NCBI GenBank assembly: GCA_014871385.1
Contig: CM026426.1
Span: 63,829,877-63,893,876, forward strand
Reading direction: 5' to 3'
Length of the DNA: 64,000 bases
Origin: Ceratodon purpureus
Taxonomy: Eukaryota; Streptophyta; Bryopsida; Pseudoditrichales; Ditrichaceae
Made by a program: the position numbers and the translations under genes. This document shows, piece after piece, positions 1 to 64,000 of the stretch. The notes below the pieces were generated by a model. The model saw nothing but the letters and a program-made list of their open reading frames with translations. It did no database searches and had not been told where the DNA came from. Numbering within the stretch: position 1 is the first letter of the stretch; each line of letters starts with the position of its first letter.

Positions 1-1
1 G

Positions 2-1131
2 TTGGCCACGAAGAGCGAGGAGATCTATAAGTTCCACGCCAAGCAGGAGCAGACCTTGAATGAGATCCGGAAGTTGGTGGGAGTACCGGGCAATGTAGTC
101 AACAAGGCCCGGTTGTTTGATGAGAACGTGATGGCCCCGGCTAACCTATAGGATAGAGAGAGGATCATCACGATCATGTCGAAGTACGAATACTCGATGG
201 GCAAGACTCTAAAGTTGATGAAGAGGTTGCTCTGCCCGGAAACCGGAAGTTCGAGTGTCGATCCGAGATTTCCTCGATCTTCCTCTTGGACAATGGTGGG
301 GGAATCCCGTGGAGTAGGGTTCAAGACCCCTCGAGAGTAGATTTAGTCACCGCAGATTAGGTGTGAGCAAGACATGGTCCCGGATCCGAGTATTTTTGGT
401 CTACCTCAGACAATTGCGTATCTGATAGTTGGGGTGATATCCAAGGAGGCATCTCTCAGAGCCAGTATTGTTTAGCAGAGTTATGCGATCCCCGTTGGCC
501 AGACGGAAATTACGGGAACAATAGTCACCATGAGGGGATCCGAGGAACAAACAGTCATGGAAGAGGTCACACGGACATTGCAACCGGTCGTAACCCCGAC
601 AGTCGAAGACGTCGTGATTCCGATTCACGAGGGGGAGGTAAACGAGAGTCAGTGGAGAAGATCCATATCACCACCCAGGCGTGCTCGAGTAGTTCAGGAC
701 GGAACTTTTATCCTTCACCCACGGCCCGGACTGGCACTGTCACACCTACCCCTGCCGGAATGCCTGCGGAGAAGTCTCCGGCAGATTCCTCTGGAACCCG
801 GCGACAGTTGCGGAAGAGGAAGGGTTCGATCAAGCCCGGCACAATTGAACTTTCCGAGTCCGACTAGGATTCTTACGCGAGTTCCCCATCCGGGACGATA
901 AGAACGGATATCCGTACCCTGACGTCAGGCACTTGTACCCCGAGAGGTACCCTTATCAAGTCCCCTAAGATCAAGATCCTTACCCAGTCGTTGGACGTCA
1001 AAGCTAAAGAAACAAAGGTCGAGGCGAAAGCAAGGCAACACGCGGAACGTGCTGCGAAGGCAGAAGGATCCGAGCCGAGGACAACGCGTTCAAAGGAAAA
1101 GGAGAGTAACAAGAAGACAAAGACGGGATAG
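2..1131 (+). pseudogene. Unassigned broken coding relic, possibly retroelement-derived
   Basis: Long stretches read as protein-like sequence, but across more than one frame and with several breaks. The first part (to about 340) is rich in charged and amphipathic residues, like a coiled-coil or structural protein. The middle is proline, serine and threonine rich. The end (about 870-1131) is strongly basic (Lys/Arg/Glu/Ala rich) and finishes at a stop at 1129-1131. No enzyme motif is visible. Composition and layout would fit the structural gene of a retroelement, but no reverse transcriptase, integrase or paired terminal repeat is present in the window to support that. It enters from outside the window, so its 5' end is unknown. 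No function assigned. Confidence 0.35.
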
Positions 1132-3545
1132 ATTCCTTGCACAGGAACTGTCTGTCACTTTTCGGATTTATATGAGTAGGTATCGGACCGGTAAGATCCG
1201 TATTAACCGTAAAGTAGGATTTTAAGTAGATGATTAGGAATTAGGAATTTTGGTTTAACCTTTCGGCGCCGCCGCTTTTGTGAAAGCCCCTGCTTACTTA
1301 AGTGGGGTAGGGGATGCAGGCCGAGTCCTTGTTTTGCATAATTCCTTCCTATATTCCTTATCAGTAAAGTATTTGTGTTTTGTATACACTATACGTGGTT
1401 TCCAGCTAAGTGTGAATGATCCGAGAGAGTGCTGAGAATTCTGCTGTAGCTTGGATAGGAAGGTGACGGAAATTGTGACGGGACCCGGATCGGAACGGTA
1501 CTGAGATTGAGTAGAAAGATTGAGCAGGTTGTCGTAGGAGTTGAAGCCTCACTGTTTCGTCCCCAACCCAAACCTCACGCGGAATAGCCGTCACTAAGGT
1601 CAAAGCGGATCGAGGGGTACTTGATCGGGCTCCCTGAACTTCTGAAGAGGTTCCGCAGTCTGCGAGCAAGGGTTTGGAAAGTGGTACGGGTTGCTTAGGG
1701 ATAACCGGATCTTGATTCTCTCAGACCCGGATCGGTTTGTCGTTGCAGTCTCACGGATCGGAAGTAGCTACATGTGTGATCTGCTGACGAGAGTATTCTA
1801 AATCAGTTGTGAGGTAGTATTCTACCCGATACGTTGGGGTTGGTTTAGCAAAAACACTAAGTAACGGAGAGAAGAAAGAAAAATTGTTTAGTTCCGAAAA
1901 TACTATCCGAGCAAGTGAGAAGACTCGGAATGAGTGTGAGTAGCTACTTGACAAAGTACTATTGAATCCGTGGACGATACTCGTAACCACGCGGACAATA
2001 CGGGAGTTTTTGCTCGTTTTGAGTGTTACCCGGATATTAAGTGAGTTTCCGTGTTCCGACAATTTTTAGCAGTGTCATTGTATGAGGTACAATATGTAAT
2101 TACCTTTGATAGTCTTCATTCCAGTACAAGTTCATTGCGATCTCTGAAGATCTTGAGTTTTCATACAGCGGAGACCATTTTCTCGGTAAACATATCCATT
2201 ATTGTACCTTCAATATGCTTTTGAGAATAATAGGCGTTTCTTCGATGTTCTCTGGAATTGCTAAACAAAAAGTCGTGATTTCTCAATGCACTTATCCGTT
2301 TTTTATAGTATGTGCAAGGTATGTTTCTCCTATTCACGTCAACTGTGTGAGTTTCTTTTTGTAGTTGAAGCACGAACAGAATTCAAAATGTTCATTATAC
2401 AAAGATTTGGCATTTGAAGAATGCGGAATCTAAGCAACAAAAAAAATTTAAGAAAATAGTGAGGTGTGACTACAGTAGTACATGTGTCTTCTAATGGGCT
2501 TTACTAAGATCATTGACATTGTAGAAGATGTACGCCCAGCTAACTTGGATATTCTATCTGAACAGTACATTCACGTTCTGAAGCAATCAGGAACTTTCTG
2601 TACATCTACCTCAAATAATATTATCCATTCGACGATTTCTGGATTAGCGTGCACAATGTCCAGAAAGCGTGGTTGTGACCGTCGAATTCGAATGACATAG
2701 GAAACTTCCTCTCTCAATTAGTAGATTCCCCTTAAAATCTAAAAACAAGTTTCGTACATCGTCCACTGCAAAATTGGAGATTTTATAAAGTTATCGGATG
2801 CATGTACAGTCACGGAACAAGAAGTTTCAGTTCGATGAAGTGGGTCAATTTTCTCAAACGTAGTAAAATTGCGGTCTCCATCCACAAATTATGCAATGGA
2901 TGCCAGGTCCACTCCAACTACTGCCACCCCATTGTGAAACCGGACCTGTCACGAACTACAATCTACGAGGTTTGCTCATGTAGACTATTATAGATTTTCC
3001 CGCATATGGCCTCATCTCAGGTTTATGCAGTAAGGGATATAAGGGATGTCCTTCCTGCGGCCAAAAAATAGATGCTAGATCTGCAAAGACATGAGATCTA
3101 CATCCAGATTGTACGACGCGGGGCTTGAAGATTGTGTTTGGGGGTGCATGTCATTTTCTTCCCCGCCACCATCCATATTTGGGCGAAACACTTGGTTCAA
3201 TTGCAAGCGCGAGACACGGACGGCACCTGCAACCATGTCAAGATTAGACGTCATTAGGTATGTTGCGTGGCGGCAGTCGTATCTAGACCTTGGTGGCTCG
3301 GAAGGAGGCCTAAGTGACCTGTGCATAGCACGGGCATTAAGCGGCTAAGCGTATTCTTTGAACTTCCTTAAGTATTGGCAGGTCAATTGAGAATGACTGC
3401 TCTCCCTTGAGTGTTTTCCTAAGCATAACAGCGTTGTTGCTAATAATGTTTACGTTGTTGCGTATTCAGTAGATGTCTTGGCAACATGTAGTCTTTCTAA
3501 TGACTCTAGATGTGGTGCTAACAAATTGCGAGGGCATCTTAATAG
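1132..3545. other. Gene-less stretch between the relic and CACTA copy A
   Basis: No convincing coding sequence. The first 950 bases (about 1,150-2,080) follow the coding relic directly and could be its 3' non-coding or terminal region, but no second copy is present to test that. From about 2,080 the sequence is AT-richer and its short reading frames match no CACTA domain I recognise, although it leads into copy A at 3,546 and may include its upstream introns. Confidence 0.4.
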
Positions 3546-5340
3546 CATCTAAAGATTCGACACGTCCTCGACGTTATGCACTACGAGAAGAACCTATGGG
3601 AGATCATTCTGAAGACTCTTTGGAATGAATGACAGCCCTAGAAGTCGCCAAGACGTGGAGGACTTGAACATCCGTGAAGACTTGTGGTTGCAGCCTCCAC
3701 GACGCCGAAGAGACGAATACTACATGCCGCAAGCCCCATACATATTGAAGCCCGAGGAGAAGCGCGAATTTGTTCACATAGTGTCCACTGTCCGCACTCC
3801 AATAAACTACGTGGGGGCAATTCACAAACAATTCCCGGATGGGAAACTGCAATACATGAAGACTAACGACTATCATGTCCTTATGCAGAAGGTACGGTAT
3901 TGATTTCCGTACCTATGGGCGTCTTGCATGCTGCAAAGTTGTAGACCAATTCTGTTGATGACGTACTCCCATATGTTGTCACATTTAGTGAAGGACATCC
4001 TGCAAAACGTCCTTATGTATGCCTACGCGGCGCTGTTCAGTAGGACATTATAATGTTCTAGTAACTATGGTTGGTGTTCCTACAAACATGAATAACAACA
4101 GGTGATGACACATATGTAGGACTGCGGGGTTCATATTGTACCTAAACCTCACTTCCTCTAACAGTTTAATACGTGATGTTTCCATGCTGTCCATCTTGTA
4201 GATACTCCCTGTGGCTGTCCAAAACTTGTTGAGCGAAGAGGTGCGCATAGCCATCATCAAAATATGCAAGATATTTCAACGCATTTGTGAGAAAGAGGTA
4301 CCAGCAAACAGCAGCGACGCGCTCATGCGAGACGTGACAATGGCGTCGTGTGTGCTAGAGAAGGAGTTTCCTCCCAAGTTTTTGAACATGATGGCACATC
4401 TCCCCGTAGATCTTGTGGATCAATTGTTTATATGTGGGCTGGTCCACTGTAGGTGGATGTATCCAATTGAGAGGTACATGAAGATGCTGAAAGACTACGT
4501 TAGGACACAAGCACAGCTAGAGGGGAGCATCACAGAAGGGTATTGTTTAGAGGACACCCTTGGTTCCTGCACAAAGTACATGAGGCGACATCGAGCAACA
4601 ACACATTGCGTTTGGAACGCCACTGAAGATGCCACCATGAATGACGAAATCTTGGGTGATAGTAACAACACCAAGCGCAGATTGTCTGACTTGGTATCAG
4701 GGTATGCACATGCCTTCGTCATCGACAACGCTCCATGCTTAGAACCATGGCAAAAGTGAGCCCCTAAGCTTAACACCCACCCATCTAAGGCGCCTCCAGA
4801 AATCAGTAGGAGTACAAAACCGTCTTCAGGGCAGTGCTTCAGTGAAATGTGTAGACATTTGCATGTCTCGTAGAATGTCTTTTATTACATCTCCCAAAAC
4901 ATCGCTTAGTATTTTTTCAAAATTAGATTATATCAATGCAGATGTCATTCATGACATTACAACAGATTGTTAGATGTCGTTGTGGACATCCAATCTAACA
5001 AACATGCAGTCAGTTGTGTTGTTTCTATCGATGCCGCCTTTCCTTCGTTCAACAACGGGATTTGGTCTTGTTTAAACGGAGTATGTTATTGCAAAGGGAC
5101 ACCGCTGGGAGGAGCGTGAGGCATATTGGATACAGTCAAGACGTCATCAACCTTTGAGACATGTCACGTATCCACCCGAACTATGCGAATTGCCGCGTTT
5201 TGCGGAATGGCTGACGGCACGGGTGGAGCAAGCTCAAGCAGCCGGTGATCAATTGGACAAAGACATGGTACAGTACTCGTGCCCTCCAGAGAGGTATGCT
5301 ACCCCCCATCGGCTACCCAAGGCATTTGGAATGCGCTTTT
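3546..5340 (+). pseudogene. CACTA (En/Spm) transposase copy A, C-terminal half with DUF4218
   Basis: An exon opens at 3546, after an AG acceptor, with HLKIRHVLDVMHYEKN, the conserved CACTA segment that ends TNP2. A one-step frame change lies near 3,620; the reading then continues through LKPEEKREFV and NDYHVLMQK to 3891. A good GT-AG intron (3892-4201) follows, and the frame resumes with ILPVAVQNLLSEEVR. The 4211-4759 part is DUF4218: PPKFLNMMAHLPVDLVDQL, then RWMYPIERYMKMLKDYVR, then EGSITEGY. A further coding patch (about 5,120-5,340, PPELCELPRFAEWL) fits the region after DUF4218. The N-terminal half is missing. It is homologous to the minus-strand copy at 60.8-62.8 kb, which shares the acceptor position before HL.IR but lacks the 310-bp intron. 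Broken and not autonomous. The family call is firm; exact ends are not. Confidence 0.8.
4965..4996. repeat. Short bulged hairpin with GATGTC/GACATC arms
   Basis: AGATTG-TTA-GATGTC is followed by a 6-nt loop and then GACATCCAATCT, giving 12-bp arms with a 3-nt bulge. A related hairpin occurs at 48564-48594. Possibly a subterminal motif of CACTA-type elements, which often carry repeated protein-binding motifs; here that is only a guess. Confidence 0.3.
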
Positions 5341-5402
5341 GCCCTTGCACAACAGAAGGAGGACTTGTCACTCGTGACTCTTGTGTAATTACTGCATATA
5401 CG

Positions 5403-5880
5403 TTGATATTACCTCTATGTTGATAATATGTGTGACAAATTTCAAGTTCAAAAGATTCAAACATAAAAAGACATTCAAAAACTACCAACATGTGTAGTTG
5501 TCAAAATTTTCTAAAAAACACTTGTCGATTGGTAGATTTCAAGTACCTCTTTGTAGTCAAATCTTTTGAAGTTGAAAATTTTACCCCATATTATCAATAT
5601 AGAGATGATCTCTTGCTAAAATTTTCATGGCCAAATTATGTTTTTCCAATCTTTGGGAGGGTGTCAAAGTTGGTAGTATTGAATTTTTTTTTCTTAGCTA
5701 CACATGTTGGTAGATTTTGAATATCTTTTTTTGTGTAGATCTTCTGGCCTTGAAATTTGGTGCACGTGTTATTAACTTAAAGATAATGTTGTTGTAAATA
5801 TTTCATGGTAAAATACCAGTTTTTGAGCTCTTGGGAGGGCGGCAAAGTTGGCAGCAATGAAGCTTTTTTTCCCCTGTGAA
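5403..5880. repeat. About 178-bp repeat in direct copies plus one inverted copy
   Basis: A unit containing a 'CATGTTGGTAGATTTTGAA'-like core, then an 'ATTTTCATGG...TTTGGGAGGG.GGCAAAGTTGG.AG' part, occurs about 2.2 times head to tail (copies near 5,515-5,695 and 5,695-5,880). The stretch 5,403-5,500 is an inverted copy of the core and can pair with 5,695-5,790. Copies differ by many substitutions, so it is not recent. It lies between CACTA copies A and B and has no coding capacity. It could be the core of a fold-back element. Confidence 0.5.
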
Positions 5881-6242
5881 TGCAAGAATTCGTAAATGAG
5901 CTGTACCTGACTGTACATTTTTGAAAATAATAAGCACATTAATCATTGCGCAATCCACGATGTACAAAGTGTTATCTTTATCTTCCTCTATAGAAACCAT
6001 TCGAACTCTGTTAATCTCCATGCGACATGGCCCCCTCTCTTTCCGCTGTGAATGTGTTCGCACTATGTATCCCTCTGTCTGGGGTCTATGACATTTGTAT
6101 CTGTGTTCTGGTCCGTTTGGTGCGACCAGAACCTTAACCGTCTGGTATTCCAGAACCTTGTCCGTTCGGTGTCTCACTCGTTGACCCTAAACCTTCACAG
6201 GCTCCTCGTCGTTGTTTTTTAAGGCAGGGATAGTTCCCCGCC
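5881..6242. other. Gene-less spacer before CACTA copy B
   Basis: A 124-codon minus-strand frame lies here but resembles no known protein. The interval precedes the plus-strand copy B and may hold its promoter and 5' leader. Nothing else is seen. Confidence 0.3.
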
Positions 6243-9005
6243 ATGACAGACGGCGTGGACACAGCTATTCGCCTACGTTAGCCGACGGAGCAGGGAATAC
6301 GAGCAAGAGAGGAGAATTTGCTACAACGTGAAGTGGCTTTTGCGGAGCGGAACAACTGGAGGACCCTGCTCTGCCCCTGCAGGGTCTGTTATCAAGAGGT
6401 TAGATTGTCTAAGCTGATAGTGAACTACAAAAGGTGTTTGAAGCGAAATGGACGCCATCCATGGTTTTATGGTAGTTCGGAGGTGAGAAGTGGTTTGCGA
6501 TGTGAGTTATCTTTTTCTTGCAGCTCGCGTCGTCTTGCAATTGCGTAAACCCTACTACATGGTTTCATCTCGGTCACGGAATTGTACATTACCGTCTATT
6601 TCCATTTCGCGTATTGTTGCACTTACGAAAACCATAGTTTGTGCTTGCACTGCAATTCAATAATTCTTTGCTTCCAGGTTCAGGTTCTACTCAAGCCTCA
6701 AGCTCTGTAGCACTTGAGATCATTATATGTACATTGGAGAGCGCTCGGTATCAATATAACATTGTCAATAGAGGATTGGAAGCGACTTTGATTGCCCGTT
6801 GCTCTTATGTGTTTGTCTTCAGAAGCTTAGGGGTTTTCCTGGATGACAGGGTTACAATGCTGACGACTCGGATACCGAGTGGGATGAGCACATCTGATAG
6901 AGATACGGGAGCCAAGTGAGAGAAGGACCTCCAAGGGCGCAACCAGGATTAGACTGTGGCATCGACACTACAAGCATGCTCATTGAGACTATGGACTTAA
7001 ATGATCGACTGTGGGCAGAAGGGGCTGCAGATATGGGCAGATTGCAAGACCTCGCTCCACCCACCGGCGCCGATGTAGACGCCGCAGAGATAGCCCAAGG
7101 AGAGGCTACTGCACCTCCGTCCGCATAATCCAACGGCACCGCCAGACGGAGCCAACACCGAGAAAAGGCATGCGGATGTTCCGTTGGAGGAGGAGCCGAT
7201 TATGCAGGCAGAGTCTCCTGGTTTCGCTATCCTACTACGGTCGCCGTCGAGGAGTGCAGGAGACCGACTATCGCCGTCACTGTCGAGGTCTCCACCTCAG
7301 TCACCAATTGCGGCGGAAGGAGTTCAAGAGGACGACAGCTCACACGACGAAGATCTAGACTGGGGCGAGCACGATACTATTGAAGATGCAGTCGTCCGGG
7401 AGTTAGAGGACGCCGCTGCAACGCCCCTTTTTGCCAATTCTGAACACTCTAGCATGCCAGGGTGCAACCTATGTCATTATGAGTGGAACAAAGTGGGGAG
7501 GTTGCACAAATGCTTACATCGACTACCTTTTTTGCTCTCTGAGCGGTACAATTCTGCCTCAGCCAAATACTCTTCCGCGGACAGGACACGAGGCAGCGCA
7601 TTTATCAAAACGACTCGAGCATTCATATAAGTCTTATGATGTCTCTCGAAACAACTGCTTCTTGGCATGAATGTAGCAGAGGTGACCTTCTCTCCTCGAC
7701 CCGGCGGAGTGGAGGGTCGGGGGCAGGAGGACCCGACTTCCAGCAGGGGCAGCTCTCACCGGGCAGCCCTAACTTTCATATTTTTTATTTTTTATTTTAT
7801 TTTTAAACTTTTTTTTTGGAGACAAATTGTCTCAGAAATTTATATGAATAATATAAGGTTTTTCAAACCCATCGAGCGGAGCAAGAAGGGTTCGAATAAG
7901 GGTGACGGGTCCGGTAGGACCCGTTGCCCGTTAAGTAATTTTAGGGTTCACTCAAAACAACGATCACGGGGTAGCTAGGGTTGATCTCATTGAATTTTGG
8001 TTTTTATTGCCTCTATTTTTTTCCCAAATAATTTTCTTAAAAATAAAAAATAAAAAAAATAAAATAATTCAAATCCTATGGGGCTGTCTGCCCAGTGAGC
8101 GCCAGGTCCCCTGCCCCCACCCTTCAATTCTCCAGGGCCATAGCCGGAGGTCACCTCTGCTACATGTGTCCCCTGCTTCTTATTTCGAGGCGCCCTAAGA
8201 GACGCCAGTGTTGGTCTTAAATGTCGTGAGCCTCGCCGTCGTCGACTTGGGAATTCGCTTATACTGCACAAGGTATGTCGTCATTTTCCTACGATTCCAC
8301 GTCTGAAACGCGTGTTCAAGAGTCCTGTCCAAGCCGCTTAGATGAAATGGCAGGCTGTCAACAAGGGCGATGGCAACATCATGAAACAGGTTGCTGACTC
8401 TAGGCAATGGAAGTTTATTGATTCTGTGTTCTGGGAGCAATTTGCGCATGAGGATCGAAACATACGAATGGGGCTTGTTACCAATGGCTTTTGCCCGCAC
8501 TCGGAGAAGCGAAGTACGTAGCCACTCTGGCCAAGATTGCTGATGAATTATGATTTACCCCCATGGCTTACAACAAAAAGATAATTCATCATGCTATCAG
8601 TTATCATCCCTGGGCCAGAGTCAGTCACTTTTGAGAACTTTGACGTATTCCTTGAGCCTCTTTAGAGGAACTTCTAGAACTATGGACAGTTGGCGTGTAT
8701 TGCATGGACGCTCCCGCTACTGGGATGAGAGCCACTTCGTACTGAAGGCTATGGTGATATGGATATTGGAGGACTTTCCGGCCTATGAGACAATGGCAAG
8801 ATGTGTGACAAAGGGCTTTGTTGGGTGTCCAATATGTGGTGAAGGTTTTTGATCACGGAGATCTAAAGCTTTGGAGAAGAACGTCTATTGTGATTGCGCG
8901 CGTCAGTGGCTGGATGGAGACCATCCCTTGCGCAGCGACAGTGTCAATTTTGAGAATGAGGAATACAGACACCTTTTGCCTCCTGTAACTGGTGAGCAGG
9001 TGCTA
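6243..9005 (+). pseudogene. CACTA (En/Spm) transposase copy B, N-terminal and TNP2 part
   Basis: Parts in order: a Transpos_assoc-type zinc patch near 6,371-6,480 (LCPCRVCYQEVRLSKL, then HPWFYG), ending at a plausible GT donor near 6,483; an acidic linker (7,128-7,400); the N-terminal transposase segment (about 7,400-7,663) with ILPQPNTLPRTGHEA and LSKRLEHSYKSYDV; and, after a 509-bp inserted element, TNP2 proper (8,182-9,005) with HFPTIPRLKRVFKSP, then DSRQWKFID, then RNIRMGLVTNGF, and finally DESHFVLKAMVIWILEDFPA and GFVGCPICGEGF. Several frame changes and stops are present, and the C-terminal half (DUF4218) is absent downstream: the reading fades at about 9,005 where the Ty3 sequence begins. 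It lies in the same direction as copy A but holds the opposite half of the protein, so A and B are either two truncated elements or one rearranged element. Confidence 0.8.
7664..8172. mobile_element. Mutator-type MITE inserted in CACTA copy B (9-bp TSD)
   Basis: The 9-bp direct repeat CTGCTTCTT stands at 7655-7663 and 8173-8181. Inside it, both ends start with GG and share ATGTAGCAGAGGTGACCT as inverted repeats (about 25 bp, four mismatches in the outer part). Inversion continues inward more weakly (GGGGGCAGGxGGACC blocks). There is no coding capacity; the centre is AT-rich. A 9-bp TSD with GG-initiated ends is the Mutator signature. Removing the element plus one TSD copy joins the host reading as NNCF-LFRGAL, matching the CACTA consensus at this point, which independently confirms the boundaries. 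Confidence 0.85.
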
Positions 9006-9029
9006 TAATGGAGGATAGAGCAGGAGCGC

Positions 9030-9813
9030 TGGATTCGGGAATATGGAGAATTCTAAACCCTAAACCTAGATCTTTGGCAGTCTTGGATAATGAAGAAGAT
9101 GAAATGGATAATGCGGGAAAAGGAGTAGCCCATGACTGAGGCATACATCTTGGTACCCGGGCACATTTGAGAAAATGGTTGGACAAGAGAAGCTTTAGTA
9201 TAGATTTGCAACATCATCTCTACAAGTTTAAATAAGTAAAACAATCCAAGATCTATCTCAATCGAAAAAAGAGAAAAGTATCCAATCAATTGATGAATTA
9301 GGAAAGTCCACGGCTCCCATTTATTTAAGGGCTACAATAGACCCTGAAGCTTATTTAACACTTGAAGCAAAGATCAATGGGGTTAAGGAACTACACTTAT
9401 TGATTCAAGAGCAATTGGGATATTCATGCACCCAACATTCACCCGAAAATGCAAAGCGGAGGTTAGATCTAAAGTGATGCTACGGGAGGTTAGATTAATT
9501 GATGGTCGAACAATCAATTCAGGGCTTATCAACCAAGAGGTTACAATTAAGTTACAAGTGGGGAATCACAAGACGAATCAGTAGCTGATATTACCAATAC
9601 AGGACGTTACGCTTGTATCTTGGGAACACCATGGTTAACTTAGCATGATCCTACCATTCAATGGTTACGAAATGAAGTAGTATTTGATTCAGAACAACCC
9701 TAAACTATTTGTATAAAGGGAGCATGAGTTCAAAGCTATAATCTAGTTAATGCTAACACATGCGATGAAGCCTAGTATTAAGTTAACAGTAAAACAAGAA
9801 AGAACTAGGCATC
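9030..9813 (+). mobile_element. Ty3 element fossil, 5' part (gag end/protease region)
   Basis: A degraded stretch reads as the Gag C-terminal and retropepsin region of a Ty3-type element (protein-like around 9,310-9,720). It stops where the giant insertion begins at 9814; the matching reverse-transcriptase part resumes at 28,477 on the same strand. No 5' terminal repeat is seen, so the element is also truncated upstream against CACTA copy B. It carries many breaks and is old. Confidence 0.65.
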
Positions 9814-10026
9814 CATTAGGGGAAGTATCGGGTCTCCGGGCGAGACTTGTATGCGAGCGGTGAGCGGTGAACGGAGAGCGGAGAGCGGAGATTTGGAGAG
9901 CGGAGAGCAGATAATGAAGTCTTAAATCTAAAAACAGTAATTTTTTTACTAAAAATATATTCTATAAATAAAAAAGTGGAATATTCTAAGAATATATCTA
10001 GTTTTAGCGACCCTATTACCGTGGAC
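9814..10026. repeat. Left terminal inverted repeat of the giant element
   Basis: Starts CATTAGGGGAA. Then comes a short stretch with GGGTCTCC that may be a scar or remnant of the MITE found intact in the right end, then GCGAGCGGTGAGCGG and repeated GAGAGCGGA units, an AT-rich spacer, and CCCTATTACCGTGGA. The 'TTACCGTGGA' motif recurs near 10,058 and, degenerately, near 10,095, giving a subterminal motif array that could be transposase binding sites. Confidence 0.7.
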
Positions 10027-11238
10027 GCAGTTCCATTTTAAAAACATTTCTACTCCATTACCGTGGATTTCGAAACTTTTTAAAAATTATTACCCTATAT
10101 CCGTGGTCTGAATCAGGGTTCATTAATAATTGTTAACTACCTCATATGTTCATATGTGTGTGTTGTATGAAGTGAGTACGATAGATTAACTAACTTTTAT
10201 TGTGATACGTCCATTTCAATATATTTCTTAAATTCTTTCATTTCATTCTTCATTATGGTCATAATTTTATTTTTATTTTTTATTATTGAATTTGTTACCC
10301 ACCACATGATCTTTCATTCCACCTATCTTTTCAATTCCACCTGTATTAGCATATTCTATTACTTTATTGTATCTTTCTTTCATCGATGAATTTTATCCTC
10401 TTTTCGTCTTCCAATTTGGTTGCTCATTTTCTTCTTCATTATTCTTTGTTCATTCTTAATTATAATATTTCTTCCCATTCCAATTTATTTTTTTGGTTCT
10501 GTTATCCCTTATTTTAAGAACACCCCTTTTCAGTTGCCTTTCTTGATTTTCATTTTCAACCTTTAGTTTTTTTTTTTTTTTTTAATATATATATATATAT
10601 TCTTTTTTATTAATTTCACTTGAATCAATTTTTGCGAACTTTCTTTACATCCATCTCTAGTTTCTTTTTTCTTTTTCAACTCTAAACATGTTTTCACATT
10701 TCAACTTTCTTTTTTGGCCCTGTTTTTCTCTTGGTGTACAAACACCCTCCTTGAGTTCCCTTTCTTGATTTTCATTTTCAACCTTTATATTTTATTTTTT
10801 ATTTTTTAAATTTTTAAATTTTAAATTTTTATTAATTTCACCTAATCTATTTTTGCGAACTTTCTTTACATCCATCACTAGTTTCTTTTTTCTTTTTCAA
10901 CTCTAAACATGTTTTCACATTTCAATTTTCTTTTTTGGCCCTGTTTTCACTTGGTGTACAAACACCCTCCTTGAGTTGCGTTTATTGAGCTTTACTTCCA
11001 ACCTTTGACTTTTTTTTATTTTTATTTTTTCTTTTATGGTCTTTATTTCTTCTTCATTTTCCTTTGATAATTCTAAACGATCTTTAAATACCGACGCCTG
11101 TGTTTTTGCTTAATTTTTCTTTGTTTCCTTATCAAAGAATGTAATGTGGCTTATCCAAGTCACCCCATTTAGTAGGATGAAATCCGTTAAACATTATATT
11201 TTCCAGCTTTCAAGGGCGCCAAGCACCTACCTCATGGA
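10027..11238. other. AT-rich left subterminal region of the giant element
   Basis: No coding sequence. The plus strand is strongly T-rich, with an (AT)n tract near 10,583-10,600. It includes the roughly 220-bp tandem duplication at 10,519-11,010 (separate entry). Confidence 0.6.
10519..11010. repeat. About 220-bp tandem repeat, just over two copies
   Basis: AACACCC.. at about 10,520, 10,741 and 10,961 starts successive units. Each unit contains TTTCTTGATTTTCATTTTC, CTTTACATCCATC, CTAAACATGTTTTCACATT and TTGGTGTACAAACACCC. Two full copies and a partial third, highly similar except in the T/A tracts, so the duplication is younger than the element. Confidence 0.75.
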
Positions 11239-11245
11239 TATTTAA
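11239..11245 (+). promoter_or_regulatory. Candidate TATA box of the 11.3-kb gene
   Basis: TATTTAA lies 84 bases upstream of the ATG at 11323 and is followed by a pyrimidine-rich leader (CTCTTCCTCTTTG), a common plant core-promoter arrangement. Confidence 0.4.
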
Positions 11246-11322
11246 GTGGTGGCAACGGAAGGTCTCTTCCTCTTTGTTCATTCTCATCTTCAAGCAAGTT
11301 CCTGAAGGAAGGTTTTTAGGCT

Positions 11323-11775
11323 ATGGAAGATGCCGGGGATACTGCTCTCTCCCTGGATGATATGGAAGGCCCATTTCATCCGTTTGTGGAGGTTGAGGGG
11401 GAAGCTGAGGATAATGGGTGCAATGAAGATCATACTAGAAATGGTGACTTGGATGTAGCATTAGACGTGGTAGGAGAACCATTGGCTGTTGAAGAGCCAA
11501 GTTGTCTCCTAGTACTTGAAGAGGAGCCGGTTGTGCCATTGCCACCTCATGCATATTCCAAGGTTGGGAAGATTCCACCTGGGACTTATTCTAGGGAAGC
11601 ATTGCGAAGAAAGAGTGTAGCTCGTCCATTGTTGAAGCGTCCCCACCTACGACAAGTTTCAAGAGGGGAACGAACTGAGAACGTGGATGTAGCTTGTCCT
11701 GTAGTACAGCTGGAGGTTGGTAATTATACTGAAAATGCAAGTGGGATACCGAAACGTATTAAGTTCAAAGAATAA
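11323..11775 (+). CDS. Small acidic protein of the giant element, function unknown
   Basis: An uninterrupted 150-codon frame from ATG 11323. The N-terminal half is very acidic (many Asp/Glu, motif EVEGEAEDNG); the C-terminal half turns basic (SREALRRKSVARPLLKRPH) and ends IPKRIKFKE, which could serve as a nuclear localisation signal. No known domain, membrane segment or signal peptide. It is the leftmost gene of the giant element, transcribed inward, with a TATA-like box upstream. It is one of the few genes of the element that reads without a stop. It may be an accessory protein or only the first exon of a longer one; the function cannot be inferred. Confidence 0.55.
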   Translation: MEDAGDTALSLDDMEGPFHPFVEVEGEAEDNGCNEDHTRNGDLDVALDVVGEPLAVEEPSCLLVLEEEPVVPLPPHAYSKVGKIPPGTYSREALRRKSVARPLLKRPHLRQVSRGERTENVDVACPVVQLEVGNYTENASGIPKRIKFKE

Positions 11776-12034
11776 AATAGTTATTAATAAGTATTGATGG
11801 CATTAGTTCAGTGCAACCTGTTAGTGGATAGAAAGAACAGAGGGCACTTGTCCAATGCAAAAGCTATTGTTACATAGTGTAATAAATGTGAATGACAAAA
11901 CCTTTATATTGGAATAGGCAATACGAGATTTGTAATGCTGACTCAGTACAAGGAAAAATTCAATCACAAAAGACATCGCCTCACCCTAAACCACCGTCCA
12001 CTAGGTGAATACCTGTCCAGAAAAAGTACTCTCA

Positions 12035-15000
12035 TTACTTTTTCTTTGCCAAAGGGTGAGTCAAGATTCCACTCTCTAGGACTATCTTGACCTCGTTGAA
12101 ACTAAAGGTGGGCGCATCAATGAAAAGATCGGCGTCCGGGTCACGATTGCAGACCTTTAATAGAATGTAATAAAGGTGCTTGCAATAAGAGAATTGCGTC
12201 CGTCCTCTGAACTTCGTCATGGTCTTTCTGAATGCAGGGCAAGTGCAAGCTGGGTAGGAGCTGATGGTGATGTGGTACTATGTGATGGCTGGAGCAACGC
12301 CGGAATCAAGCCCGATGATGCAACCATGGCCCGGGTGAGGTATCATAGTGACAGAGCGTAGGCGAGCTTTAAGGGAGTCGGATGAACCCATTGAGAGGCG
12401 CTGAGCCGGATTCGGACGAGTGGCAGTGCGTTTCACCATCTTGCCGTCTCTCTTACCAGGGTAGCGGTCAGCTTCAGCAGGAACAGGTACTGATCTCAGA
12501 TTTGTAGGAGGCAGGGCAGCAGAGAAGAGGCGTCTCGGGGAGACGGGGATCTTCTTTGGGAGTTGAAACCCTGCCGCTTCAAGTGCTCGAATTTCCGTGA
12601 GGTTTAGGTTTGTACCTAGCTTCACCGGCCAAACCTCTGGAATCGGAGGCATCTCTAGGTCCTTAGAGTATTTGGCAACCCACCTGCGTCTCGTACCCTT
12701 TACACACCTCTCGATGTCGTCGGAGCAGAAGAAGAACTCTGTCTTTTCAGCTATGTTTCTGCGAAAGTTGGTCCAGATTCCGGTGTAGGTAGGTGCTGCA
12801 GTTGAATTAGCACCCCTTACAATCTTCTCGGTACAGTTCTTCTTCGTAACCGCTCTCTGTGCCCAGCAGCACTTGGCGGAAGTCTTGAGCAGTCTCGAAA
12901 TGTGCCACTCCTTGACATTTACCCTTGTTCTTCAACTGCATTGACATGTCGAACCCCCTTCTCGTTCACAGGTGATGATGGGGTATCCTGGGATGTTGCT
13001 GCCGTAGGTTGAACTTCAACTACCTCGGTCTCATCTTCATTGTCATCTTCCACTATGACAGGCATCGCCATAGTGCGAGCCCTAACATTACGTCCTGAAC
13101 CTTTAGGATGAGAATAGTTTACCTTGTCAGGACGATGTGATTCTTCTTCAGCTCCAATCGGAAGGTCTGCCTTTCGTTTGATAGACCCAAACACTTCTTC
13201 TCCTGGCATGTGAGGCAGTCTTGTGCAGAACTCATGTGCACCGGGCATCTCCAACATCGCATCCTCTAGAAGTATGGGGTTTCCTGTCTGCTTTGCCCTG
13301 CGTTCAGCGTTCCTTAGCTTGAGTTCCTTCTTGGATGGTCCCGTGCCGCCCACGTCACCCTTCAGGAACTGGTAAAAATTGACGACCTGTAGAAATGCAC
13401 GGACGAAGTCATCCACAGTAGCAACATACAAATCCTCGCCATTGTTCCCTGAAGCTTGGAGCCATTTGTTGTGGACAGTTTCGGCCAGGTTGCATGACGG
13501 CATCTCTGAAAATTCTTCTTCTGTAAATTTCTGCAAGGGGGGCACACAAAGTTTTAGAATTGATAAATCAACCTTGACGAGAGAGCTTAATTTGAAGAAG
13601 TAGGAGAATCAGTTACATAGAAATTATCGTACATGGGTCATGAAGCCTCCCCACTGTCGAATACGATAGTGCCAGAATGCGAGCCAAAGCTCGAGCTTGT
13701 TCAAGGCCTTCTCTGACACTACTCCTGCGGATACCCACCAAGCGCGCAGGGCGTTATACAAGGTATCCGCTTCTTCCATACTCTGCGCTTTTCTGTATTG
13801 GTGACACATTTTCTTGTGTTGTTCCCACAACTCCTCGGGGATGTGCTTCTCCGTGTGATTGACCATGGATTGTGTCCAATGGAACAGGCAAGTTCTCTCT
13901 CTGTCCACCATCGGGTCCTCCTTATTGCCATTTCCATACACAACCCAAACTGCGTTCCAGTTGGCTTGAGCGCTGTCCGCCATGAAGCCCTTAAAGTTTG
14001 GCGCCTTGACGCCATTCCTTTCCATGACCAGGTTGAGGTTCTGCCAAAAAAGAATTTGGGCTTGGCTATCCTCGGACTGTCACATGTGGCAATCGTCATG
14101 ACACGACAGTAGGTCGAGTCGTACACGTGGCAGGCCATCGTGGTCCAATACTTTACTCTTTTCACATGATCAAACATGACCCATGCGTTCTGCAGATCTT
14201 CACCGGGCTGCATTATTCTCACCAAGTCGACGCCACTTCCAGGTCCAACTTCAGACATCTTGAAGAGGAACACCTTGTCAAGATCAGCCCCCTGCCCTGG
14301 AAATTTGTTCTCTTGGACATAGGCCCAAAGACTGATACCACGGAGCTTGGTGATGGCGTCCATGACTCCGTACCTTCTCAGCAGCCTGAATGTCATCACC
14401 TTGTTGCGGATATTTGGGGAAGCCATGTCCTTGCACCGGTCAAGTACGGGAACAAGCTCCTCCATCGTCAGTTTCCTCGGGGGTGCATCTTCAGGCTGAA
14501 GAAGATAACTGCCAATCAGGACCTTGCTCGCCTCCAACACGACGGCACTCTTCTTAGCTCCAGGAGTGTTCTCAACTTGTTCCTCGATCAGGCTATTGAT
14601 CTCTGTCTAAGAGTCCCTATAGTCCCCTACCTTGACTGGGTGATCATGAGTCCCAACATGGATACATGCCCTAGTCTGATTTAGTTTGCCATAAACATAA
14701 TAAATCTTAGCTCCACATGTAGCAATACATGCAGGAGGTTCCTTACATACCTTGCAGACCAGTGTTGAACTTGTTGGAGGTGGTTGACCCACCAGAAACG
14801 CTTGAAGGGTACATCCTTCAAACTCTGTCTCGTTGACCTTGGCGATTCGAGGCTGACGGTTCAGAAAGTCACAGTCTTTATTGTTGCGTCGCAGCCAACC
14901 AACGCAGATTGAGTAGCGAAACGAAAGGCCAACGTCGTTAGTGATGTTGGTGGTCTTTGTCTTGGTCCAGACATGGCCATCGTAACGCTTGTCCATTCCT

Positions 15001-15755
15001 TGCATTGCCTTGGCCTGCAACTTCGCAGCTCCTTTAACAATTGGGGGAAGCTCAAAAACTACAGGACCGTCGAACACTGCAGGCAAGTACTCAACCTTCT
15101 CGTGTCTCACTCTTGAATAATCTATTTTTTTGAGAATGTTTTTCTTTTTAGGTCTCTCCGCAAGTTTCCTAATAAGCGGAATTACACTAACAGCCTCCTC
15201 TTCTACGGATTGGGAGGTACTGGCACATTTGTCTGGAAGTGTAGTTGGCAAGCTAGATTCTACAGCCTGTCTTGGAACATCAAGTGATGCTTTCACAGGA
15301 CTAGTCTCCTCGTCTGAGGAAAGGGATATGACAGGCGTCACAGCAGGAGTATCTAAGCCAGGCTCTACCTTCACCTTGACATCACGAGGTAGAGGAGTCT
15401 GAATAGTACAAGTAGATGACCGACAAGGAGTTAGAATCTCAGTGGACGCATGCATTGGGGACTCTCTAAGACCATAAACTCTGTCCCTACCAGGATAAAG
15501 GTTCCAGAACCTGTTATCATCATCATCTTTCTCAGAAACCTGATCTGGCGTATGTGTAATCTCATTAGTCTCATCGTCATAAATCTCTTCCTCTATACTA
15601 ACAGTGTCCTCTCTGAAGTGAAATCTGAGGCTAAGGCGTTGTGCCGTCACAAATGCCAAGCCATCCTCATCTACACGTACTGTAAGTGGAATTCCAACAC
15701 CATGCGCTCTAAGCACGGCCATGCCTAACACTCTGTCTGCAGGGAGATGAGCCAT
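12035..15755 (-). pseudogene. Mutator-superfamily (MULE) transposase with SWIM finger
   Basis: Starts at ATG 15755 (MAHLPADRVLG). A non-conserved acidic N-terminus leads to a zinc patch resembling the WRKY-GCM1/FLYWCH type found in MULEs (CKVCKEPPACIATC ... HVGTHDHPV, about 14,660-14,760). The catalytic core has D in YDSTYCRVMTIATCDS (about 14,090), D in FKGFMADSAQANW (about 13,975), the typical CLFHW (about 13,880) and, after a GT-AG intron (13531-13633), E in NLAETVHNKWLQASG. The C-terminus carries a SWIM finger, CTCPAFRK...FSYCKH (CxC...CxH), near 12,180-12,235, and ends PLAKKK. Breaks: in-frame TAG at 14607-14609 and 12278-12280, a frame change near 14,070, and one or two near 12,930. About 1,200 codons in all, long for a MULE. 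It should cut and rejoin the element's ends, but is no longer functional. Confidence 0.85.
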
Positions 15756-16269
15756 CGGAGGGAGAGAGGATAGTACTTGAGTAAAGAATTTGAAATTCTA
15801 GAATGAGAGGAATGTTGCTTCGATTGCCATCAATTTATGCAATAGTGTAACTGTCAGGACCCACCCGATTTTTAAAAAAACATCAATGAACGAATGTAGT
15901 TCGTTAGGTTATTCGGCATAACACTTATTTTTATCATGTAGCCGCCCTATCAAATTGGGACATCATGCTAAGAATTCAACTTGCTCACCAAATTCTCTAT
16001 GATTAGTATTAGCCGTCTTTCCAAGCGTAAAGTAGAAGAATGTTTTGAATATAGAATGAATCATTAAATCTGACTAGTTAGTGGTTTATTTCTAGGTCTA
16101 AGCTAATTAAGATAGATCTAGTGGGCATCTAGGTTTTAGGGGCATAGCATTTTAGGTTTATATACCTTTAGCAAGTTCCAATGTAAGTCTTTAGAGCTGA
16201 GGACTGAGGGCTGGCACTGGGTCTGCGTTTATATGAGGTTCGCACACCCGGATTTGGTTTCTGAGTGTC
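15756..16269. promoter_or_regulatory. Divergent intergenic promoter region
   Basis: 514 bases separate the minus-strand transposase start from the plus-strand basic-protein start. TTATATACC at 16158-16166 is a good TATA candidate about 105 bases before the 16270 ATG. The rest is AT-rich with no coding potential. The two genes may share regulation. Confidence 0.4.
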
Positions 16270-16572
16270 ATGCAGGCAGAGGTTAAGAAGAAGAGAAGGA
16301 GAAGGACTACGCATTATAGTAACCGGAAAGCACTAGTTAGTAGTAGAATGGCAAAGGTTAGGAAACAAAATGAGAGGTTTGAAAAGAGTGGGATAACCAG
16401 AGTATTGGAGTTTCAAGAGACGCCAGTTGTAGATAGAGAGGAACCTAAAGAGAACACAAAGCAGTACGAGCGCCGTGGGAGGAACGCGAGGATTGTGATG
16501 TCTGAGAAAAGTGTTACAGACGAAACAGAGGCGAGCTTTGTGCAAACATGTTCCCTTCATGCAAAACTGTGA
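16270..16572 (+). CDS. Small very basic protein of the giant element
   Basis: A 100-codon frame from ATG 16270 with an N-terminal cluster, KKKRRRRTTHYSNRK, that would act as a nuclear localisation or nucleic-acid-binding patch. The remainder is charged and probably disordered, with no cysteines arranged as a zinc finger. It reads without a stop and is divergent from the transposase. No family recognised. It might be a DNA-binding accessory protein or a first exon; that is only inferred from charge and context. Confidence 0.45.
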   Translation: MQAEVKKKRRRRTTHYSNRKALVSSRMAKVRKQNERFEKSGITRVLEFQETPVVDREEPKENTKQYERRGRNARIVMSEKSVTDETEASFVQTCSLHAKL

Positions 16573-17079
16573 AATTGTTCTATACAATGTCCCATATTAT
16601 ATCAGTTTAGAACATTTTCAGTTGTTTGGATAGCTGTGCTGCTTAGTCACTTCGTTATGATTTGTTTATTCTGATTGAAAATGGAAGCTAATGCAATATG
16701 ATCATACGAGGAGTCTATGTAATCGTCGACTGTGTCACAATCATAAGTTTTACGGCGCCCGCATTTTTAGTGGAGGCAAGTCACATCATGCATTACAAAC
16801 TTATCATAACAGTTCGTTCACTTGAGAGATTCGAATTGTAAACTACGTAGTGAGACAATGACAAGTAAGGATGTAGGTACACAAGGTTGGCTGAAGTTAC
16901 TTTGGGCATATTTTTTTTACCTTATAAGCGCATTTTGTTAGATTTCACCAGTGCTTCTTCGACACTAGACATTTAGGTTATCTGTGCTGCCTGGTTCAAT
17001 CAGAGTCGGTCAGGAGCCTCGAGTCGGTGTCGCATCTCTTCCGAAGCTTGAGTTTTTTATCCATCATTCAAGTTGCAGT

Positions 17080-20000
17080 ATGGTATGCATTAAGTCCCCA
17101 TTTTTTCATAGTTTTGGGTTCGAATCTAATTCTACATCGAGAGGTTCTGAACGGAAGTCGTGTTTCTGCAGGTGCCGCATCCAAAACGAAAGACCCGCGC
17201 AAACTCTGGTTCCATGGAGGTGGACAAAGAACAGCCTTCGGGTAGCGAGATGCCTTCTGGAGAGACTCAGGGCGAGGCTATGCAACTTGGTGGCGCGGAG
17301 GACGATGGTACTGCATCGGGCGGAGGGGAGGATGCAACCACGCAAGGAGGCGGGGCTGAGGAGGAAGCAACCGACATCCAGCTCACCCAGCAAGACACAA
17401 GCGGTAAGATGATTTCGAAGTCAATCTTTTCTTTTGAGCACTTAATGTGTTTCTAGATGTCCACTATATGAGTTGCCGTTGCCGGCATCTAGTCCAAAAT
17501 GGCCCTGTCTTTGTAGGAAACCGGAAACCGAGGGTGATGATGCTTGCTTTTTTTGTATGTAATTTTGCCCTGCGAGGACGAATTTTGTTTTTGGTATGTG
17601 CTTACAATAGGTCCTTGCTCTTCATGCTGATCATAGTTGCCATTGGGTCCTTGAAAGTTTATACATTCCTAAGGTCCCCAGAAGCTTGCTTTTTCCAATG
17701 CCGCTGCCGGCATCGCTCAAAGCTTGTCCATTGTCTTACGTCTAAGAACATTTAGATGCGATGTCCAGCAACTTGAGTGGCTTAAATTTCATCGTGTTGA
17801 TCGGTTGAAATGTTGTTTTCTGATCGCTGCCGACTTGAAAAAGATTGAAGTGTGTAGGATAGTTAGCTCTTGTAAGCATCAGTTTATAGTTAGGTTTCTA
17901 GATGCCCTTCAATTGAGTTGCCGTTGCCGGCATCTAGTCCTAACTGCCCTGTCTTGCTAGAACACCTGATAACGAGGGTTCTGATCATTGCTTCTTTCGA
18001 ATGTAATCTAAGGCATATGTCGGCTAATGCAAGTGCTATGCGTTAGTTCCTTGTAGTCTTGCTGCCCGTAGCCGGGTCCAAGAAAGTGAACCGTAGAGGA
18101 GCTATGTATCCCAGGAGCTGTCTTTTCTCGATGCCGCTGCCGGCATCGCCAAAGGCTTGTTCATTAACTTGCGTCACAGGTCATGCTATAGCGTTAGTTG
18201 AATGTTGGAAATGTTGTAATGTCCTTATTTTGAAGGGCAGTAATGTTGTTCTACGAGAGTTGCCGTCTTGACAGCGGTAGTTGTATGTATGCTAGTTATC
18301 TTTTCGATGCCAGAGTCGGTAGCTGCATTGGACTCCGGATCAGAGTTTCTGTCTCGCAAATGTCGTCTTGACATCAATGCCGGCAACGGCGTTGCCATCA
18401 GATTGATTTTCGGTAGTCGAAAAAGGTCATATCCCTTTTGGGCTGCAGTCCACACGTAGGCTTCTTAGTTGCAAAATGTCAATGCTCAAAGCAATGCCGG
18501 CACCGGCATTGCTCTTAAAATGTAGAGTTTTGTTGAACAGAGCCATTGAGAAGCTGATATTTCATTCTTAGAAATATGGTCTAAAGCTATGCTGGTGACG
18601 GCATCGCTCATAAGGCCTTCCTTTATTTTCTAGACGAACTCCTTCTTTTATTGTTCGAGTCATTGCCGCTAACTTTGGATTTCTCTTTGAAGGCTTATGA
18701 ATTTTTAACAAGTACATTTTATACCAATAGGGTGAGCATAAGTGGCTCAAATTTGTGAAACCATATGCAAATGGAGCTCTAGTTGCCGGCAATGCTTATT
18801 TTGCTGACATTGTGGCCTTATATGAGTTCTGAATGCCTCCTTCTGGGCCCTGCCTGTGCCGGCAGAGGCATATTTATGTGACACATCTTCCTCATGATAC
18901 GTATGCCATAAGTTTTTGGCGACTATCAGGGGTGTTGCCGGTGACGGCAGTGGGAATTAGAAGCCCATGTAGACGGCTTTGCCGGTGCCGGCATCCAATG
19001 GTGTAGGTCACAATTTTAAAATATTCGGTAAGTTAGAGGATACTGCCGGCAGCGACATCAGCTAAGGGGTGTGTTCACATAGTTTTATCTAGTGTTAATT
19101 CGATTCATGTTTCTCTAATGAACCATAGAATGCATCAAATAATGCACCCGCTTTCGAGTTCAAGTTACCGGCAGTGCCTTCGCCGTGTCCTCAGTTAGTT
19201 TCAAGTCTCCCTCAAAAGCATAGGTGCCGGCACAGGCTATTACTTAGAATCCTTTAAATTTTTTTGTATGGACACTATATTTTATAATGCCGTTAACGGC
19301 AATGCATATGACTTTGATTTCCAGGAGTTATAATTAATAATTCAAGCAACAATGTATGTGGTATTCTGACCAGGCGGGTCTTGTCCTTAACCCTTTTTGC
19401 AGATCCCGATCCGATTCAACTGACACGGAGTGAGGTCAACTCGAAGCTTCATGATCTAGTTGGTGCCACCACATGCAATACGGCGTCACGACTGGACGCT
19501 TTGAAGTGGGAGCCGCGGTCCAAGAGCAGACTAAAAATCCCTCTATGCAGGATGATATCGCTGCCCGTTGTTCGACCGTACCTCAAGAGTGATGTCTCTC
19601 ATCTGGCTTCGTATTTTATTGCCAGTGGGTATATGGAGGGAAACGGATTCTTTTATGTATCAGCTGTGGATAACAACGGCCAATCAACCGAGGTTACAAG
19701 AGAAATATCGGATTCTTGGAGTCCAGAGTGGCGGCAGGTAAACGATGAATTTGAGAAAATGCTTCAAGCAGACGAAGACTTGTGTGTTTTCTCAGGTATA
19801 ATGTTCATGGTATGGGACGGCAATCAGCGATTGCAGGCTTGGATGCCTCTAATCAACGAGTACCATCAGGGAGACATAACGTGGCATTATTCCGTGGATA
19901 GTATTCTCCTTGATCCTAAGGGTGATGTACCAGCGGTGGTTGCGGTACTTCACGACGTGAACTGGTAATTTGTTCCAAGACTTTCATCCTGAGTTTGTCT

Positions 20001-23000
20001 TTGTCTGGTTGTGATTTAGTACTATGGATTTCTTTCTTGAGTTTTTAACCATGGCCAAACCGTTTACAGGAGAAATCAAAAATCGCATGTCAAGGCAAAT
20101 ATAGTTCACAAACTATACCGCATTCAGAGCATAGCTCCACAACCAATTTCCTACTTCAAAGGTTTAGTATCTAGCGCTGCTCTGGAAGCAGCTAAGACCA
20201 AGCAGGCTGGAAGGTCGCGGACATGGTATACCTTGACTCTGGAATCTCTGAACGCGGTTCTCAATCAGGTAAGGTTCCATTATTGTTTTGAATTCATTAA
20301 ATTGACATTTCGTAACAAGCAATGAGACTGACATTGTTATTTTTTTCTTGCATGTGACTTTTGTAGCAAGAGTTAGCAGAGGCCGCAGCTATGGCTGAGC
20401 GTAAATTTTACGAGAAATTTCCTGAAGAACGTCAATGGACAAACAAGTCAGTTGATGACTGGGTAAACCAAGCAGTCAAGAAGGTGGAGGACGGTCAACA
20501 GTCCGATTTGAGAAAATTGTTGCCTATTGCGGACCCCGAGCTTGGACCCGAGTTCCTTCAGGAGATTAAGATCCATTACGAGAAATATGATGATAATCCG
20601 GAGATGCTCAAAGAGAAGCTGTGGATGTTTGCTACGTCTGCTATGCCGAATAAAATGAAGATCAAATGGCTTCAACGGTGGAATTCCTCTTATGCTATTA
20701 GAGAGTCCCACAAGTTCCCGAAGAAGAATTTCTCGGATGTCGTATTTGGTGTTTGGTTACAGAAGGCTACTTGGTGGGCACATGTAAGCTTCTTTGCTTT
20801 TTTAGTTATTTACAACTCTTGGTTAAATGATGCGAGAGAGGGATTTAAAAAATTCTAATGGCGTGTTACATCTGTTGGATCCATTATGTGAGTCGATCCA
20901 TTATGTTAGCAAAGGGAGGTCAATGTGAGAAAGTGCCGGAGTTTAATAAGCAATGCCGGTGCCGGCAGAGTCCTAGCATCAGATCCGACCGGGTATTCGG
21001 GTTCGGCTTCCTATACGGGTACGGGCCTGGGCCCGGGTACGATAGGAACTGCCGGTGTCGATAAGGGGGGCTGTCGGTGCCGGCATTGCGAGGGTAGAGG
21101 GGTATGCGGGATGGGGTCGGGGGATGGGGTATGCGGGATGGGAATAGAGGGGTATGCGGGATGGGGTCGGGGGATGGGGTATGTGGGATGGGAATAGAGG
21201 GGTATGCGGGATGGGGTCGCGGCATAGAGTATGTTGGGTGGGGTATGCGATATGAGGGAAGGGGGATGGCGGGATGGGGTGTGCGGGATGGGGCATCCGT
21301 GGGTATGGATGACATGTCGGTGTCAACTGATGCGATGCCGTTGCCGGCAGTTCTCATGGAGGCACAAAATATTTTATGGAAAGTTTTGTTTGAAGGGCTG
21401 GGTGCAGCAGGTTGGGGCCTGGGGTCTGGGGTCATCAGTTCAGGATAATTGAGAGTATTGGGGGCAGGTCCGAAAGATAATTTTTAGAACAATTCAATGG
21501 AGTGTGATAGTATTGGGTAGGAAATATCGTGGTGGCATTATTACCGAACACTCTAATGAACTAGATGATTGAATCGCAGTTGGCGGTCGAGGCCGAAGAG
21601 CTTTTTAACGGTGTCATTGAGGACATGGGTGTCTCCATCCAGTACAACCCGAATGGGCAGGATCCAATGGAGAACATATTTGACTATGTGGACTCTATGC
21701 GCTGCAATCTATGGGACACGGCGTTTTTTAGGGAATTCAACGGACAGGAGCCAGTGCACAAGAACAAGTCTGCGCAGAATCAGCCCAACTTCTATCCTGC
21801 ACTTCGAAGGGTCATTTACAGGTACTTCAAATATGTTCTTTTCCCAAGGAAGGCCATATTGAAGGTGCCGGCATTCTTCCCAAGTTACCTGGATGTGAAT
21901 GGAAGTGAATGCATGTATACTCAGGCAATCATGAAGGCCTGGGACCCCTGCCATTATGAACGTTGCGGGTGGTATCTGGATTGCCCACCCGCTAAACCGC
22001 CATCATTTGATATAGCTCTTCGCGACTCCCTTCAGCCGGCCCTGTCCAAGCTGCCGGCGACTACACCCACGCGGCGTTCTTCTAGATCTCCTCAAGAATC
22101 CACTCTGAAGGGCAAGGGCGCTGCCAAACCGGGGACGTCAAGTGCACGAAAGAGAAAGGCATCAGATATTGAAGAAGAAGATGAAGACAAGGATATTCCT
22201 GCCCTAAACGTGGCAAACAGCAAACAAGATGAAGCAACCGCGGTAAAAAACACATCAGTTGTTCAGGTAACCCAAGCAAAAAAACGGGGAGGTCAGGGAA
22301 CCCGTCCTGAGGGTGACGCAAAGCGTCCTGTGGTGGTTGTGCCAGATAATCGAGTTATGGATTTCACTCCTCCATCGGTGAAATCAATGTCCCAGTCTCA
22401 GGCGGTTACAACCTCAACTGCAGCGTCAGAGGTACTTATAATCAACGACTCCGTGCACGGGATGCTAGAGTATAAAGGTAAACATGGGAAGTTTCCAACA
22501 ACTTTCGATGAGATGAATTCATTCCTGACAAAGGTACGAAATCTCACTTCTTTGCTTTCCTTCAATTTATGTTATCTGGTTTGATCCATTTATATCCAAC
22601 ATTATGCCCTGCCATAACCCCGGACCATCTCAAACTCTCAAGAGCACTGCCGATAGCGGCAGTGCTCAGAACGGGTACCTTCAGCCATATTACTTTGCTT
22701 TAGTTCAGATCTAATCTCACATCATCCGGGTCATATTTATCTTGGATTTGTTTATAATGAAACCAAAAACTTTGGCTATTCAACTTTGGCTTTCACCATA
22801 TTTTCTGTCCACCCTTGGCTTTGACGCAGTTTTCTAAGATTTATGTGATTACGCTCTTCCAGGTTGGTGGAAGCAAAGAGTTCTACTTCCAGGGACGTCT
22901 TGTCTACAAACCAGCCGCGGACTTTATTATCGTCGAGTATCCAGATGGCCTTCCTGTACCGGGATTATCTAGTTCTGCCCCGAGTGTGCCTGCTTGGAAC

Positions 23001-24176
23001 ATGGTGATCAAGGACTTTCTAAAGTATATCATTGGCTTCTGTGGAGGGTATTTGCACGACGACGGAGGTCTTCTCATTTTCTATCCCGAGAGCACGCAGA
23101 TAAGAAGGGAGATTGAATCCTACCTGAAAAACAATGATCTGAAGGTCAAAGACGAGTGGACAATTATCAATTCAATGCATCGTACGCATCCCACCAACCC
23201 ATCCAAATTTGTAAGCAGCCAAACACATCAAAACTCTCTTCATTTTTATAAACTCATTTTCTCTTTATCTGCAAAGTACTTACCATGCTTTCATTGAATC
23301 GCAGACCCTCAAGTTTAAAGCTCTTCTGATGGTTCGTTCATTGCCATTATCAGTGAGGCAGCCAATGGAGCTCGTAATCAGGACAAATCCACGTTTTGGA
23401 AAGGTGAAACTCGACAAGGACGACTGCATCAACAATGTTGTCACAGAAGATTCGGCAGTCAAGGTTCAGAAGGATGGGACGCTTTAGAGGGGACCTAAAG
23501 AGAAGGCAGTATCTTTCATGGAATTGCTTATCACTGGCCTTTGCCCAAACAATGGCATAGTGATTGACCTTATTGCTGGTACAGGTACGAAATGTCATCT
23601 GGATATTTTCTAGTTATTTTCTTGCAGTTGTTATCGTGTTTATTTTACTGTATTATTTAATCTGGTTGCATGTAACAGGGGCTTCCATTCGAGCCTCATT
23701 GAATACAGGCAGGCACATCCTAGCTCTAGAAGCTGACCCTGGACTTTACACTGAGGTTCTAGCACCACTTCAGCCTATCCCTCCTATTTTAACTACTGAG
23801 GTCCTGACGCTAGATGATGACGATGAGGAGGCTCTTCCGGACGTTAATCGAATTGATCTTTGTAAGTAAGTCATTTATGTTTAACGTTTTAGATATGTCA
23901 TACTTGTACTATTAATTTGCGACCAATATTTCTGACCTGTGCGCTGCTTTAAACCATTGCAGTTTGAGTTCAAGTAGCTCTATGGTTGGATGGGAGTCGC
24001 CATGTACCTCAGACCTTCAGTTGCCATGCTATGCAGAAAGTGTGGCCATCCAAATGGCCGATCAATTATCCGAAAGCTCCAGTGCCTCCTCTTCACCATT
24101 CGGCAAATTTGATCCTAGAGCCCGCATTTTTTTGGATTTAAGTGCTTCGGAAGGTGAAGATGAATTTAGTGCTTGA
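17080..24176 (+). CDS. ParB-like domain fused to DNA amino-methyltransferase-like domain, ten exons, one in-frame stop
   Basis: Exons: 17080-17082 (ATG), 17172-17403, 19403-19964, 20070-20268, 20367-20783, 21580-22533, 22863-23210, 23305-23584, 23679-23865 and 23963-24176. All introns are GT-AG, all phases agree, and the total is 3,396 nt. The protein has a PKRK patch and acidic tail; then about residues 110-260, where YLKSDVSHLASYFIASGY and FMVWDGNQRLQAWMPLI match the ParB/sulfiredoxin-fold pattern (DGxxRxxA); a long linker with an acidic/basic low-complexity part (exon 6); then IIVEYPDGLPVPG, FLKYIIGFCGGYLHDDGG and LLIFYPES (about 810-860); and KEKAVSFMELLITGLCPNN, then VIDLIAGTGASIRASLNTGR and HILALEAD (AdoMet motif I, about 990-1,018). 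Catalytic motif before AdoMet motif is the beta-class order of N6-adenine/N4-cytosine enzymes. The catalytic (D/N)PP(Y/W) is not canonical. A TAG at 23485-23487 interrupts the frame. Domain calls are by eye. Confidence 0.65.
17404..19402. repeat. Long intron with array of TGCCG-N4-CGGCA dyads and a tandem duplication
   Basis: This 2-kb intron holds perfect copies of the dyad at 17474, 17699, 17919, 18132, 18495, 18936, 18980 and 19288, and one-mismatch copies at 18378, 18590 and 18851. Further half or degenerate sites lie near 18,784, 19,044, 19,166 and 19,227. The first four belong to a roughly 440-bp diverged tandem duplication (about 17,455-17,890 and 17,900-18,330). Some copies have longer arms: AGCAATGCCGG/CCGGCATTGCT at 18490-18513 and CGATGCCG/CGGCATCG at 18130. 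Confidence 0.85.
20954..20967. promoter_or_regulatory. TGCCG-N4-CGGCA dyad in intron 5
   Basis: Perfect copy TGCCGGTGCCGGCA; others in the same intron are at 21072-21085 (one mismatch) and 21336-21349 (perfect). Possible protein-binding sites, by repetition and symmetry only. Confidence 0.55.
21091..21240. repeat. G-rich minisatellite, 50-bp unit, three copies
   Basis: Units starting near 21091, 21141 and 21191 contain AGAGGGGTATGCGGGATGGG followed by GTCGGGGGATGGGG. Degenerate continuation runs to about 21,300. Dense runs of three to five G on the plus strand could form G-quadruplexes in the pre-mRNA of intron 5. The reading frames across it are low-complexity artefacts. Confidence 0.75.
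22642..22667. repeat. Perfect 11-bp-arm palindrome in intron 6
   Basis: GAGCACTGCCG, loop ATAG, CGGCAGTGCTC. It contains the dyad core at 22648-22661 and is the longest perfect version together with 18490-18513. Confidence 0.8.
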
Positions 24177-24362
24177 AAAGTTAGTATTACAAGGCGTCAT
24201 TTTAGGATTCCACATTCCTTGTAATCAACATTCTCTGGATTTTGTATTGGATTCTGATTGAGTATTTTCGGTTTTGAGGATTTTCATTTCATGCGGCGAT
24301 TTTGATGAGACAATCGATATTTGTCCCTCTCTTTAAAACTGTTCAGCCATCCCATACCTTAC

Positions 24363-24376
24363 TGCCGGCAACGGCG
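24363..24376. promoter_or_regulatory. Last dyad copy, 3' of the methyltransferase gene
   Basis: TGCCGGCAACGGCG, one mismatch from the consensus, 187 bases after the stop codon. It marks the right edge of the dyad domain. Confidence 0.5.
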
Positions 24377-24479
24377 CTAGCTTCGATGTCACTCCCTGTT
24401 TTTAATCCCATGCTATTAGTCTATTACTCACACCTACGCACTTGCCTTTAATTTCCCTATCTTGCATCAATAGTTAGCA

Positions 24480-25430
24480 CCCAAAACACCCTAAACCCCT
24501 CCCCCGATAAACCCCCTAACCACCCCTATCGCAGTTTCACACAAGCCCACTCCCTCGCGGTGACTAGCTATCCCAACTCTTAAACCCCACCCACCCGACG
24601 CGGTCACTCCCTATCCCACTCCCTAACCCCCCCTCACCCCTCCCCGTCACTCCCTGTCCCACTCCCTGCACACTCCCTATCCCTCCCCCTAACCCCCCCT
24701 CACCCCTCCCCGTCACTCCTTGTCCCACTCCGTGACCACTCCCTATCCCCCCCCCCTAACCCCTCCTCACCCCGCCCAGTCACTCCCTGTCCCACTATTT
24801 GAACACTTTCTTTTTCTCCCCTAACCCCCCCTCACCCCTCCCCGTCACTCCCTGTCCCACTCCTTGACCACTCCCTATCCCTCCCCCTAACCCCCCCCCC
24901 CTCGCCCCTCCCCGTCACTCCCTGTCCCACTCCTTGACCACTCCCTATCCCTCCCCCTAACCCACCCTCACCCCTCGCGGTCACTCCCTGTCCCACTCCC
25001 TGACTACTCCCTATTTCTCCCACTAACCCCCCCTCACCCCTCCCCGTCACTCCCTAACCACTCCCTATCCCTCCCCCTAACCCCCCCCCCCCCATCACCC
25101 CTCCCCGTCACTCCATGTTCCACTCCTTGACCACTCCCTATCCCTCCCCCTAACCCCCCCCCCCCCCCCCCTCACCCCTCCCCGTCACTCCCTGTCCCAC
25201 TCCTTGACCACTCCCTATCCCTCCCCCTAACCCACCCTCACCCCTCGCGGTCACTCCCTGTCCCACTCCCTGACTACTCCCTATTTCTCCCACTAACCCC
25301 CCCTCCCCTTGCGGTCACTCTCTGTCCCACCTAGTCACTCTTCCCTCGCGGTCTCTCCCTATCCCACTTCCTTAACACTCCCTCATTGTCCCTCATTCCC
25401 TCTCCCCTTACCCCTCCATCATGTGTGAAA
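24480..25430. repeat. C-rich minisatellite, about 75-bp unit
   Basis: About ten diverged units of the pattern CACCCCTCCCCGTCACTCCC, TGTCCCACTCCTTGACCACT, CCCTATCCCTCCCCCTAACC, with poly-C expansions up to 20 bases. A higher-order duplication of about 270 bp is visible: 24,899-25,035 recurs almost unchanged at 25,169-25,305. The minus strand is G-rich, so G-quadruplex/i-motif formation and replication slippage are likely. It lies between the converging 3' ends of the methyltransferase and RING genes. Frames in it are not genes. Confidence 0.9.
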
Positions 25431-25787
25431 ACATTTTTAATGGCAGGTTCAAGATAAAAAACAAAATCAGTATATTAGGAATATGAGAACTTTCCAGTGC
25501 AGTGGTCTACGTTGCAACTAATATAACATAGAGTATATTCAAAACTATATACATTAATGCCTAAACATCGTCAATTCAGAGTTTTCTGACCATGACCCTT
25601 CTTGAGAAGTTTACATCTGAACCATTCAATGGCTCGTCATTTAACCATAATCTTTACCTCATATATGCTCGTACTGCTGCTCCTATGATACTACTTACAT
25701 CTAGATGAAAAATTAAATAAAGTCGGATTATCATATCTCAATATACTTAAGATCTATTGATATCTATGATAAGTCGTGGTGGTATTA

Positions 25788-27281
25788 TCAACTCTTGGTT
25801 CCAGTGACTGTTGGAGCATTGATGCTATCACTTGCGGCCTTCAAAACTGCCTCGAAGCTTGTAACCTCAATTTCTTGTTGTGTGTTTAACTCGCCACCGA
25901 ACTGGGCAACCCATGGTTCCGCAAGGTGAATTGGTGATGATGCTAGGAGCAGGTCTTTGCAAACCTTGCATCGATAGTTTCGGCATGATATCATCTCTGC
26001 TGCACACGGAGGATGAAGAAAACAGCCACAAGAAGATAGAACAGCGGCTTTCCATATGAAACCCTGACCACAATAAGCACATCCATTCTTACCTGGATAA
26101 CCCAATGGTCGAATTGACTGCTGCTTCGGATACTGAAACCTCCTTGGAGTTTTTAGGCTTAGCATCTGTGCCCTTGCGACTCTGACTGCTGCTTGACTGA
26201 TTTGTAACTCTTCGATAGCTCCCTCCAAGGCTCTTGCTTCGTTACCCATAGCTAATTCTAGTTGTACAACATTCTCCCGGATTAGAGCTTCAGCCTCCCT
26301 CATCTCAGACAGTTCCTTGAGCAATTCCTCTGACTCTTGGATTGTTCTCTTGTATAATTCTGTGGCACCCTCTGAACGTAGAACTTGCCGCGCCTCCTTA
26401 AGCTTTGAAACGTATCTGCTGTTCAGATCTTCTTCTGCAATATCAGAGGATTCAGCACTCATCCTTGCGAGGCAACTATTGTACCTCTCTTGCAATTGAT
26501 GAAGACGCTCCTCCACATCCTTCACAACCTCAATCTTCTGCTGCTCCACTTCCAATGCTCCCTGGATCTCACGAATTCAAAGATCAGTTTCTCCCCCGCC
26601 CTTACTTGTACCGCACAAGTCCTTGATAATCGTGATGAGGCCCTCAACTTGGCATCTAGCGGCGACTGGTCCTAGCTTAGTCGGATTTCTCCATGCGTTC
26701 TTTAGTCGAGCTTCATGGCGGTCCAATGCCTCAGCGCACCAATTCACTGATTTTCCGTGAACAAAAGTAGCAAAGCATGCCTTGAGAAAACGAAGGCAGA
26801 AATAGTTGTTGTGGGGTCTATTACCGTAAACCTTGAAATACTGCTGACCAAAAATCTTGAGTTGCTCCTCGTCTTCGCACCTAGAGAAGTCGTATCGCCC
26901 CTTGGAAACTCCTTCCTTCCACACTGCAGTGACTTCTTCATCAGTGATAAAGCTATAGTACTTGGAAACATCACGTAGAAGCGGCCCCTGATCCGAAAGT
27001 CCCACCACAGTTGTAAAGAACTCCTTTCCATACACTGCATCACGACCCATTAGCATAGGAGCAGCCACAAGCATACGTTGACGCACCCCTATGTCGATTT
27101 CTCCAAGTTCAAAAGGGTCGGAGAACTCTTCAGTGCTGAAGACTCGGTCACTGCCGCCTTCTACATCACTCCTAGTTGTTGTATTGTCGTCACTAACCTC
27201 CTGAGCATCAGGAGCACGGTGGGTTGCACAATGCTGTCTAGTCCTATGTTGCTTAGTCCCCTTCCTCCTCTTCCCTGTCAT
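25788..27281 (-). CDS. Coiled-coil protein with RING-like zinc finger, one in-frame stop
   Basis: ATG at 27281 (MTGKRRKGTKQHRTRQH, a basic, probably nuclear targeting start). The N-terminal domain (about residues 60-235) includes MLMGRDAVYGKEFF, SDQGPLLRDVSKYYSFI, FGQQYFKVYG and YFCLRFLKACFATFV; no family recognised. Next is a long Glu/Leu-rich coiled coil (about 240-385). A cysteine-rich module follows near 400-450: CAYCGQGF ... LSSCGCFLHPPCAAEM ... YRCKVC. The order CxxC ... CxxHxxC ... CxxC is RING/SP-RING-like, suggesting ubiquitin- or SUMO-ligase activity or simple protein binding. A TGA at 26577-26579 (possibly from CGA) interrupts the frame; upstream and downstream parts are in phase. 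Its place inside the giant element and intronless structure suggest cargo co-transposing with the transposase. Confidence 0.7.
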
Positions 27282-27999
27282 TTTAGTATCTAACACACAA
27301 CCAACCCTGACCGCTCTCTAAGTTTGCTAAAAAAATCTCGCAAGAACTCTGCACTACCAAAGAAGGAAGACACTAAACCATATCTCTATTGTAAACAAGC
27401 GAAGAAAACGTGAGCCCTATAAGTAATGATGGTCAGTGCTGATCCATGCCGCAAACCACATGACCATATTAAACATTCACATTATGAATGTGTGAAAACA
27501 TTGATATGTAGAAGGCACATTCATTTGAACTAAAGAACAACATCATTTGAATTGAACTTCTCGACCTTGAACAGTCATGAGCAGAGTACATATTGGCTTG
27601 GAGTACAATGAAACGCCTTAAGAAATTGTAATCATAGATTACATGTATTGGTCTACACCCCTAATCTCTGATTCTCAGAACCACTACTAAAATAGTAATA
27701 GTCTTAAGATTTACATTTATTTTTTTCTTAATAATATTCACTGTTTTCATCGTATCAGTGAACATATAAAAAATATGGATTCCTGTTGTCAATCGGGAAA
27801 GTATATGAAACAGATGAAAAAATAGGATTTTAAAAAGCGCAATGGGTCTATAAACAGACATGACGTCATCATGACGTCAGCCCTAATTTTAACACAAGAA
27901 AGTATATTAGGATTAATATTATTGTTATTGATAATTATTTCCACGGAAATACATGCACTTAGTTTATAAAATCTAAAAATAGAAGTATAATTTTAGAAA
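27282..27999. other. Right subterminal non-coding region of the giant element
   Basis: Contains the presumed promoter of the minus-strand RING gene. AT-rich, no coding sequence. A short palindromic TGACGTCATCATGACGTCA block near 27,861-27,879 holds two copies of the TGACGTCA element, a bZIP-type binding site, in tandem. Confidence 0.5.
27861..27879. promoter_or_regulatory. Tandem TGACGTCA elements
   Basis: TGACGTCA occurs at about 27861-27868 and again at 27872-27879, 11 bases apart. This palindrome is the classic CRE/as-1-like bZIP recognition sequence. It lies about 580 bases upstream of the RING gene start. Confidence 0.45.
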
Positions 28000-28476
28000 C
28001 TATCCACGGTAATAGGGTACATACTTGTTCAAAATACTTGATGAAAAGTCAAATCTCCGCTCTCCAATTGCCGCTCTCCGCTCTCCGCTCACCGCTCGCA
28101 TGCTAACTTTCCCCTCGGGTCTCCAAAGGGCCTTTGGGTTTCCCACGTGCCTAAAAATTTGGCCCAGCCCGTGCACTTTATCCGCTGGCACCAATGGTGC
28201 CACGTGTTGCCAACAGAGAATGAAGTGGGTCTAGCCAATCGCTGCCAGCGACGGCGTGTGCCACTGCTGTCACCCCATTGGACAATACGAGCAGTAATGA
28301 CGTTGTCAACAAACGTGTATTAGTGTTGTCAACCCATAGGACAATAGCTTCTAACGCTGTCAGCGGGCAGGATATCCACCAATGAGATTACTTAGAGAGG
28401 CATGCGTGGGCAGCAAGTTCACCTACCTTTAGGCTGTCTTACAAGGCCCTTTGGAGACCCCACATTTCCCCTAATG
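28000..28476. repeat. Right terminal inverted repeat of the giant element, interrupted by a MITE
   Basis: From inside outward: TCCACGGTAATAGGG (complement of the left CCCTATTACCGTGGA), the CCGCTCTCCGCTCACCGCTC block (complement of the left GAGCGG block), TTTCCCC, the MITE with its TSD, and CCCCTAATG at the outer edge. Excluding the MITE it is about 120 bases long. Confidence 0.7.
28116..28464. mobile_element. MITE with GGGTCTCCAAAGGGCC ends, 8-bp TSD (hAT-like)
   Basis: Inverted ends GGGTCTCCAAAGGGCC (28117-28132) and its complement (28445-28460). The 8-bp direct repeat TTTCCCCT stands at 28108-28115 and 28465-28472; an 8-bp duplication is the hAT hallmark. About 349 bp, no coding capacity. 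It sits inside the right TIR of the giant element, so it is younger. The left TIR holds a fragment with GGGTCTCC at the equivalent place. Confidence 0.7.
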
Positions 28477-31400
28477 AAAAGCTCAAACAAACTTTGGCTC
28501 AGATGACTCGGACATGGTCTAGGAAAAAGACGGATTTCCGCCATTGAAAGATTCATAGAAATTTGATGGTGAGGAAAAAGTTATGTTACTCGCCTGCCAC
28601 AAAAAAATTGAACAATATAAAAACACCAAAGCATGCTGAAGTATCGGCAGCTGCTTTTAAATTATCAGCACAAGGAGCGAAAAAAAATTCTATAGAAATA
28701 TTAGAACTATCTGAGGTATAAGAAAAGAAGGAATTACAAATTCTAGAAGAACATCATAATCTTTGAGAAGCTTACAGTGAGTAGGCCTCCAATAAACTTC
28801 CTGATTATGGTCCGTTAGATATGAAAATTGAGTTCAAAGAGGGAAGAGAACCGCAAAATATGGGATTGCGACCCATGTCTCCTGTTGGATTGGAGGAGCT
28901 TTGACGATATTTAGAAGAGAATTTAGAAAAATGGTGGATTCGGAGATCCAAGTCCCTAGTTTCAGCCCAAATTGTTTTTGCCAAGAAAAAGGATGGATCC
29001 ATACGTGTGTGTGGATTAGTGGACTTTAAATCAAGTAAGAGTGAGGAATCGCTATCCACTCCTACCAATTCCGGAATTGACTGATCGATTGGTGGGGGCT
29101 AAGATTTTTTTGAAGTTGGACGTCATGCAAGCTTATCACCGAGTAAGAATGGCACCAGGGCACAAATTTAAAAAAGCTTTCAAAACTAGATATGGATTAT
29201 TTGAATATTTAATAATGCCTTTCGGGCTAATTAATGCTCCTGCCCAATTTTAAGCTCATATGCAATGTATTTTTCACAATTTATTAGATATATTGGTAGT
29301 AATTTATTTGGATGATATATTAATATTTTCAAAGACTTTGGAAGAACATCGTTTAGTGGTTTGAGAGGTTCTTCGATGATTGCAAAAACATGGTTTATAT
29401 GCTAAAGAATCTAAATGCGAGCTTCATAGAACAGTTGTTGAATTTTTAGGTATGATAGTATCTAAAAAATGATTGGAAATGTGTAAACATAAAGTGCAAG
29501 CAATTCAAGATTGGCCAACTCCAAAGACTGTTAAAGAAGTTCAAGCATTTCTTGGATTTCCAAATCTTACCGTCGGTTTATTATTGACTATTCAAAAATT
29601 ACTCTTCCTCTCACATCATTAACAAGAAAAAATCAGCAATTTTTATGGACCCTTGAAATACAAAGAGCATTCAAAGATCTTCGATCTAGGTTTGCACAAG
29701 CCCCAATATTGGTACATCCAAAATTTGATCAACCTAGCGCATATAGAAGCTCAAAAATGTCTCCATCCGAACAAAATAATGATATATTATAAAGAATTAT
29801 TAAGCATTGTATTAGCTTTTCAGGATTGGACAATATATCTTGAAGGTTCACCTTATAAAATTAAAGTAATATGTGATCTTAAAAATTTTAAATATTTTTT
29901 AACGACCAAACAACTTAATCGAAGACATGTTCGATGGTCTGAATTTTTATCACGTTTTAATTTTGAAATTGAACACAGACCGGGTTTACTCAATAAAAGA
30001 GCACATATGCTCTGGCATTGAACAGATTTAAATAAGGATATCGATCAGATTTCAAGGCCATTATTGCGATTGTCAATGATAATATCATTTGAGGCTATTT
30101 GGGATGACAATCGGATTATGGAACATATTAAGCGGATTATTCCGAAGGATATTTGACTTCAACCTATATTACAATTTTTTAAGAATCGACCTCGCCAAAG
30201 CATTTCAAATCTTTGATGAAAATTTGCAGAATACGATTTCAGCAATGGAATCTTACGGTTTTGGAATACTATAGAAGTACCCGATGATGAGTAATTACGT
30301 TGTCAAATATTGCGTTCCTGCCATAATGCTCGAGGCGCAAGACATTTGGAGCGAGCAAAAACCATCGATTTAGTTGCAAGAACTTTTTATTGGCCTACTT
30401 TACGCAGATATGTTCACTGGTATGTTGATGGTTGTGACTTATGTCAAAGATCAAAACCTCCACGACATGGAAAATATGGATTAATTAAATCGATACCAAC
30501 AGCGGAAGCTCCTTGGAAAAAAGTCACGACGGATTTTATTGTAAAATTATCAAAAAGCGGTAGATTTAATTCAATTAAGGTGGTTGGTGATAAAAACACC
30601 AAATTAGCTCATTTTATTCCAACCAACAAAAGCATTGATGCAAAAGGGATTTCTACCTTGTACCTTTACTATGTCTAGAAACATCATGGTGTCCCTAATG
30701 AGATAATATCAAATCGAGGACATGTTTTTGTTTCAAAATTTATGAGCAGCCTTTGTGACCTCCTACACATTCAGCGTGCTACAAGTATAGCTTTCCACCC
30801 ACAATCTTATGGGCAAACGGAAAGAGTAAATCAAATATTGGAACAAATATTACGCATGTTTACATCAAAACGCCAAGATAACTGGTCAGATTTACTACCA
30901 CTCGGTGAATTCGCATGTAATAATTTTCTTCACTCTGCAACAAGTTTTTCCCCTTTTTATGCAACTTACGGTTACCATCCATCATTATCATTCACAACCG
31001 CTACGCTTTCAAAGGTCCCAGCAGCTGAGGAGAGAATTCACTACTTGCAAGAAGTACATGAAGAAATCAAGACAATGATAAAACTGGCTAGAGAACAAAT
31101 GAAGAGAAATTAGGATCGCAATGTTAATAAACAACCTACTCTGCAAATTGGAGATAAAGTATTACTTTGTCACAACAATGTAGCAACCGATTCACCGTCT
31201 AAGAAATTGGCTCCAAAATTTTTAGGTCCGTTTTTGGTGATACCAAAACTCTTAGACCTGGTATATCGGTTGAAACTGCCAAAGGACTTGAAAATTCACG
31301 AAAAGGACTTGAGAATTCACGATGTTTTCCGCATATCCTTGCTTGAACCTTACCAGCAGGACACCATTTCAGGCCGCAAACACATACGCCACCACCAACG

Positions 31401-32250
31401 ATCACTCCCGAAGGTGATCTAGAGTGGGAGGTATATTCAGTATTGGACTCTCAAATGGAGGGCCGATCAAAAACACTTCAATATCTAGTGCAATGGGTAG
31501 GATACGGGCCTAAGGAGAATTCATGGGAACCTGCTAGCAGTTTAAAAAATGCTCCAGATGCAGTTCGACGTTTCCACCGACTTCATCCTACAACACAAGG
31601 ACCAAGTCATGCAAATAATTTTAAAAGAGATACTCGAATCTGCAAGGGGGGTAATGTTACGACTTTGTCGTATCAATACGACTCAATTTACAATGATCCA
31701 CTATGGGAAGGGAAGAGAAGGTAAGTGGTAGTTATAACTAAGAGCAATTAAGTTAGTTAATTATTCCTCTTCTACTTAAGCTCATTGAAGGAAGTTTGTC
31801 CCTCACCTGACATTTTGTCAATGTAATGCTATTTCTAGATTGTTGACTCATGATTCAACTTTACAAGTGATTGTCAAGTATTATGTGATTGAATATATTA
31901 TATTATTTGCTATGAAGTTCATAAGTGAAAGTGAAGTGTTGGCATGAACCTGATCATTTCTCGACAATCACCAAATTCAAATACAAGACTTGTTGGGTTG
32001 TTGCTAAGTGTTGGGTTGAATGTTTAGGTGGATGTGGTGAGGCTAGAGGAGCAAACCTATCATCTCCGATTTTTTGTCATCAAGGACCAGGCAGTTCATG
32101 ATTCAATACCAAACATGTTCATTATAACGCTCGGACAAGTATCAATGAGATTGCCACTCAAATATTGAACAAATATTAGTGAGTTTGTTACTCCAATTGA
32201 GACATCACCAAAGAGATTGGTGGGCGCATGAAATACCCGTATAGAATCAC
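28477..32250 (+). mobile_element. Ty3 element fossil with chromodomain (chromovirus), 3' part
   Basis: Parts in order: reverse transcriptase (about 28,800-29,600), RNase H (about 29,650-30,020), integrase with N-terminal zinc finger and core (about 30,300-31,110), and a C-terminal chromodomain (about 31,440-31,600), the mark of plant chromoviruses. A 3' terminal repeat probably starts near 31,654 (TGTTACGAC, just after a purine-rich tract) and ends somewhere near 32,250; its far end was not fixed. It continues the part at 9,030-9,813, interrupted by the giant transposon. The coding region carries many breaks; old and inactive. Confidence 0.85.
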
Positions 32251-32789
32251 AGAATAGTTTTAATACATCAAATTTAAAGGGATTCGAATCTCTTTGTGTA
32301 TTGGAGTTTGGTTATGTGGGTTATGGATTTTACAAAAGATCATGACAATATTTCACGGTTTAATTCATTTAGTATCTTCAATTAAAAATTGTTGTTTTAG
32401 TTTTTTTTCTCAAAGTTTTATTCCATTTAATTTTGTGGATTTCTATATATTATTTTATTTTATCAATTAACTTTTTTATCAAATGTACAATATAATGCCT
32501 ATAAATCCAAAAGGAAGACATGTTGATTGTTCTTGGACAAGCATGGACAAAATATCTTTAGTGTGCTGATCAATTCTGTTTCCTACACTACGGATGCTAC
32601 AGAGAAGACTCCTGAGCCCTGGCACTATTGACCTCGGACAGACCTTTTCGAAATGTACTGGTCCGAGCAACTCTGTGATCTGGCCAACCTGGATATTGCT
32701 ACTAATTCAAGCTTATATTCATGCAAGTATCTCACAGTTCACGACTTAAATCCGGTTTACATAATGTACAACATACACATTTGAATTCA

Positions 32790-33560
32790 TCATTCAGTCA
32801 AAGCATTGGAATACGATTGAGCTAAATGTACACTCAAGCGACTTTCATTAGTCTGAATTGAGTAACCGCAAATTGGAATAGCAGCAGCTAAACTGAATTG
32901 CCGCTGTAATTCGTGCTTCAAAGCCAACGATCTGGATACAGGCTCAATACAAAATTGAGATTGTGCTGTGACTGTCAACGTATTGATAAAAACAACCTTC
33001 TTGCTCTCGCTACTGGTAATGCTCCTCTGCCTACGACTATATTTACAAAGTTGGCACAAAATCAATGGTCCTAGTAAGATAAGGTTATTATTGCCGCTGC
33101 CTGCTGCAGGAGCCATACATGCTACATACACATCAGCCTTGTACCAATAGGCGAAGATCGTTCTCCTCACATCTTCCATCTTCATTTCTGGGTCCTTCAT
33201 CTGGTGGTAAGGACACGAGAGAATGAGAGTTAGAAGTCAGGCAAAGAATGAACACGATTGGTTTTCACGCATGAGCTAGCAAGGATAGGAATAATGCTGA
33301 AGGTGATGATGAGTGTAGTGGTAGTATAATAATACCTTGGCAAGAAAATTGTTGAGAATGTTTTTGTGGCGCGTCACCTGATCCATGTGCCAAAGCAGTC
33401 AATGCACACAAACTTATTAAAGGAATCCTCAATGAGGTCAATATAAAAGGGAGAATTTAGCTTCATAAATCCTGCAATATAATGCTCCACATCCATGTTC
33501 AAATCCGGAACATCGACCCCTTCCAGCATCACCCTGGCTACCTCGTTCTAAAACGCGGAT
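32790..33560 (-). pseudogene. Unidentified spliced coding relic
   Basis: Minus-strand translation gives protein-like sequence in at least two blocks: about 33,670-33,400 (LDVMNDVKLTVNELDRLRSM, NEVARVMLEGVDVPDLNMDV, EHYIAGFMKLNSPFYIDLIE) with one stop between them, and 33,200-33,090 (MKDPEMKMEDVRRTIFAYWY). The gap includes a plausible intron. The amphipathic pattern suggests a real helical protein, but I recognise no family. It could be a host gene remnant or a transposon accessory gene. Exon borders are not reliable. Confidence 0.35.
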
Positions 33561-33825
33561 AAAACATCACTTCTGGGACTTGTCATGCTCCGCAGTCTAT
33601 CGAGCTCGTTGACAGTCAATTTGACATCGTTCATGACATCAAGATGGGAATTCCTTTGGTGTATGAGGTGTTGAACTCGGCCTTTGTTCACAAGTGCCAA
33701 GATGTTTTTATTGCAAGGAACCTGAACCTAGGTGTGGTGGGCATTGAGCACTTCCACATCCAATGATTCTACTGCTTGCATTAATGAGGATCCGCGTTAT
33801 CATGAACATGTCCGGAATTGACTCA

Positions 33826-34867
33826 TGAACTGCCTGGTCCTCCGTGACAAAAAATTTGGAGATGGTAGGTTTGCTCCTCCAGCCTCACCAGTTCCACCTA
33901 AACATTCAACCCAACACTTAAACAACTCAACAAGTCTCGTATTTGAATTTGGTGATCATTGTCTGGAATTATTACAAAAGAGTGTAAGCTCCCACACTAA
34001 GGACAGAATGAGCCAAGCACACAATCTGAAAAGTAACTGTACGCTTGTCGTAACCCCGTTTTGGTTTTTTTTCCGTTCATCCCAAGGGACCTCCCGCCGC
34101 GATATTGCCCGCGGCGGTTGGCCTCCCGGGTTTGTGGGGCAACAAACCCGCCACCGGAAAAAGCCCGCGGGGCTCAACAACCCGGGCACGAGTCAAAAAT
34201 TCTATTTAGGACAGCCCGTTGTGGTGTGTCACAGCGGGGATTCGATCCCTGCATCACCTGAACGGTCCAATAAACCTCCCAGGTACGAACATCATTGATA
34301 CCTTCAATTCCCCACCGGGGTTAAAATAAAAAGTAACCAGCAAGGAAAGTGACCAGGCAGCTCCCGCCTGGGTACCAGGGAAGCCCCAGGTACCAGGTAG
34401 GGAAGCCCCAGGTACAAACAACATTGATACCGAGCCCACAACCCGTGCTCGACCAATGTACCTTGAATATTGATTTTCTCAAACTGCCCTGATTACAATG
34501 TTATCCAACGCGGTTTACGAAGAGTGAGCCACCCGGAGGGTGGCTCATCCTATACACAACTGCTAGTGAACTGAAGAAGAAGAAGAAGAAGAAGAAGCAC
34601 TACTGTGAAAACAACAAGTGAGGCAACAACATCTGAACACTTTGTAGCTCTAGTATCGGGATAATGCACACAAACAGTCTCCTCTCTCGACTAAACAAAA
34701 ACACCCAATTCATTCGTCAGAAACTCATAATGTTTTGCAACTGCAAATTCACCGGGCGGAGGGGCTCCACACCGAGCACCGGAGCTAGGAAGAGAGAGCG
34801 CGGGGGCGCCTTAGGGCTACACACGATATTAGGATTTGGAGGTAGGGCGGCCTATGACCATCTAATA
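33826..34867. other. Gene-less stretch with GC-rich segment and GAA microsatellite
   Basis: A GC-rich segment (about 34,060-34,260) holds inverted blocks such as GGGTTTGT/ACAAACCC around 34,128-34,150, and a tRNA B-box-like GATTCGATCC near 34,240. GTACCAGG/CCAGGTAC motifs repeat near 34,370-34,415. A (GAA)n run is at 34,574-34,596. No gene is supported. Confidence 0.4.
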
Positions 34868-35060
34868 TATGTGTACACCCGGTTTAAACCGGGAGTCCGG
34901 GTATAAAAAGCGAGGACGCACTCTCCACCATTTGCAACCCTAATCTGTGAGAGCTCTCCACCTCTCTGCAAATTAGAGGGTAGTCAAGTTCATGTGGCCG
35001 CGGAAATCAAAAACAATGAGGTAACCTTCGCGTTGAGTGGGGATGGGCTCGCAAACCACC
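34868..35060 (-). repeat. Dispersed repeat family, copy 1 (minus orientation)
   Basis: Complement of the family seen at 46385-46560. Shared blocks are GAGAGGTGGAGAG, GATTAGG.TT, AAATGGTGGAGAGTG and TATACCCGGACTCCC, plus the more distal ATCCCC.CTCAA and AAGGTTACCT. On the plus strand GGGTATAAAAAGCG is a strong TATA-like box, so this copy may carry a promoter. Class unknown; it could be a piece of a terminal repeat. Confidence 0.65.
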
Positions 35061-35829
35061 GGTTTAAAATTACAAGATCAATGTATAGAATGTTTTCCAC
35101 AAAGATAGATACTGTAGGTACCTTTTCTCCCACTTCACAACTTTTCCACTACAAGAACCTCTTTAGCTGAAAGCTACTCGCCACCATAACACATCACTCC
35201 AACGTCAAATCTAGACGCAAGTAATGTCAGGCTCTACTATCATAAATCTTTGTCACAAATATGTAGCCTACATTAAGATTGACTCTAGTGTAAAAGGATA
35301 AAGAATGTTCGACTGCTAGATCAATTCCAAGAACAAAGCACCTTCCTCTAGACGTACCATAGGTGACGATTTGAAACATTGACAACCATTATAGGTGGGA
35401 CTTTTCACGAGGACCTAGAGAAGGAATGCAACCAAAGGAGGTGGGTTCATGACGTGAGGAGAGGCTGGGACATGAGAGCTTGGTGAGACAACATCAAGGT
35501 AGAGATACCAAAAATCGTAAAAATAAGGTGATTTGACTAGAAAGTACAGAGATAATATTCTTTGAAAATTTTTTGAGATGAAGAAGTAGAAATAATTAAG
35601 AATGCAGCTTGTTTTGTAATGTTGTTCCCTATAAATAATTGTCAAGAATAATTGAAGGTGGGAAGTTTGTCAAAACCCCTCCTTGTATACTACACTCTTT
35701 CTCAACCAAACGTGATGGTGTCCTTTTCTACACATGAAAACACCCCAAACAGTTAATTGAAATCCCCAAAAACTGCACATGAGGTGACTCAATAATATTG
35801 ACAACCTGCCACTACGTCACCATACTGTA
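35061..35829. other. Gene-less spacer before the hairpin MITE
   Basis: No coding sequence or recognisable repeat seen apart from short AT-rich tracts. Confidence 0.4.
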
Positions 35830-36698
35830 CGGTACCAGGGAACTCTCAATCGTCCCCCCTATTCTCCAGTCAAAACAATTTTGTATAATATAGAATGTAA
35901 ATGATATTTTTTGTCTTGCATTATAAACTTTCAATTCTTACACAATTCCAATCAAACATACCAAATTTGGATTTCAAGAAAGGCAAATTCCATTTTTGGT
36001 AAATCATTTCATTTAAAATTCATAGTTTTGCACAATAATTCATTGAAAACCATTGGTGATGATTTTTTTTAATTTGATTGTGACGACATGTGGGAAACAT
36101 CCAAATGCACATCTTTGCTTCAATCAACATCTTAAAAAAGTTTTAAAATTTCCCCACAAAATTTTCAAAACTTGGAGCGACAATGTCTAAATTTTGAAAA
36201 ATAGGTATTTAATAATTATAATTAGATTTTTCTATTTGACCTTCACATTGTTACTATTTTTGTACATTTGACTATGAAAGTACAATTGCTTTGCCAAAAT
36301 CTCATTACAATGAAGAAATATCTATTTTTCAAAAATTTGGATAGTGTCACCCCATTTTTTGAAACCATTGCGAGGGAATTCTAAAACCTTTTGGAGATGC
36401 TTATTAAAGAAAAGATGTGTATATAGATGTTTCCTACATATTGCCACAATCGGATTAAATTAATTCCTCATCAATGTTTCTCAATGAATTAATTTGTAAA
36501 ATCATTAAAACTGAATAAAACAATTCACCAAAAACAAAGTTTTGGTTTTTTGAAATCGAAATTTGGTATGCTACATTGAAATTGCACAAGAATTGTATGA
36601 TAATTATGCAACACAAAAAATATAAAATATTTAATGCATTCTGCAATTTTTGAAGGAATGGCAGAAATGGGGGGACGATTGAGAGTTGCCTGGTACTG
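35830..36698. mobile_element. 869-bp long-hairpin MITE, Tc1/mariner type (TA target)
   Basis: Flanked by TA at 35828-35829 and 36699-36700. End repeats CGGTACCAGGGAACTCTCAA and TCGTCCCCCC versus CAGTACCAGGCAACTCTCAA and TCGTCCCCCC (28 of 30 match). Inversion continues far inward: the ACATGTGGGAAACATCC region near 36,095 pairs with the region near 36,430, and the ATATCTATTTTTCAAAA region near 36,315 pairs with 36,195-36,215. The whole element can fold into one imperfect hairpin with arms of about 430 bases. No coding capacity. Confidence 0.85.
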
Positions 36699-36700
36699 TA

Positions 36701-38415
36701 CAGTACCCGGAAGAAAAGATACGTGATTCTCTGTTTTGTGCTAGAAAAATGTGCTGAACAACTAATTTGGTGAGCTCATGCGAGGTTGAAAATTCATAGA
36801 ATTCAATGCAAAAAATTGCATTTGAAAGCCTTTAGACTCTATTTCAATAATAGTATTTTTTTACTTAAAAAAAAAACAAAATCAACCCAAAATTTGCTTT
36901 CTCCTATATAGTACTCAAAATCTAGTACTACCACCTTTTGTACTAATTACTTCTTTCATATGTTTAGGCATGGTATCAATAAGGGTTTCTAAGGGGTCTA
37001 AAGGTATCTCTTCCCATACTCTATGAAGTGGTTCCACCAATTCTTGTGCATTGCGTGGCCGGGATGTACTCTGAACTTCATCTTTAATAATCTTCCATAG
37101 GTTCTCAATTGGATTTAGATATGGAGAGTTGGCAAGCCACTTCAACTTCTTTATACCCATTTTTTCTCTCCTCTTGTTTGGCAAATTGCTGCAATGGACT
37201 GAAGCGCCATCCTCCATAAGTAACATGTCTTTGTGAGGTTTATGGATAAAATAAACTAGAGTTACATAGCCATCGTAAATAAGATCCACAAAATCACCTG
37301 CACTTCGCTTATCTGGAGATACGATTACTAAAGGAGCCTTTTCAAAGTCACTAAAAGCACCCCAAACCATCACCGACGTGCGCTCGGACTTGAAAATTGG
37401 TACTAGACATTTATCTGAATTTCTTTCATAAGCCTTTTGCCACACTCTAATTTGTTTATAACTCCTTTCTATTTCGAAAGATGATTCATCGATCCAAATA
37501 ACCTTCTTCCAATCCTCCTTTGTCCAGTTTTTATATTCTTTAGCAAATGCTAACCTGTCTGCCATGTGTTTTTTACAAAGAAAATGTATTTTTACTGCAA
37601 CACAGCTTCTATAACCAAGGGTATGCAAAGCCTTCCTTACAATACGAGTACTAACCTTTGCAACACGTGTCATCTCATTTGTAGTTTCTGTGAGTGGTTT
37701 ACGACGATCTTGATTAAGGAGACGTTCTAGCTGTCTCATATTCCGCCCTGTTAACTTTTGAGGCCTACCCGTTGGCTTTGGTGACTTCACAGATCCTCGT
37801 TTTTTGAAAGTGTTTATAACACCATAAACAGTGGAAGAAGGCATACCTAATTCTCTTGCTATCTCCACACCTTTCCTTCGAGCTTTGTTCATTCCAACCA
37901 CTTGTCTTTTCTCAGCATCTGTCAACGCTCTAGTCCTCATCTTTCTCGAAAGATTATGCCACTCAACCTACCCACAACACCAAACAAACTTATTTCAATA
38001 AGAATAATATACCACACACTAAACAAAGTCACGCTAACACCCACAATCATCTCAAAAGTTAACCCTACAACTTACAATGCAATCACAATTCAATATCACA
38101 TACATATATATTTTTTAAATAGTGGCCCAAAACATTATTATACCATAATGAGGCTTAATAATAGTTAATGCATGAAAAAGGCGTGGACACACTTTGGATA
38201 GGGCAATGGAATACTATTACTTTACATAGATTTTTTCTATAATTAGACACAAACCATTTACTTTTCACAACCTTACTCCTAGTTCTAAAAATAGGTAAAA
38301 ACCCCAAGGCAATTGCTCACAAAGTGAAAGTGTAGTGCTCACTTGAAGTTCATTGTCCATACTCTAGTTAACTTGAAGATAAGTAAAATTCACGTATCTT
38401 TTCTTCCGGGTACTG
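36701..38415 (-). mobile_element. Tc1-type DNA transposon, apparently intact
   Basis: 1,715 bp, flanked by TA at 36699-36700 and 38416-38417. Perfect 26-bp terminal inverted repeats begin CAGTACCCGGAAGAAAAGAT. It encodes one full transposase. Its left TA is also the right TA of the adjoining MITE, and both elements' ends share CAGTACC. Perfect ends and an open transposase frame point to recent insertion. Confidence 0.93.
36915..37940 (-). CDS. Tc1 transposase, DD34E
   Basis: 341 codons from ATG 37940 with no stop, typical Tc1 length. It starts with a paired-type double helix-turn-helix (residues about 1-110: DAEKRQVVGMNKARRKGVEI, ARELGMPSSTVYGVI, then a GRPQKLT hinge), followed by the catalytic DDE_3 core: D in VIWIDESSFE, D in LLMEDGASVHCS, and E in SPYLNPIENLWKI. 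Exactly 34 residues separate the second D and the E, giving DD34E. VMVWGAFS is the usual Tc1 core signature. It cuts the element at its inverted repeats and inserts at TA. Plant mariner-like transposases are usually DD39D, so this subtype is uncommon in plants. It fills most of the element and should be functional if expressed; no promoter was identified. Confidence 0.93.
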   Translation of the reverse strand: MRTRALTDAEKRQVVGMNKARRKGVEIARELGMPSSTVYGVINTFKKRGSVKSPKPTGRPQKLTGRNMRQLERLLNQDRRKPLTETTNEMTRVAKVSTRIVRKALHTLGYRSCVAVKIHFLCKKHMADRLAFAKEYKNWTKEDWKKVIWIDESSFEIERSYKQIRVWQKAYERNSDKCLVPIFKSERTSVMVWGAFSDFEKAPLVIVSPDKRSAGDFVDLIYDGYVTLVYFIHKPHKDMLLMEDGASVHCSNLPNKRREKMGIKKLKWLANSPYLNPIENLWKIIKDEVQSTSRPRNAQELVEPLHRVWEEIPLDPLETLIDTMPKHMKEVISTKGGSTRF

Positions 38416-38417
38416 TA

Positions 38418-39830
38418 CAATGAACTCAACCTCCAACCTGTTCCGGTTGTGAACGGATTATGATGTGACTCGCTAGGAATAGCTCCCCTCCTCTTCCCGA
38501 ACTTGGAATAGATGAGGTTCCAACTTCCTTCCCTTTCACGACTCACCACCGGACTTAGACCCTCTTTCCTTCCTTTGATATGGCTCTGCGACTGTAAAAC
38601 ATGTCAGGGTTTGTTCCAAAGGGCAGTGGCAAGCTTGAGGGTGGAAACATGACTGTCTGGGGGATTTTTAGGACACCGAATGGTCGTTCTTGGTGTTTTC
38701 ACCAAAATCTAGACCTATCTAGCATCTCCAAACTTGAAATCATTTTAACAAAGCAAACCTAGTACCTAAAAAAATAGATCCATGGAAAAGTGGTTTTCTG
38801 TATAAGAATTTTCTATATATAAATTTATATTTAAAAAATATATATGTGAAGAATTTATAAACGATGGTGTGGATTTTAATAAAATGACTGTTACAAAAAA
38901 AAAAGAAAAAAAGATGAAACAAAGAATTTGATAGTAAAATATATAAAAATGTTATAAAATTTATTTTAAAGACATGGTATTGGCCACTTATTACATTCGT
39001 TAATTAATTCTTAAAACCTATGTATGTGTAACAAAATAAAAGTGTCATTGCGCCTCTTTGTTGCAATACTAATTAATTCCATATAAAGCTTGAAATGAAG
39101 GCTAATGTTTGTCTCTCTTTTGGAAGATACAACCCTTTCCATCACACAAAAGATTGCTCTGAATGTCGTTTGAGATTCTTTAGATATTCAATATGTACTT
39201 TTTTAATTCAATTTTTATTTTATCTACTTAAATATATTTTGACACAGTAAATAATTAAAACTTGCATATTTGTTTTCAAACTCTAAAACCTAAATTAGTA
39301 TAGTTGGTGCAAAATATGATAATCCAACAACGTGTTATGTACTTTTAGAATTTTTCTCCATAAATATTTATACAATTTATCTATTTTATATACTTATCTA
39401 ATTTTGAACTTAAACGGTAATACTACTACAAATATAAATTAATACAGTACAAAAAAACTATACATTCAAGATAGACTTTTACATAATGTGCACCTTAACA
39501 TGCATTTAAGTATTTTTCTTATAAACTTTGATAAAATGTAAATGATTAAAAAATATTAAAATGTATTTTATTGGAAAGTTGTACATACTTTGTCAATGCA
39601 AAAACACATGCATAAATTACATAGCTATGGTCTGTTTAATATGCACTTCATATAATTCAAAGTTCTCCTTTGAACCGGAAAGTTTTCCTTCAAACGCCAT
39701 TGCAGGCAAATAATAAAAATCATACCGCATAGAAAACCTCATTTTTATATGTATTTCAAATTCCACAGGTCGGTTGAGTAAGCAAGAGGTTGGCTCTTCT
39801 ACTTGGCGGCTAGCCGACTAGATTTCACTT
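38418..39830. other. AT-rich gene-less stretch
   Basis: Very AT-rich, no coding potential beyond chance and no clear repeat structure seen. Confidence 0.5.
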
Positions 39831-39870
39831 TGAACCTCGTGACCGTGAATACACTTCCGTTATAAAGGAG

Positions 39871-40040
39871 GAGTGCGGAGTCCTCACACACATACTCTGA
39901 AATGAGAGAAGTCTGGCATCGGCATTCACTCGGCGGGTCGTCGCGCATCTTCCCTTCACCCATTTCACTTCACAAATCTAAATTTCGCAGAGGATGCATT
40001 TCCTTTATTTGGCATTTTTAGATTTTCAAGGATAGGGTTT
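39871..40040 (+). promoter_or_regulatory. Promoter-like segment with TATA box and telo-box
   Basis: TTATAAAGGAGG near 39,870 is a good TATA box. It is followed by a more GC-rich, pyrimidine-rich leader-like stretch with TTCCCTTCACCC and a telo-box, AGGGTTTAGGGTTT, at about 40,027-40,040. In plants this motif sits near start sites of ribosomal and other housekeeping genes. No coding exon follows before AT-rich DNA, so this may be an isolated promoter/5' leader left by rearrangement. Confidence 0.35.
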
Positions 40041-40209
40041 AGGGTTTCTAAGGTTTATGGTTTTCGGCCAGCCGCCCACTCAGGATCCGTCTATGAGAGT
40101 GGCACATGGATGTCCAGATTTGAACATTGTATTAAAATTCACTCATGTTCCAAATATGTACTTTAGCTCGACAAATTATTGAATTCCTCAAACATTTATT
40201 CTAAATCAT

Positions 40210-40252
<43 letters not shown>

Positions 40253-41384
40253 GTTAATACTTATCATATTATATTGGAATTATGTAAAGATAAAATAAAA
40301 AATAAAAACAACAATACAATTTTGTTCATAAAAGAAATAGAGAAACAAATTATCCAATTATATATCAATTCTTTTTATAAAAAACTTAATTAAATTTCAG
40401 TTGTTTTTAAAACAGAAAAAAACAAGAAAGATATCACTTATAAGGCTCTAGAACAAGATTTTCATTCAACTCAAGGTCTGAAAAGGCACTTCGAGATTTT
40501 TGGCTTGAATCAAGAACATCAATAGAGGACTTACTTTGCTCCACCTTCAGTCTCTTTCTTTCTTCAATGATTTCTTAAATTTCAAGATCTAAATTATCAA
40601 AACACTAATTAACAACTTTATTTGGATGAAATTTGTAAGGATCTAGAAAGTATTCTATTAATTCGTAATACTCACTCCATCTATCCAAAAAAATAATTAT
40701 GACCCTATATTCATTACCTAATTCAGGTTTTTTGTTTGGCTCCATACTAATGAATTTAACCAAAACATAGAGAAGAATATATTATAAGAGATATACAATA
40801 AATATATATTATTAATCAAATATAAAAAAAAACATTTTTACATCCATATGGTTATATTTTACATAGTTTCATAAATGTATAAAACAATATAAAGTAATTA
40901 AGTAGAGTTTAAATTTATGATTAGAAATCATGTCTAAAATAAACATACTTGTAGACTACAATGTTTATTTTACTTTGATTTATCATAAAAATCAAAGTAT
41001 ATTCATTTATTTCCATTTAATTATTTAAATTTTTAGAATTCTATGCTATTTTTTAAAAGTAGTTAATTTGTTGTTAAATTTAGAGTTGTGATTAAAGAAA
41101 AAATTTGTAAGGTGAATTGGAAAGCTTCAATTATTATAGATTCAATAATTAATTTAATAAAAGTTTATTAATAAAATAATTTATAATTCACAAGTTATAA
41201 GTTCATCAAGAATGTTAATTTCAAGAAAATGTAATTCATAAAATATACATTTTTTAAAAATATCATCAACAATTCAAAAGTCATCTTCCACTTATGTTTG
41301 AATTCATTCAATACTATTTCCAAAATAATGGATTATAAAACATTGCACCAACATTATATATTTGAAATATTTATTAATTTAAAT
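40041..41384. other. AT-rich gene-less stretch with AT microsatellite
   Basis: Contains (AT)n at 40,213-40,249. No coding sequence seen. Confidence 0.5.
40213..40249. repeat. (AT)n microsatellite
   Basis: Uninterrupted AT dinucleotide run of about 18 units. Confidence 0.95.
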
Positions 41385-41450
41385 TTAAAAGATTAGTGAT
41401 TCAGGTGTGAAGAAAGGAGGCGAAGGGGTGGTAGCGGCTGAGAGGCGGAG

Positions 41451-41530
41451 CGGGCCGTTCTCGGGGCTAACGGCTCCACGGTGAGGCACCGACGCCCCAT
41501 CTGCCCGGCCTCGTTTTATTTGGGCAGCAG
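41451..41530. repeat. GC-rich inverted repeat, left arm
   Basis: Contains GGGCTAACGGCTCCACG, GTGAGGC.CCG and CTGCCCGGCC, ending GGGCAGCAG. It pairs with the complement of 42972-43060. The arms lie about 1.4 kb apart and the DNA between them is AT-rich without a gene. It may delimit a non-autonomous element; no target duplication was resolved. Confidence 0.6.
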
Positions 41531-42971
41531 CCCCCCCCAAACCCTCGTGCGAGGCAGTCCCCGACCCCATGCGAGGCAGGCCCTCACTCGGCAGAACCCC
41601 TCGCGCGTTCCCTTGGCACCCATGCCCGTTCTCCGACACCCATACCGGTTTCCAATTCGAATGTAGAGGCTGTTGTCTGTTGTGCCTGCATACTAATCTG
41701 ATGTCCGCAGCTCTGCTTTTTACTCTTACATTGCTATAGTCGTGATATGCGACATATGCTGGTAAGGTTAAAGTTGCAAATGCTTCCATCTTTCAGCAAA
41801 CCTGTGTATATATCTTGATACTTGTTGAACAGGAAACTGTGTCTTATAAGTTCCGGTGGGCAGAAGAATTTCTTTTTTCAGACCTTATTCCAGCCTTCTA
41901 GCAAATGTGTGCGTAGAAGATGGTTTTTATTTCTGGAGTAGAACAATGTGTGGAGTCTGATACATGGATGCTGGCACATTGAGTCTGTAATTTTCTTTCT
42001 TACATGGCCTTTAGTGTTGCTCCTCCTGACCACGAGTTTTCCATAATAGTTTGGCCCCGTACTCTTTACTGTAGTTCGATGATGAATGATCTCTAGAACT
42101 TGAACCAATGTAGTTATATTGTGCACACATAAGCTCACAAGTGTCTGGAATTTGAAACGAGAGTATATCATCAACTTGATCTCAATAGTTCACAGCTATG
42201 AACTTTAAGCATTGATATACCAACAGTTTTAAGCATAACTGTATTAAACTCGCATCTGTTAATTTGTACAGGTTTCGTTAAATGCATTCATTTTCTTAGG
42301 ACTTGAATCTGACGTTCCTTGGTTTCGTTAGAATTTCCTTGACTTGGTCGATTTTAAACTTGATTGTTTTTACTTTCCCTTAAATTGAATTTCCATTCAA
42401 CCGCGGGCCGTTCTGCTTCCTGGCTGAAGGAAAATCAAAGAGAAACAGTTAAGCAGCACCAACTAGGAGCAACAAGCAGCTTCAGTGACAAAATGAAACG
42501 CAATAGCACCCAACTCAAGCAAAAGCAAATAGAAATAAGACCTGCATTGCGATCTGAAACCAAAGTAACACTACAATGAAACTGAAACACTGCAACAAAA
42601 TCCTAGGAGAAGGAATACGCAAGCACTCAAAAGACCTCGTCAAATAGCAGTTACCACCCAGATAACCCTAAAACCACAACAAAACCTACAATAAAATTAG
42701 ATATATGCAAGAAGTAAAGTGTCCAACAACACCAATGGTTGTTTTTCTAGAAAGAGGACAAATCCACACACAACTAGACTCAAGTAGGAACACAACCTGC
42801 ACAACCAAGAGCATGATGATGAGAATAGGTTCAGAACATCGTGGAGCAGCGAGGAAGCGGGACTCGGAGTGCTGCTGTGTCGAGGGGTATCGAGCTGGAA
42901 TGGAGTGTCGAGGAGTCTGAGCGGAGAGACGAAGTGAGGTGCCGAAGTTTTGGACGTGCCTACACGGTCGG
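41531..42971. other. Gene-less interior between GC-rich inverted arms
   Basis: No convincing coding sequence on either strand; short frames only. AT-rich compared with its flanking arms. Confidence 0.45.
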
Positions 42972-43060
42972 GCTGCTGAAGAAAAAAACGGGCTCGGGCG
43001 GCTCGGGCAGGTGAGGCGCCGGCACCCCAGCGTGGAGCCGTTAGCCCTTAGGGCGGGCCG
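42972..43060. repeat. GC-rich inverted repeat, right arm
   Basis: Holds CGTGGAGCCGTTAGCCC and GCTCGGGCAGGTGAGGCG, complementary in order to the left arm at 41451-41530. It ends about 350 bp before the galactosyltransferase gene. Confidence 0.6.
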
Positions 43061-43407
43061 TGCCCGGGTGGTGAGGTGGCAGGTTTGTCGAGGTAACCTC
43101 GGGGGCGGTTACCCACTCCCAAAAGTCTAACCTTGATGCGGATCCCTTTCAGGTTTTGGCAGTGAATTTTGATCGTTGCTAGCTTGATATTAGTTTTAAG
43201 AAAACCCTCGGTATCGGTTCCCCAGGATATGAACATGCGAGGTTTCAGAACATGGGCGTGTGATATTCACATTGAGATGTGAGGGTTGGATTTGAGTGGG
43301 TCAGGGCTAAGGACTCAGGAGGGCAGAATGACATAACCAAAGGAACAAGTGGAAGCCGGAGAGGTCAGTTAAGCAGACCATGATCGGGTGAACACGAGGA
43401 AACGAGT

Positions 43408-44595
43408 ATGCGGATGAAGGGGAGGATGGGTGTGGGGAGTGGTGGTGGGATTACATGGAAGGGCGTGGTGGTACTGTGTGTGGCGAGCTTCTGCGTGGGG
43501 TTTCTGTTCACGAATCGCATGTGGAGTGGTTCGGAGTTCGGCGATGAGGGTGCGAGGACGGAGTGCGACCCGAAGCCGAGGTCGAGCAACGGGGACGCTG
43601 AGATCCTGGATGAGGTGTCGCGGTCGCATCACGTGATTCAGGCGCTGGACAAGACGATCTCGTCGCTGGAGGCGGAGCTGGCAGCTGCTCGGGCGCAGAA
43701 GGCGGGCTCCGGGGGCAGCTTTTCGGTGCAATCGTCGGTGACGGTGGGGGAGGGGCAGCAGCCTGCGGGGGCGAAGAAGAAGGCGTTCGTGGTGATAGGA
43801 ATCAACACGGCGTTTAGCAGTCGCAGGCGGAGGGACTCCGTGCGCGAGACGTGGATGCCGCAGGGCGAGAAGCTGCGGAGGCTGGAGGAGAAGGGGGTCG
43901 TGATGCGGTTCGTCATCGGGCACAGCGCGACGCCAGGTGGGATCCTGGATCGCGCCATCGAGGCGGAGGACGCGCAGCACGGGGACTTTCTGCGGCTGGA
44001 CCACGTCGAGGGGTACCACGAGCTGTCGATGAAGACGAAGATCTACTTCGCGACGGCGGTGAACATGTGGGACGCGGATTTCTACGTGAAGGTGGACGAC
44101 GACGTGCACGTGAACGTGGCGATGCTGGGGGTGACGTTGGCGCTGCACCGGGCGAAGCCGCGGGTGTACATCGGGTGCATGAAGTCGGGGCCGGTGCTGG
44201 CACAGAAGGGCGTGAAGTACCACGAGCCGGAGTATTGGAAGTTCGGGGAGGAGGGCAACAAGTACTTCCGGCACGCGACTGGGCAGATATACGCGATCTC
44301 GCGAGACCTGGCGGCGTACATCGACGTGAACCGGCCGCTGCTGCACCGGTACGCGAACGAGGATGTGTCGCTGGGGGCGTGGATCATCGGGCTGGACGTA
44401 GACCACATCGACGACCGGAGCATGTGCTGCGGGACCCCGCCGGACTGCGAGTGGAAGGCGCAAGCGGGCAACGTGTGCGTGGCGTCGTTTGACTGGACGT
44501 GCAGCGGAATTTGCAAGTCGGTGGAGAGGTTGAAGGACGTGCACCAGAGGTGCGGGGAGGACGACGACGCGGTGTGGAGCACGGCATTTCTGTAG
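43408..44595 (+). CDS. Plant GT31 beta-1,3-galactosyltransferase, single exon
   Basis: 395 codons, ATG 43408. A short basic cytosolic tail is followed by one transmembrane anchor (residues about 19-35, [17 protein letters not shown]), making a type II Golgi protein. The stem (about 36-125) matches the plant DUF4094 region, with [20 protein letters not shown]. The Galactosyl_T domain (about 130-335) has [52 protein letters not shown] (D230-D232, UDP-sugar/metal site), [20 protein letters not shown] and NEDVSLGAW. The C-terminus, [16 protein letters not shown] and [16 protein letters not shown], is typical of the Arabidopsis B3GALT1-4 type. It adds galactose in beta-1,3 linkage, probably to glycoprotein glycans or arabinogalactan. 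Length fits the family. The gene is very GC-rich against AT-rich flanks and has no intron, whereas flowering-plant relatives have several. The opposite-strand 452-codon frame is a GC-bias shadow. Confidence 0.95.
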
Positions 44596-45524
44596 AGGGG
44601 ATTCGGGGAGTAGATTGGTACGATTAGGGTTAAGTACATCAGGGGGAATTCGAATTAGGGGTCGAAGAAGGCTTGCAGCATGGTGCCGCCTCCCTCCCCG
44701 AGTGGGTGGGCGTGGGAGGTAACTCATTCCAGCAGCACTTGTTGTGCGCAGAGTGCAATTAGCATGCCGACACGATGTACCGGTACCAAGTTAGGAGGGT
44801 CTTGGAGCAGGAGAAGTCGCTCTGCTCAATCTCCGTCATTTATTCAAGGGTTACTCGGGTGTACCACAGATATGGGCTTTCCGTGGCAGCGGTGATGCAG
44901 TGGGCTGTGATTGATTAGCAGCTTGAGGATTTTTTGCTCGGGCCTTGAATGGAGGTGAGGGGTGGGTAGGCGTGTGAGGCCGCGGGCGTGTAAATGTCCA
45001 TGTGGAACTGGACAGGATTTCCCGGTCTATAGTTCTCCAGCCTGTACACGCACGTTGTGACAAGCATGCGCAGTATTGATTTACATCAGATATGTAAACC
45101 GTATCTGATGCTTCTCAGCTGTATGTCGCTGCTGCGTCGGTGGTCATCTGCGTGACCTTCTTCAGGGTTATGTCAAATCAACGGCACGAAATTATGAAGT
45201 CGGCATCATGGCTTTGATGTCTGGTTGTGCATCATGGCCTCTCTCCTGATTGGGTGATGGTACTGCCGCTTCCAAGGATCGAGGATGTGGCTTATTATCC
45301 CCTTTGATTGTACTAAGCATCTGGTCAAGGGCTTAAACTGATTGTTCGTAATCTGGAGTGGGCATTTGGCTTCACTGAATCTGCTGTATGGCATTTTGGC
45401 ATTTGTATTAGTCTTCATACAGCAGCTCGCTTTGGAAAACAGTTGAGTCGATGCACTCATCTTTCATTAAAGAAGTCTTGTGGCATTGAATCGGAAGTCC
45501 GAGTATAAGAAGTTCATTGGAAGA
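44596..45524. other. 3' flank of the galactosyltransferase gene
   Basis: Gene-less. Probably the 3' untranslated region followed by spacer. A 9-bp-arm hairpin lies at 45084-45110. Confidence 0.45.
45084..45110. repeat. Perfect 9-bp hairpin
   Basis: CATCAGATA, a 9-nt loop, TATCTGATG. About 490 bases after the galactosyltransferase stop; it could be a 3'UTR structure or chance. Confidence 0.4.
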
Positions 45525-45612
45525 GATCTCCGAGAGAGGTGGAGTGCAAATGATTAGGATTATAAATGGTGCGGAGTTTGTTTTCACTTGTATACCCGTA
45601 GCGCAGTTTAAA
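45525..45612 (+). repeat. Dispersed repeat family, copy 2
   Basis: GAGAGAGGTGGAG, GATTAGGATT, AAATGGTG.GGAG and TGTATACCCG in the same order as copies 1 and 3, but more diverged and shorter. Confidence 0.55.
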
Positions 45613-46384
45613 AAGTGGGCTGAGAATTCTATGAGGGTTGATCCAAATTTCGGATGTGGGTGTACTTTTGAGGATTCGTCGAAAAGCTTGGATTCAAAGG
45701 AAGTCCTGGAATAGAGAGTTGTTTTGTACTACATGCCATGTTAGAAAGTACTCGCAATGGGCAGCTGATCCTGAGGAAAGTATGTAACCGGTCGCATTTA
45801 CTCGTGAGGTATGTCAATATAGGGTGTGGGTCTAGGATCTCCATGCCGCCAATCCTTCTGGTTTGCATCCCTCTCAAATTGATGTTGCAGAGGATGTTAC
45901 GTGGACGAAGAGGAGTGGCGGATGTTGGGAGAAACTCCTGAAATTCCTTTGCGTGTCCGATTCGGTTTTCCTATTTCATTCATTTTTCAATTGATCATTT
46001 AGACAGGGGTATGGGTGTACAAACGGGTACGAGTAAATAAAGCGGCAGTGGGCTTGTGTCATTTCTATCTGTAATTGTGAGAGGCTCTCCCCCTCTCTTA
46101 GATCCCTTGTGCAAGTCAAGCTTCTTTTGACCTTTGAGTGGAGTAAGGCGTGGTAACAAGTTGCTAATATTTTTGCCAGCAATGAATGAAGGGTTATGGT
46201 GGTTGCTATCTGGTAATTCTAAATCTTGAGCTACGGTTTTTGAAGTGGAGCATGTAGTTGGTGAACTAGATTGTTTCAATAGTGGAAAACTTGAAGGCCA
46301 CTTTGGCAAGAAAGAGGTGATGAATTGTGGTGGTGTTGATTTTATTATTATTTTGTTGTCTTTGTTATGGTTGTAGCTTAAATC
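45613..46384. other. Gene-less spacer between repeat copies 2 and 3
   Basis: Short frames only; nothing recognised. Confidence 0.4.
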
Positions 46385-46560
46385 GGTAATCCCCGCTCAA
46401 TGCCAAGGTTACCTTGGTGTTTACAAATTCGGAGTAAAAAAGAACCCATGATTCGTAGTGAGTTTTGAGAGAGGTGGAGAGACCTCACAAGATTAGGATT
46501 CCAAATGGTGGAGAGTGTGTCCCCGTTTGTATACCCGGACTCCCAGTTTAATGGACTGCT
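46385..46560 (+). repeat. Dispersed repeat family, copy 3
   Basis: Contains ATCCCCGCTCAATGCCAAGG, then TTGAGAGAGGTGGAGAG, GATTAGGATTCCAAATGGTG and TATACCCGGACTCCCAGTTT. Best match to copy 1 (34868-35060) in inverted orientation. Confidence 0.65.
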
Positions 46561-47125
46561 AGGGAGACGGTGGTATTAGTCCATTTCTTCTGTTTCCTTC
46601 TTCACTGGTATCTACGTGAAGTGCCGCAAAGTGAGACATCGGAAGGTGAAGTGATGATCCAAGGTTTGAGCAACAGAGCCTGGGGAGTAGAAGCTGGTGC
46701 AAAGGTGGTTGTTACCATGGTATTGAGAAGCAAGGGCATCTCGAGAGCAAGCGAATGCTGCAGGTGGACCTTGCATTCGGAATTGTTATTATTTTCTTTG
46801 TTTTATTCCTTTGAATATAGTATGATGATGTTTTTAGTTGCTGACTAGAGCCCGTTGTTTGGTTTGGAAATTGCAGACAATTGAAGAGAACTTTAATTAA
46901 AATATAATAAAATAAATTAGAAAAATCTTATTCTTGTTATTGTCATGCTTGTATGTTGTTTGCTTTTGATGGGACAAGTCTTGCAATTTAGAACGTTGAA
47001 GTTGTGCATGAGATTTCATAACTGGATAGAGCATTTAAAAGAAATGACTTTGAGTGGAAAAACTCATAATTCAAATGTGAACTTGGCAAGTTATGAACTG
47101 AAGAAGTCTTGGTTAAGAAATTAAA

Positions 47126-47187
47126 TAAAAATCAAATTTAAAAAAAAATCAAATTTAAAAAAAAATCAAATTTAAAAAAAATCATAA
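47126..47187. repeat. Short tandem repeat, about 19-bp unit
   Basis: AAAAATCAAATTTAAA repeated about three and a half times with poly-A length changes. Confidence 0.8.
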
Positions 47188-47381
47188 AGTATATAAAAAG
47201 ATCATTAAAGTATGAAGAGTTATGTAAAGTAAAGAAGATAAATAACATTTGAGTGAAAGTAATTGACTAGTGTGGTTAATCATTTAGGGTAAACTAAGAT
47301 TAAAAGATATACCAATTTTTATCCTAGGTCAATCTCTACAATAAACCTTAGATATTTTGAGCAGAATAAATCAAATGTTAA

Positions 47382-48190
47382 TCCCTAAAGGACAGAGGGA
47401 TATTGCCACAGTTTTTCATTACCTACAAGGCCATTCTTGCATTTTCCAAAGTAAGACAAATTTGAGAATTACCATAAGCAATTTAACCATAAGATCTTTG
47501 AAAGTGGGCTATTGAAATCTATACCAAATTTTAGGTTTGGAAAAGTAACGGATTGGGAGATAATAACATGTGAAGTTTGGAAGATTAGTGAATTTATGAA
47601 ATACGGACAGTGAGTTTCCGAGTTTGATTGAAAACTGCTACTTCAGAAAATTTATAAAAACTTGGCAACTAAAGCTAATTCTCTTTTCAAGTATGTTAAA
47701 AACATGCAAAATTTTTTAGATTTTTTCGAGTCACCAATTTGGAGAAAATGGGTTTGACATAAGTGTCACTATGAATTTATTTTTTTCAACATGGCACTTT
47801 TTGGCAAATTCCAAAGGATTTCTAATAAATCCAAAACGGTGAAGCCATATAGTAGTGGTCATGCAAGCATTTCAAAAAAAAAAAATGCTAAAAAAAAAAC
47901 CCACAAGCAGAGATCTTCATTTCATTGCACAATGTGCTCAAAGTACAATTGAAACTTTGTCATTGCAGAAACATCAACTTCATTGTAGAAACACCTCACT
48001 GACCCATGTTGTTTCTTTTTTCTAAAATCAATGTTTCACTTTTTCACTAAAATTTTAGCGCATCGTTATTGCCAACTTGATTCTAAAGAGGTTAGGAACA
48101 AAAAACACTCAAATTTGATCCTTCTAGATCATTTAACTAAGTTTTCTATTTCTGGCGTAATCCAAAAGTGGTTGCTTCGTCCTTTAGGGA
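47382..48190. mobile_element. TTAA-flanked MITE-like element 1 (809 bp)
   Basis: TTAA at 47378-47381 and 48191-48194 bounds inverted ends TCCCTAAAGGAC (47382-47393) and GTCCTTTAGGGA (48179-48190). Interior is AT-rich and non-coding. TTAA target use suggests piggyBac-like mobilisation; because TTAA is itself a palindrome, a 2- or 3-bp duplication (Tc1/mariner or Harbinger) cannot be excluded. Confidence 0.65.
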
Positions 48191-48194
48191 TTAA

Positions 48195-49291
48195 TGTAGG
48201 TCTTCAAGCCATAGCCAAGTGTTTTAGAATTGCAGTTTTTGTTTTTACATAATCGTTAGAAGAGAGGGGGAAGTAAAAGGTGTGGAAGATAGAAGGGTTG
48301 CTTGGATTCCGGTCGATCGTCTGATCTGCGATTGTCGTAAAATCCAGGCCATTTACCATGGCCAACAGATGGGCCGACGACCGTTTGCAGAGTAGACGTT
48401 GAAGGCTGATAGCAGCAAAAGGATGTGGGCCGCAGCCACTCGACGCTCCTTCGTCCAACTGAGCGCCTTCCCGCAGCCAGACAGACGCTCATTTATCACG
48501 GATGAAAGTCATTTTTTAAGCTTACGTCACGGGACGTCCTTAATGTAGCGAGGACATCTGTAAGTTGGATGTCGTTACGTCAGTGACATCCAACGTCCTG
48601 ATAACATTTGATCCTAGATATGTTACAAGATGGCAAGGTTATTGCCTTAGAGGTACTTGAAGGTTGAATTTACATACGACATGAATTTATACCATGTTGG
48701 TTTAGAATGAAAGTCATATTCCTACAAAGTGTCTCAACATGAAAATTGAAAAATTATCTCAAATTGTCTCAAATATATCTCTATTGGTAACCAATTCATT
48801 AATATGTGTTTTGTAGAAGAAAAACTCAAGAGTTCTTTTTATTATTATCGTAATGTAATCAAATCGTATTATAAAATATCTATATGGTACTATTATAATC
48901 TAACTTGAGCATACAAATCAATGCCTAGTTTTCAAACTAATTTTCATACTTTCATTATTTCCTTCAATATATTGAATATAATAAGCTATGTATACTCAAA
49001 CTCGATCATACAAAAGAATGCCAAGTCTTTCACAAAATTTTGACGATGTAGAAATAGTATTTGAAATATAAAAATAATAATTTTGATGGTGTACAAATAG
49101 AAATTTTAACTTTAAAATATCAATATAATCAAAATTATCGATTTTTAATATAAAACCAAGGAAAATGTTCAAATCAAAATAAAAAGAAGACAATGTATAT
49201 CAAATATAAGTTGTATCAAAATTTAAGAAAAATATTTGATGGAAATACCCAAAACCGTGCAAAATCAACTAGTAGCGTGTGAGCACAAATA
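48195..49291. other. Gene-less stretch with a hairpin
   Basis: A more GC-rich patch (48,255-48,500) gives overlapping short frames of no recognised family. At 48564-48594 GTTGGATGTC pairs with GACATCCAAC, like the hairpin at 4965-4996. The rest is AT-rich. Confidence 0.4.
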
Positions 49292-49370
49292 CTTTAATCT
49301 TACACCATTTAATTTTACACCATTTAATCTTACGCCACTTTAATCTTAGACCACTTTAATCTTACACCAC
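49292..49370. repeat. Short tandem repeat, 17-bp unit, five copies
   Basis: TTTAATCTTACACCACT-like units with one or two changes per copy. Confidence 0.85.
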
Positions 49371-49618
49371 TATAATAAATATGAATTACAAGGATCCAAA
49401 ATATATCTTCTAAGGCTTACTACCTAACCATAGAGAAGAGATCACAAAAGAAGTGCTTCACCTTCTCAGCCTTGAGTCTTTACATACTATGTCCTTCTCA
49501 AAAGAACTACAGTCTATCTCCAGTTCTTTCACTTTTTATTCTAATCTGAGATCTAACTCAGATTTTTCTATCCTTTAATCTTATATTTGGAAAAAAATCT
49601 ATATTATTATTATCTTAA

Positions 49619-50478
49619 CCCCTAAAGTTCTGAGGGTATTTTTCATCAAAACTGCCTCAAAACAGCCCCTCTTCAAAGCAAGGTGGATTTTGCAAATTTG
49701 GGGTCTTTTTTAGTACATCTAACCGTAAAATCTTGTAGCTAAATTCTTTTTCTACATGTCCACCAAATCTTACACACTCATTCCTCACCAATTGCAAGAT
49801 CATAACGTTCAAAGTAGAAAAATAAGTTTTTTTTCCCTGCAAGAAAAGGCGACAGCAGAGTTTTGAAGGCCCAAAAAACCATTTTGAAAAGTAGACAAGG
49901 AATGAGTCTCTCCATTTTATTGTTCCTAAGTGAGTTAGGTACATTTCCAAAAAATATCATATTTGAAAAAGTTGTGGAAGGTTTCCAAAAAACTCATTTT
50001 CCACTAGGGGGTATGCTGAAATTCACATACAAAGGCCGTTTTTTGACAATAAAATAGCATATGAAAAATTCTCGGATTGAAAATCCAAACAGCCGTTTCA
50101 TGATCTACTGCCTTTTCTATAAATAGAAATTTTTATTTTTGAAAAATATCAAAATATCAATTTTTGGTGGAATTTTAAAATTTCGTCTTTGAGCAGATTT
50201 TGGCAGATTTTTGCAATTTTGGGCAGTTTTGGGCAGAATTTGCTGCATCCACAGTGGCTTAGAAAAATTCAGCAGCTGCCCAACGAGTAGCGTTTGACAC
50301 TTAAACCTTCAAAATTTTTGGTTTCGATGTCGGAATTGAAAAATAAAAATACGCTCATGGAGCTCTCGAAACGGCACACCTCGATTTTAAATTTCAAAAA
50401 ATCTTGACTTAAATTGAAGTCACAGCCACTTGCCCAAATTCAAAAAACATCCAAAGGGGGCGCATTGTCCTTTAGGGA
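49619..50478. mobile_element. TTAA-flanked MITE-like element 2 (860 bp)
   Basis: TTAA at 49615-49618 and 50479-50482. Left end CCCCTAAAGTTC is diverged; right end GTCCTTTAGGGA is identical to the right end of element 1. Left inner sequence TGAGGGTATT resembles element 1's AGAGGGATATT. Non-coding interior. Same family as 47382-48190, older. Confidence 0.6.
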
Positions 50479-50584
50479 TTAATGCAACAAAGTAGTTTGC
50501 TTCTAGTACACCTCATCTTGAGCTGTCTAAGTCTTATACACATGTTTTCAATCTGGAGCAATTGAGTCCAATGCAATAAATCTA

Positions 50585-50671
50585 GAGTTGTCTGACTCCA
50601 GTCCATCCATCTATAGCTATGAGTTGTCTGACTCCAGTCCATCCATCTATAGCTATGAGTTGTATAACTCC
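50585..50671. repeat. 36-bp exact tandem duplication
   Basis: A unit beginning GAGTTGTCTGACTCCAGTCC occurs twice without change (50585-50620, 50621-50656), followed by a partial third. Recent. Confidence 0.9.
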
Positions 50672-53600
50672 TCTCATCCTCTGCTTACACATTGCCACAT
50701 GTCATTAGAAGATCTCATTCATCATTCATCATCTTTAGTTAACTTACAACTGTAGAGTGATTGAACCTTCTCTATGATCACTTAGTTTTTACTATTTCCA
50801 TATTGTTAGTATTTTAAACTTTGAACATTATTGTTTTTTTGCAGTTCTTGACTTTATGCATTTACTTATCTGTAACACTTTTTTTCCCTTCAATGTGCTT
50901 ACACTATCTTATCGTTATGTTTATTTATTTATTGTATTATTATTTCTTGGATTCTTTTTTCTCATGCTTTCAACCGGCTTTGGTACTTTATTATTTATTT
51001 ATATATCTGTCGTTGCTATTTATGTAATAACTTATCCTGCGGGTTCTCTTAATCCAAGGGGTTTAGTTTTTTGAGTTAAAGTATCATCAATTTTTGTCTT
51101 GAAGTTCTTCTTATTCCTTTCCAAGTTTCTTGTTTTCATATTCATATTCTGCCATTTATATATCTGTCATCTTGCCTTCTTCTTTTCATTATTTTGTCTG
51201 TTTTTTTTGTTTTTTTTGTTTTGGTTTTTGGTTCTCTTTATGCAGTACCTTGAATTTGTAGTTTTCTCTTTGTAGTCATTTGATTTTTTTATTTGTTTTT
51301 TCATTCCTTTTCAACTTCTCCTTCAAGTCTTGGTTTGTGCACATTTCTATTTTACTTTCCAGCTCGGTGTACTACTCCTAGCATGTTCCAACCTCTCCTT
51401 ACCACGTGCATCTCCTTCTCTCTGCTCCTTACATCTAAAACTGAAGAACAAGACGTCAACAAAGCAATAAATCAACAACAATCAACAACACAACCTCCAC
51501 TAAAGGCAACTTAAAGTAACAATCTATTCATTGGGGCTAAAAGACTGCCTCATTTCAAAAATTTAGCCATCACTAGTAGGATTGCTGTCTTTTGGGGCAT
51601 GCAAAAATGTGACGCATTGTCCAAATGGTGGGTTTTGTGACATAGCAGCCCAAGAAATGTACCTAGAGAATTTTGGGGGAGAACTAGAGTGGCTTGTCTT
51701 CTTCTCCTGCACTAAGTGGTTTACCCAGCAACTGTCTAATGGGCGGCTCTGGCTCGGGTAATTCTGTTGGGGTTCCAAATCCATTCTGTGAGTACAGGGA
51801 AATGAGATCCTTATTTTCGGACCGTATCATGTACTATCATCATTCGTAGATTTCTGTTTATCTCCAAAGATTTGTATGGTTTTGTGCTCTTACTATCTAC
51901 CAGTCCAAATATGTTTTTTTCCAAGATTACGACGTCCAATCCAATTCTATATAATGCATTCAATATCTATGTGGCAGCATTATACCCACATTGTCGTCGC
52001 AGCTATTCTGGGACAGGTCATTATGTTTCTCCACATATGACTCATACTACTAACTACATTCACGGGTTGCCTTGTATCTTCAAAATGTAGTTCTGTAATC
52101 TAATGCTCAGAAGGATTTTTTCTTCCCATCACGAATGTAATGCAATCTTATTTCCAGGGAGTTGCTCCGCTCTGCGAACTCTACCTATGGACAGTTATCT
52201 TCTAATGCCTCTCATGTGTCAATCGCCTAGAGTCGAAGAAATGACACATTCAGTGAAGAGAACCTCAATCAAGAAACCCGTATGGGAGGGTCCATAAGGA
52301 ATTACCGATTTCCATGGTCCATAGTACTTGTCATACTTACAATTATCATATCCGTAAGAAACCGGATGTCCTTACCATTACCTACTCTTCTCTTCGGAGC
52401 AATCACTATCTGTTGATATTGTGTCAGAGCGTCCCGCCCTGTCGGTAGTTTTACCTTTCCACAACACCTTACGGCTACTGCCACCCTCGTCCCCTTCAAT
52501 GTTCCTAAGTATTAACCTCCTCATATCTTCTTCTATTCACTGTACGGTTTGAGAGGTCTCCTTCCTTTTAAAAAATGACGGTCTTCATTTATGTGCACAA
52601 AACCATTAGGTCTGTAATAAGAAATTGGGTTGACACCAACGTCCTTCTTCTGTGAATACCGTATTGGTCAACCTCCCACGTCATGGACAACTTGGCGCTT
52701 CTGGAGTAGTTGGTTTACATTAGGCTGGAACCGGGAGAGATATCCCCTCATTTACCAAGACGTAACGTAGTTTGGAACAGTCACTAAATTATCAAACAAA
52801 TTCGAATGCACTGACTACTGCTATCATGAAGTTGTTGCTCTATGTAATGCTCTCGTTTTTTGTGTCACCGATTACTTGTAACGCTGACGTCGTTGTCCAA
52901 CCTATACTCATAGCGAACGATCAAGAAGGAAGCAACTTATAGTCCAACAATGACTTCCACTCCGGAGATGTCCGCAAAAAGTCCGTCTTCTCGGATTGTA
53001 GCCGCCTAAACTAGTCCCCTTGCTCAAAGTCCGAGAAACTTGAGGAGTTATATTGGTCGGCCTTCGTGCCCCTGCGTCAACTTTGAGTGAAGACGATCAC
53101 TAGTACATCTGATATTGCACTCTAATAAAGCAAGTGTGTCACATATAAACCGTTTAAAACTATGGTACGCTCTTACTCAACTTCCCGTAGGATACACTTT
53201 GTAAACACCGACAAATACTTGGACAATCACTTATCTCCGGGACGATCTGAAAAGATTCACTTTTCAGGGACTTAAGTTCACTGTGGACTTCAACTGTGAG
53301 GCAATTCCCAGTCAAGCTTAATACCATTTCATGGATGTACTTGAAGCGTAAAACATGTACAGTGAATACTAGAATAAGAGACCCTACGTTTGTCCTTCAA
53401 GTGCATTAACATAGATCTATTTTTTTAAATATCAACCGTCCTCCTGATGTAATGGTTCAATGAACTTCCAATCTCGGAAAATAATCACAAAAACTCGAGA
53501 TGTAGAAGGCATACCGAATATCCTTGTGGGCTGGATGTTGTTTCCATTTCCAAGAAAGTTGTAATTACTCATGTTCCACTTGCCCTACCTTCGACTCCTA

Positions 53601-54608
53601 ATCCTGGTGCACTCCGTAGTACATTCAGCTTGTCGTTTTACAACATTTGTCCACCCTTCACAATATATCCTTCTCAGAGATATTAATTGATAGTCCGCTC
53701 ATTGTAAGGACTATCAGCATGAGGGTCCAAGGTAGCAATGGTATAGTGAAATCCATTGTCCATTTCCAAGTAGTTAGTCGGCTATCCACATACCAAACAG
53801 TAACACACGTCAACACTTTGGAATACCGTTCCAATGCAAACCAGAAGCCACACAATAAACGTATCAAATTCTGTCACAATAGGAGATTACTCATACATTT
53901 TAGTGCATTTCAATTCTTACGGTAACAATAACTGTCGAATGAGTAAACGATGAGACATATGAGTCATGCATAAAACATTGGCAAAGAGTGTCTTAAATAT
54001 ATACGTCATCTACTCTCCCATATATTGAGAAATGTAACCTGTATAACAATTCATAGCACCCTATACCAGGCATCAGCCTAACCAGCTACAAGATACCAAC
54101 AACCAACTTCTACATCAACTATTAATTCAATTTAAAAAAAAGGGAAGATTAGCAAGTTGAAAATTATACACCCACAGGTTCCACAGTATTACGTGCAAGC
54201 ACATCTACGAACGTAATACCTATACAAGTATGTACACAAATAAAAAATTCAAAACGAAATAAACTAAGATAATGAAATGGCCACAAAAACTCTTCCACGT
54301 ACAAGGTCTTACAATACAGGAAGTGCAAATCTCACGCAGCCGAATCGGCGATATCATCACCCCTGGAAGTAGCGTTTCGGTCGTGAAATCAATGCAATCA
54401 TGTCTCCGAACATTAGCCGGTGTAATTAACAAACCAATATGTACTTGCAGGCTATGAGAGATACATATAGCAAATTAATATCATTGTAGGAGGTGGTCAT
54501 GATGTTACATCATCGCTATACAAGTCTTTGAACACATCTCAATTTCAGAAAAAATTGTACGGTACGACATGTCGGACTCCCAAAAAGGGTGTATCCAGAA
54601 GTTCCATA
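50672..54608. other. Gene-less stretch, about 3.9 kb
   Basis: Short frames only and no recognised domain on either strand. The base composition changes near 51.8 kb from T-rich to a more even mixture like that of the CACTA copy at 60.8-62.8 kb, so 52-54.6 kb may be the distal part of that element, but no terminal repeat was found. Confidence 0.4.
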
Positions 54609-55205
54609 TTACAATGAAACAACGTCTTTACCACAGTCCATATTTCGAATCTCCTCTGAATCTGTTCCTGGTACTTCCGATATCCCCTTCAATCTCTTAC
54701 GCCTCTGGACTTCTTTGAATCGGTTGGACCGTAGTCTCCACTCCCTCTCTATTTCATTTTCGTCGTATGGAAGTTGAAGACACTCTTGACGAATGGAGAT
54801 AATACTCTCCTCCGGCCCGAATTCACCCTCATCAATATCCGTTTGAGATTGATACTCTTCCCACGTCATAAGCATGTCCCGTAGCTCAGGAGAGTCATCC
54901 ACCTGCCGAAGATGCTCCTGGTATTCCCTCTTTGAACGCCGGGTACTGGTTTCCTCACCTTCTCGAACCTCCTCTTCAAATGAAGACTTTCCCTCCGGAC
55001 TCCGGCTATGTACCACTGCTGGGATAACCCTTCTCCTCTTCCGAGCTTCCCCTGGGCTTTCAAATTCTTCTCGTAAAACACCATCTGCGTCTCTTTCCCA
55101 CATGCTTGTCCATAACGGGGGAGCAACACGGTCACCCTCGCCCTGTAAGTTTGTTGTCTCCGTCGTTGTAGTCGTTTCGAACAAGTGAGGGTTCAATGTA
55201 GTCAT
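54609..55205 (-). CDS. Hypothetical charged protein, possibly CACTA-associated
   Basis: 198 codons from ATG 55205, uninterrupted. Highly charged: Thr-rich start, an EARKRRRVIP basic patch, then KREYQEHLRQVDDSPELRDM and ENEIEREWRLRSNRFKEVQR, predicted to be helical, then a basic cluster RRKRLKG. No known domain. It lies downstream on the same strand as the CACTA transposase relic at 60.8-62.8 kb, so it might be the second gene of that element (a subterminal-binding protein type), but nothing in the sequence proves it. Could be only one exon. Confidence 0.5.
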   Translation of the reverse strand: MTTLNPHLFETTTTTETTNLQGEGDRVAPPLWTSMWERDADGVLREEFESPGEARKRRRVIPAVVHSRSPEGKSSFEEEVREGEETSTRRSKREYQEHLRQVDDSPELRDMLMTWEEYQSQTDIDEGEFGPEESIISIRQECLQLPYDENEIEREWRLRSNRFKEVQRRKRLKGISEVPGTDSEEIRNMDCGKDVVSL

Positions 55206-57054
55206 TTTCTCCCAGCAGACATTCCAATTTTCCCTACACTAGTATGAGAGTACCTGCGATCACAGCATTTACTACGTAAGAAACAATTGTATCACATCCG
55301 ATGCCGATCTCCTCCTACTACTATGCATGCCTCTTGAAGAAACATATACGAAATTGAAAACCGCTCAATACAAAGACATCGATATCAGATATATCCCCTA
55401 CATATTCTATTGGACACTGCCATAGAAAGGTAATTTTTGGTGAGAACAGCACATGCTTGAAACCAACAGTTCCACGTCAAAAAGGAGGCACACTGTTTGG
55501 AAGTATCACTTTTAGACATGCAGACATCGCCAATAGATAGTCTCTTTAGAAACATAATCACCTCTTGAAAATCCTCACATACATGCGTCTCCGGGTTGCC
55601 ATTTACGGACTGTTAGACCTGTCGAAAAGTAACCGCCCATCATCTCTGTGAGAAGGAAATTGCATTAATACTTTTAAGATCTACCCACTTACGATGACTT
55701 ATAGGTTCACAACCTTTCCTGTTAATGGGACGGTGCATATTCCATCGGTATTGAACAACCTACACGTGACAGAACCTTCGTTGGAAAAAAATAAAATGTA
55801 ATTGCTCATTATAAGAGCGTTCAAGTGTATTAGTGATGGGAGATTACATGATAGTATACATATACAACTCTTCACCACTCTGAAAGAAGAAATTTCTGGG
55901 TCCGTACATAACTTTCACTACCCAGCGCAAGTGTCAGACACCATATCCTTTACTGTGTTCACATGCAGAGAAATAGAGATGTACCCTTCACCATCTTACA
56001 CGTAACCCATATCTGGTGAGACATAGCATTATGTTCTCTAAATTATTCAGTAAGTTCACCTAATTGCGGGAATAAAATCCCCCCTCATTTCAGATTCTCA
56101 CGGTCACAGGACAAGGTTAGTTCGAAGCAATCTTGAAGCAATCTCGAAGCAATCTTGAAGCAATCTCGAAGCAATCTCGAAGCACTCTCTAAACAATAAA
56201 CAATTCATTTTGTATAGCATAATTGCTTTATAACGTTCACCCCTACCACCTTACTTCAGCCCACAATTGAAGCAACAGGCATTTCCGAGCTCTCTCTTAC
56301 TGTCCGATTGCCCGCTTCAAAAATAACAAATAAGACGCCCGTATTAAAAATATCATTGTACATTATGGTATAATTTAGATGCTTTGTTTTGACAATTTTC
56401 ATATGTAATCCGGTTATTTCCTGGGCATAGTGACGTCGAACATACTGTTCGCAATCACTAACACAAATATGTCAGGGTATTCAATTACGTATAAATTATA
56501 AACCAACAAATTTCCTTTATCCTTCCATTTCCAAATCGTATTTTGCATGGAAGTCATATTTTCATCTGCTTCCACCATGGCCTACAATTCCATTACCGGT
56601 ACCTCAGTTTAAGTGCTACCCTATGCACAATCTAGAGTGATTTTACTGTGCAAAATCTAACGCATGTGGCAAGCCAATGAAGTTCTCCCTGTCTCATCAT
56701 CAATTGTACAAAGTAAAGGTGAAAATGACTTGGAAAATTAGGGAGTACTAGATTGGTACGTAGTTCATGGCATTTTACAGGATTCTCTCCACTTCACATC
56801 ACTTCGTTATCTTGATACAATCGGTGGTATAGATATTACTATGAATCTATACCTAAAGCCTAGTCTCCGTCCTTTTCAACTCTGTCTGTCTTTCTTACAA
56901 GCAACCTGGTTAAACCCATTGAACGATTGCTTTACCATTCCCCTTTTATGCCATCAGCATTCTTTCTTGCAGATTTGTACTCATTCTCTTTCCTATACAT
57001 TTTACCACGGATCTAACTGCATGGGACAAAACCTCGACAAATTGACAGTGTAAC
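55206..57054. other. Gene-less stretch with 11-bp tandem repeat
   Basis: Apart from the repeat at 56123-56190 nothing is supported. The T-rich end (56,840-57,000) leads to a plausible AG acceptor near 56,972 for the plus-strand gene below. Confidence 0.35.
56123..56190. repeat. 11-bp tandem repeat, six copies
   Basis: CGAAGCAATCT/TGAAGCAATCT alternating units; the last reads GAAGCACTCTC. Confidence 0.9.
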
Positions 57055-57513
57055 GTGTTCCATTTTCTGGAGCTTACCCTTGAAGAAACGATTGCTATTG
57101 TTTTTTCTTTGACATCGGGAAGCATGGAGAAAGCTCTCATTCTTTGCTGGCTGGCGGAGGTGCATCGCCGTAGATACTCTTCTCATCTGATGTTCCCTGA
57201 CGTCCCCACATTAGGTGAATTCCTTCAATTCTCGAATGAATTTCGCTTTACTGAGTCTTGCTACCTGGAAGTTCTTGCTCTAGGTAATGTAGCAGGGCAC
57301 CATATTTCGGATTTCTACAAGAAGAACCAATGTCGTTTGAGGATTCCGAGATCGTGCGCCTCTCATCCGATTGTTCTTGGTGAAGACTCCTCCGACAACT
57401 ACACGTGGTTCTTCTGTAACTCCGGCAGGGCTCAGCAAACTCAGTCAACTTCAGTCACCGGTGGCACCAGCCAAGGCTCCAACACCACAGTCAATGACAC
57501 CTCAAACGCTTAG
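57055..57513 (+). CDS. Hypothetical protein fragment, family unknown
   Basis: A 152-codon open stretch whose sequence is protein-like rather than random: HFLELTLEETIAIVFSLTSG, MEKALILCWLAEVHRRRY, TLGEFLQFSNEFRFTESCYL, ISDFYKKNQCRLRIPRSCAS, and a Gln/Ser/Thr-rich tail ending at 57513. There is no ATG at the left edge, so the true start is probably in an upstream exon or the gene is broken. The window has no other copy. It lies on the opposite strand to the CACTA relic; its relation to that element is unclear. Confidence 0.35.
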   Translation: MFHFLELTLEETIAIVFSLTSGSMEKALILCWLAEVHRRRYSSHLMFPDVPTLGEFLQFSNEFRFTESCYLEVLALGNVAGHHISDFYKKNQCRLRIPRSCASHPIVLGEDSSDNYTWFFCNSGRAQQTQSTSVTGGTSQGSNTTVNDTSNA

Positions 57514-60500
57514 TTCTGGTTTACGAGTTCAGGATGACCTCGCTAGGACCGAGGACAATCATGCTCCAGCAGAAACATGTTGCTGCACGATGAAGAATGA
57601 CTTCTCCTCCAGCCATTTTTGATGACCACAGTATGTTCAATTCTAGATCCCTCTCAGAGTTTTGCCTTGTTGTGTATTTTAGTGTTCCCCCTTTTTCTCG
57701 AATATTAGATACTTAATATGCCGGCCGTAACAATGATTATTTTACACTGGTGCACCAGTACAATTTGCATACCGCTATAGACTTGGTTTGCTATGTTTAC
57801 TGTTGAACAAGATTGACACTATTTCATGTATGTGTATTTCAAATATGGCTATTAGAGAACGAGTAATGTATATATTGTAAATTTCGGCTGTTTATGCATC
57901 TACTATAAGTGTTCCCAGTTACGTTGTTACGTGGGTTTTTTTGTATTCGTTATGGTTAAAATTAAATACCCCCTCAATATTATTGGTAAATCTAGAGGAA
58001 TATGTTCTATGATTGGATTTTCATCATTAATTTCTTCTTATCTGAATATACCATTAGCAAAAATGGCAGAATAAAGTGCACTAATCCTCAAGGTGAACTA
58101 GGTCTATATTAATGAAGAGAGGACAGATGAGCGGTTAGTGCGTACCGGTTCGGGAGCATAGGATTTGTATCCATTAGGGAAATACTTGTGTGTCTCTAGA
58201 TGATCTCTTTTTTGTTCGTACCGCCACATCCTCCTTCTGTTTTTCTTCAGTCGTGAACTACTCTGCGCAGGTTCGCTTGCAGTAAAGAATCCAGATGTTT
58301 TCATAAGAACATGCTTAAATGCATTCAAATTTATGATGTAACTTTCATTTCTGCATCGAGTAATATAATCACATGTATTATTAATGCATAGAGGGATTTG
58401 AACTGAGACCAATGAGAAACTGTTTGGTCCTCCACCATAATAATCTGTGTTGAAATTTGATGTTCTTACAAATGTGTGACATTGTTCTCAACATTGTTCA
58501 AGTACTACATTTCAATTGTGTTATCCACCGGTGTATGATTAGCTTTAGAACTAAAATCCATTACTGCCTAGTTAGACAACCAGTACTGTAATGATAAAAA
58601 ATGCTTGCAATCACAAATACTCTACATAAAATTCCTTCATTCCTCGTGGAAGACATTCTGTGTTTCTTGAAAATTATTGTTGCCGTTCTATTTTAACCTT
58701 GCGAGGATATATACACTCAGCAATTCAGAAAATATTATATTGATTGCGTACTGGTGAGGAAACAACCTGCAACCATGTCCGCAGTTGATGCAGTACATGT
58801 TTAAGAGCAGTGTCAATCCGATAAAAAAATTACTGGTTTCTAGACCTTTGGAGAACCTGCAGGACACCATTCACAACCAAAACAAATATTATAGTCGATG
58901 TAGTTTATCCAATTACAAAGTCATTAAGCGTCAGTTATGACAGCACCTGCACGCCCAATAAACAGTCGACTTCTGAATCAAAGATTTACTTAAATCCCGG
59001 AATTCGTCCCCGTAGTAATCATCCGGATACTTCTAAAGACTCCTACAACCCTCTTTAACCCTGACTTTCCAAACAAGTTAAAGCGCGATTGAACTTTGAT
59101 AATCCTGAAACAAAACGACGTTGTAAATATAGAACAAGGTCAAGGACCGAGAAAGCCGTATTCAAATCCAAAATTGCAAGCAGGTTTAGTTACAGAAGTT
59201 CGACAAATATTATTCCGCACTCAGGTACACGGTGTCCTTTATAATATCAATTATCCCATCCCTACATATAACACCTTAATAAACTTTCAATTATATGCGC
59301 AGTGGACAACGTCCCTCACACTTCTTTCTGACGGAACAGAACTTCAGAATACAATTAGGAGATGAACATTGCTTACGCCCACAGTTATCCCGGAGTCGTT
59401 CGTTACTATATAAGTATAAATAAATTCGGAAACATAGCAGATACGTTTACAATCCAACCTCATACATAACTCAATAACATTACTCAATTCTCTCCAGCCA
59501 CTTTTTCCATTCAAAAATCCAAAACTACGCACATAGAAGTTATAGAACCACTCACCTGAATGTTATCACGCATTCTTAAATCTGCAATGGATTCCACATG
59601 TACTATCACCAACTATACATATACTTGACTAAAACTAACTGCATTCACATCTCACGATATCACATTGCTTTTCCAAATCCTTGCTCTACATGCTTCTATT
59701 TTGAAATCTCCGCGGCACATGAAAGTCGAAACCAAACTTCTCCACATCGCAACGGCCATTTCCCAAAATTTAACAGACTGCTCTTGACGATTCCCTCAGG
59801 ATGTACTTCATAGGAAGACATTTAATACATTACGAAACCACTCAATTTGCATTGTAACACCAGGTCCGCATTATGATTAGGTTGATTTATATTGTTAATG
59901 GTAAGAAACAATGTATTCAGACAATACGGAATTGCCTACTAAATGTGACTTGTAATAGTTTGGACAACTGGTTTCCTCAATCACCTACTTCCAATCTCAC
60001 GGTCGGTTACGAATATTCATGTAAACACTTAAAAATATCATAACACATTTAAGGATAAAAGGGAACACAGATAAACTTCGCAAGTACAGTCTATAGCTTT
60101 CTATTACGGTATACAGAGTCCTGCCCGTGCTCCACATTACTAAACCAAGCAACAAAACACATGACAGAATCCCAGAAGAGGTCGCTAACTTCATGTACCA
60201 AACAAGACTATTTCGTTCAGTTCTTCTAAAAGATTAATCTTTATCAATAAATCGTCGGTGCTTACGAATCTTACTTCGATAATGCATCATAAGAATGCAT
60301 GTAACAATCCCTATATTAGGTTAACAACATTTTCAAATACATGATGTATGTGGCAATACTGTAAGTACAGTTGAAACATAAATCACACTATGTCTTTCTA
60401 TAAATGGAAAAGTGCACGCGTTCAGTGAAAGGAAAGGAGCTTGGCCACAATGTTCACTCCTCCCCAGTCAATGTGATTTCCAATATAAATGCTCACCTCA

Positions 60501-60792
60501 TGTAAAAATGTCTACTGTATTGGATGATGCTACTTGCATAAACAAATACACTGACCAACTAATAATTATACACACCTCTCCATATCCTGCAAACACCCAC
60601 AACCACACTCTGGTATTTAGTATCACTGTAGTGTATATGCAAATAATTCGAAAACACATTGAATATCGGCACCACTATCCCCTTCCTGTGGTTACTTAAG
60701 CAGGAGTATCAAACGATCATAGTACTCTGCTAATTAACCAATACAACCAAAACAGTCGACAGATTAGCGCAGACCTACCAACGTACATGGAA
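57514..60792. other. Gene-less stretch, about 3.3 kb
   Basis: Short frames only. May include intron and non-coding parts of the minus-strand CACTA element upstream of 60,793. Confidence 0.35.
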
Positions 60793-62820
60793 TCAGCTAT
60801 TTTGCTCCGCGGCTGTTCTCTTTCTCGTCTTAGATCTGGAAACCGTTTTCCTAATAACTCCTGTACTCGAGTTATTTCCTCTAGAACGCATTTCGAAGCC
60901 TTGCAGGGCTAATGAATTATCCGCGTCATTTAATACAATGGCGCCGGCCAGATCGGACTCTGAAGGTGGATTTATAAAACTACTGCTAGGTACGGCCCCT
61001 GTGTTCTCTATGTTCGTGGTCATAAAAACATCATCGTCCTCCTCCAATTTCCTACGAGACCTTGCCTCTTTCCGAATGACAACCTTCCAATCCGAGCCAG
61101 GTTGTTGCTGAACGTCATCAGAGAAAAATACCTGAGTGCATTGTGATGGGAACACATACGGGTCAATTGATTTGGGAGTATTGTATTTGTAATTGACGAT
61201 AAGAAATCTGTCTGCATCACGCCGGTATGTATCCCTCTTCATATTGTCGTATTTTCTCTTCCACGTACAGGAGAAGATGATCATGGGTGTCTATAGTCCA
61301 CCGTAGTCTAGCAAGAATATATCCTGCAAAACACCAACATAATCCTTCCCTGCACCGGTTGTTTGTTCGTTGGCTTCAAAACATGCCACGCCACTATCAT
61401 ACGTTTTCAAACTGCGACTATAATCATCCTCAACCCTCCAGTGGTTCCTGTACGCGGTCATTTTCATATAACGTTTGCAAGTCATACTTGGAGGACTGGA
61501 TAACAGAACTAAGTCGGAGTCATCTGCATCGGACATGTTGAGCTCCACCTAGTGAACTGTATTCTTCATCCATACGTCAACCGCCTCATCTGAACCACTA
61601 GTTGCGCCCCTTTGCAATTCCCATTGGCTGGCCACTCCAATCATACCAAAACATGAGCACAACTACTTCATACACACATTAGATTTAAGCAATTCAGTTA
61701 GGCTTGCAAACGACATAAAAAAATATGCACTGAACATACCATCACAATAACATCAACTCTAACTAAGTAGATGATGTGTATGCACATTAGCGGTATGGCT
61801 GGTTGGACTGGCTGTTATGTTGACATTGCATTAAATTATTAAAAAGGTCCATGGTAGACCAGAAAGATAACATCAAATAAAAAACCCTTCACTAAAAGTC
61901 TGAAAAAAGACTGCACCTGTACAGGGGCGCTGTGAGGGAATTATTTTGTAATACAAAACGATGAATGGCATCACGTTGTGCCCTGGTTAAAAGAAAATCC
62001 TTTGCTGCACCCTCCAACACCTCGTATTCGGCGCAATCTTCGGGATCCGCATCCCACACCCTACGCCTAACAACATCAAACCCGTGGAGGTATGATGTTG
62101 CAAAACCCATGGTCTCATCTAGTAAATATCCATTGGCAATGGATGCTTCCGGACGAGCAAGATTCCTAACATGACTTTTAAGAGTCATCATCGTGCGCTC
62201 AACGGGGTACATCCATCGCACTTGTGTAGGACCAAGGATAATGAGCTCCTCCACTAGATGCATAGGGAGATGTGACATAATATCAAAAAAAGTTGGTGGA
62301 AATGTCATCTCCATGAGGCACATGGTAATGGCCACATCTTCACGCAGATTCTCTGCCTGTGAAGGGTCCCAGACTTTACAGCAGAGTCTTCTAAAAATAC
62401 GAGATGCCCTCATAATAGCCATTCTTGTGTTGGGCTCCATTAGCTCCCTCAATGCCATAGGTAACAAGCTTTGCATCAGAATATGATAGTCATGAGACTT
62501 CAATGCTCCAAACTTCTTATTTCTGATATGGCTGCCAATCTCGGAGCAATAGTTAGAGGGTACTTTAAGATTCTCTAACCTGGTGCAAAATATATCAAAC
62601 TCCTCGGGTGTCAATACATAGTTAGCTCTGGGCTTAAGCATCCTCAAAGGATTCTTCGGATCAGGTGTCATCCATAAATGCTTACGAATTCCTTCTCTCT
62701 GCATATCGTGACGCACTTTCACACTATCTTTCTCTTTGAAGCCACATATTGTTTTGAGGATATTCTCCGCAAAGTTCTTTTCGCAGTGCATCACATCGAG
62801 AGAGTTCCTTATTTCGAGAT
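60793..62820 (-). pseudogene. CACTA (En/Spm) transposase copy C, DUF4218 and DUF4216 parts
   Basis: Minus strand. An exon opens after an AG acceptor at about 62,820 with HLEIRNSLDVMHCEKNF and runs open to 61,892: RHDMQREGIRKHLWM, NYVLTPEEFDIFC, KSHDYHILMQSLLPMALREL, FPPTFFDIMSHLPMHLVEEL and VRWMYPVERTMMTLKSHVRN (DUF4218). An intron probably joins about 61,905 to near 61,570. The next block is DUF4216: GKDYVGVLQDIFLLDYGGL, then MIIFSCTWKRKYDN, then DPYVFPSQCTQVFFSDD and SDWKVVIRKEA, ending with an acidic/basic tail at 60,793. One in-frame TAG (61291-61293) interrupts it, so it is nearly whole. No N-terminal/TNP2 part is seen up to the window end. Compared with copy A it lacks the intron after LMQ and is far better preserved. 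Confidence 0.85.
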
Positions 62821-63590
62821 GCTGTAACAAATTAAAACACTTCTGTCAGTGGATGATTTTGAAAAACAAATGTAGAATTATTCAAAAAACTGTTGGACAG
62901 AGCATAAGTTCTAAGCGTAATTATTATAGCTTGCTCTAGGTTAAAGTTCATGAGCTGTGCAAAACAATATGGATACACATAACTGCTTCGAATACACATA
63001 AATAAGAAAATAAGGAAACTGTGAAGTTCTACAAATTTGTTAAGAGGCATTCGGGTTAGCAGCGTCGTCCTCTGTACCGGCAGGTTTTCGAAAACGACAG
63101 ACTACCGCTAAATTGTAACCTTATACAAAGAGAATTAAGAGCCTGCTCATAGGACTCGACTGCGTTTAAAAAGACAGAAGGCGGTGTTATATAACAGTCG
63201 GGTCAACTATGGAGATTCCTCTACACATCCCACCGTGAACCAGTACCCGTGGTCACCGTATGAAAGGAACCATAATAAAGTAAGATATAAAAATCTAATC
63301 CAAAAGTGGATTCGGTTATTACATCCTCCCCTGTTAGATTTGGAGGTCGGAGAAGTAGTCACAGACAGCAAGTATAACACTCACACCAAAGCATGTGCGA
63401 GGCAATTTGCATTACACCCAACTAATTTGATATATCTTAATCCAATGAAGCAGAATAGAGAACTGAGAAGTGTTTTCAAGTTTTATCATCATCGAATTTT
63501 TGTTCAACCATTAATTTATTTTCAGATTGCAGTACTACTTCAATAAACAGTATTCACAGTCTCCTTTCCCACAGAAGAGTGCGTATAGCA
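62821..63590. other. Upstream of CACTA copy C; no TNP2 coding found
   Basis: Presumed intron and flanking DNA. Plus-strand frame 63,184-63,546 resembles nothing known. Confidence 0.35.
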
Positions 63591-63599
63591 ATGCATCTG

Positions 63600-64000
63600 T
63601 TATTAAGAAGAAGAAGAAGAAGATAAGAAGGACGAGCAGACAGAAGAGAAGAACAGAAGAAGAAGAAGTAAGAAGAACGTAAGAAGAAGAAAATAAGACG
63701 CCGAAGCGATCCGAAGACTAAGACGCAGAAGAAGCCGACATAAACTACTACCGCCATACGACGCCGCCTTCCGCGCTGCCTCCTCCAGCCTCTTCTCCTC
63801 TTCGCTCCTCCTTCCGCCGCCTCTGCCTCCTCTCCTCCTCCTTCCGACTCCGCCTTCCTCTTCCATCTTCTCTCTTCCTCTGCCTCTTACCTCTTCCTAC
63901 ATTCCCGCTGCCTCTTCTTCTTACCTCTTCCTCCTTCCTCTTCCCGCTTCCTCTTCCTCTTCTCTTCCTCTTCCTCTTGCCTCTTCTCTTCCTCTTCCTT
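63600..64000. repeat. Polypurine tract followed by polypyrimidine tract
   Basis: About 63,600-63,725 is GAA/GAAG-rich; about 63,760-64,000 is CTT/CCT-rich on the same strand. The two can pair as a large imperfect hairpin, and each can form triplex DNA. Frames across it are low-complexity artefacts. Confidence 0.85.

Follow-up and report, generated by a model that had tools for sequence, protein, structure and literature searches.

A large, probably Mutator-type transposon of the moss Ceratodon purpureus carries a methyltransferase-domain gene with a palindrome cluster in its introns

The DNA analysed here, a 64,000-nucleotide stretch of the Ceratodon purpureus genome (the window), contains a transposon of 18,277 bp (positions 9838-28114) with an identical 10-bp target duplication on either side. 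The evidence supports four gene units within it, where an initial annotation had counted five genes; their coordinates and those of the surrounding features are given in Table 1. The exon coordinates of the methyltransferase gene are approximate, as they come from a model based on reading frames, splice signals, and conservation, with no cDNA; in other copies, the exon lengths are unchanged or altered by multiples of 3. The selection signal of the small acidic ORF is not clear.

Table 1. Features of the transposon and its insertion site (positions in the window)
Feature	Position	Strand	Remarks
376-bp inverted-repeat target element, left part	9814-9837		flanks joined give continuous inverted ends
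Target site duplication, left copy	9828-9837		TCGGGTCTCC, same 10-mer at both borders
Left terminal inverted repeat region	9838-10068	+	starts GGGCGAGACTTG.., with GCGGTGAGCGG/GGAGAGCGG repeats and CCATTACCGTGGA; arms pair with right end; copies begin here
~220-bp tandem repeats	10442-11036		non-coding DNA
Small acidic ORF	11323-11775	+	150 aa; frame kept in C2 and C8, one stop in C6_81
Transposase gene	12035-15755	-	exon 1 13633-15755, exon 2 12035-13530; splice sites inferred
Methyltransferase-domain gene	16270-24176	+	head-to-head with transposase; multi-exon
Methyltransferase gene, exons 1-5	16270-16512 (end uncertain), 17172-17403, 19403-19964, 20070-20268, 20367-20783	+	
Methyltransferase gene, exons 6-10	21580-22533, 22863-23210, 23305-23584, 23679-23865, 23963-24173	+	
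TGCCG-N4-CGGCA palindrome cluster	17474-24376		introns and 3' flank of methyltransferase gene
50-bp tandem repeats	21095-21292		intron of methyltransferase gene
C-rich ~66-bp tandem repeats	24605-25330		between methyltransferase and RING-like genes
Coiled-coil and RING-like zinc-finger gene	25788-27281	-	single exon, ~497 aa
Right terminal inverted repeat region	28002-28114	-	ends ..AACTTTCCCC; pairs with left arms; copies stop here
Target site duplication, right copy	28115-28124		TCGGGTCTCC, same 10-mer at both borders
376-bp inverted-repeat target element, right part	28125-28476		flanks joined give continuous inverted ends

With the left end as query, 37 of 41 rows begin at base 22 or later and 2 at base 17-18, base 1 being reached only by the window itself and by C117; with the right end, 34 of 42 rows end at base 185-186, corresponding to 28114-28115. 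Long terminal inverted repeats are present, with arms of 41 and 34 nt (85% and 76% identity) that lie in the outermost ~230 bp on the left side and ~110 bp on the right. Removal of the element together with one copy of the duplication restores an element of 376 bp, the inverted ends of which, CATTAGGGGAA..GGGTCTCCAAAGGG, are continuous across the join; therefore, the CATTAGGGGAA ends are those of this target element and not of the transposon. The initial annotation had recognized a bounded multi-gene transposon with transposase, methyltransferase-domain, and RING-like genes, and this unit stands, but the ends it proposed, 9814 and 28476, are ruled out by the copy alignments and the reconstructed target and are corrected to 9838 and 28114; the CATTAGGGGAA ends are shared by C117 only, whereas the true ends are common to other copies. 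The end 11-mer alone is weak evidence, with 4 matches at 1 mismatch in the window against 1.45 expected and 5 of 100 shuffles reaching 4. Insertion into a Ty3 retrotransposon, also proposed initially, agrees with the RNase H, integrase zinc finger, and chromodomain found in succession to the right of the element; the left half is recognized by eye only, and the ORF at 9232-9474 on that side has no Pfam match.

The true termini recur genome-wide in C. purpureus, and perfect 8-11 bp duplications flank every one of the 20 additional copies for which both ends were read (at least one further possible pair, at C6:70.5 Mb, was left out); the script tried lengths of 8-11 bp only and took the best offset per copy, so that individual lengths may be off by a base. 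Many copies share an identical gene set and order. Among the 40 transposase matches listed, 19 have transposase and methylase together within 15 kb, and the two genes are thus not found apart as a rule. These analyses used 40 of 43 rows for the transposase, 40 of 41 for the left end, 40 of 42 for the methylase, 41 of 41 for the RING-like gene, and 40 of 42 for the right end, after second fragments of already listed copies and two short methylase pieces had been left out or merged; copy numbers are lower bounds, as 40 out of 162-1819 candidates were scored per search. The common gene order and the perfect target duplications show that the gene set is co-mobile, in agreement with the original view of a large Mutator-type element moving as a unit. 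Copy-to-copy comparison revealed purifying selection on the transposase, methylase, and RING-like genes. Two copies elsewhere (C2 and C8) are intact, with open transposase and RING-like frames, whereas the window copy is broken, with at least one stop in each of the three genes: the transposase is interrupted by stops at codons 383 and 1128 and by a frameshift near 14079, the methyltransferase gene by a TAG at 23485, and the RING-like gene by one in-frame stop at 26577-26579. The methylase and RING-like genes seem to be functional components of the element and not the passengers implied by its earlier description as cargo-bearing.

We tentatively regard the transposase as a divergent Mutator/IS256-like enzyme. 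IS256 and Mutator transposases are akin, and an IS256-family transposase tops both structure-search lists, the fold match, obtained with a relative, being moderate. The protein carries a WRKY/GCM-like finger and a weak SWIM zinc finger match (E 0.16, below the cut-off), and the 10-bp duplication in the window lies within the 8-11 bp expected of MULEs. On the other hand, PF10551 (Pfam MULE) was matched neither by the spliced transposase (E up to 10), although a divergent member could escape this profile, nor by 32 of its relatives (E up to 1). This, together with the moderate fold scores, would fit a separate, unnamed DDE superfamily sharing inverted repeats and 10-bp duplications with Mutator-type elements, an assignment that we consider unlikely given these same long repeats and duplications, the first rank of IS256 in both lists, and the finger matches. 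Metagenomes contain 77 relatives of the transposase; a search of viral contigs with two peptide patterns per protein returned relatives of neither the transposase nor the methylase.

The protein encoded opposite the transposase has an N4/N6-type methyltransferase domain (phrog_3008, best E 2.8e-7; Pfam N6_N4_Mtase, best E 7.8e-4, under its cut-off), for which spliced proteins were required, as Pfam on single exons matched almost nothing. The initial annotation had described a ParB-methyltransferase fusion, of which the methyltransferase part is thus supported; for the ParB domain, profile, PDB, phage, and PHROGs searches gave no useful match, and the stretch DGNHRLQAW resembles, by eye, a ParB-like motif. 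Of 7990 candidates scored in a comparison with 5.8 billion proteins, not one reached E<=0.01, perhaps because introns split the gene in unspliced gene calls. The canonical catalytic motif IV of such methyltransferases is DPPY or SPPY. Base methylation by this protein appears doubtful, since all 13 copies read lack that motif: ExPDG stands in its place in 10, and decayed variants in 3. Motif I, DLxAGTG, is retained in all 11 copies covering it, and ALExD in 8 of 11 (ALKAD in 2, AMEAD in 1), so SAM binding seems to be kept for a use. The methyltransferase fold may act as a module that binds SAM or DNA.

The introns of this gene contain 11 exact copies of TGCCG-N4-CGGCA, whose 14-bp core is symmetric and whose centre (KYRM) is mostly so, against none in the remaining 45.7 kb of the window; with up to one mismatch allowed, 19 of 20 sites lie in methylase-gene non-coding DNA and none in the terminal repeats. 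The arms are conserved although the flanking sequence diverges, as judged from ungapped columns only, starting from the window sites, with homologous sites across copies not being independent. A distant subfamily has the palindrome 13 times in the matching introns. This clustering, the conservation of the arms, and the recurrence in the distant subfamily suggest a self-targeting system like Arabidopsis VANDAL/VANC, in which the protein would bind the palindromes.

Taken together, these data are probably best explained by an 18.3-kb divergent Mutator-type moss family that transposes as a unit and makes 10-bp target duplications. Copies would be moved by the transposase they encode, or in trans if broken like the window copy. 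Besides the transposase gene, the element contains a small ORF and two other large, conserved genes, for the methyltransferase-domain and RING-like proteins. As for the methyltransferase-domain protein, we tentatively favor, at somewhat less than even likelihood, that it binds the palindromes in its own introns and 3' flank and thereby sets a local DNA or chromatin state in which the element stays expressible or self-regulated; the RING-like protein may be a conserved helper. More speculatively, recognition could be parS-like: a dimeric ParB-like/methyltransferase-fold protein would bind its own intronic TGCCG-KYRM-CGGCA arrays and use its modified methyltransferase domain, which may not be catalytic, to mark the element or protect it against host silencing. 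Such arrays could grow by ~103-bp tandem repeats and copies of the element could exchange the module, so that recognition and escape might evolve as cassettes, convergently with VANDAL/VANC. Bacterial ParB proteins of the ParB-parS class recognize clustered palindromes of ~14-16 bp, whereas ParB homology of the moss protein is not confirmed and no segregation role is implied.

Other readings of the palindromes deserve consideration. They might serve a host regulator, the element's transposase, or the RING-like protein, the methylase-like protein being an unrelated accessory such as a transposition helper; their near confinement to methylase-gene non-coding DNA, their absence from the terminal repeats, and their constant position in the distant subfamily make this somewhat unlikely. 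Confinement to one gene, on the other hand, is also what would be expected if the protein did no more than repress or tune the gene that encodes it, acting on the intronic palindromes, and so limited copy number, leaving methylation and silencing unaffected; the symmetric core and centre would suit a homodimer and the changed motif IV suggests that ordinary catalysis was lost, but the conserved motif I and ALExD speak for a use of SAM, and we rate pure autoregulation as rather doubtful too. Gene capture by MULEs is known, and Pack-MULEs are named in PMC12477816; still, chance capture of functionless host or bacterial methylase and RING-like genes is very improbable in the face of purifying selection across copies, the same genes in the same order in many of them, and the open reading frames in C2 and C8.

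Giant algal transposons with ParB-methyltransferase genes have been described before (PMC12477816), and a distinct class without precedent, as first envisaged, is not supported. For example, Sola1-1_Ec32 of Ectocarpus, as described there, is 21.5 kb long and encodes a ParB-methyltransferase of 1104 aa on the strand opposite its transposase. Cases from green and red algae are cited as well, and the authors propose that proteins of this kind bind the transposon encoding them and modify it. Both Sola1-1_Ec32 and the moss element are giant transposons with an N4C/N6A methyltransferase gene opposite the transposase, but the former is a Sola1 element of a brown alga, for which the section on it describes no binding palindrome, whereas the latter has a Mutator-type transposase, 10-bp duplications, a palindrome cluster, a RING-like gene, a changed motif IV, and no proven ParB domain; the changed motif IV may not separate the moss protein from the algal family. 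What is new here is the palindrome cluster in the methylase-gene introns. The moss element extends the algal theme to land plants and to a Mutator-type element, and its palindrome supplies a candidate DNA target absent from the relevant section of the algal account. Whether transposons encode epigenetic enzymes directed at themselves thus becomes testable by a simple binding assay.

The moss element may also be a second plant example, after VANDAL/VANC, of silencing control that an element directs at itself. VANC of Arabidopsis VANDAL acts on short motifs within the tandemly repeated non-coding DNA of the element that encodes it and causes methylation loss, without being described in the relevant passages as a methyltransferase (PMC5735166, PMC10398659), and VANDAL (Hiun) is counted among MULEs (PMC6446971). 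VANDAL and the moss element are both plant transposons with extra genes and a short motif clustered in their non-coding DNA, but the moss protein has a methyltransferase domain and the candidate motif is a palindrome in introns. MULEs are described as having 8-11 bp duplications and extra ORFs such as mudrB, vanB, and vanC (PMC6446971), and the moss element shares such duplications, long inverted repeats, and extra ORFs with maize MuDR and other MULEs. It differs from them in a transposase unrecognised by the Pfam MULE profile, in its three large conserved genes, and in its 18.3 kb against the 1-6 kb given by the initial annotation as usual for plant MULEs. With regard to the RING-like protein, PDB comparison gave weak RING matches (E 0.54) and the predicted structure has a mean pLDDT of 57; 12 metagenome relatives share conserved Cys/His residues.

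Our analyses show that the element is a giant Mutator-type transposon belonging to a family with co-mobile genes. In the window, the same ten bases (TCGGGTCTCC) stand at each border of the element, and all 20 further copies read over 60-76 bases across each border carry a perfect repeat, of 10 bp in ten, 11 bp in nine (one terminal base being ambiguous), and 8 bp in one; because these duplications are perfect, they suggest that the family moved recently. The full copies C2 and C8, named after their contigs, align to the window from 9834/9837 to 28115/28114, with a flanking repeat that, by eye, is perfect in C8 and matches at 9 of 10 bases in C2. The ends at 9814 and 28476 proposed by the initial annotation belong instead to the 376-bp target element, because the inverted ends CATTAGGGGAA..GGGTCTCCAAAGGG run continuously through the join when the window flanks are brought together. 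The copies begin and stop inside them: 37 of 41 left-end matches (query 9814-10140) have their first base at position 22 or beyond, two begin at 17-18, and the remaining two (the window and the small contig C117) reach base 1, and 34 of 42 right-end matches (query 27930-28124) stop at base 185-186. The C117 match (C117:34186-34511, 96% identical), the sole other one among the 41 to include the first 24 bases, which are target element, is perhaps a duplicate of the window's own insertion site. As to the proposed nesting in a Ty3 element, the right half stands, with RNase H, integrase zinc finger, and chromodomain to the right of the transposon; the left half was recognized by eye, and a Pfam search of one ORF there gave no match.

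That the element transposes as one unit with its genes, as first proposed, is borne out by the common gene order of the copies together with their perfect target duplications. Each probe was scored at 40 places, the RING probe at 41. Of the 40 scored transposase matches, 19 are followed 5.9-9.1 kb downstream by the methylase exon, oriented the same way, and 14 have the RING-like gene at most 15 kb away, the chance expectation for such gene pairs being 0.03. Of these 40 transposase matches, 11 (window included) show the order left end–methylase–RING–right end within 110 kb. In half of the 20 end pairs read, the two ends are separated by over 30 kb (33-106 kb), presumably owing to nested insertions, and the duplications are still perfect. 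One copy on C1 (borders L053 and L054) appears to have inserted into a relative, since by eye its flanks look like the beginning of the transposase gene that the element itself carries. No earlier account of such a Mutator-type element was found among the open-licence papers listed. PMC12477816 reports the Ectocarpus Sola1 element and cites green and red algal cases; VANDAL/VANC is described in PMC5735166 and PMC10398659, and the MULE features are taken from PMC6446971.

The methylase dN/dS is 0.086 for C2-C8, 0.124 for window-C8, 0.10-0.16 in other comparisons with the C6 copies C6_18 or C6_75, 0.17-0.21 with C6_81 (also on C6), and 0.30 for the close pair window-C2. Values for the RING-like gene are 0.11-0.15 (window-C2, 0.25), and those for the transposase 0.15-0.16 (window-C2, window-C8), 0.27 (C2-C8, 33 changes), and 0.29-0.32 with C6_81. 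Two broken copies, C6_18 and C6_75, compared with each other serve as an internal control for decay, at 0.91 (methylase) and 0.95 (RING-like). Low values between lineages, together with this near-neutral pair, therefore identify the genes as working parts of the element, maintained through transposition and lost afterwards.

The window has 11 exact matches to the palindrome TGCCG-N4-CGGCA, and 20 when up to one mismatch is allowed. All of them fall within the element, one of the 20 in a transposase exon and the other 19 in non-coding parts of the methylase gene; the remaining 45.7 kb of the window contains none. Five other copies carry 8-15 exact palindromes each, and the 10-19 kb of adjacent sequence read alongside them has none; the palindrome is also absent from a further four MULE loci in the genome, which together amount to 13 kb. 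Its arms are 89-93% identical versus 70-71% for the flanks (window against C8, C6_18, and C6_75), 96 versus 93% for C2, and 94 versus 85% for C6_81. Among the 50 distinct exact sites from five copies, the centre is KYRM, mostly symmetric, and the sites mostly have GC-N2 to their left and N2-GC to their right. Seven diverged copies were read over their 3' half, and six contain the exact palindrome; the seventh, L077, has no exact palindrome there, and its 5' half (L078) holds 13, at intervals of 95-126 bp within the two corresponding introns; the protein of this copy is 59-64% identical. One L078 array is a 103-bp tandem repeat carrying a 26-bp perfect palindrome, found in the consensus unit as GGGTACTGCCGTTAACGGCAGTACCC. 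L079, the 5' half of another copy, has no exact palindrome and one with a mismatch, and its first domain exon is also missing. Judged from sequence, this is the pattern that binding by a dimer encoded in the element itself would leave, making the palindrome a candidate site; we infer both the methylase function and the palindrome binding. In Marchantia sperm, 4mC is deposited by MpDN4MT, according to PMC8566409.

Positions of individual features
Feature	Position	Strand	Remarks
L078 palindrome cluster, 103-bp tandem array	401-835 (locus coordinates)		distant subfamily
L078 palindrome cluster, second	~2461-3118 (locus coordinates)		distant subfamily
C1 copy, borders (L053, L054)	C1:28866263-28866322; C1:28885663-28885722
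DUF4218 protein	window 4202-4756	+	E 1.8e-27
DUF4218 protein	window 61895-62845	-	E 1.8e-35
Tc1/mariner-type transposase	window 36918-37967	-	DDE_3 + HTH_Tnp_Tc3_2

C2 and C8 share 98-99.8% identity over ~11.0-15.8 kb; identity drops to 59-94% to the right of position 16.4 kb and to 84-89% in the left-end region. A copy at C6:73.49 Mb is 96% identical to the window in the transposase, 91% in RING, and 75% in the methylase exon; on these identities, the methylase part seems to have been swapped among copies. In related elements at C3:15747413, C5:7724699, and C2:7801260, the left-end probe match adjoins the RING-like gene, and the terminal repeats of this subfamily look homogenised or rearranged.

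The window (G000:C6:63829877-63893876) lies on C6, which at 110.5 Mb makes up 30.5% of a genome of 362.5 Mb in 151 contigs. It is probably located on a sex chromosome, because these sizes fit the U and V chromosomes of Ceratodon purpureus, each >100 Mb and ~30% of a 360-Mb genome according to the review PMC8000587. Set beside its 30.5% share of the genome, C6 holds 19 of the 40 scored transposase matches, a small number. Stops are present in all four copies translated from this presumed sex chromosome (window, C6_18, C6_75, and C6_81), and the three large genes are open as far as translated in C2 and C8, both on other contigs, numbers that are again small. Two DUF4218 proteins, which we take probably to belong to CACTA-like elements, flank the region on either side, and the Tc1/mariner-type transposase has a long open frame.
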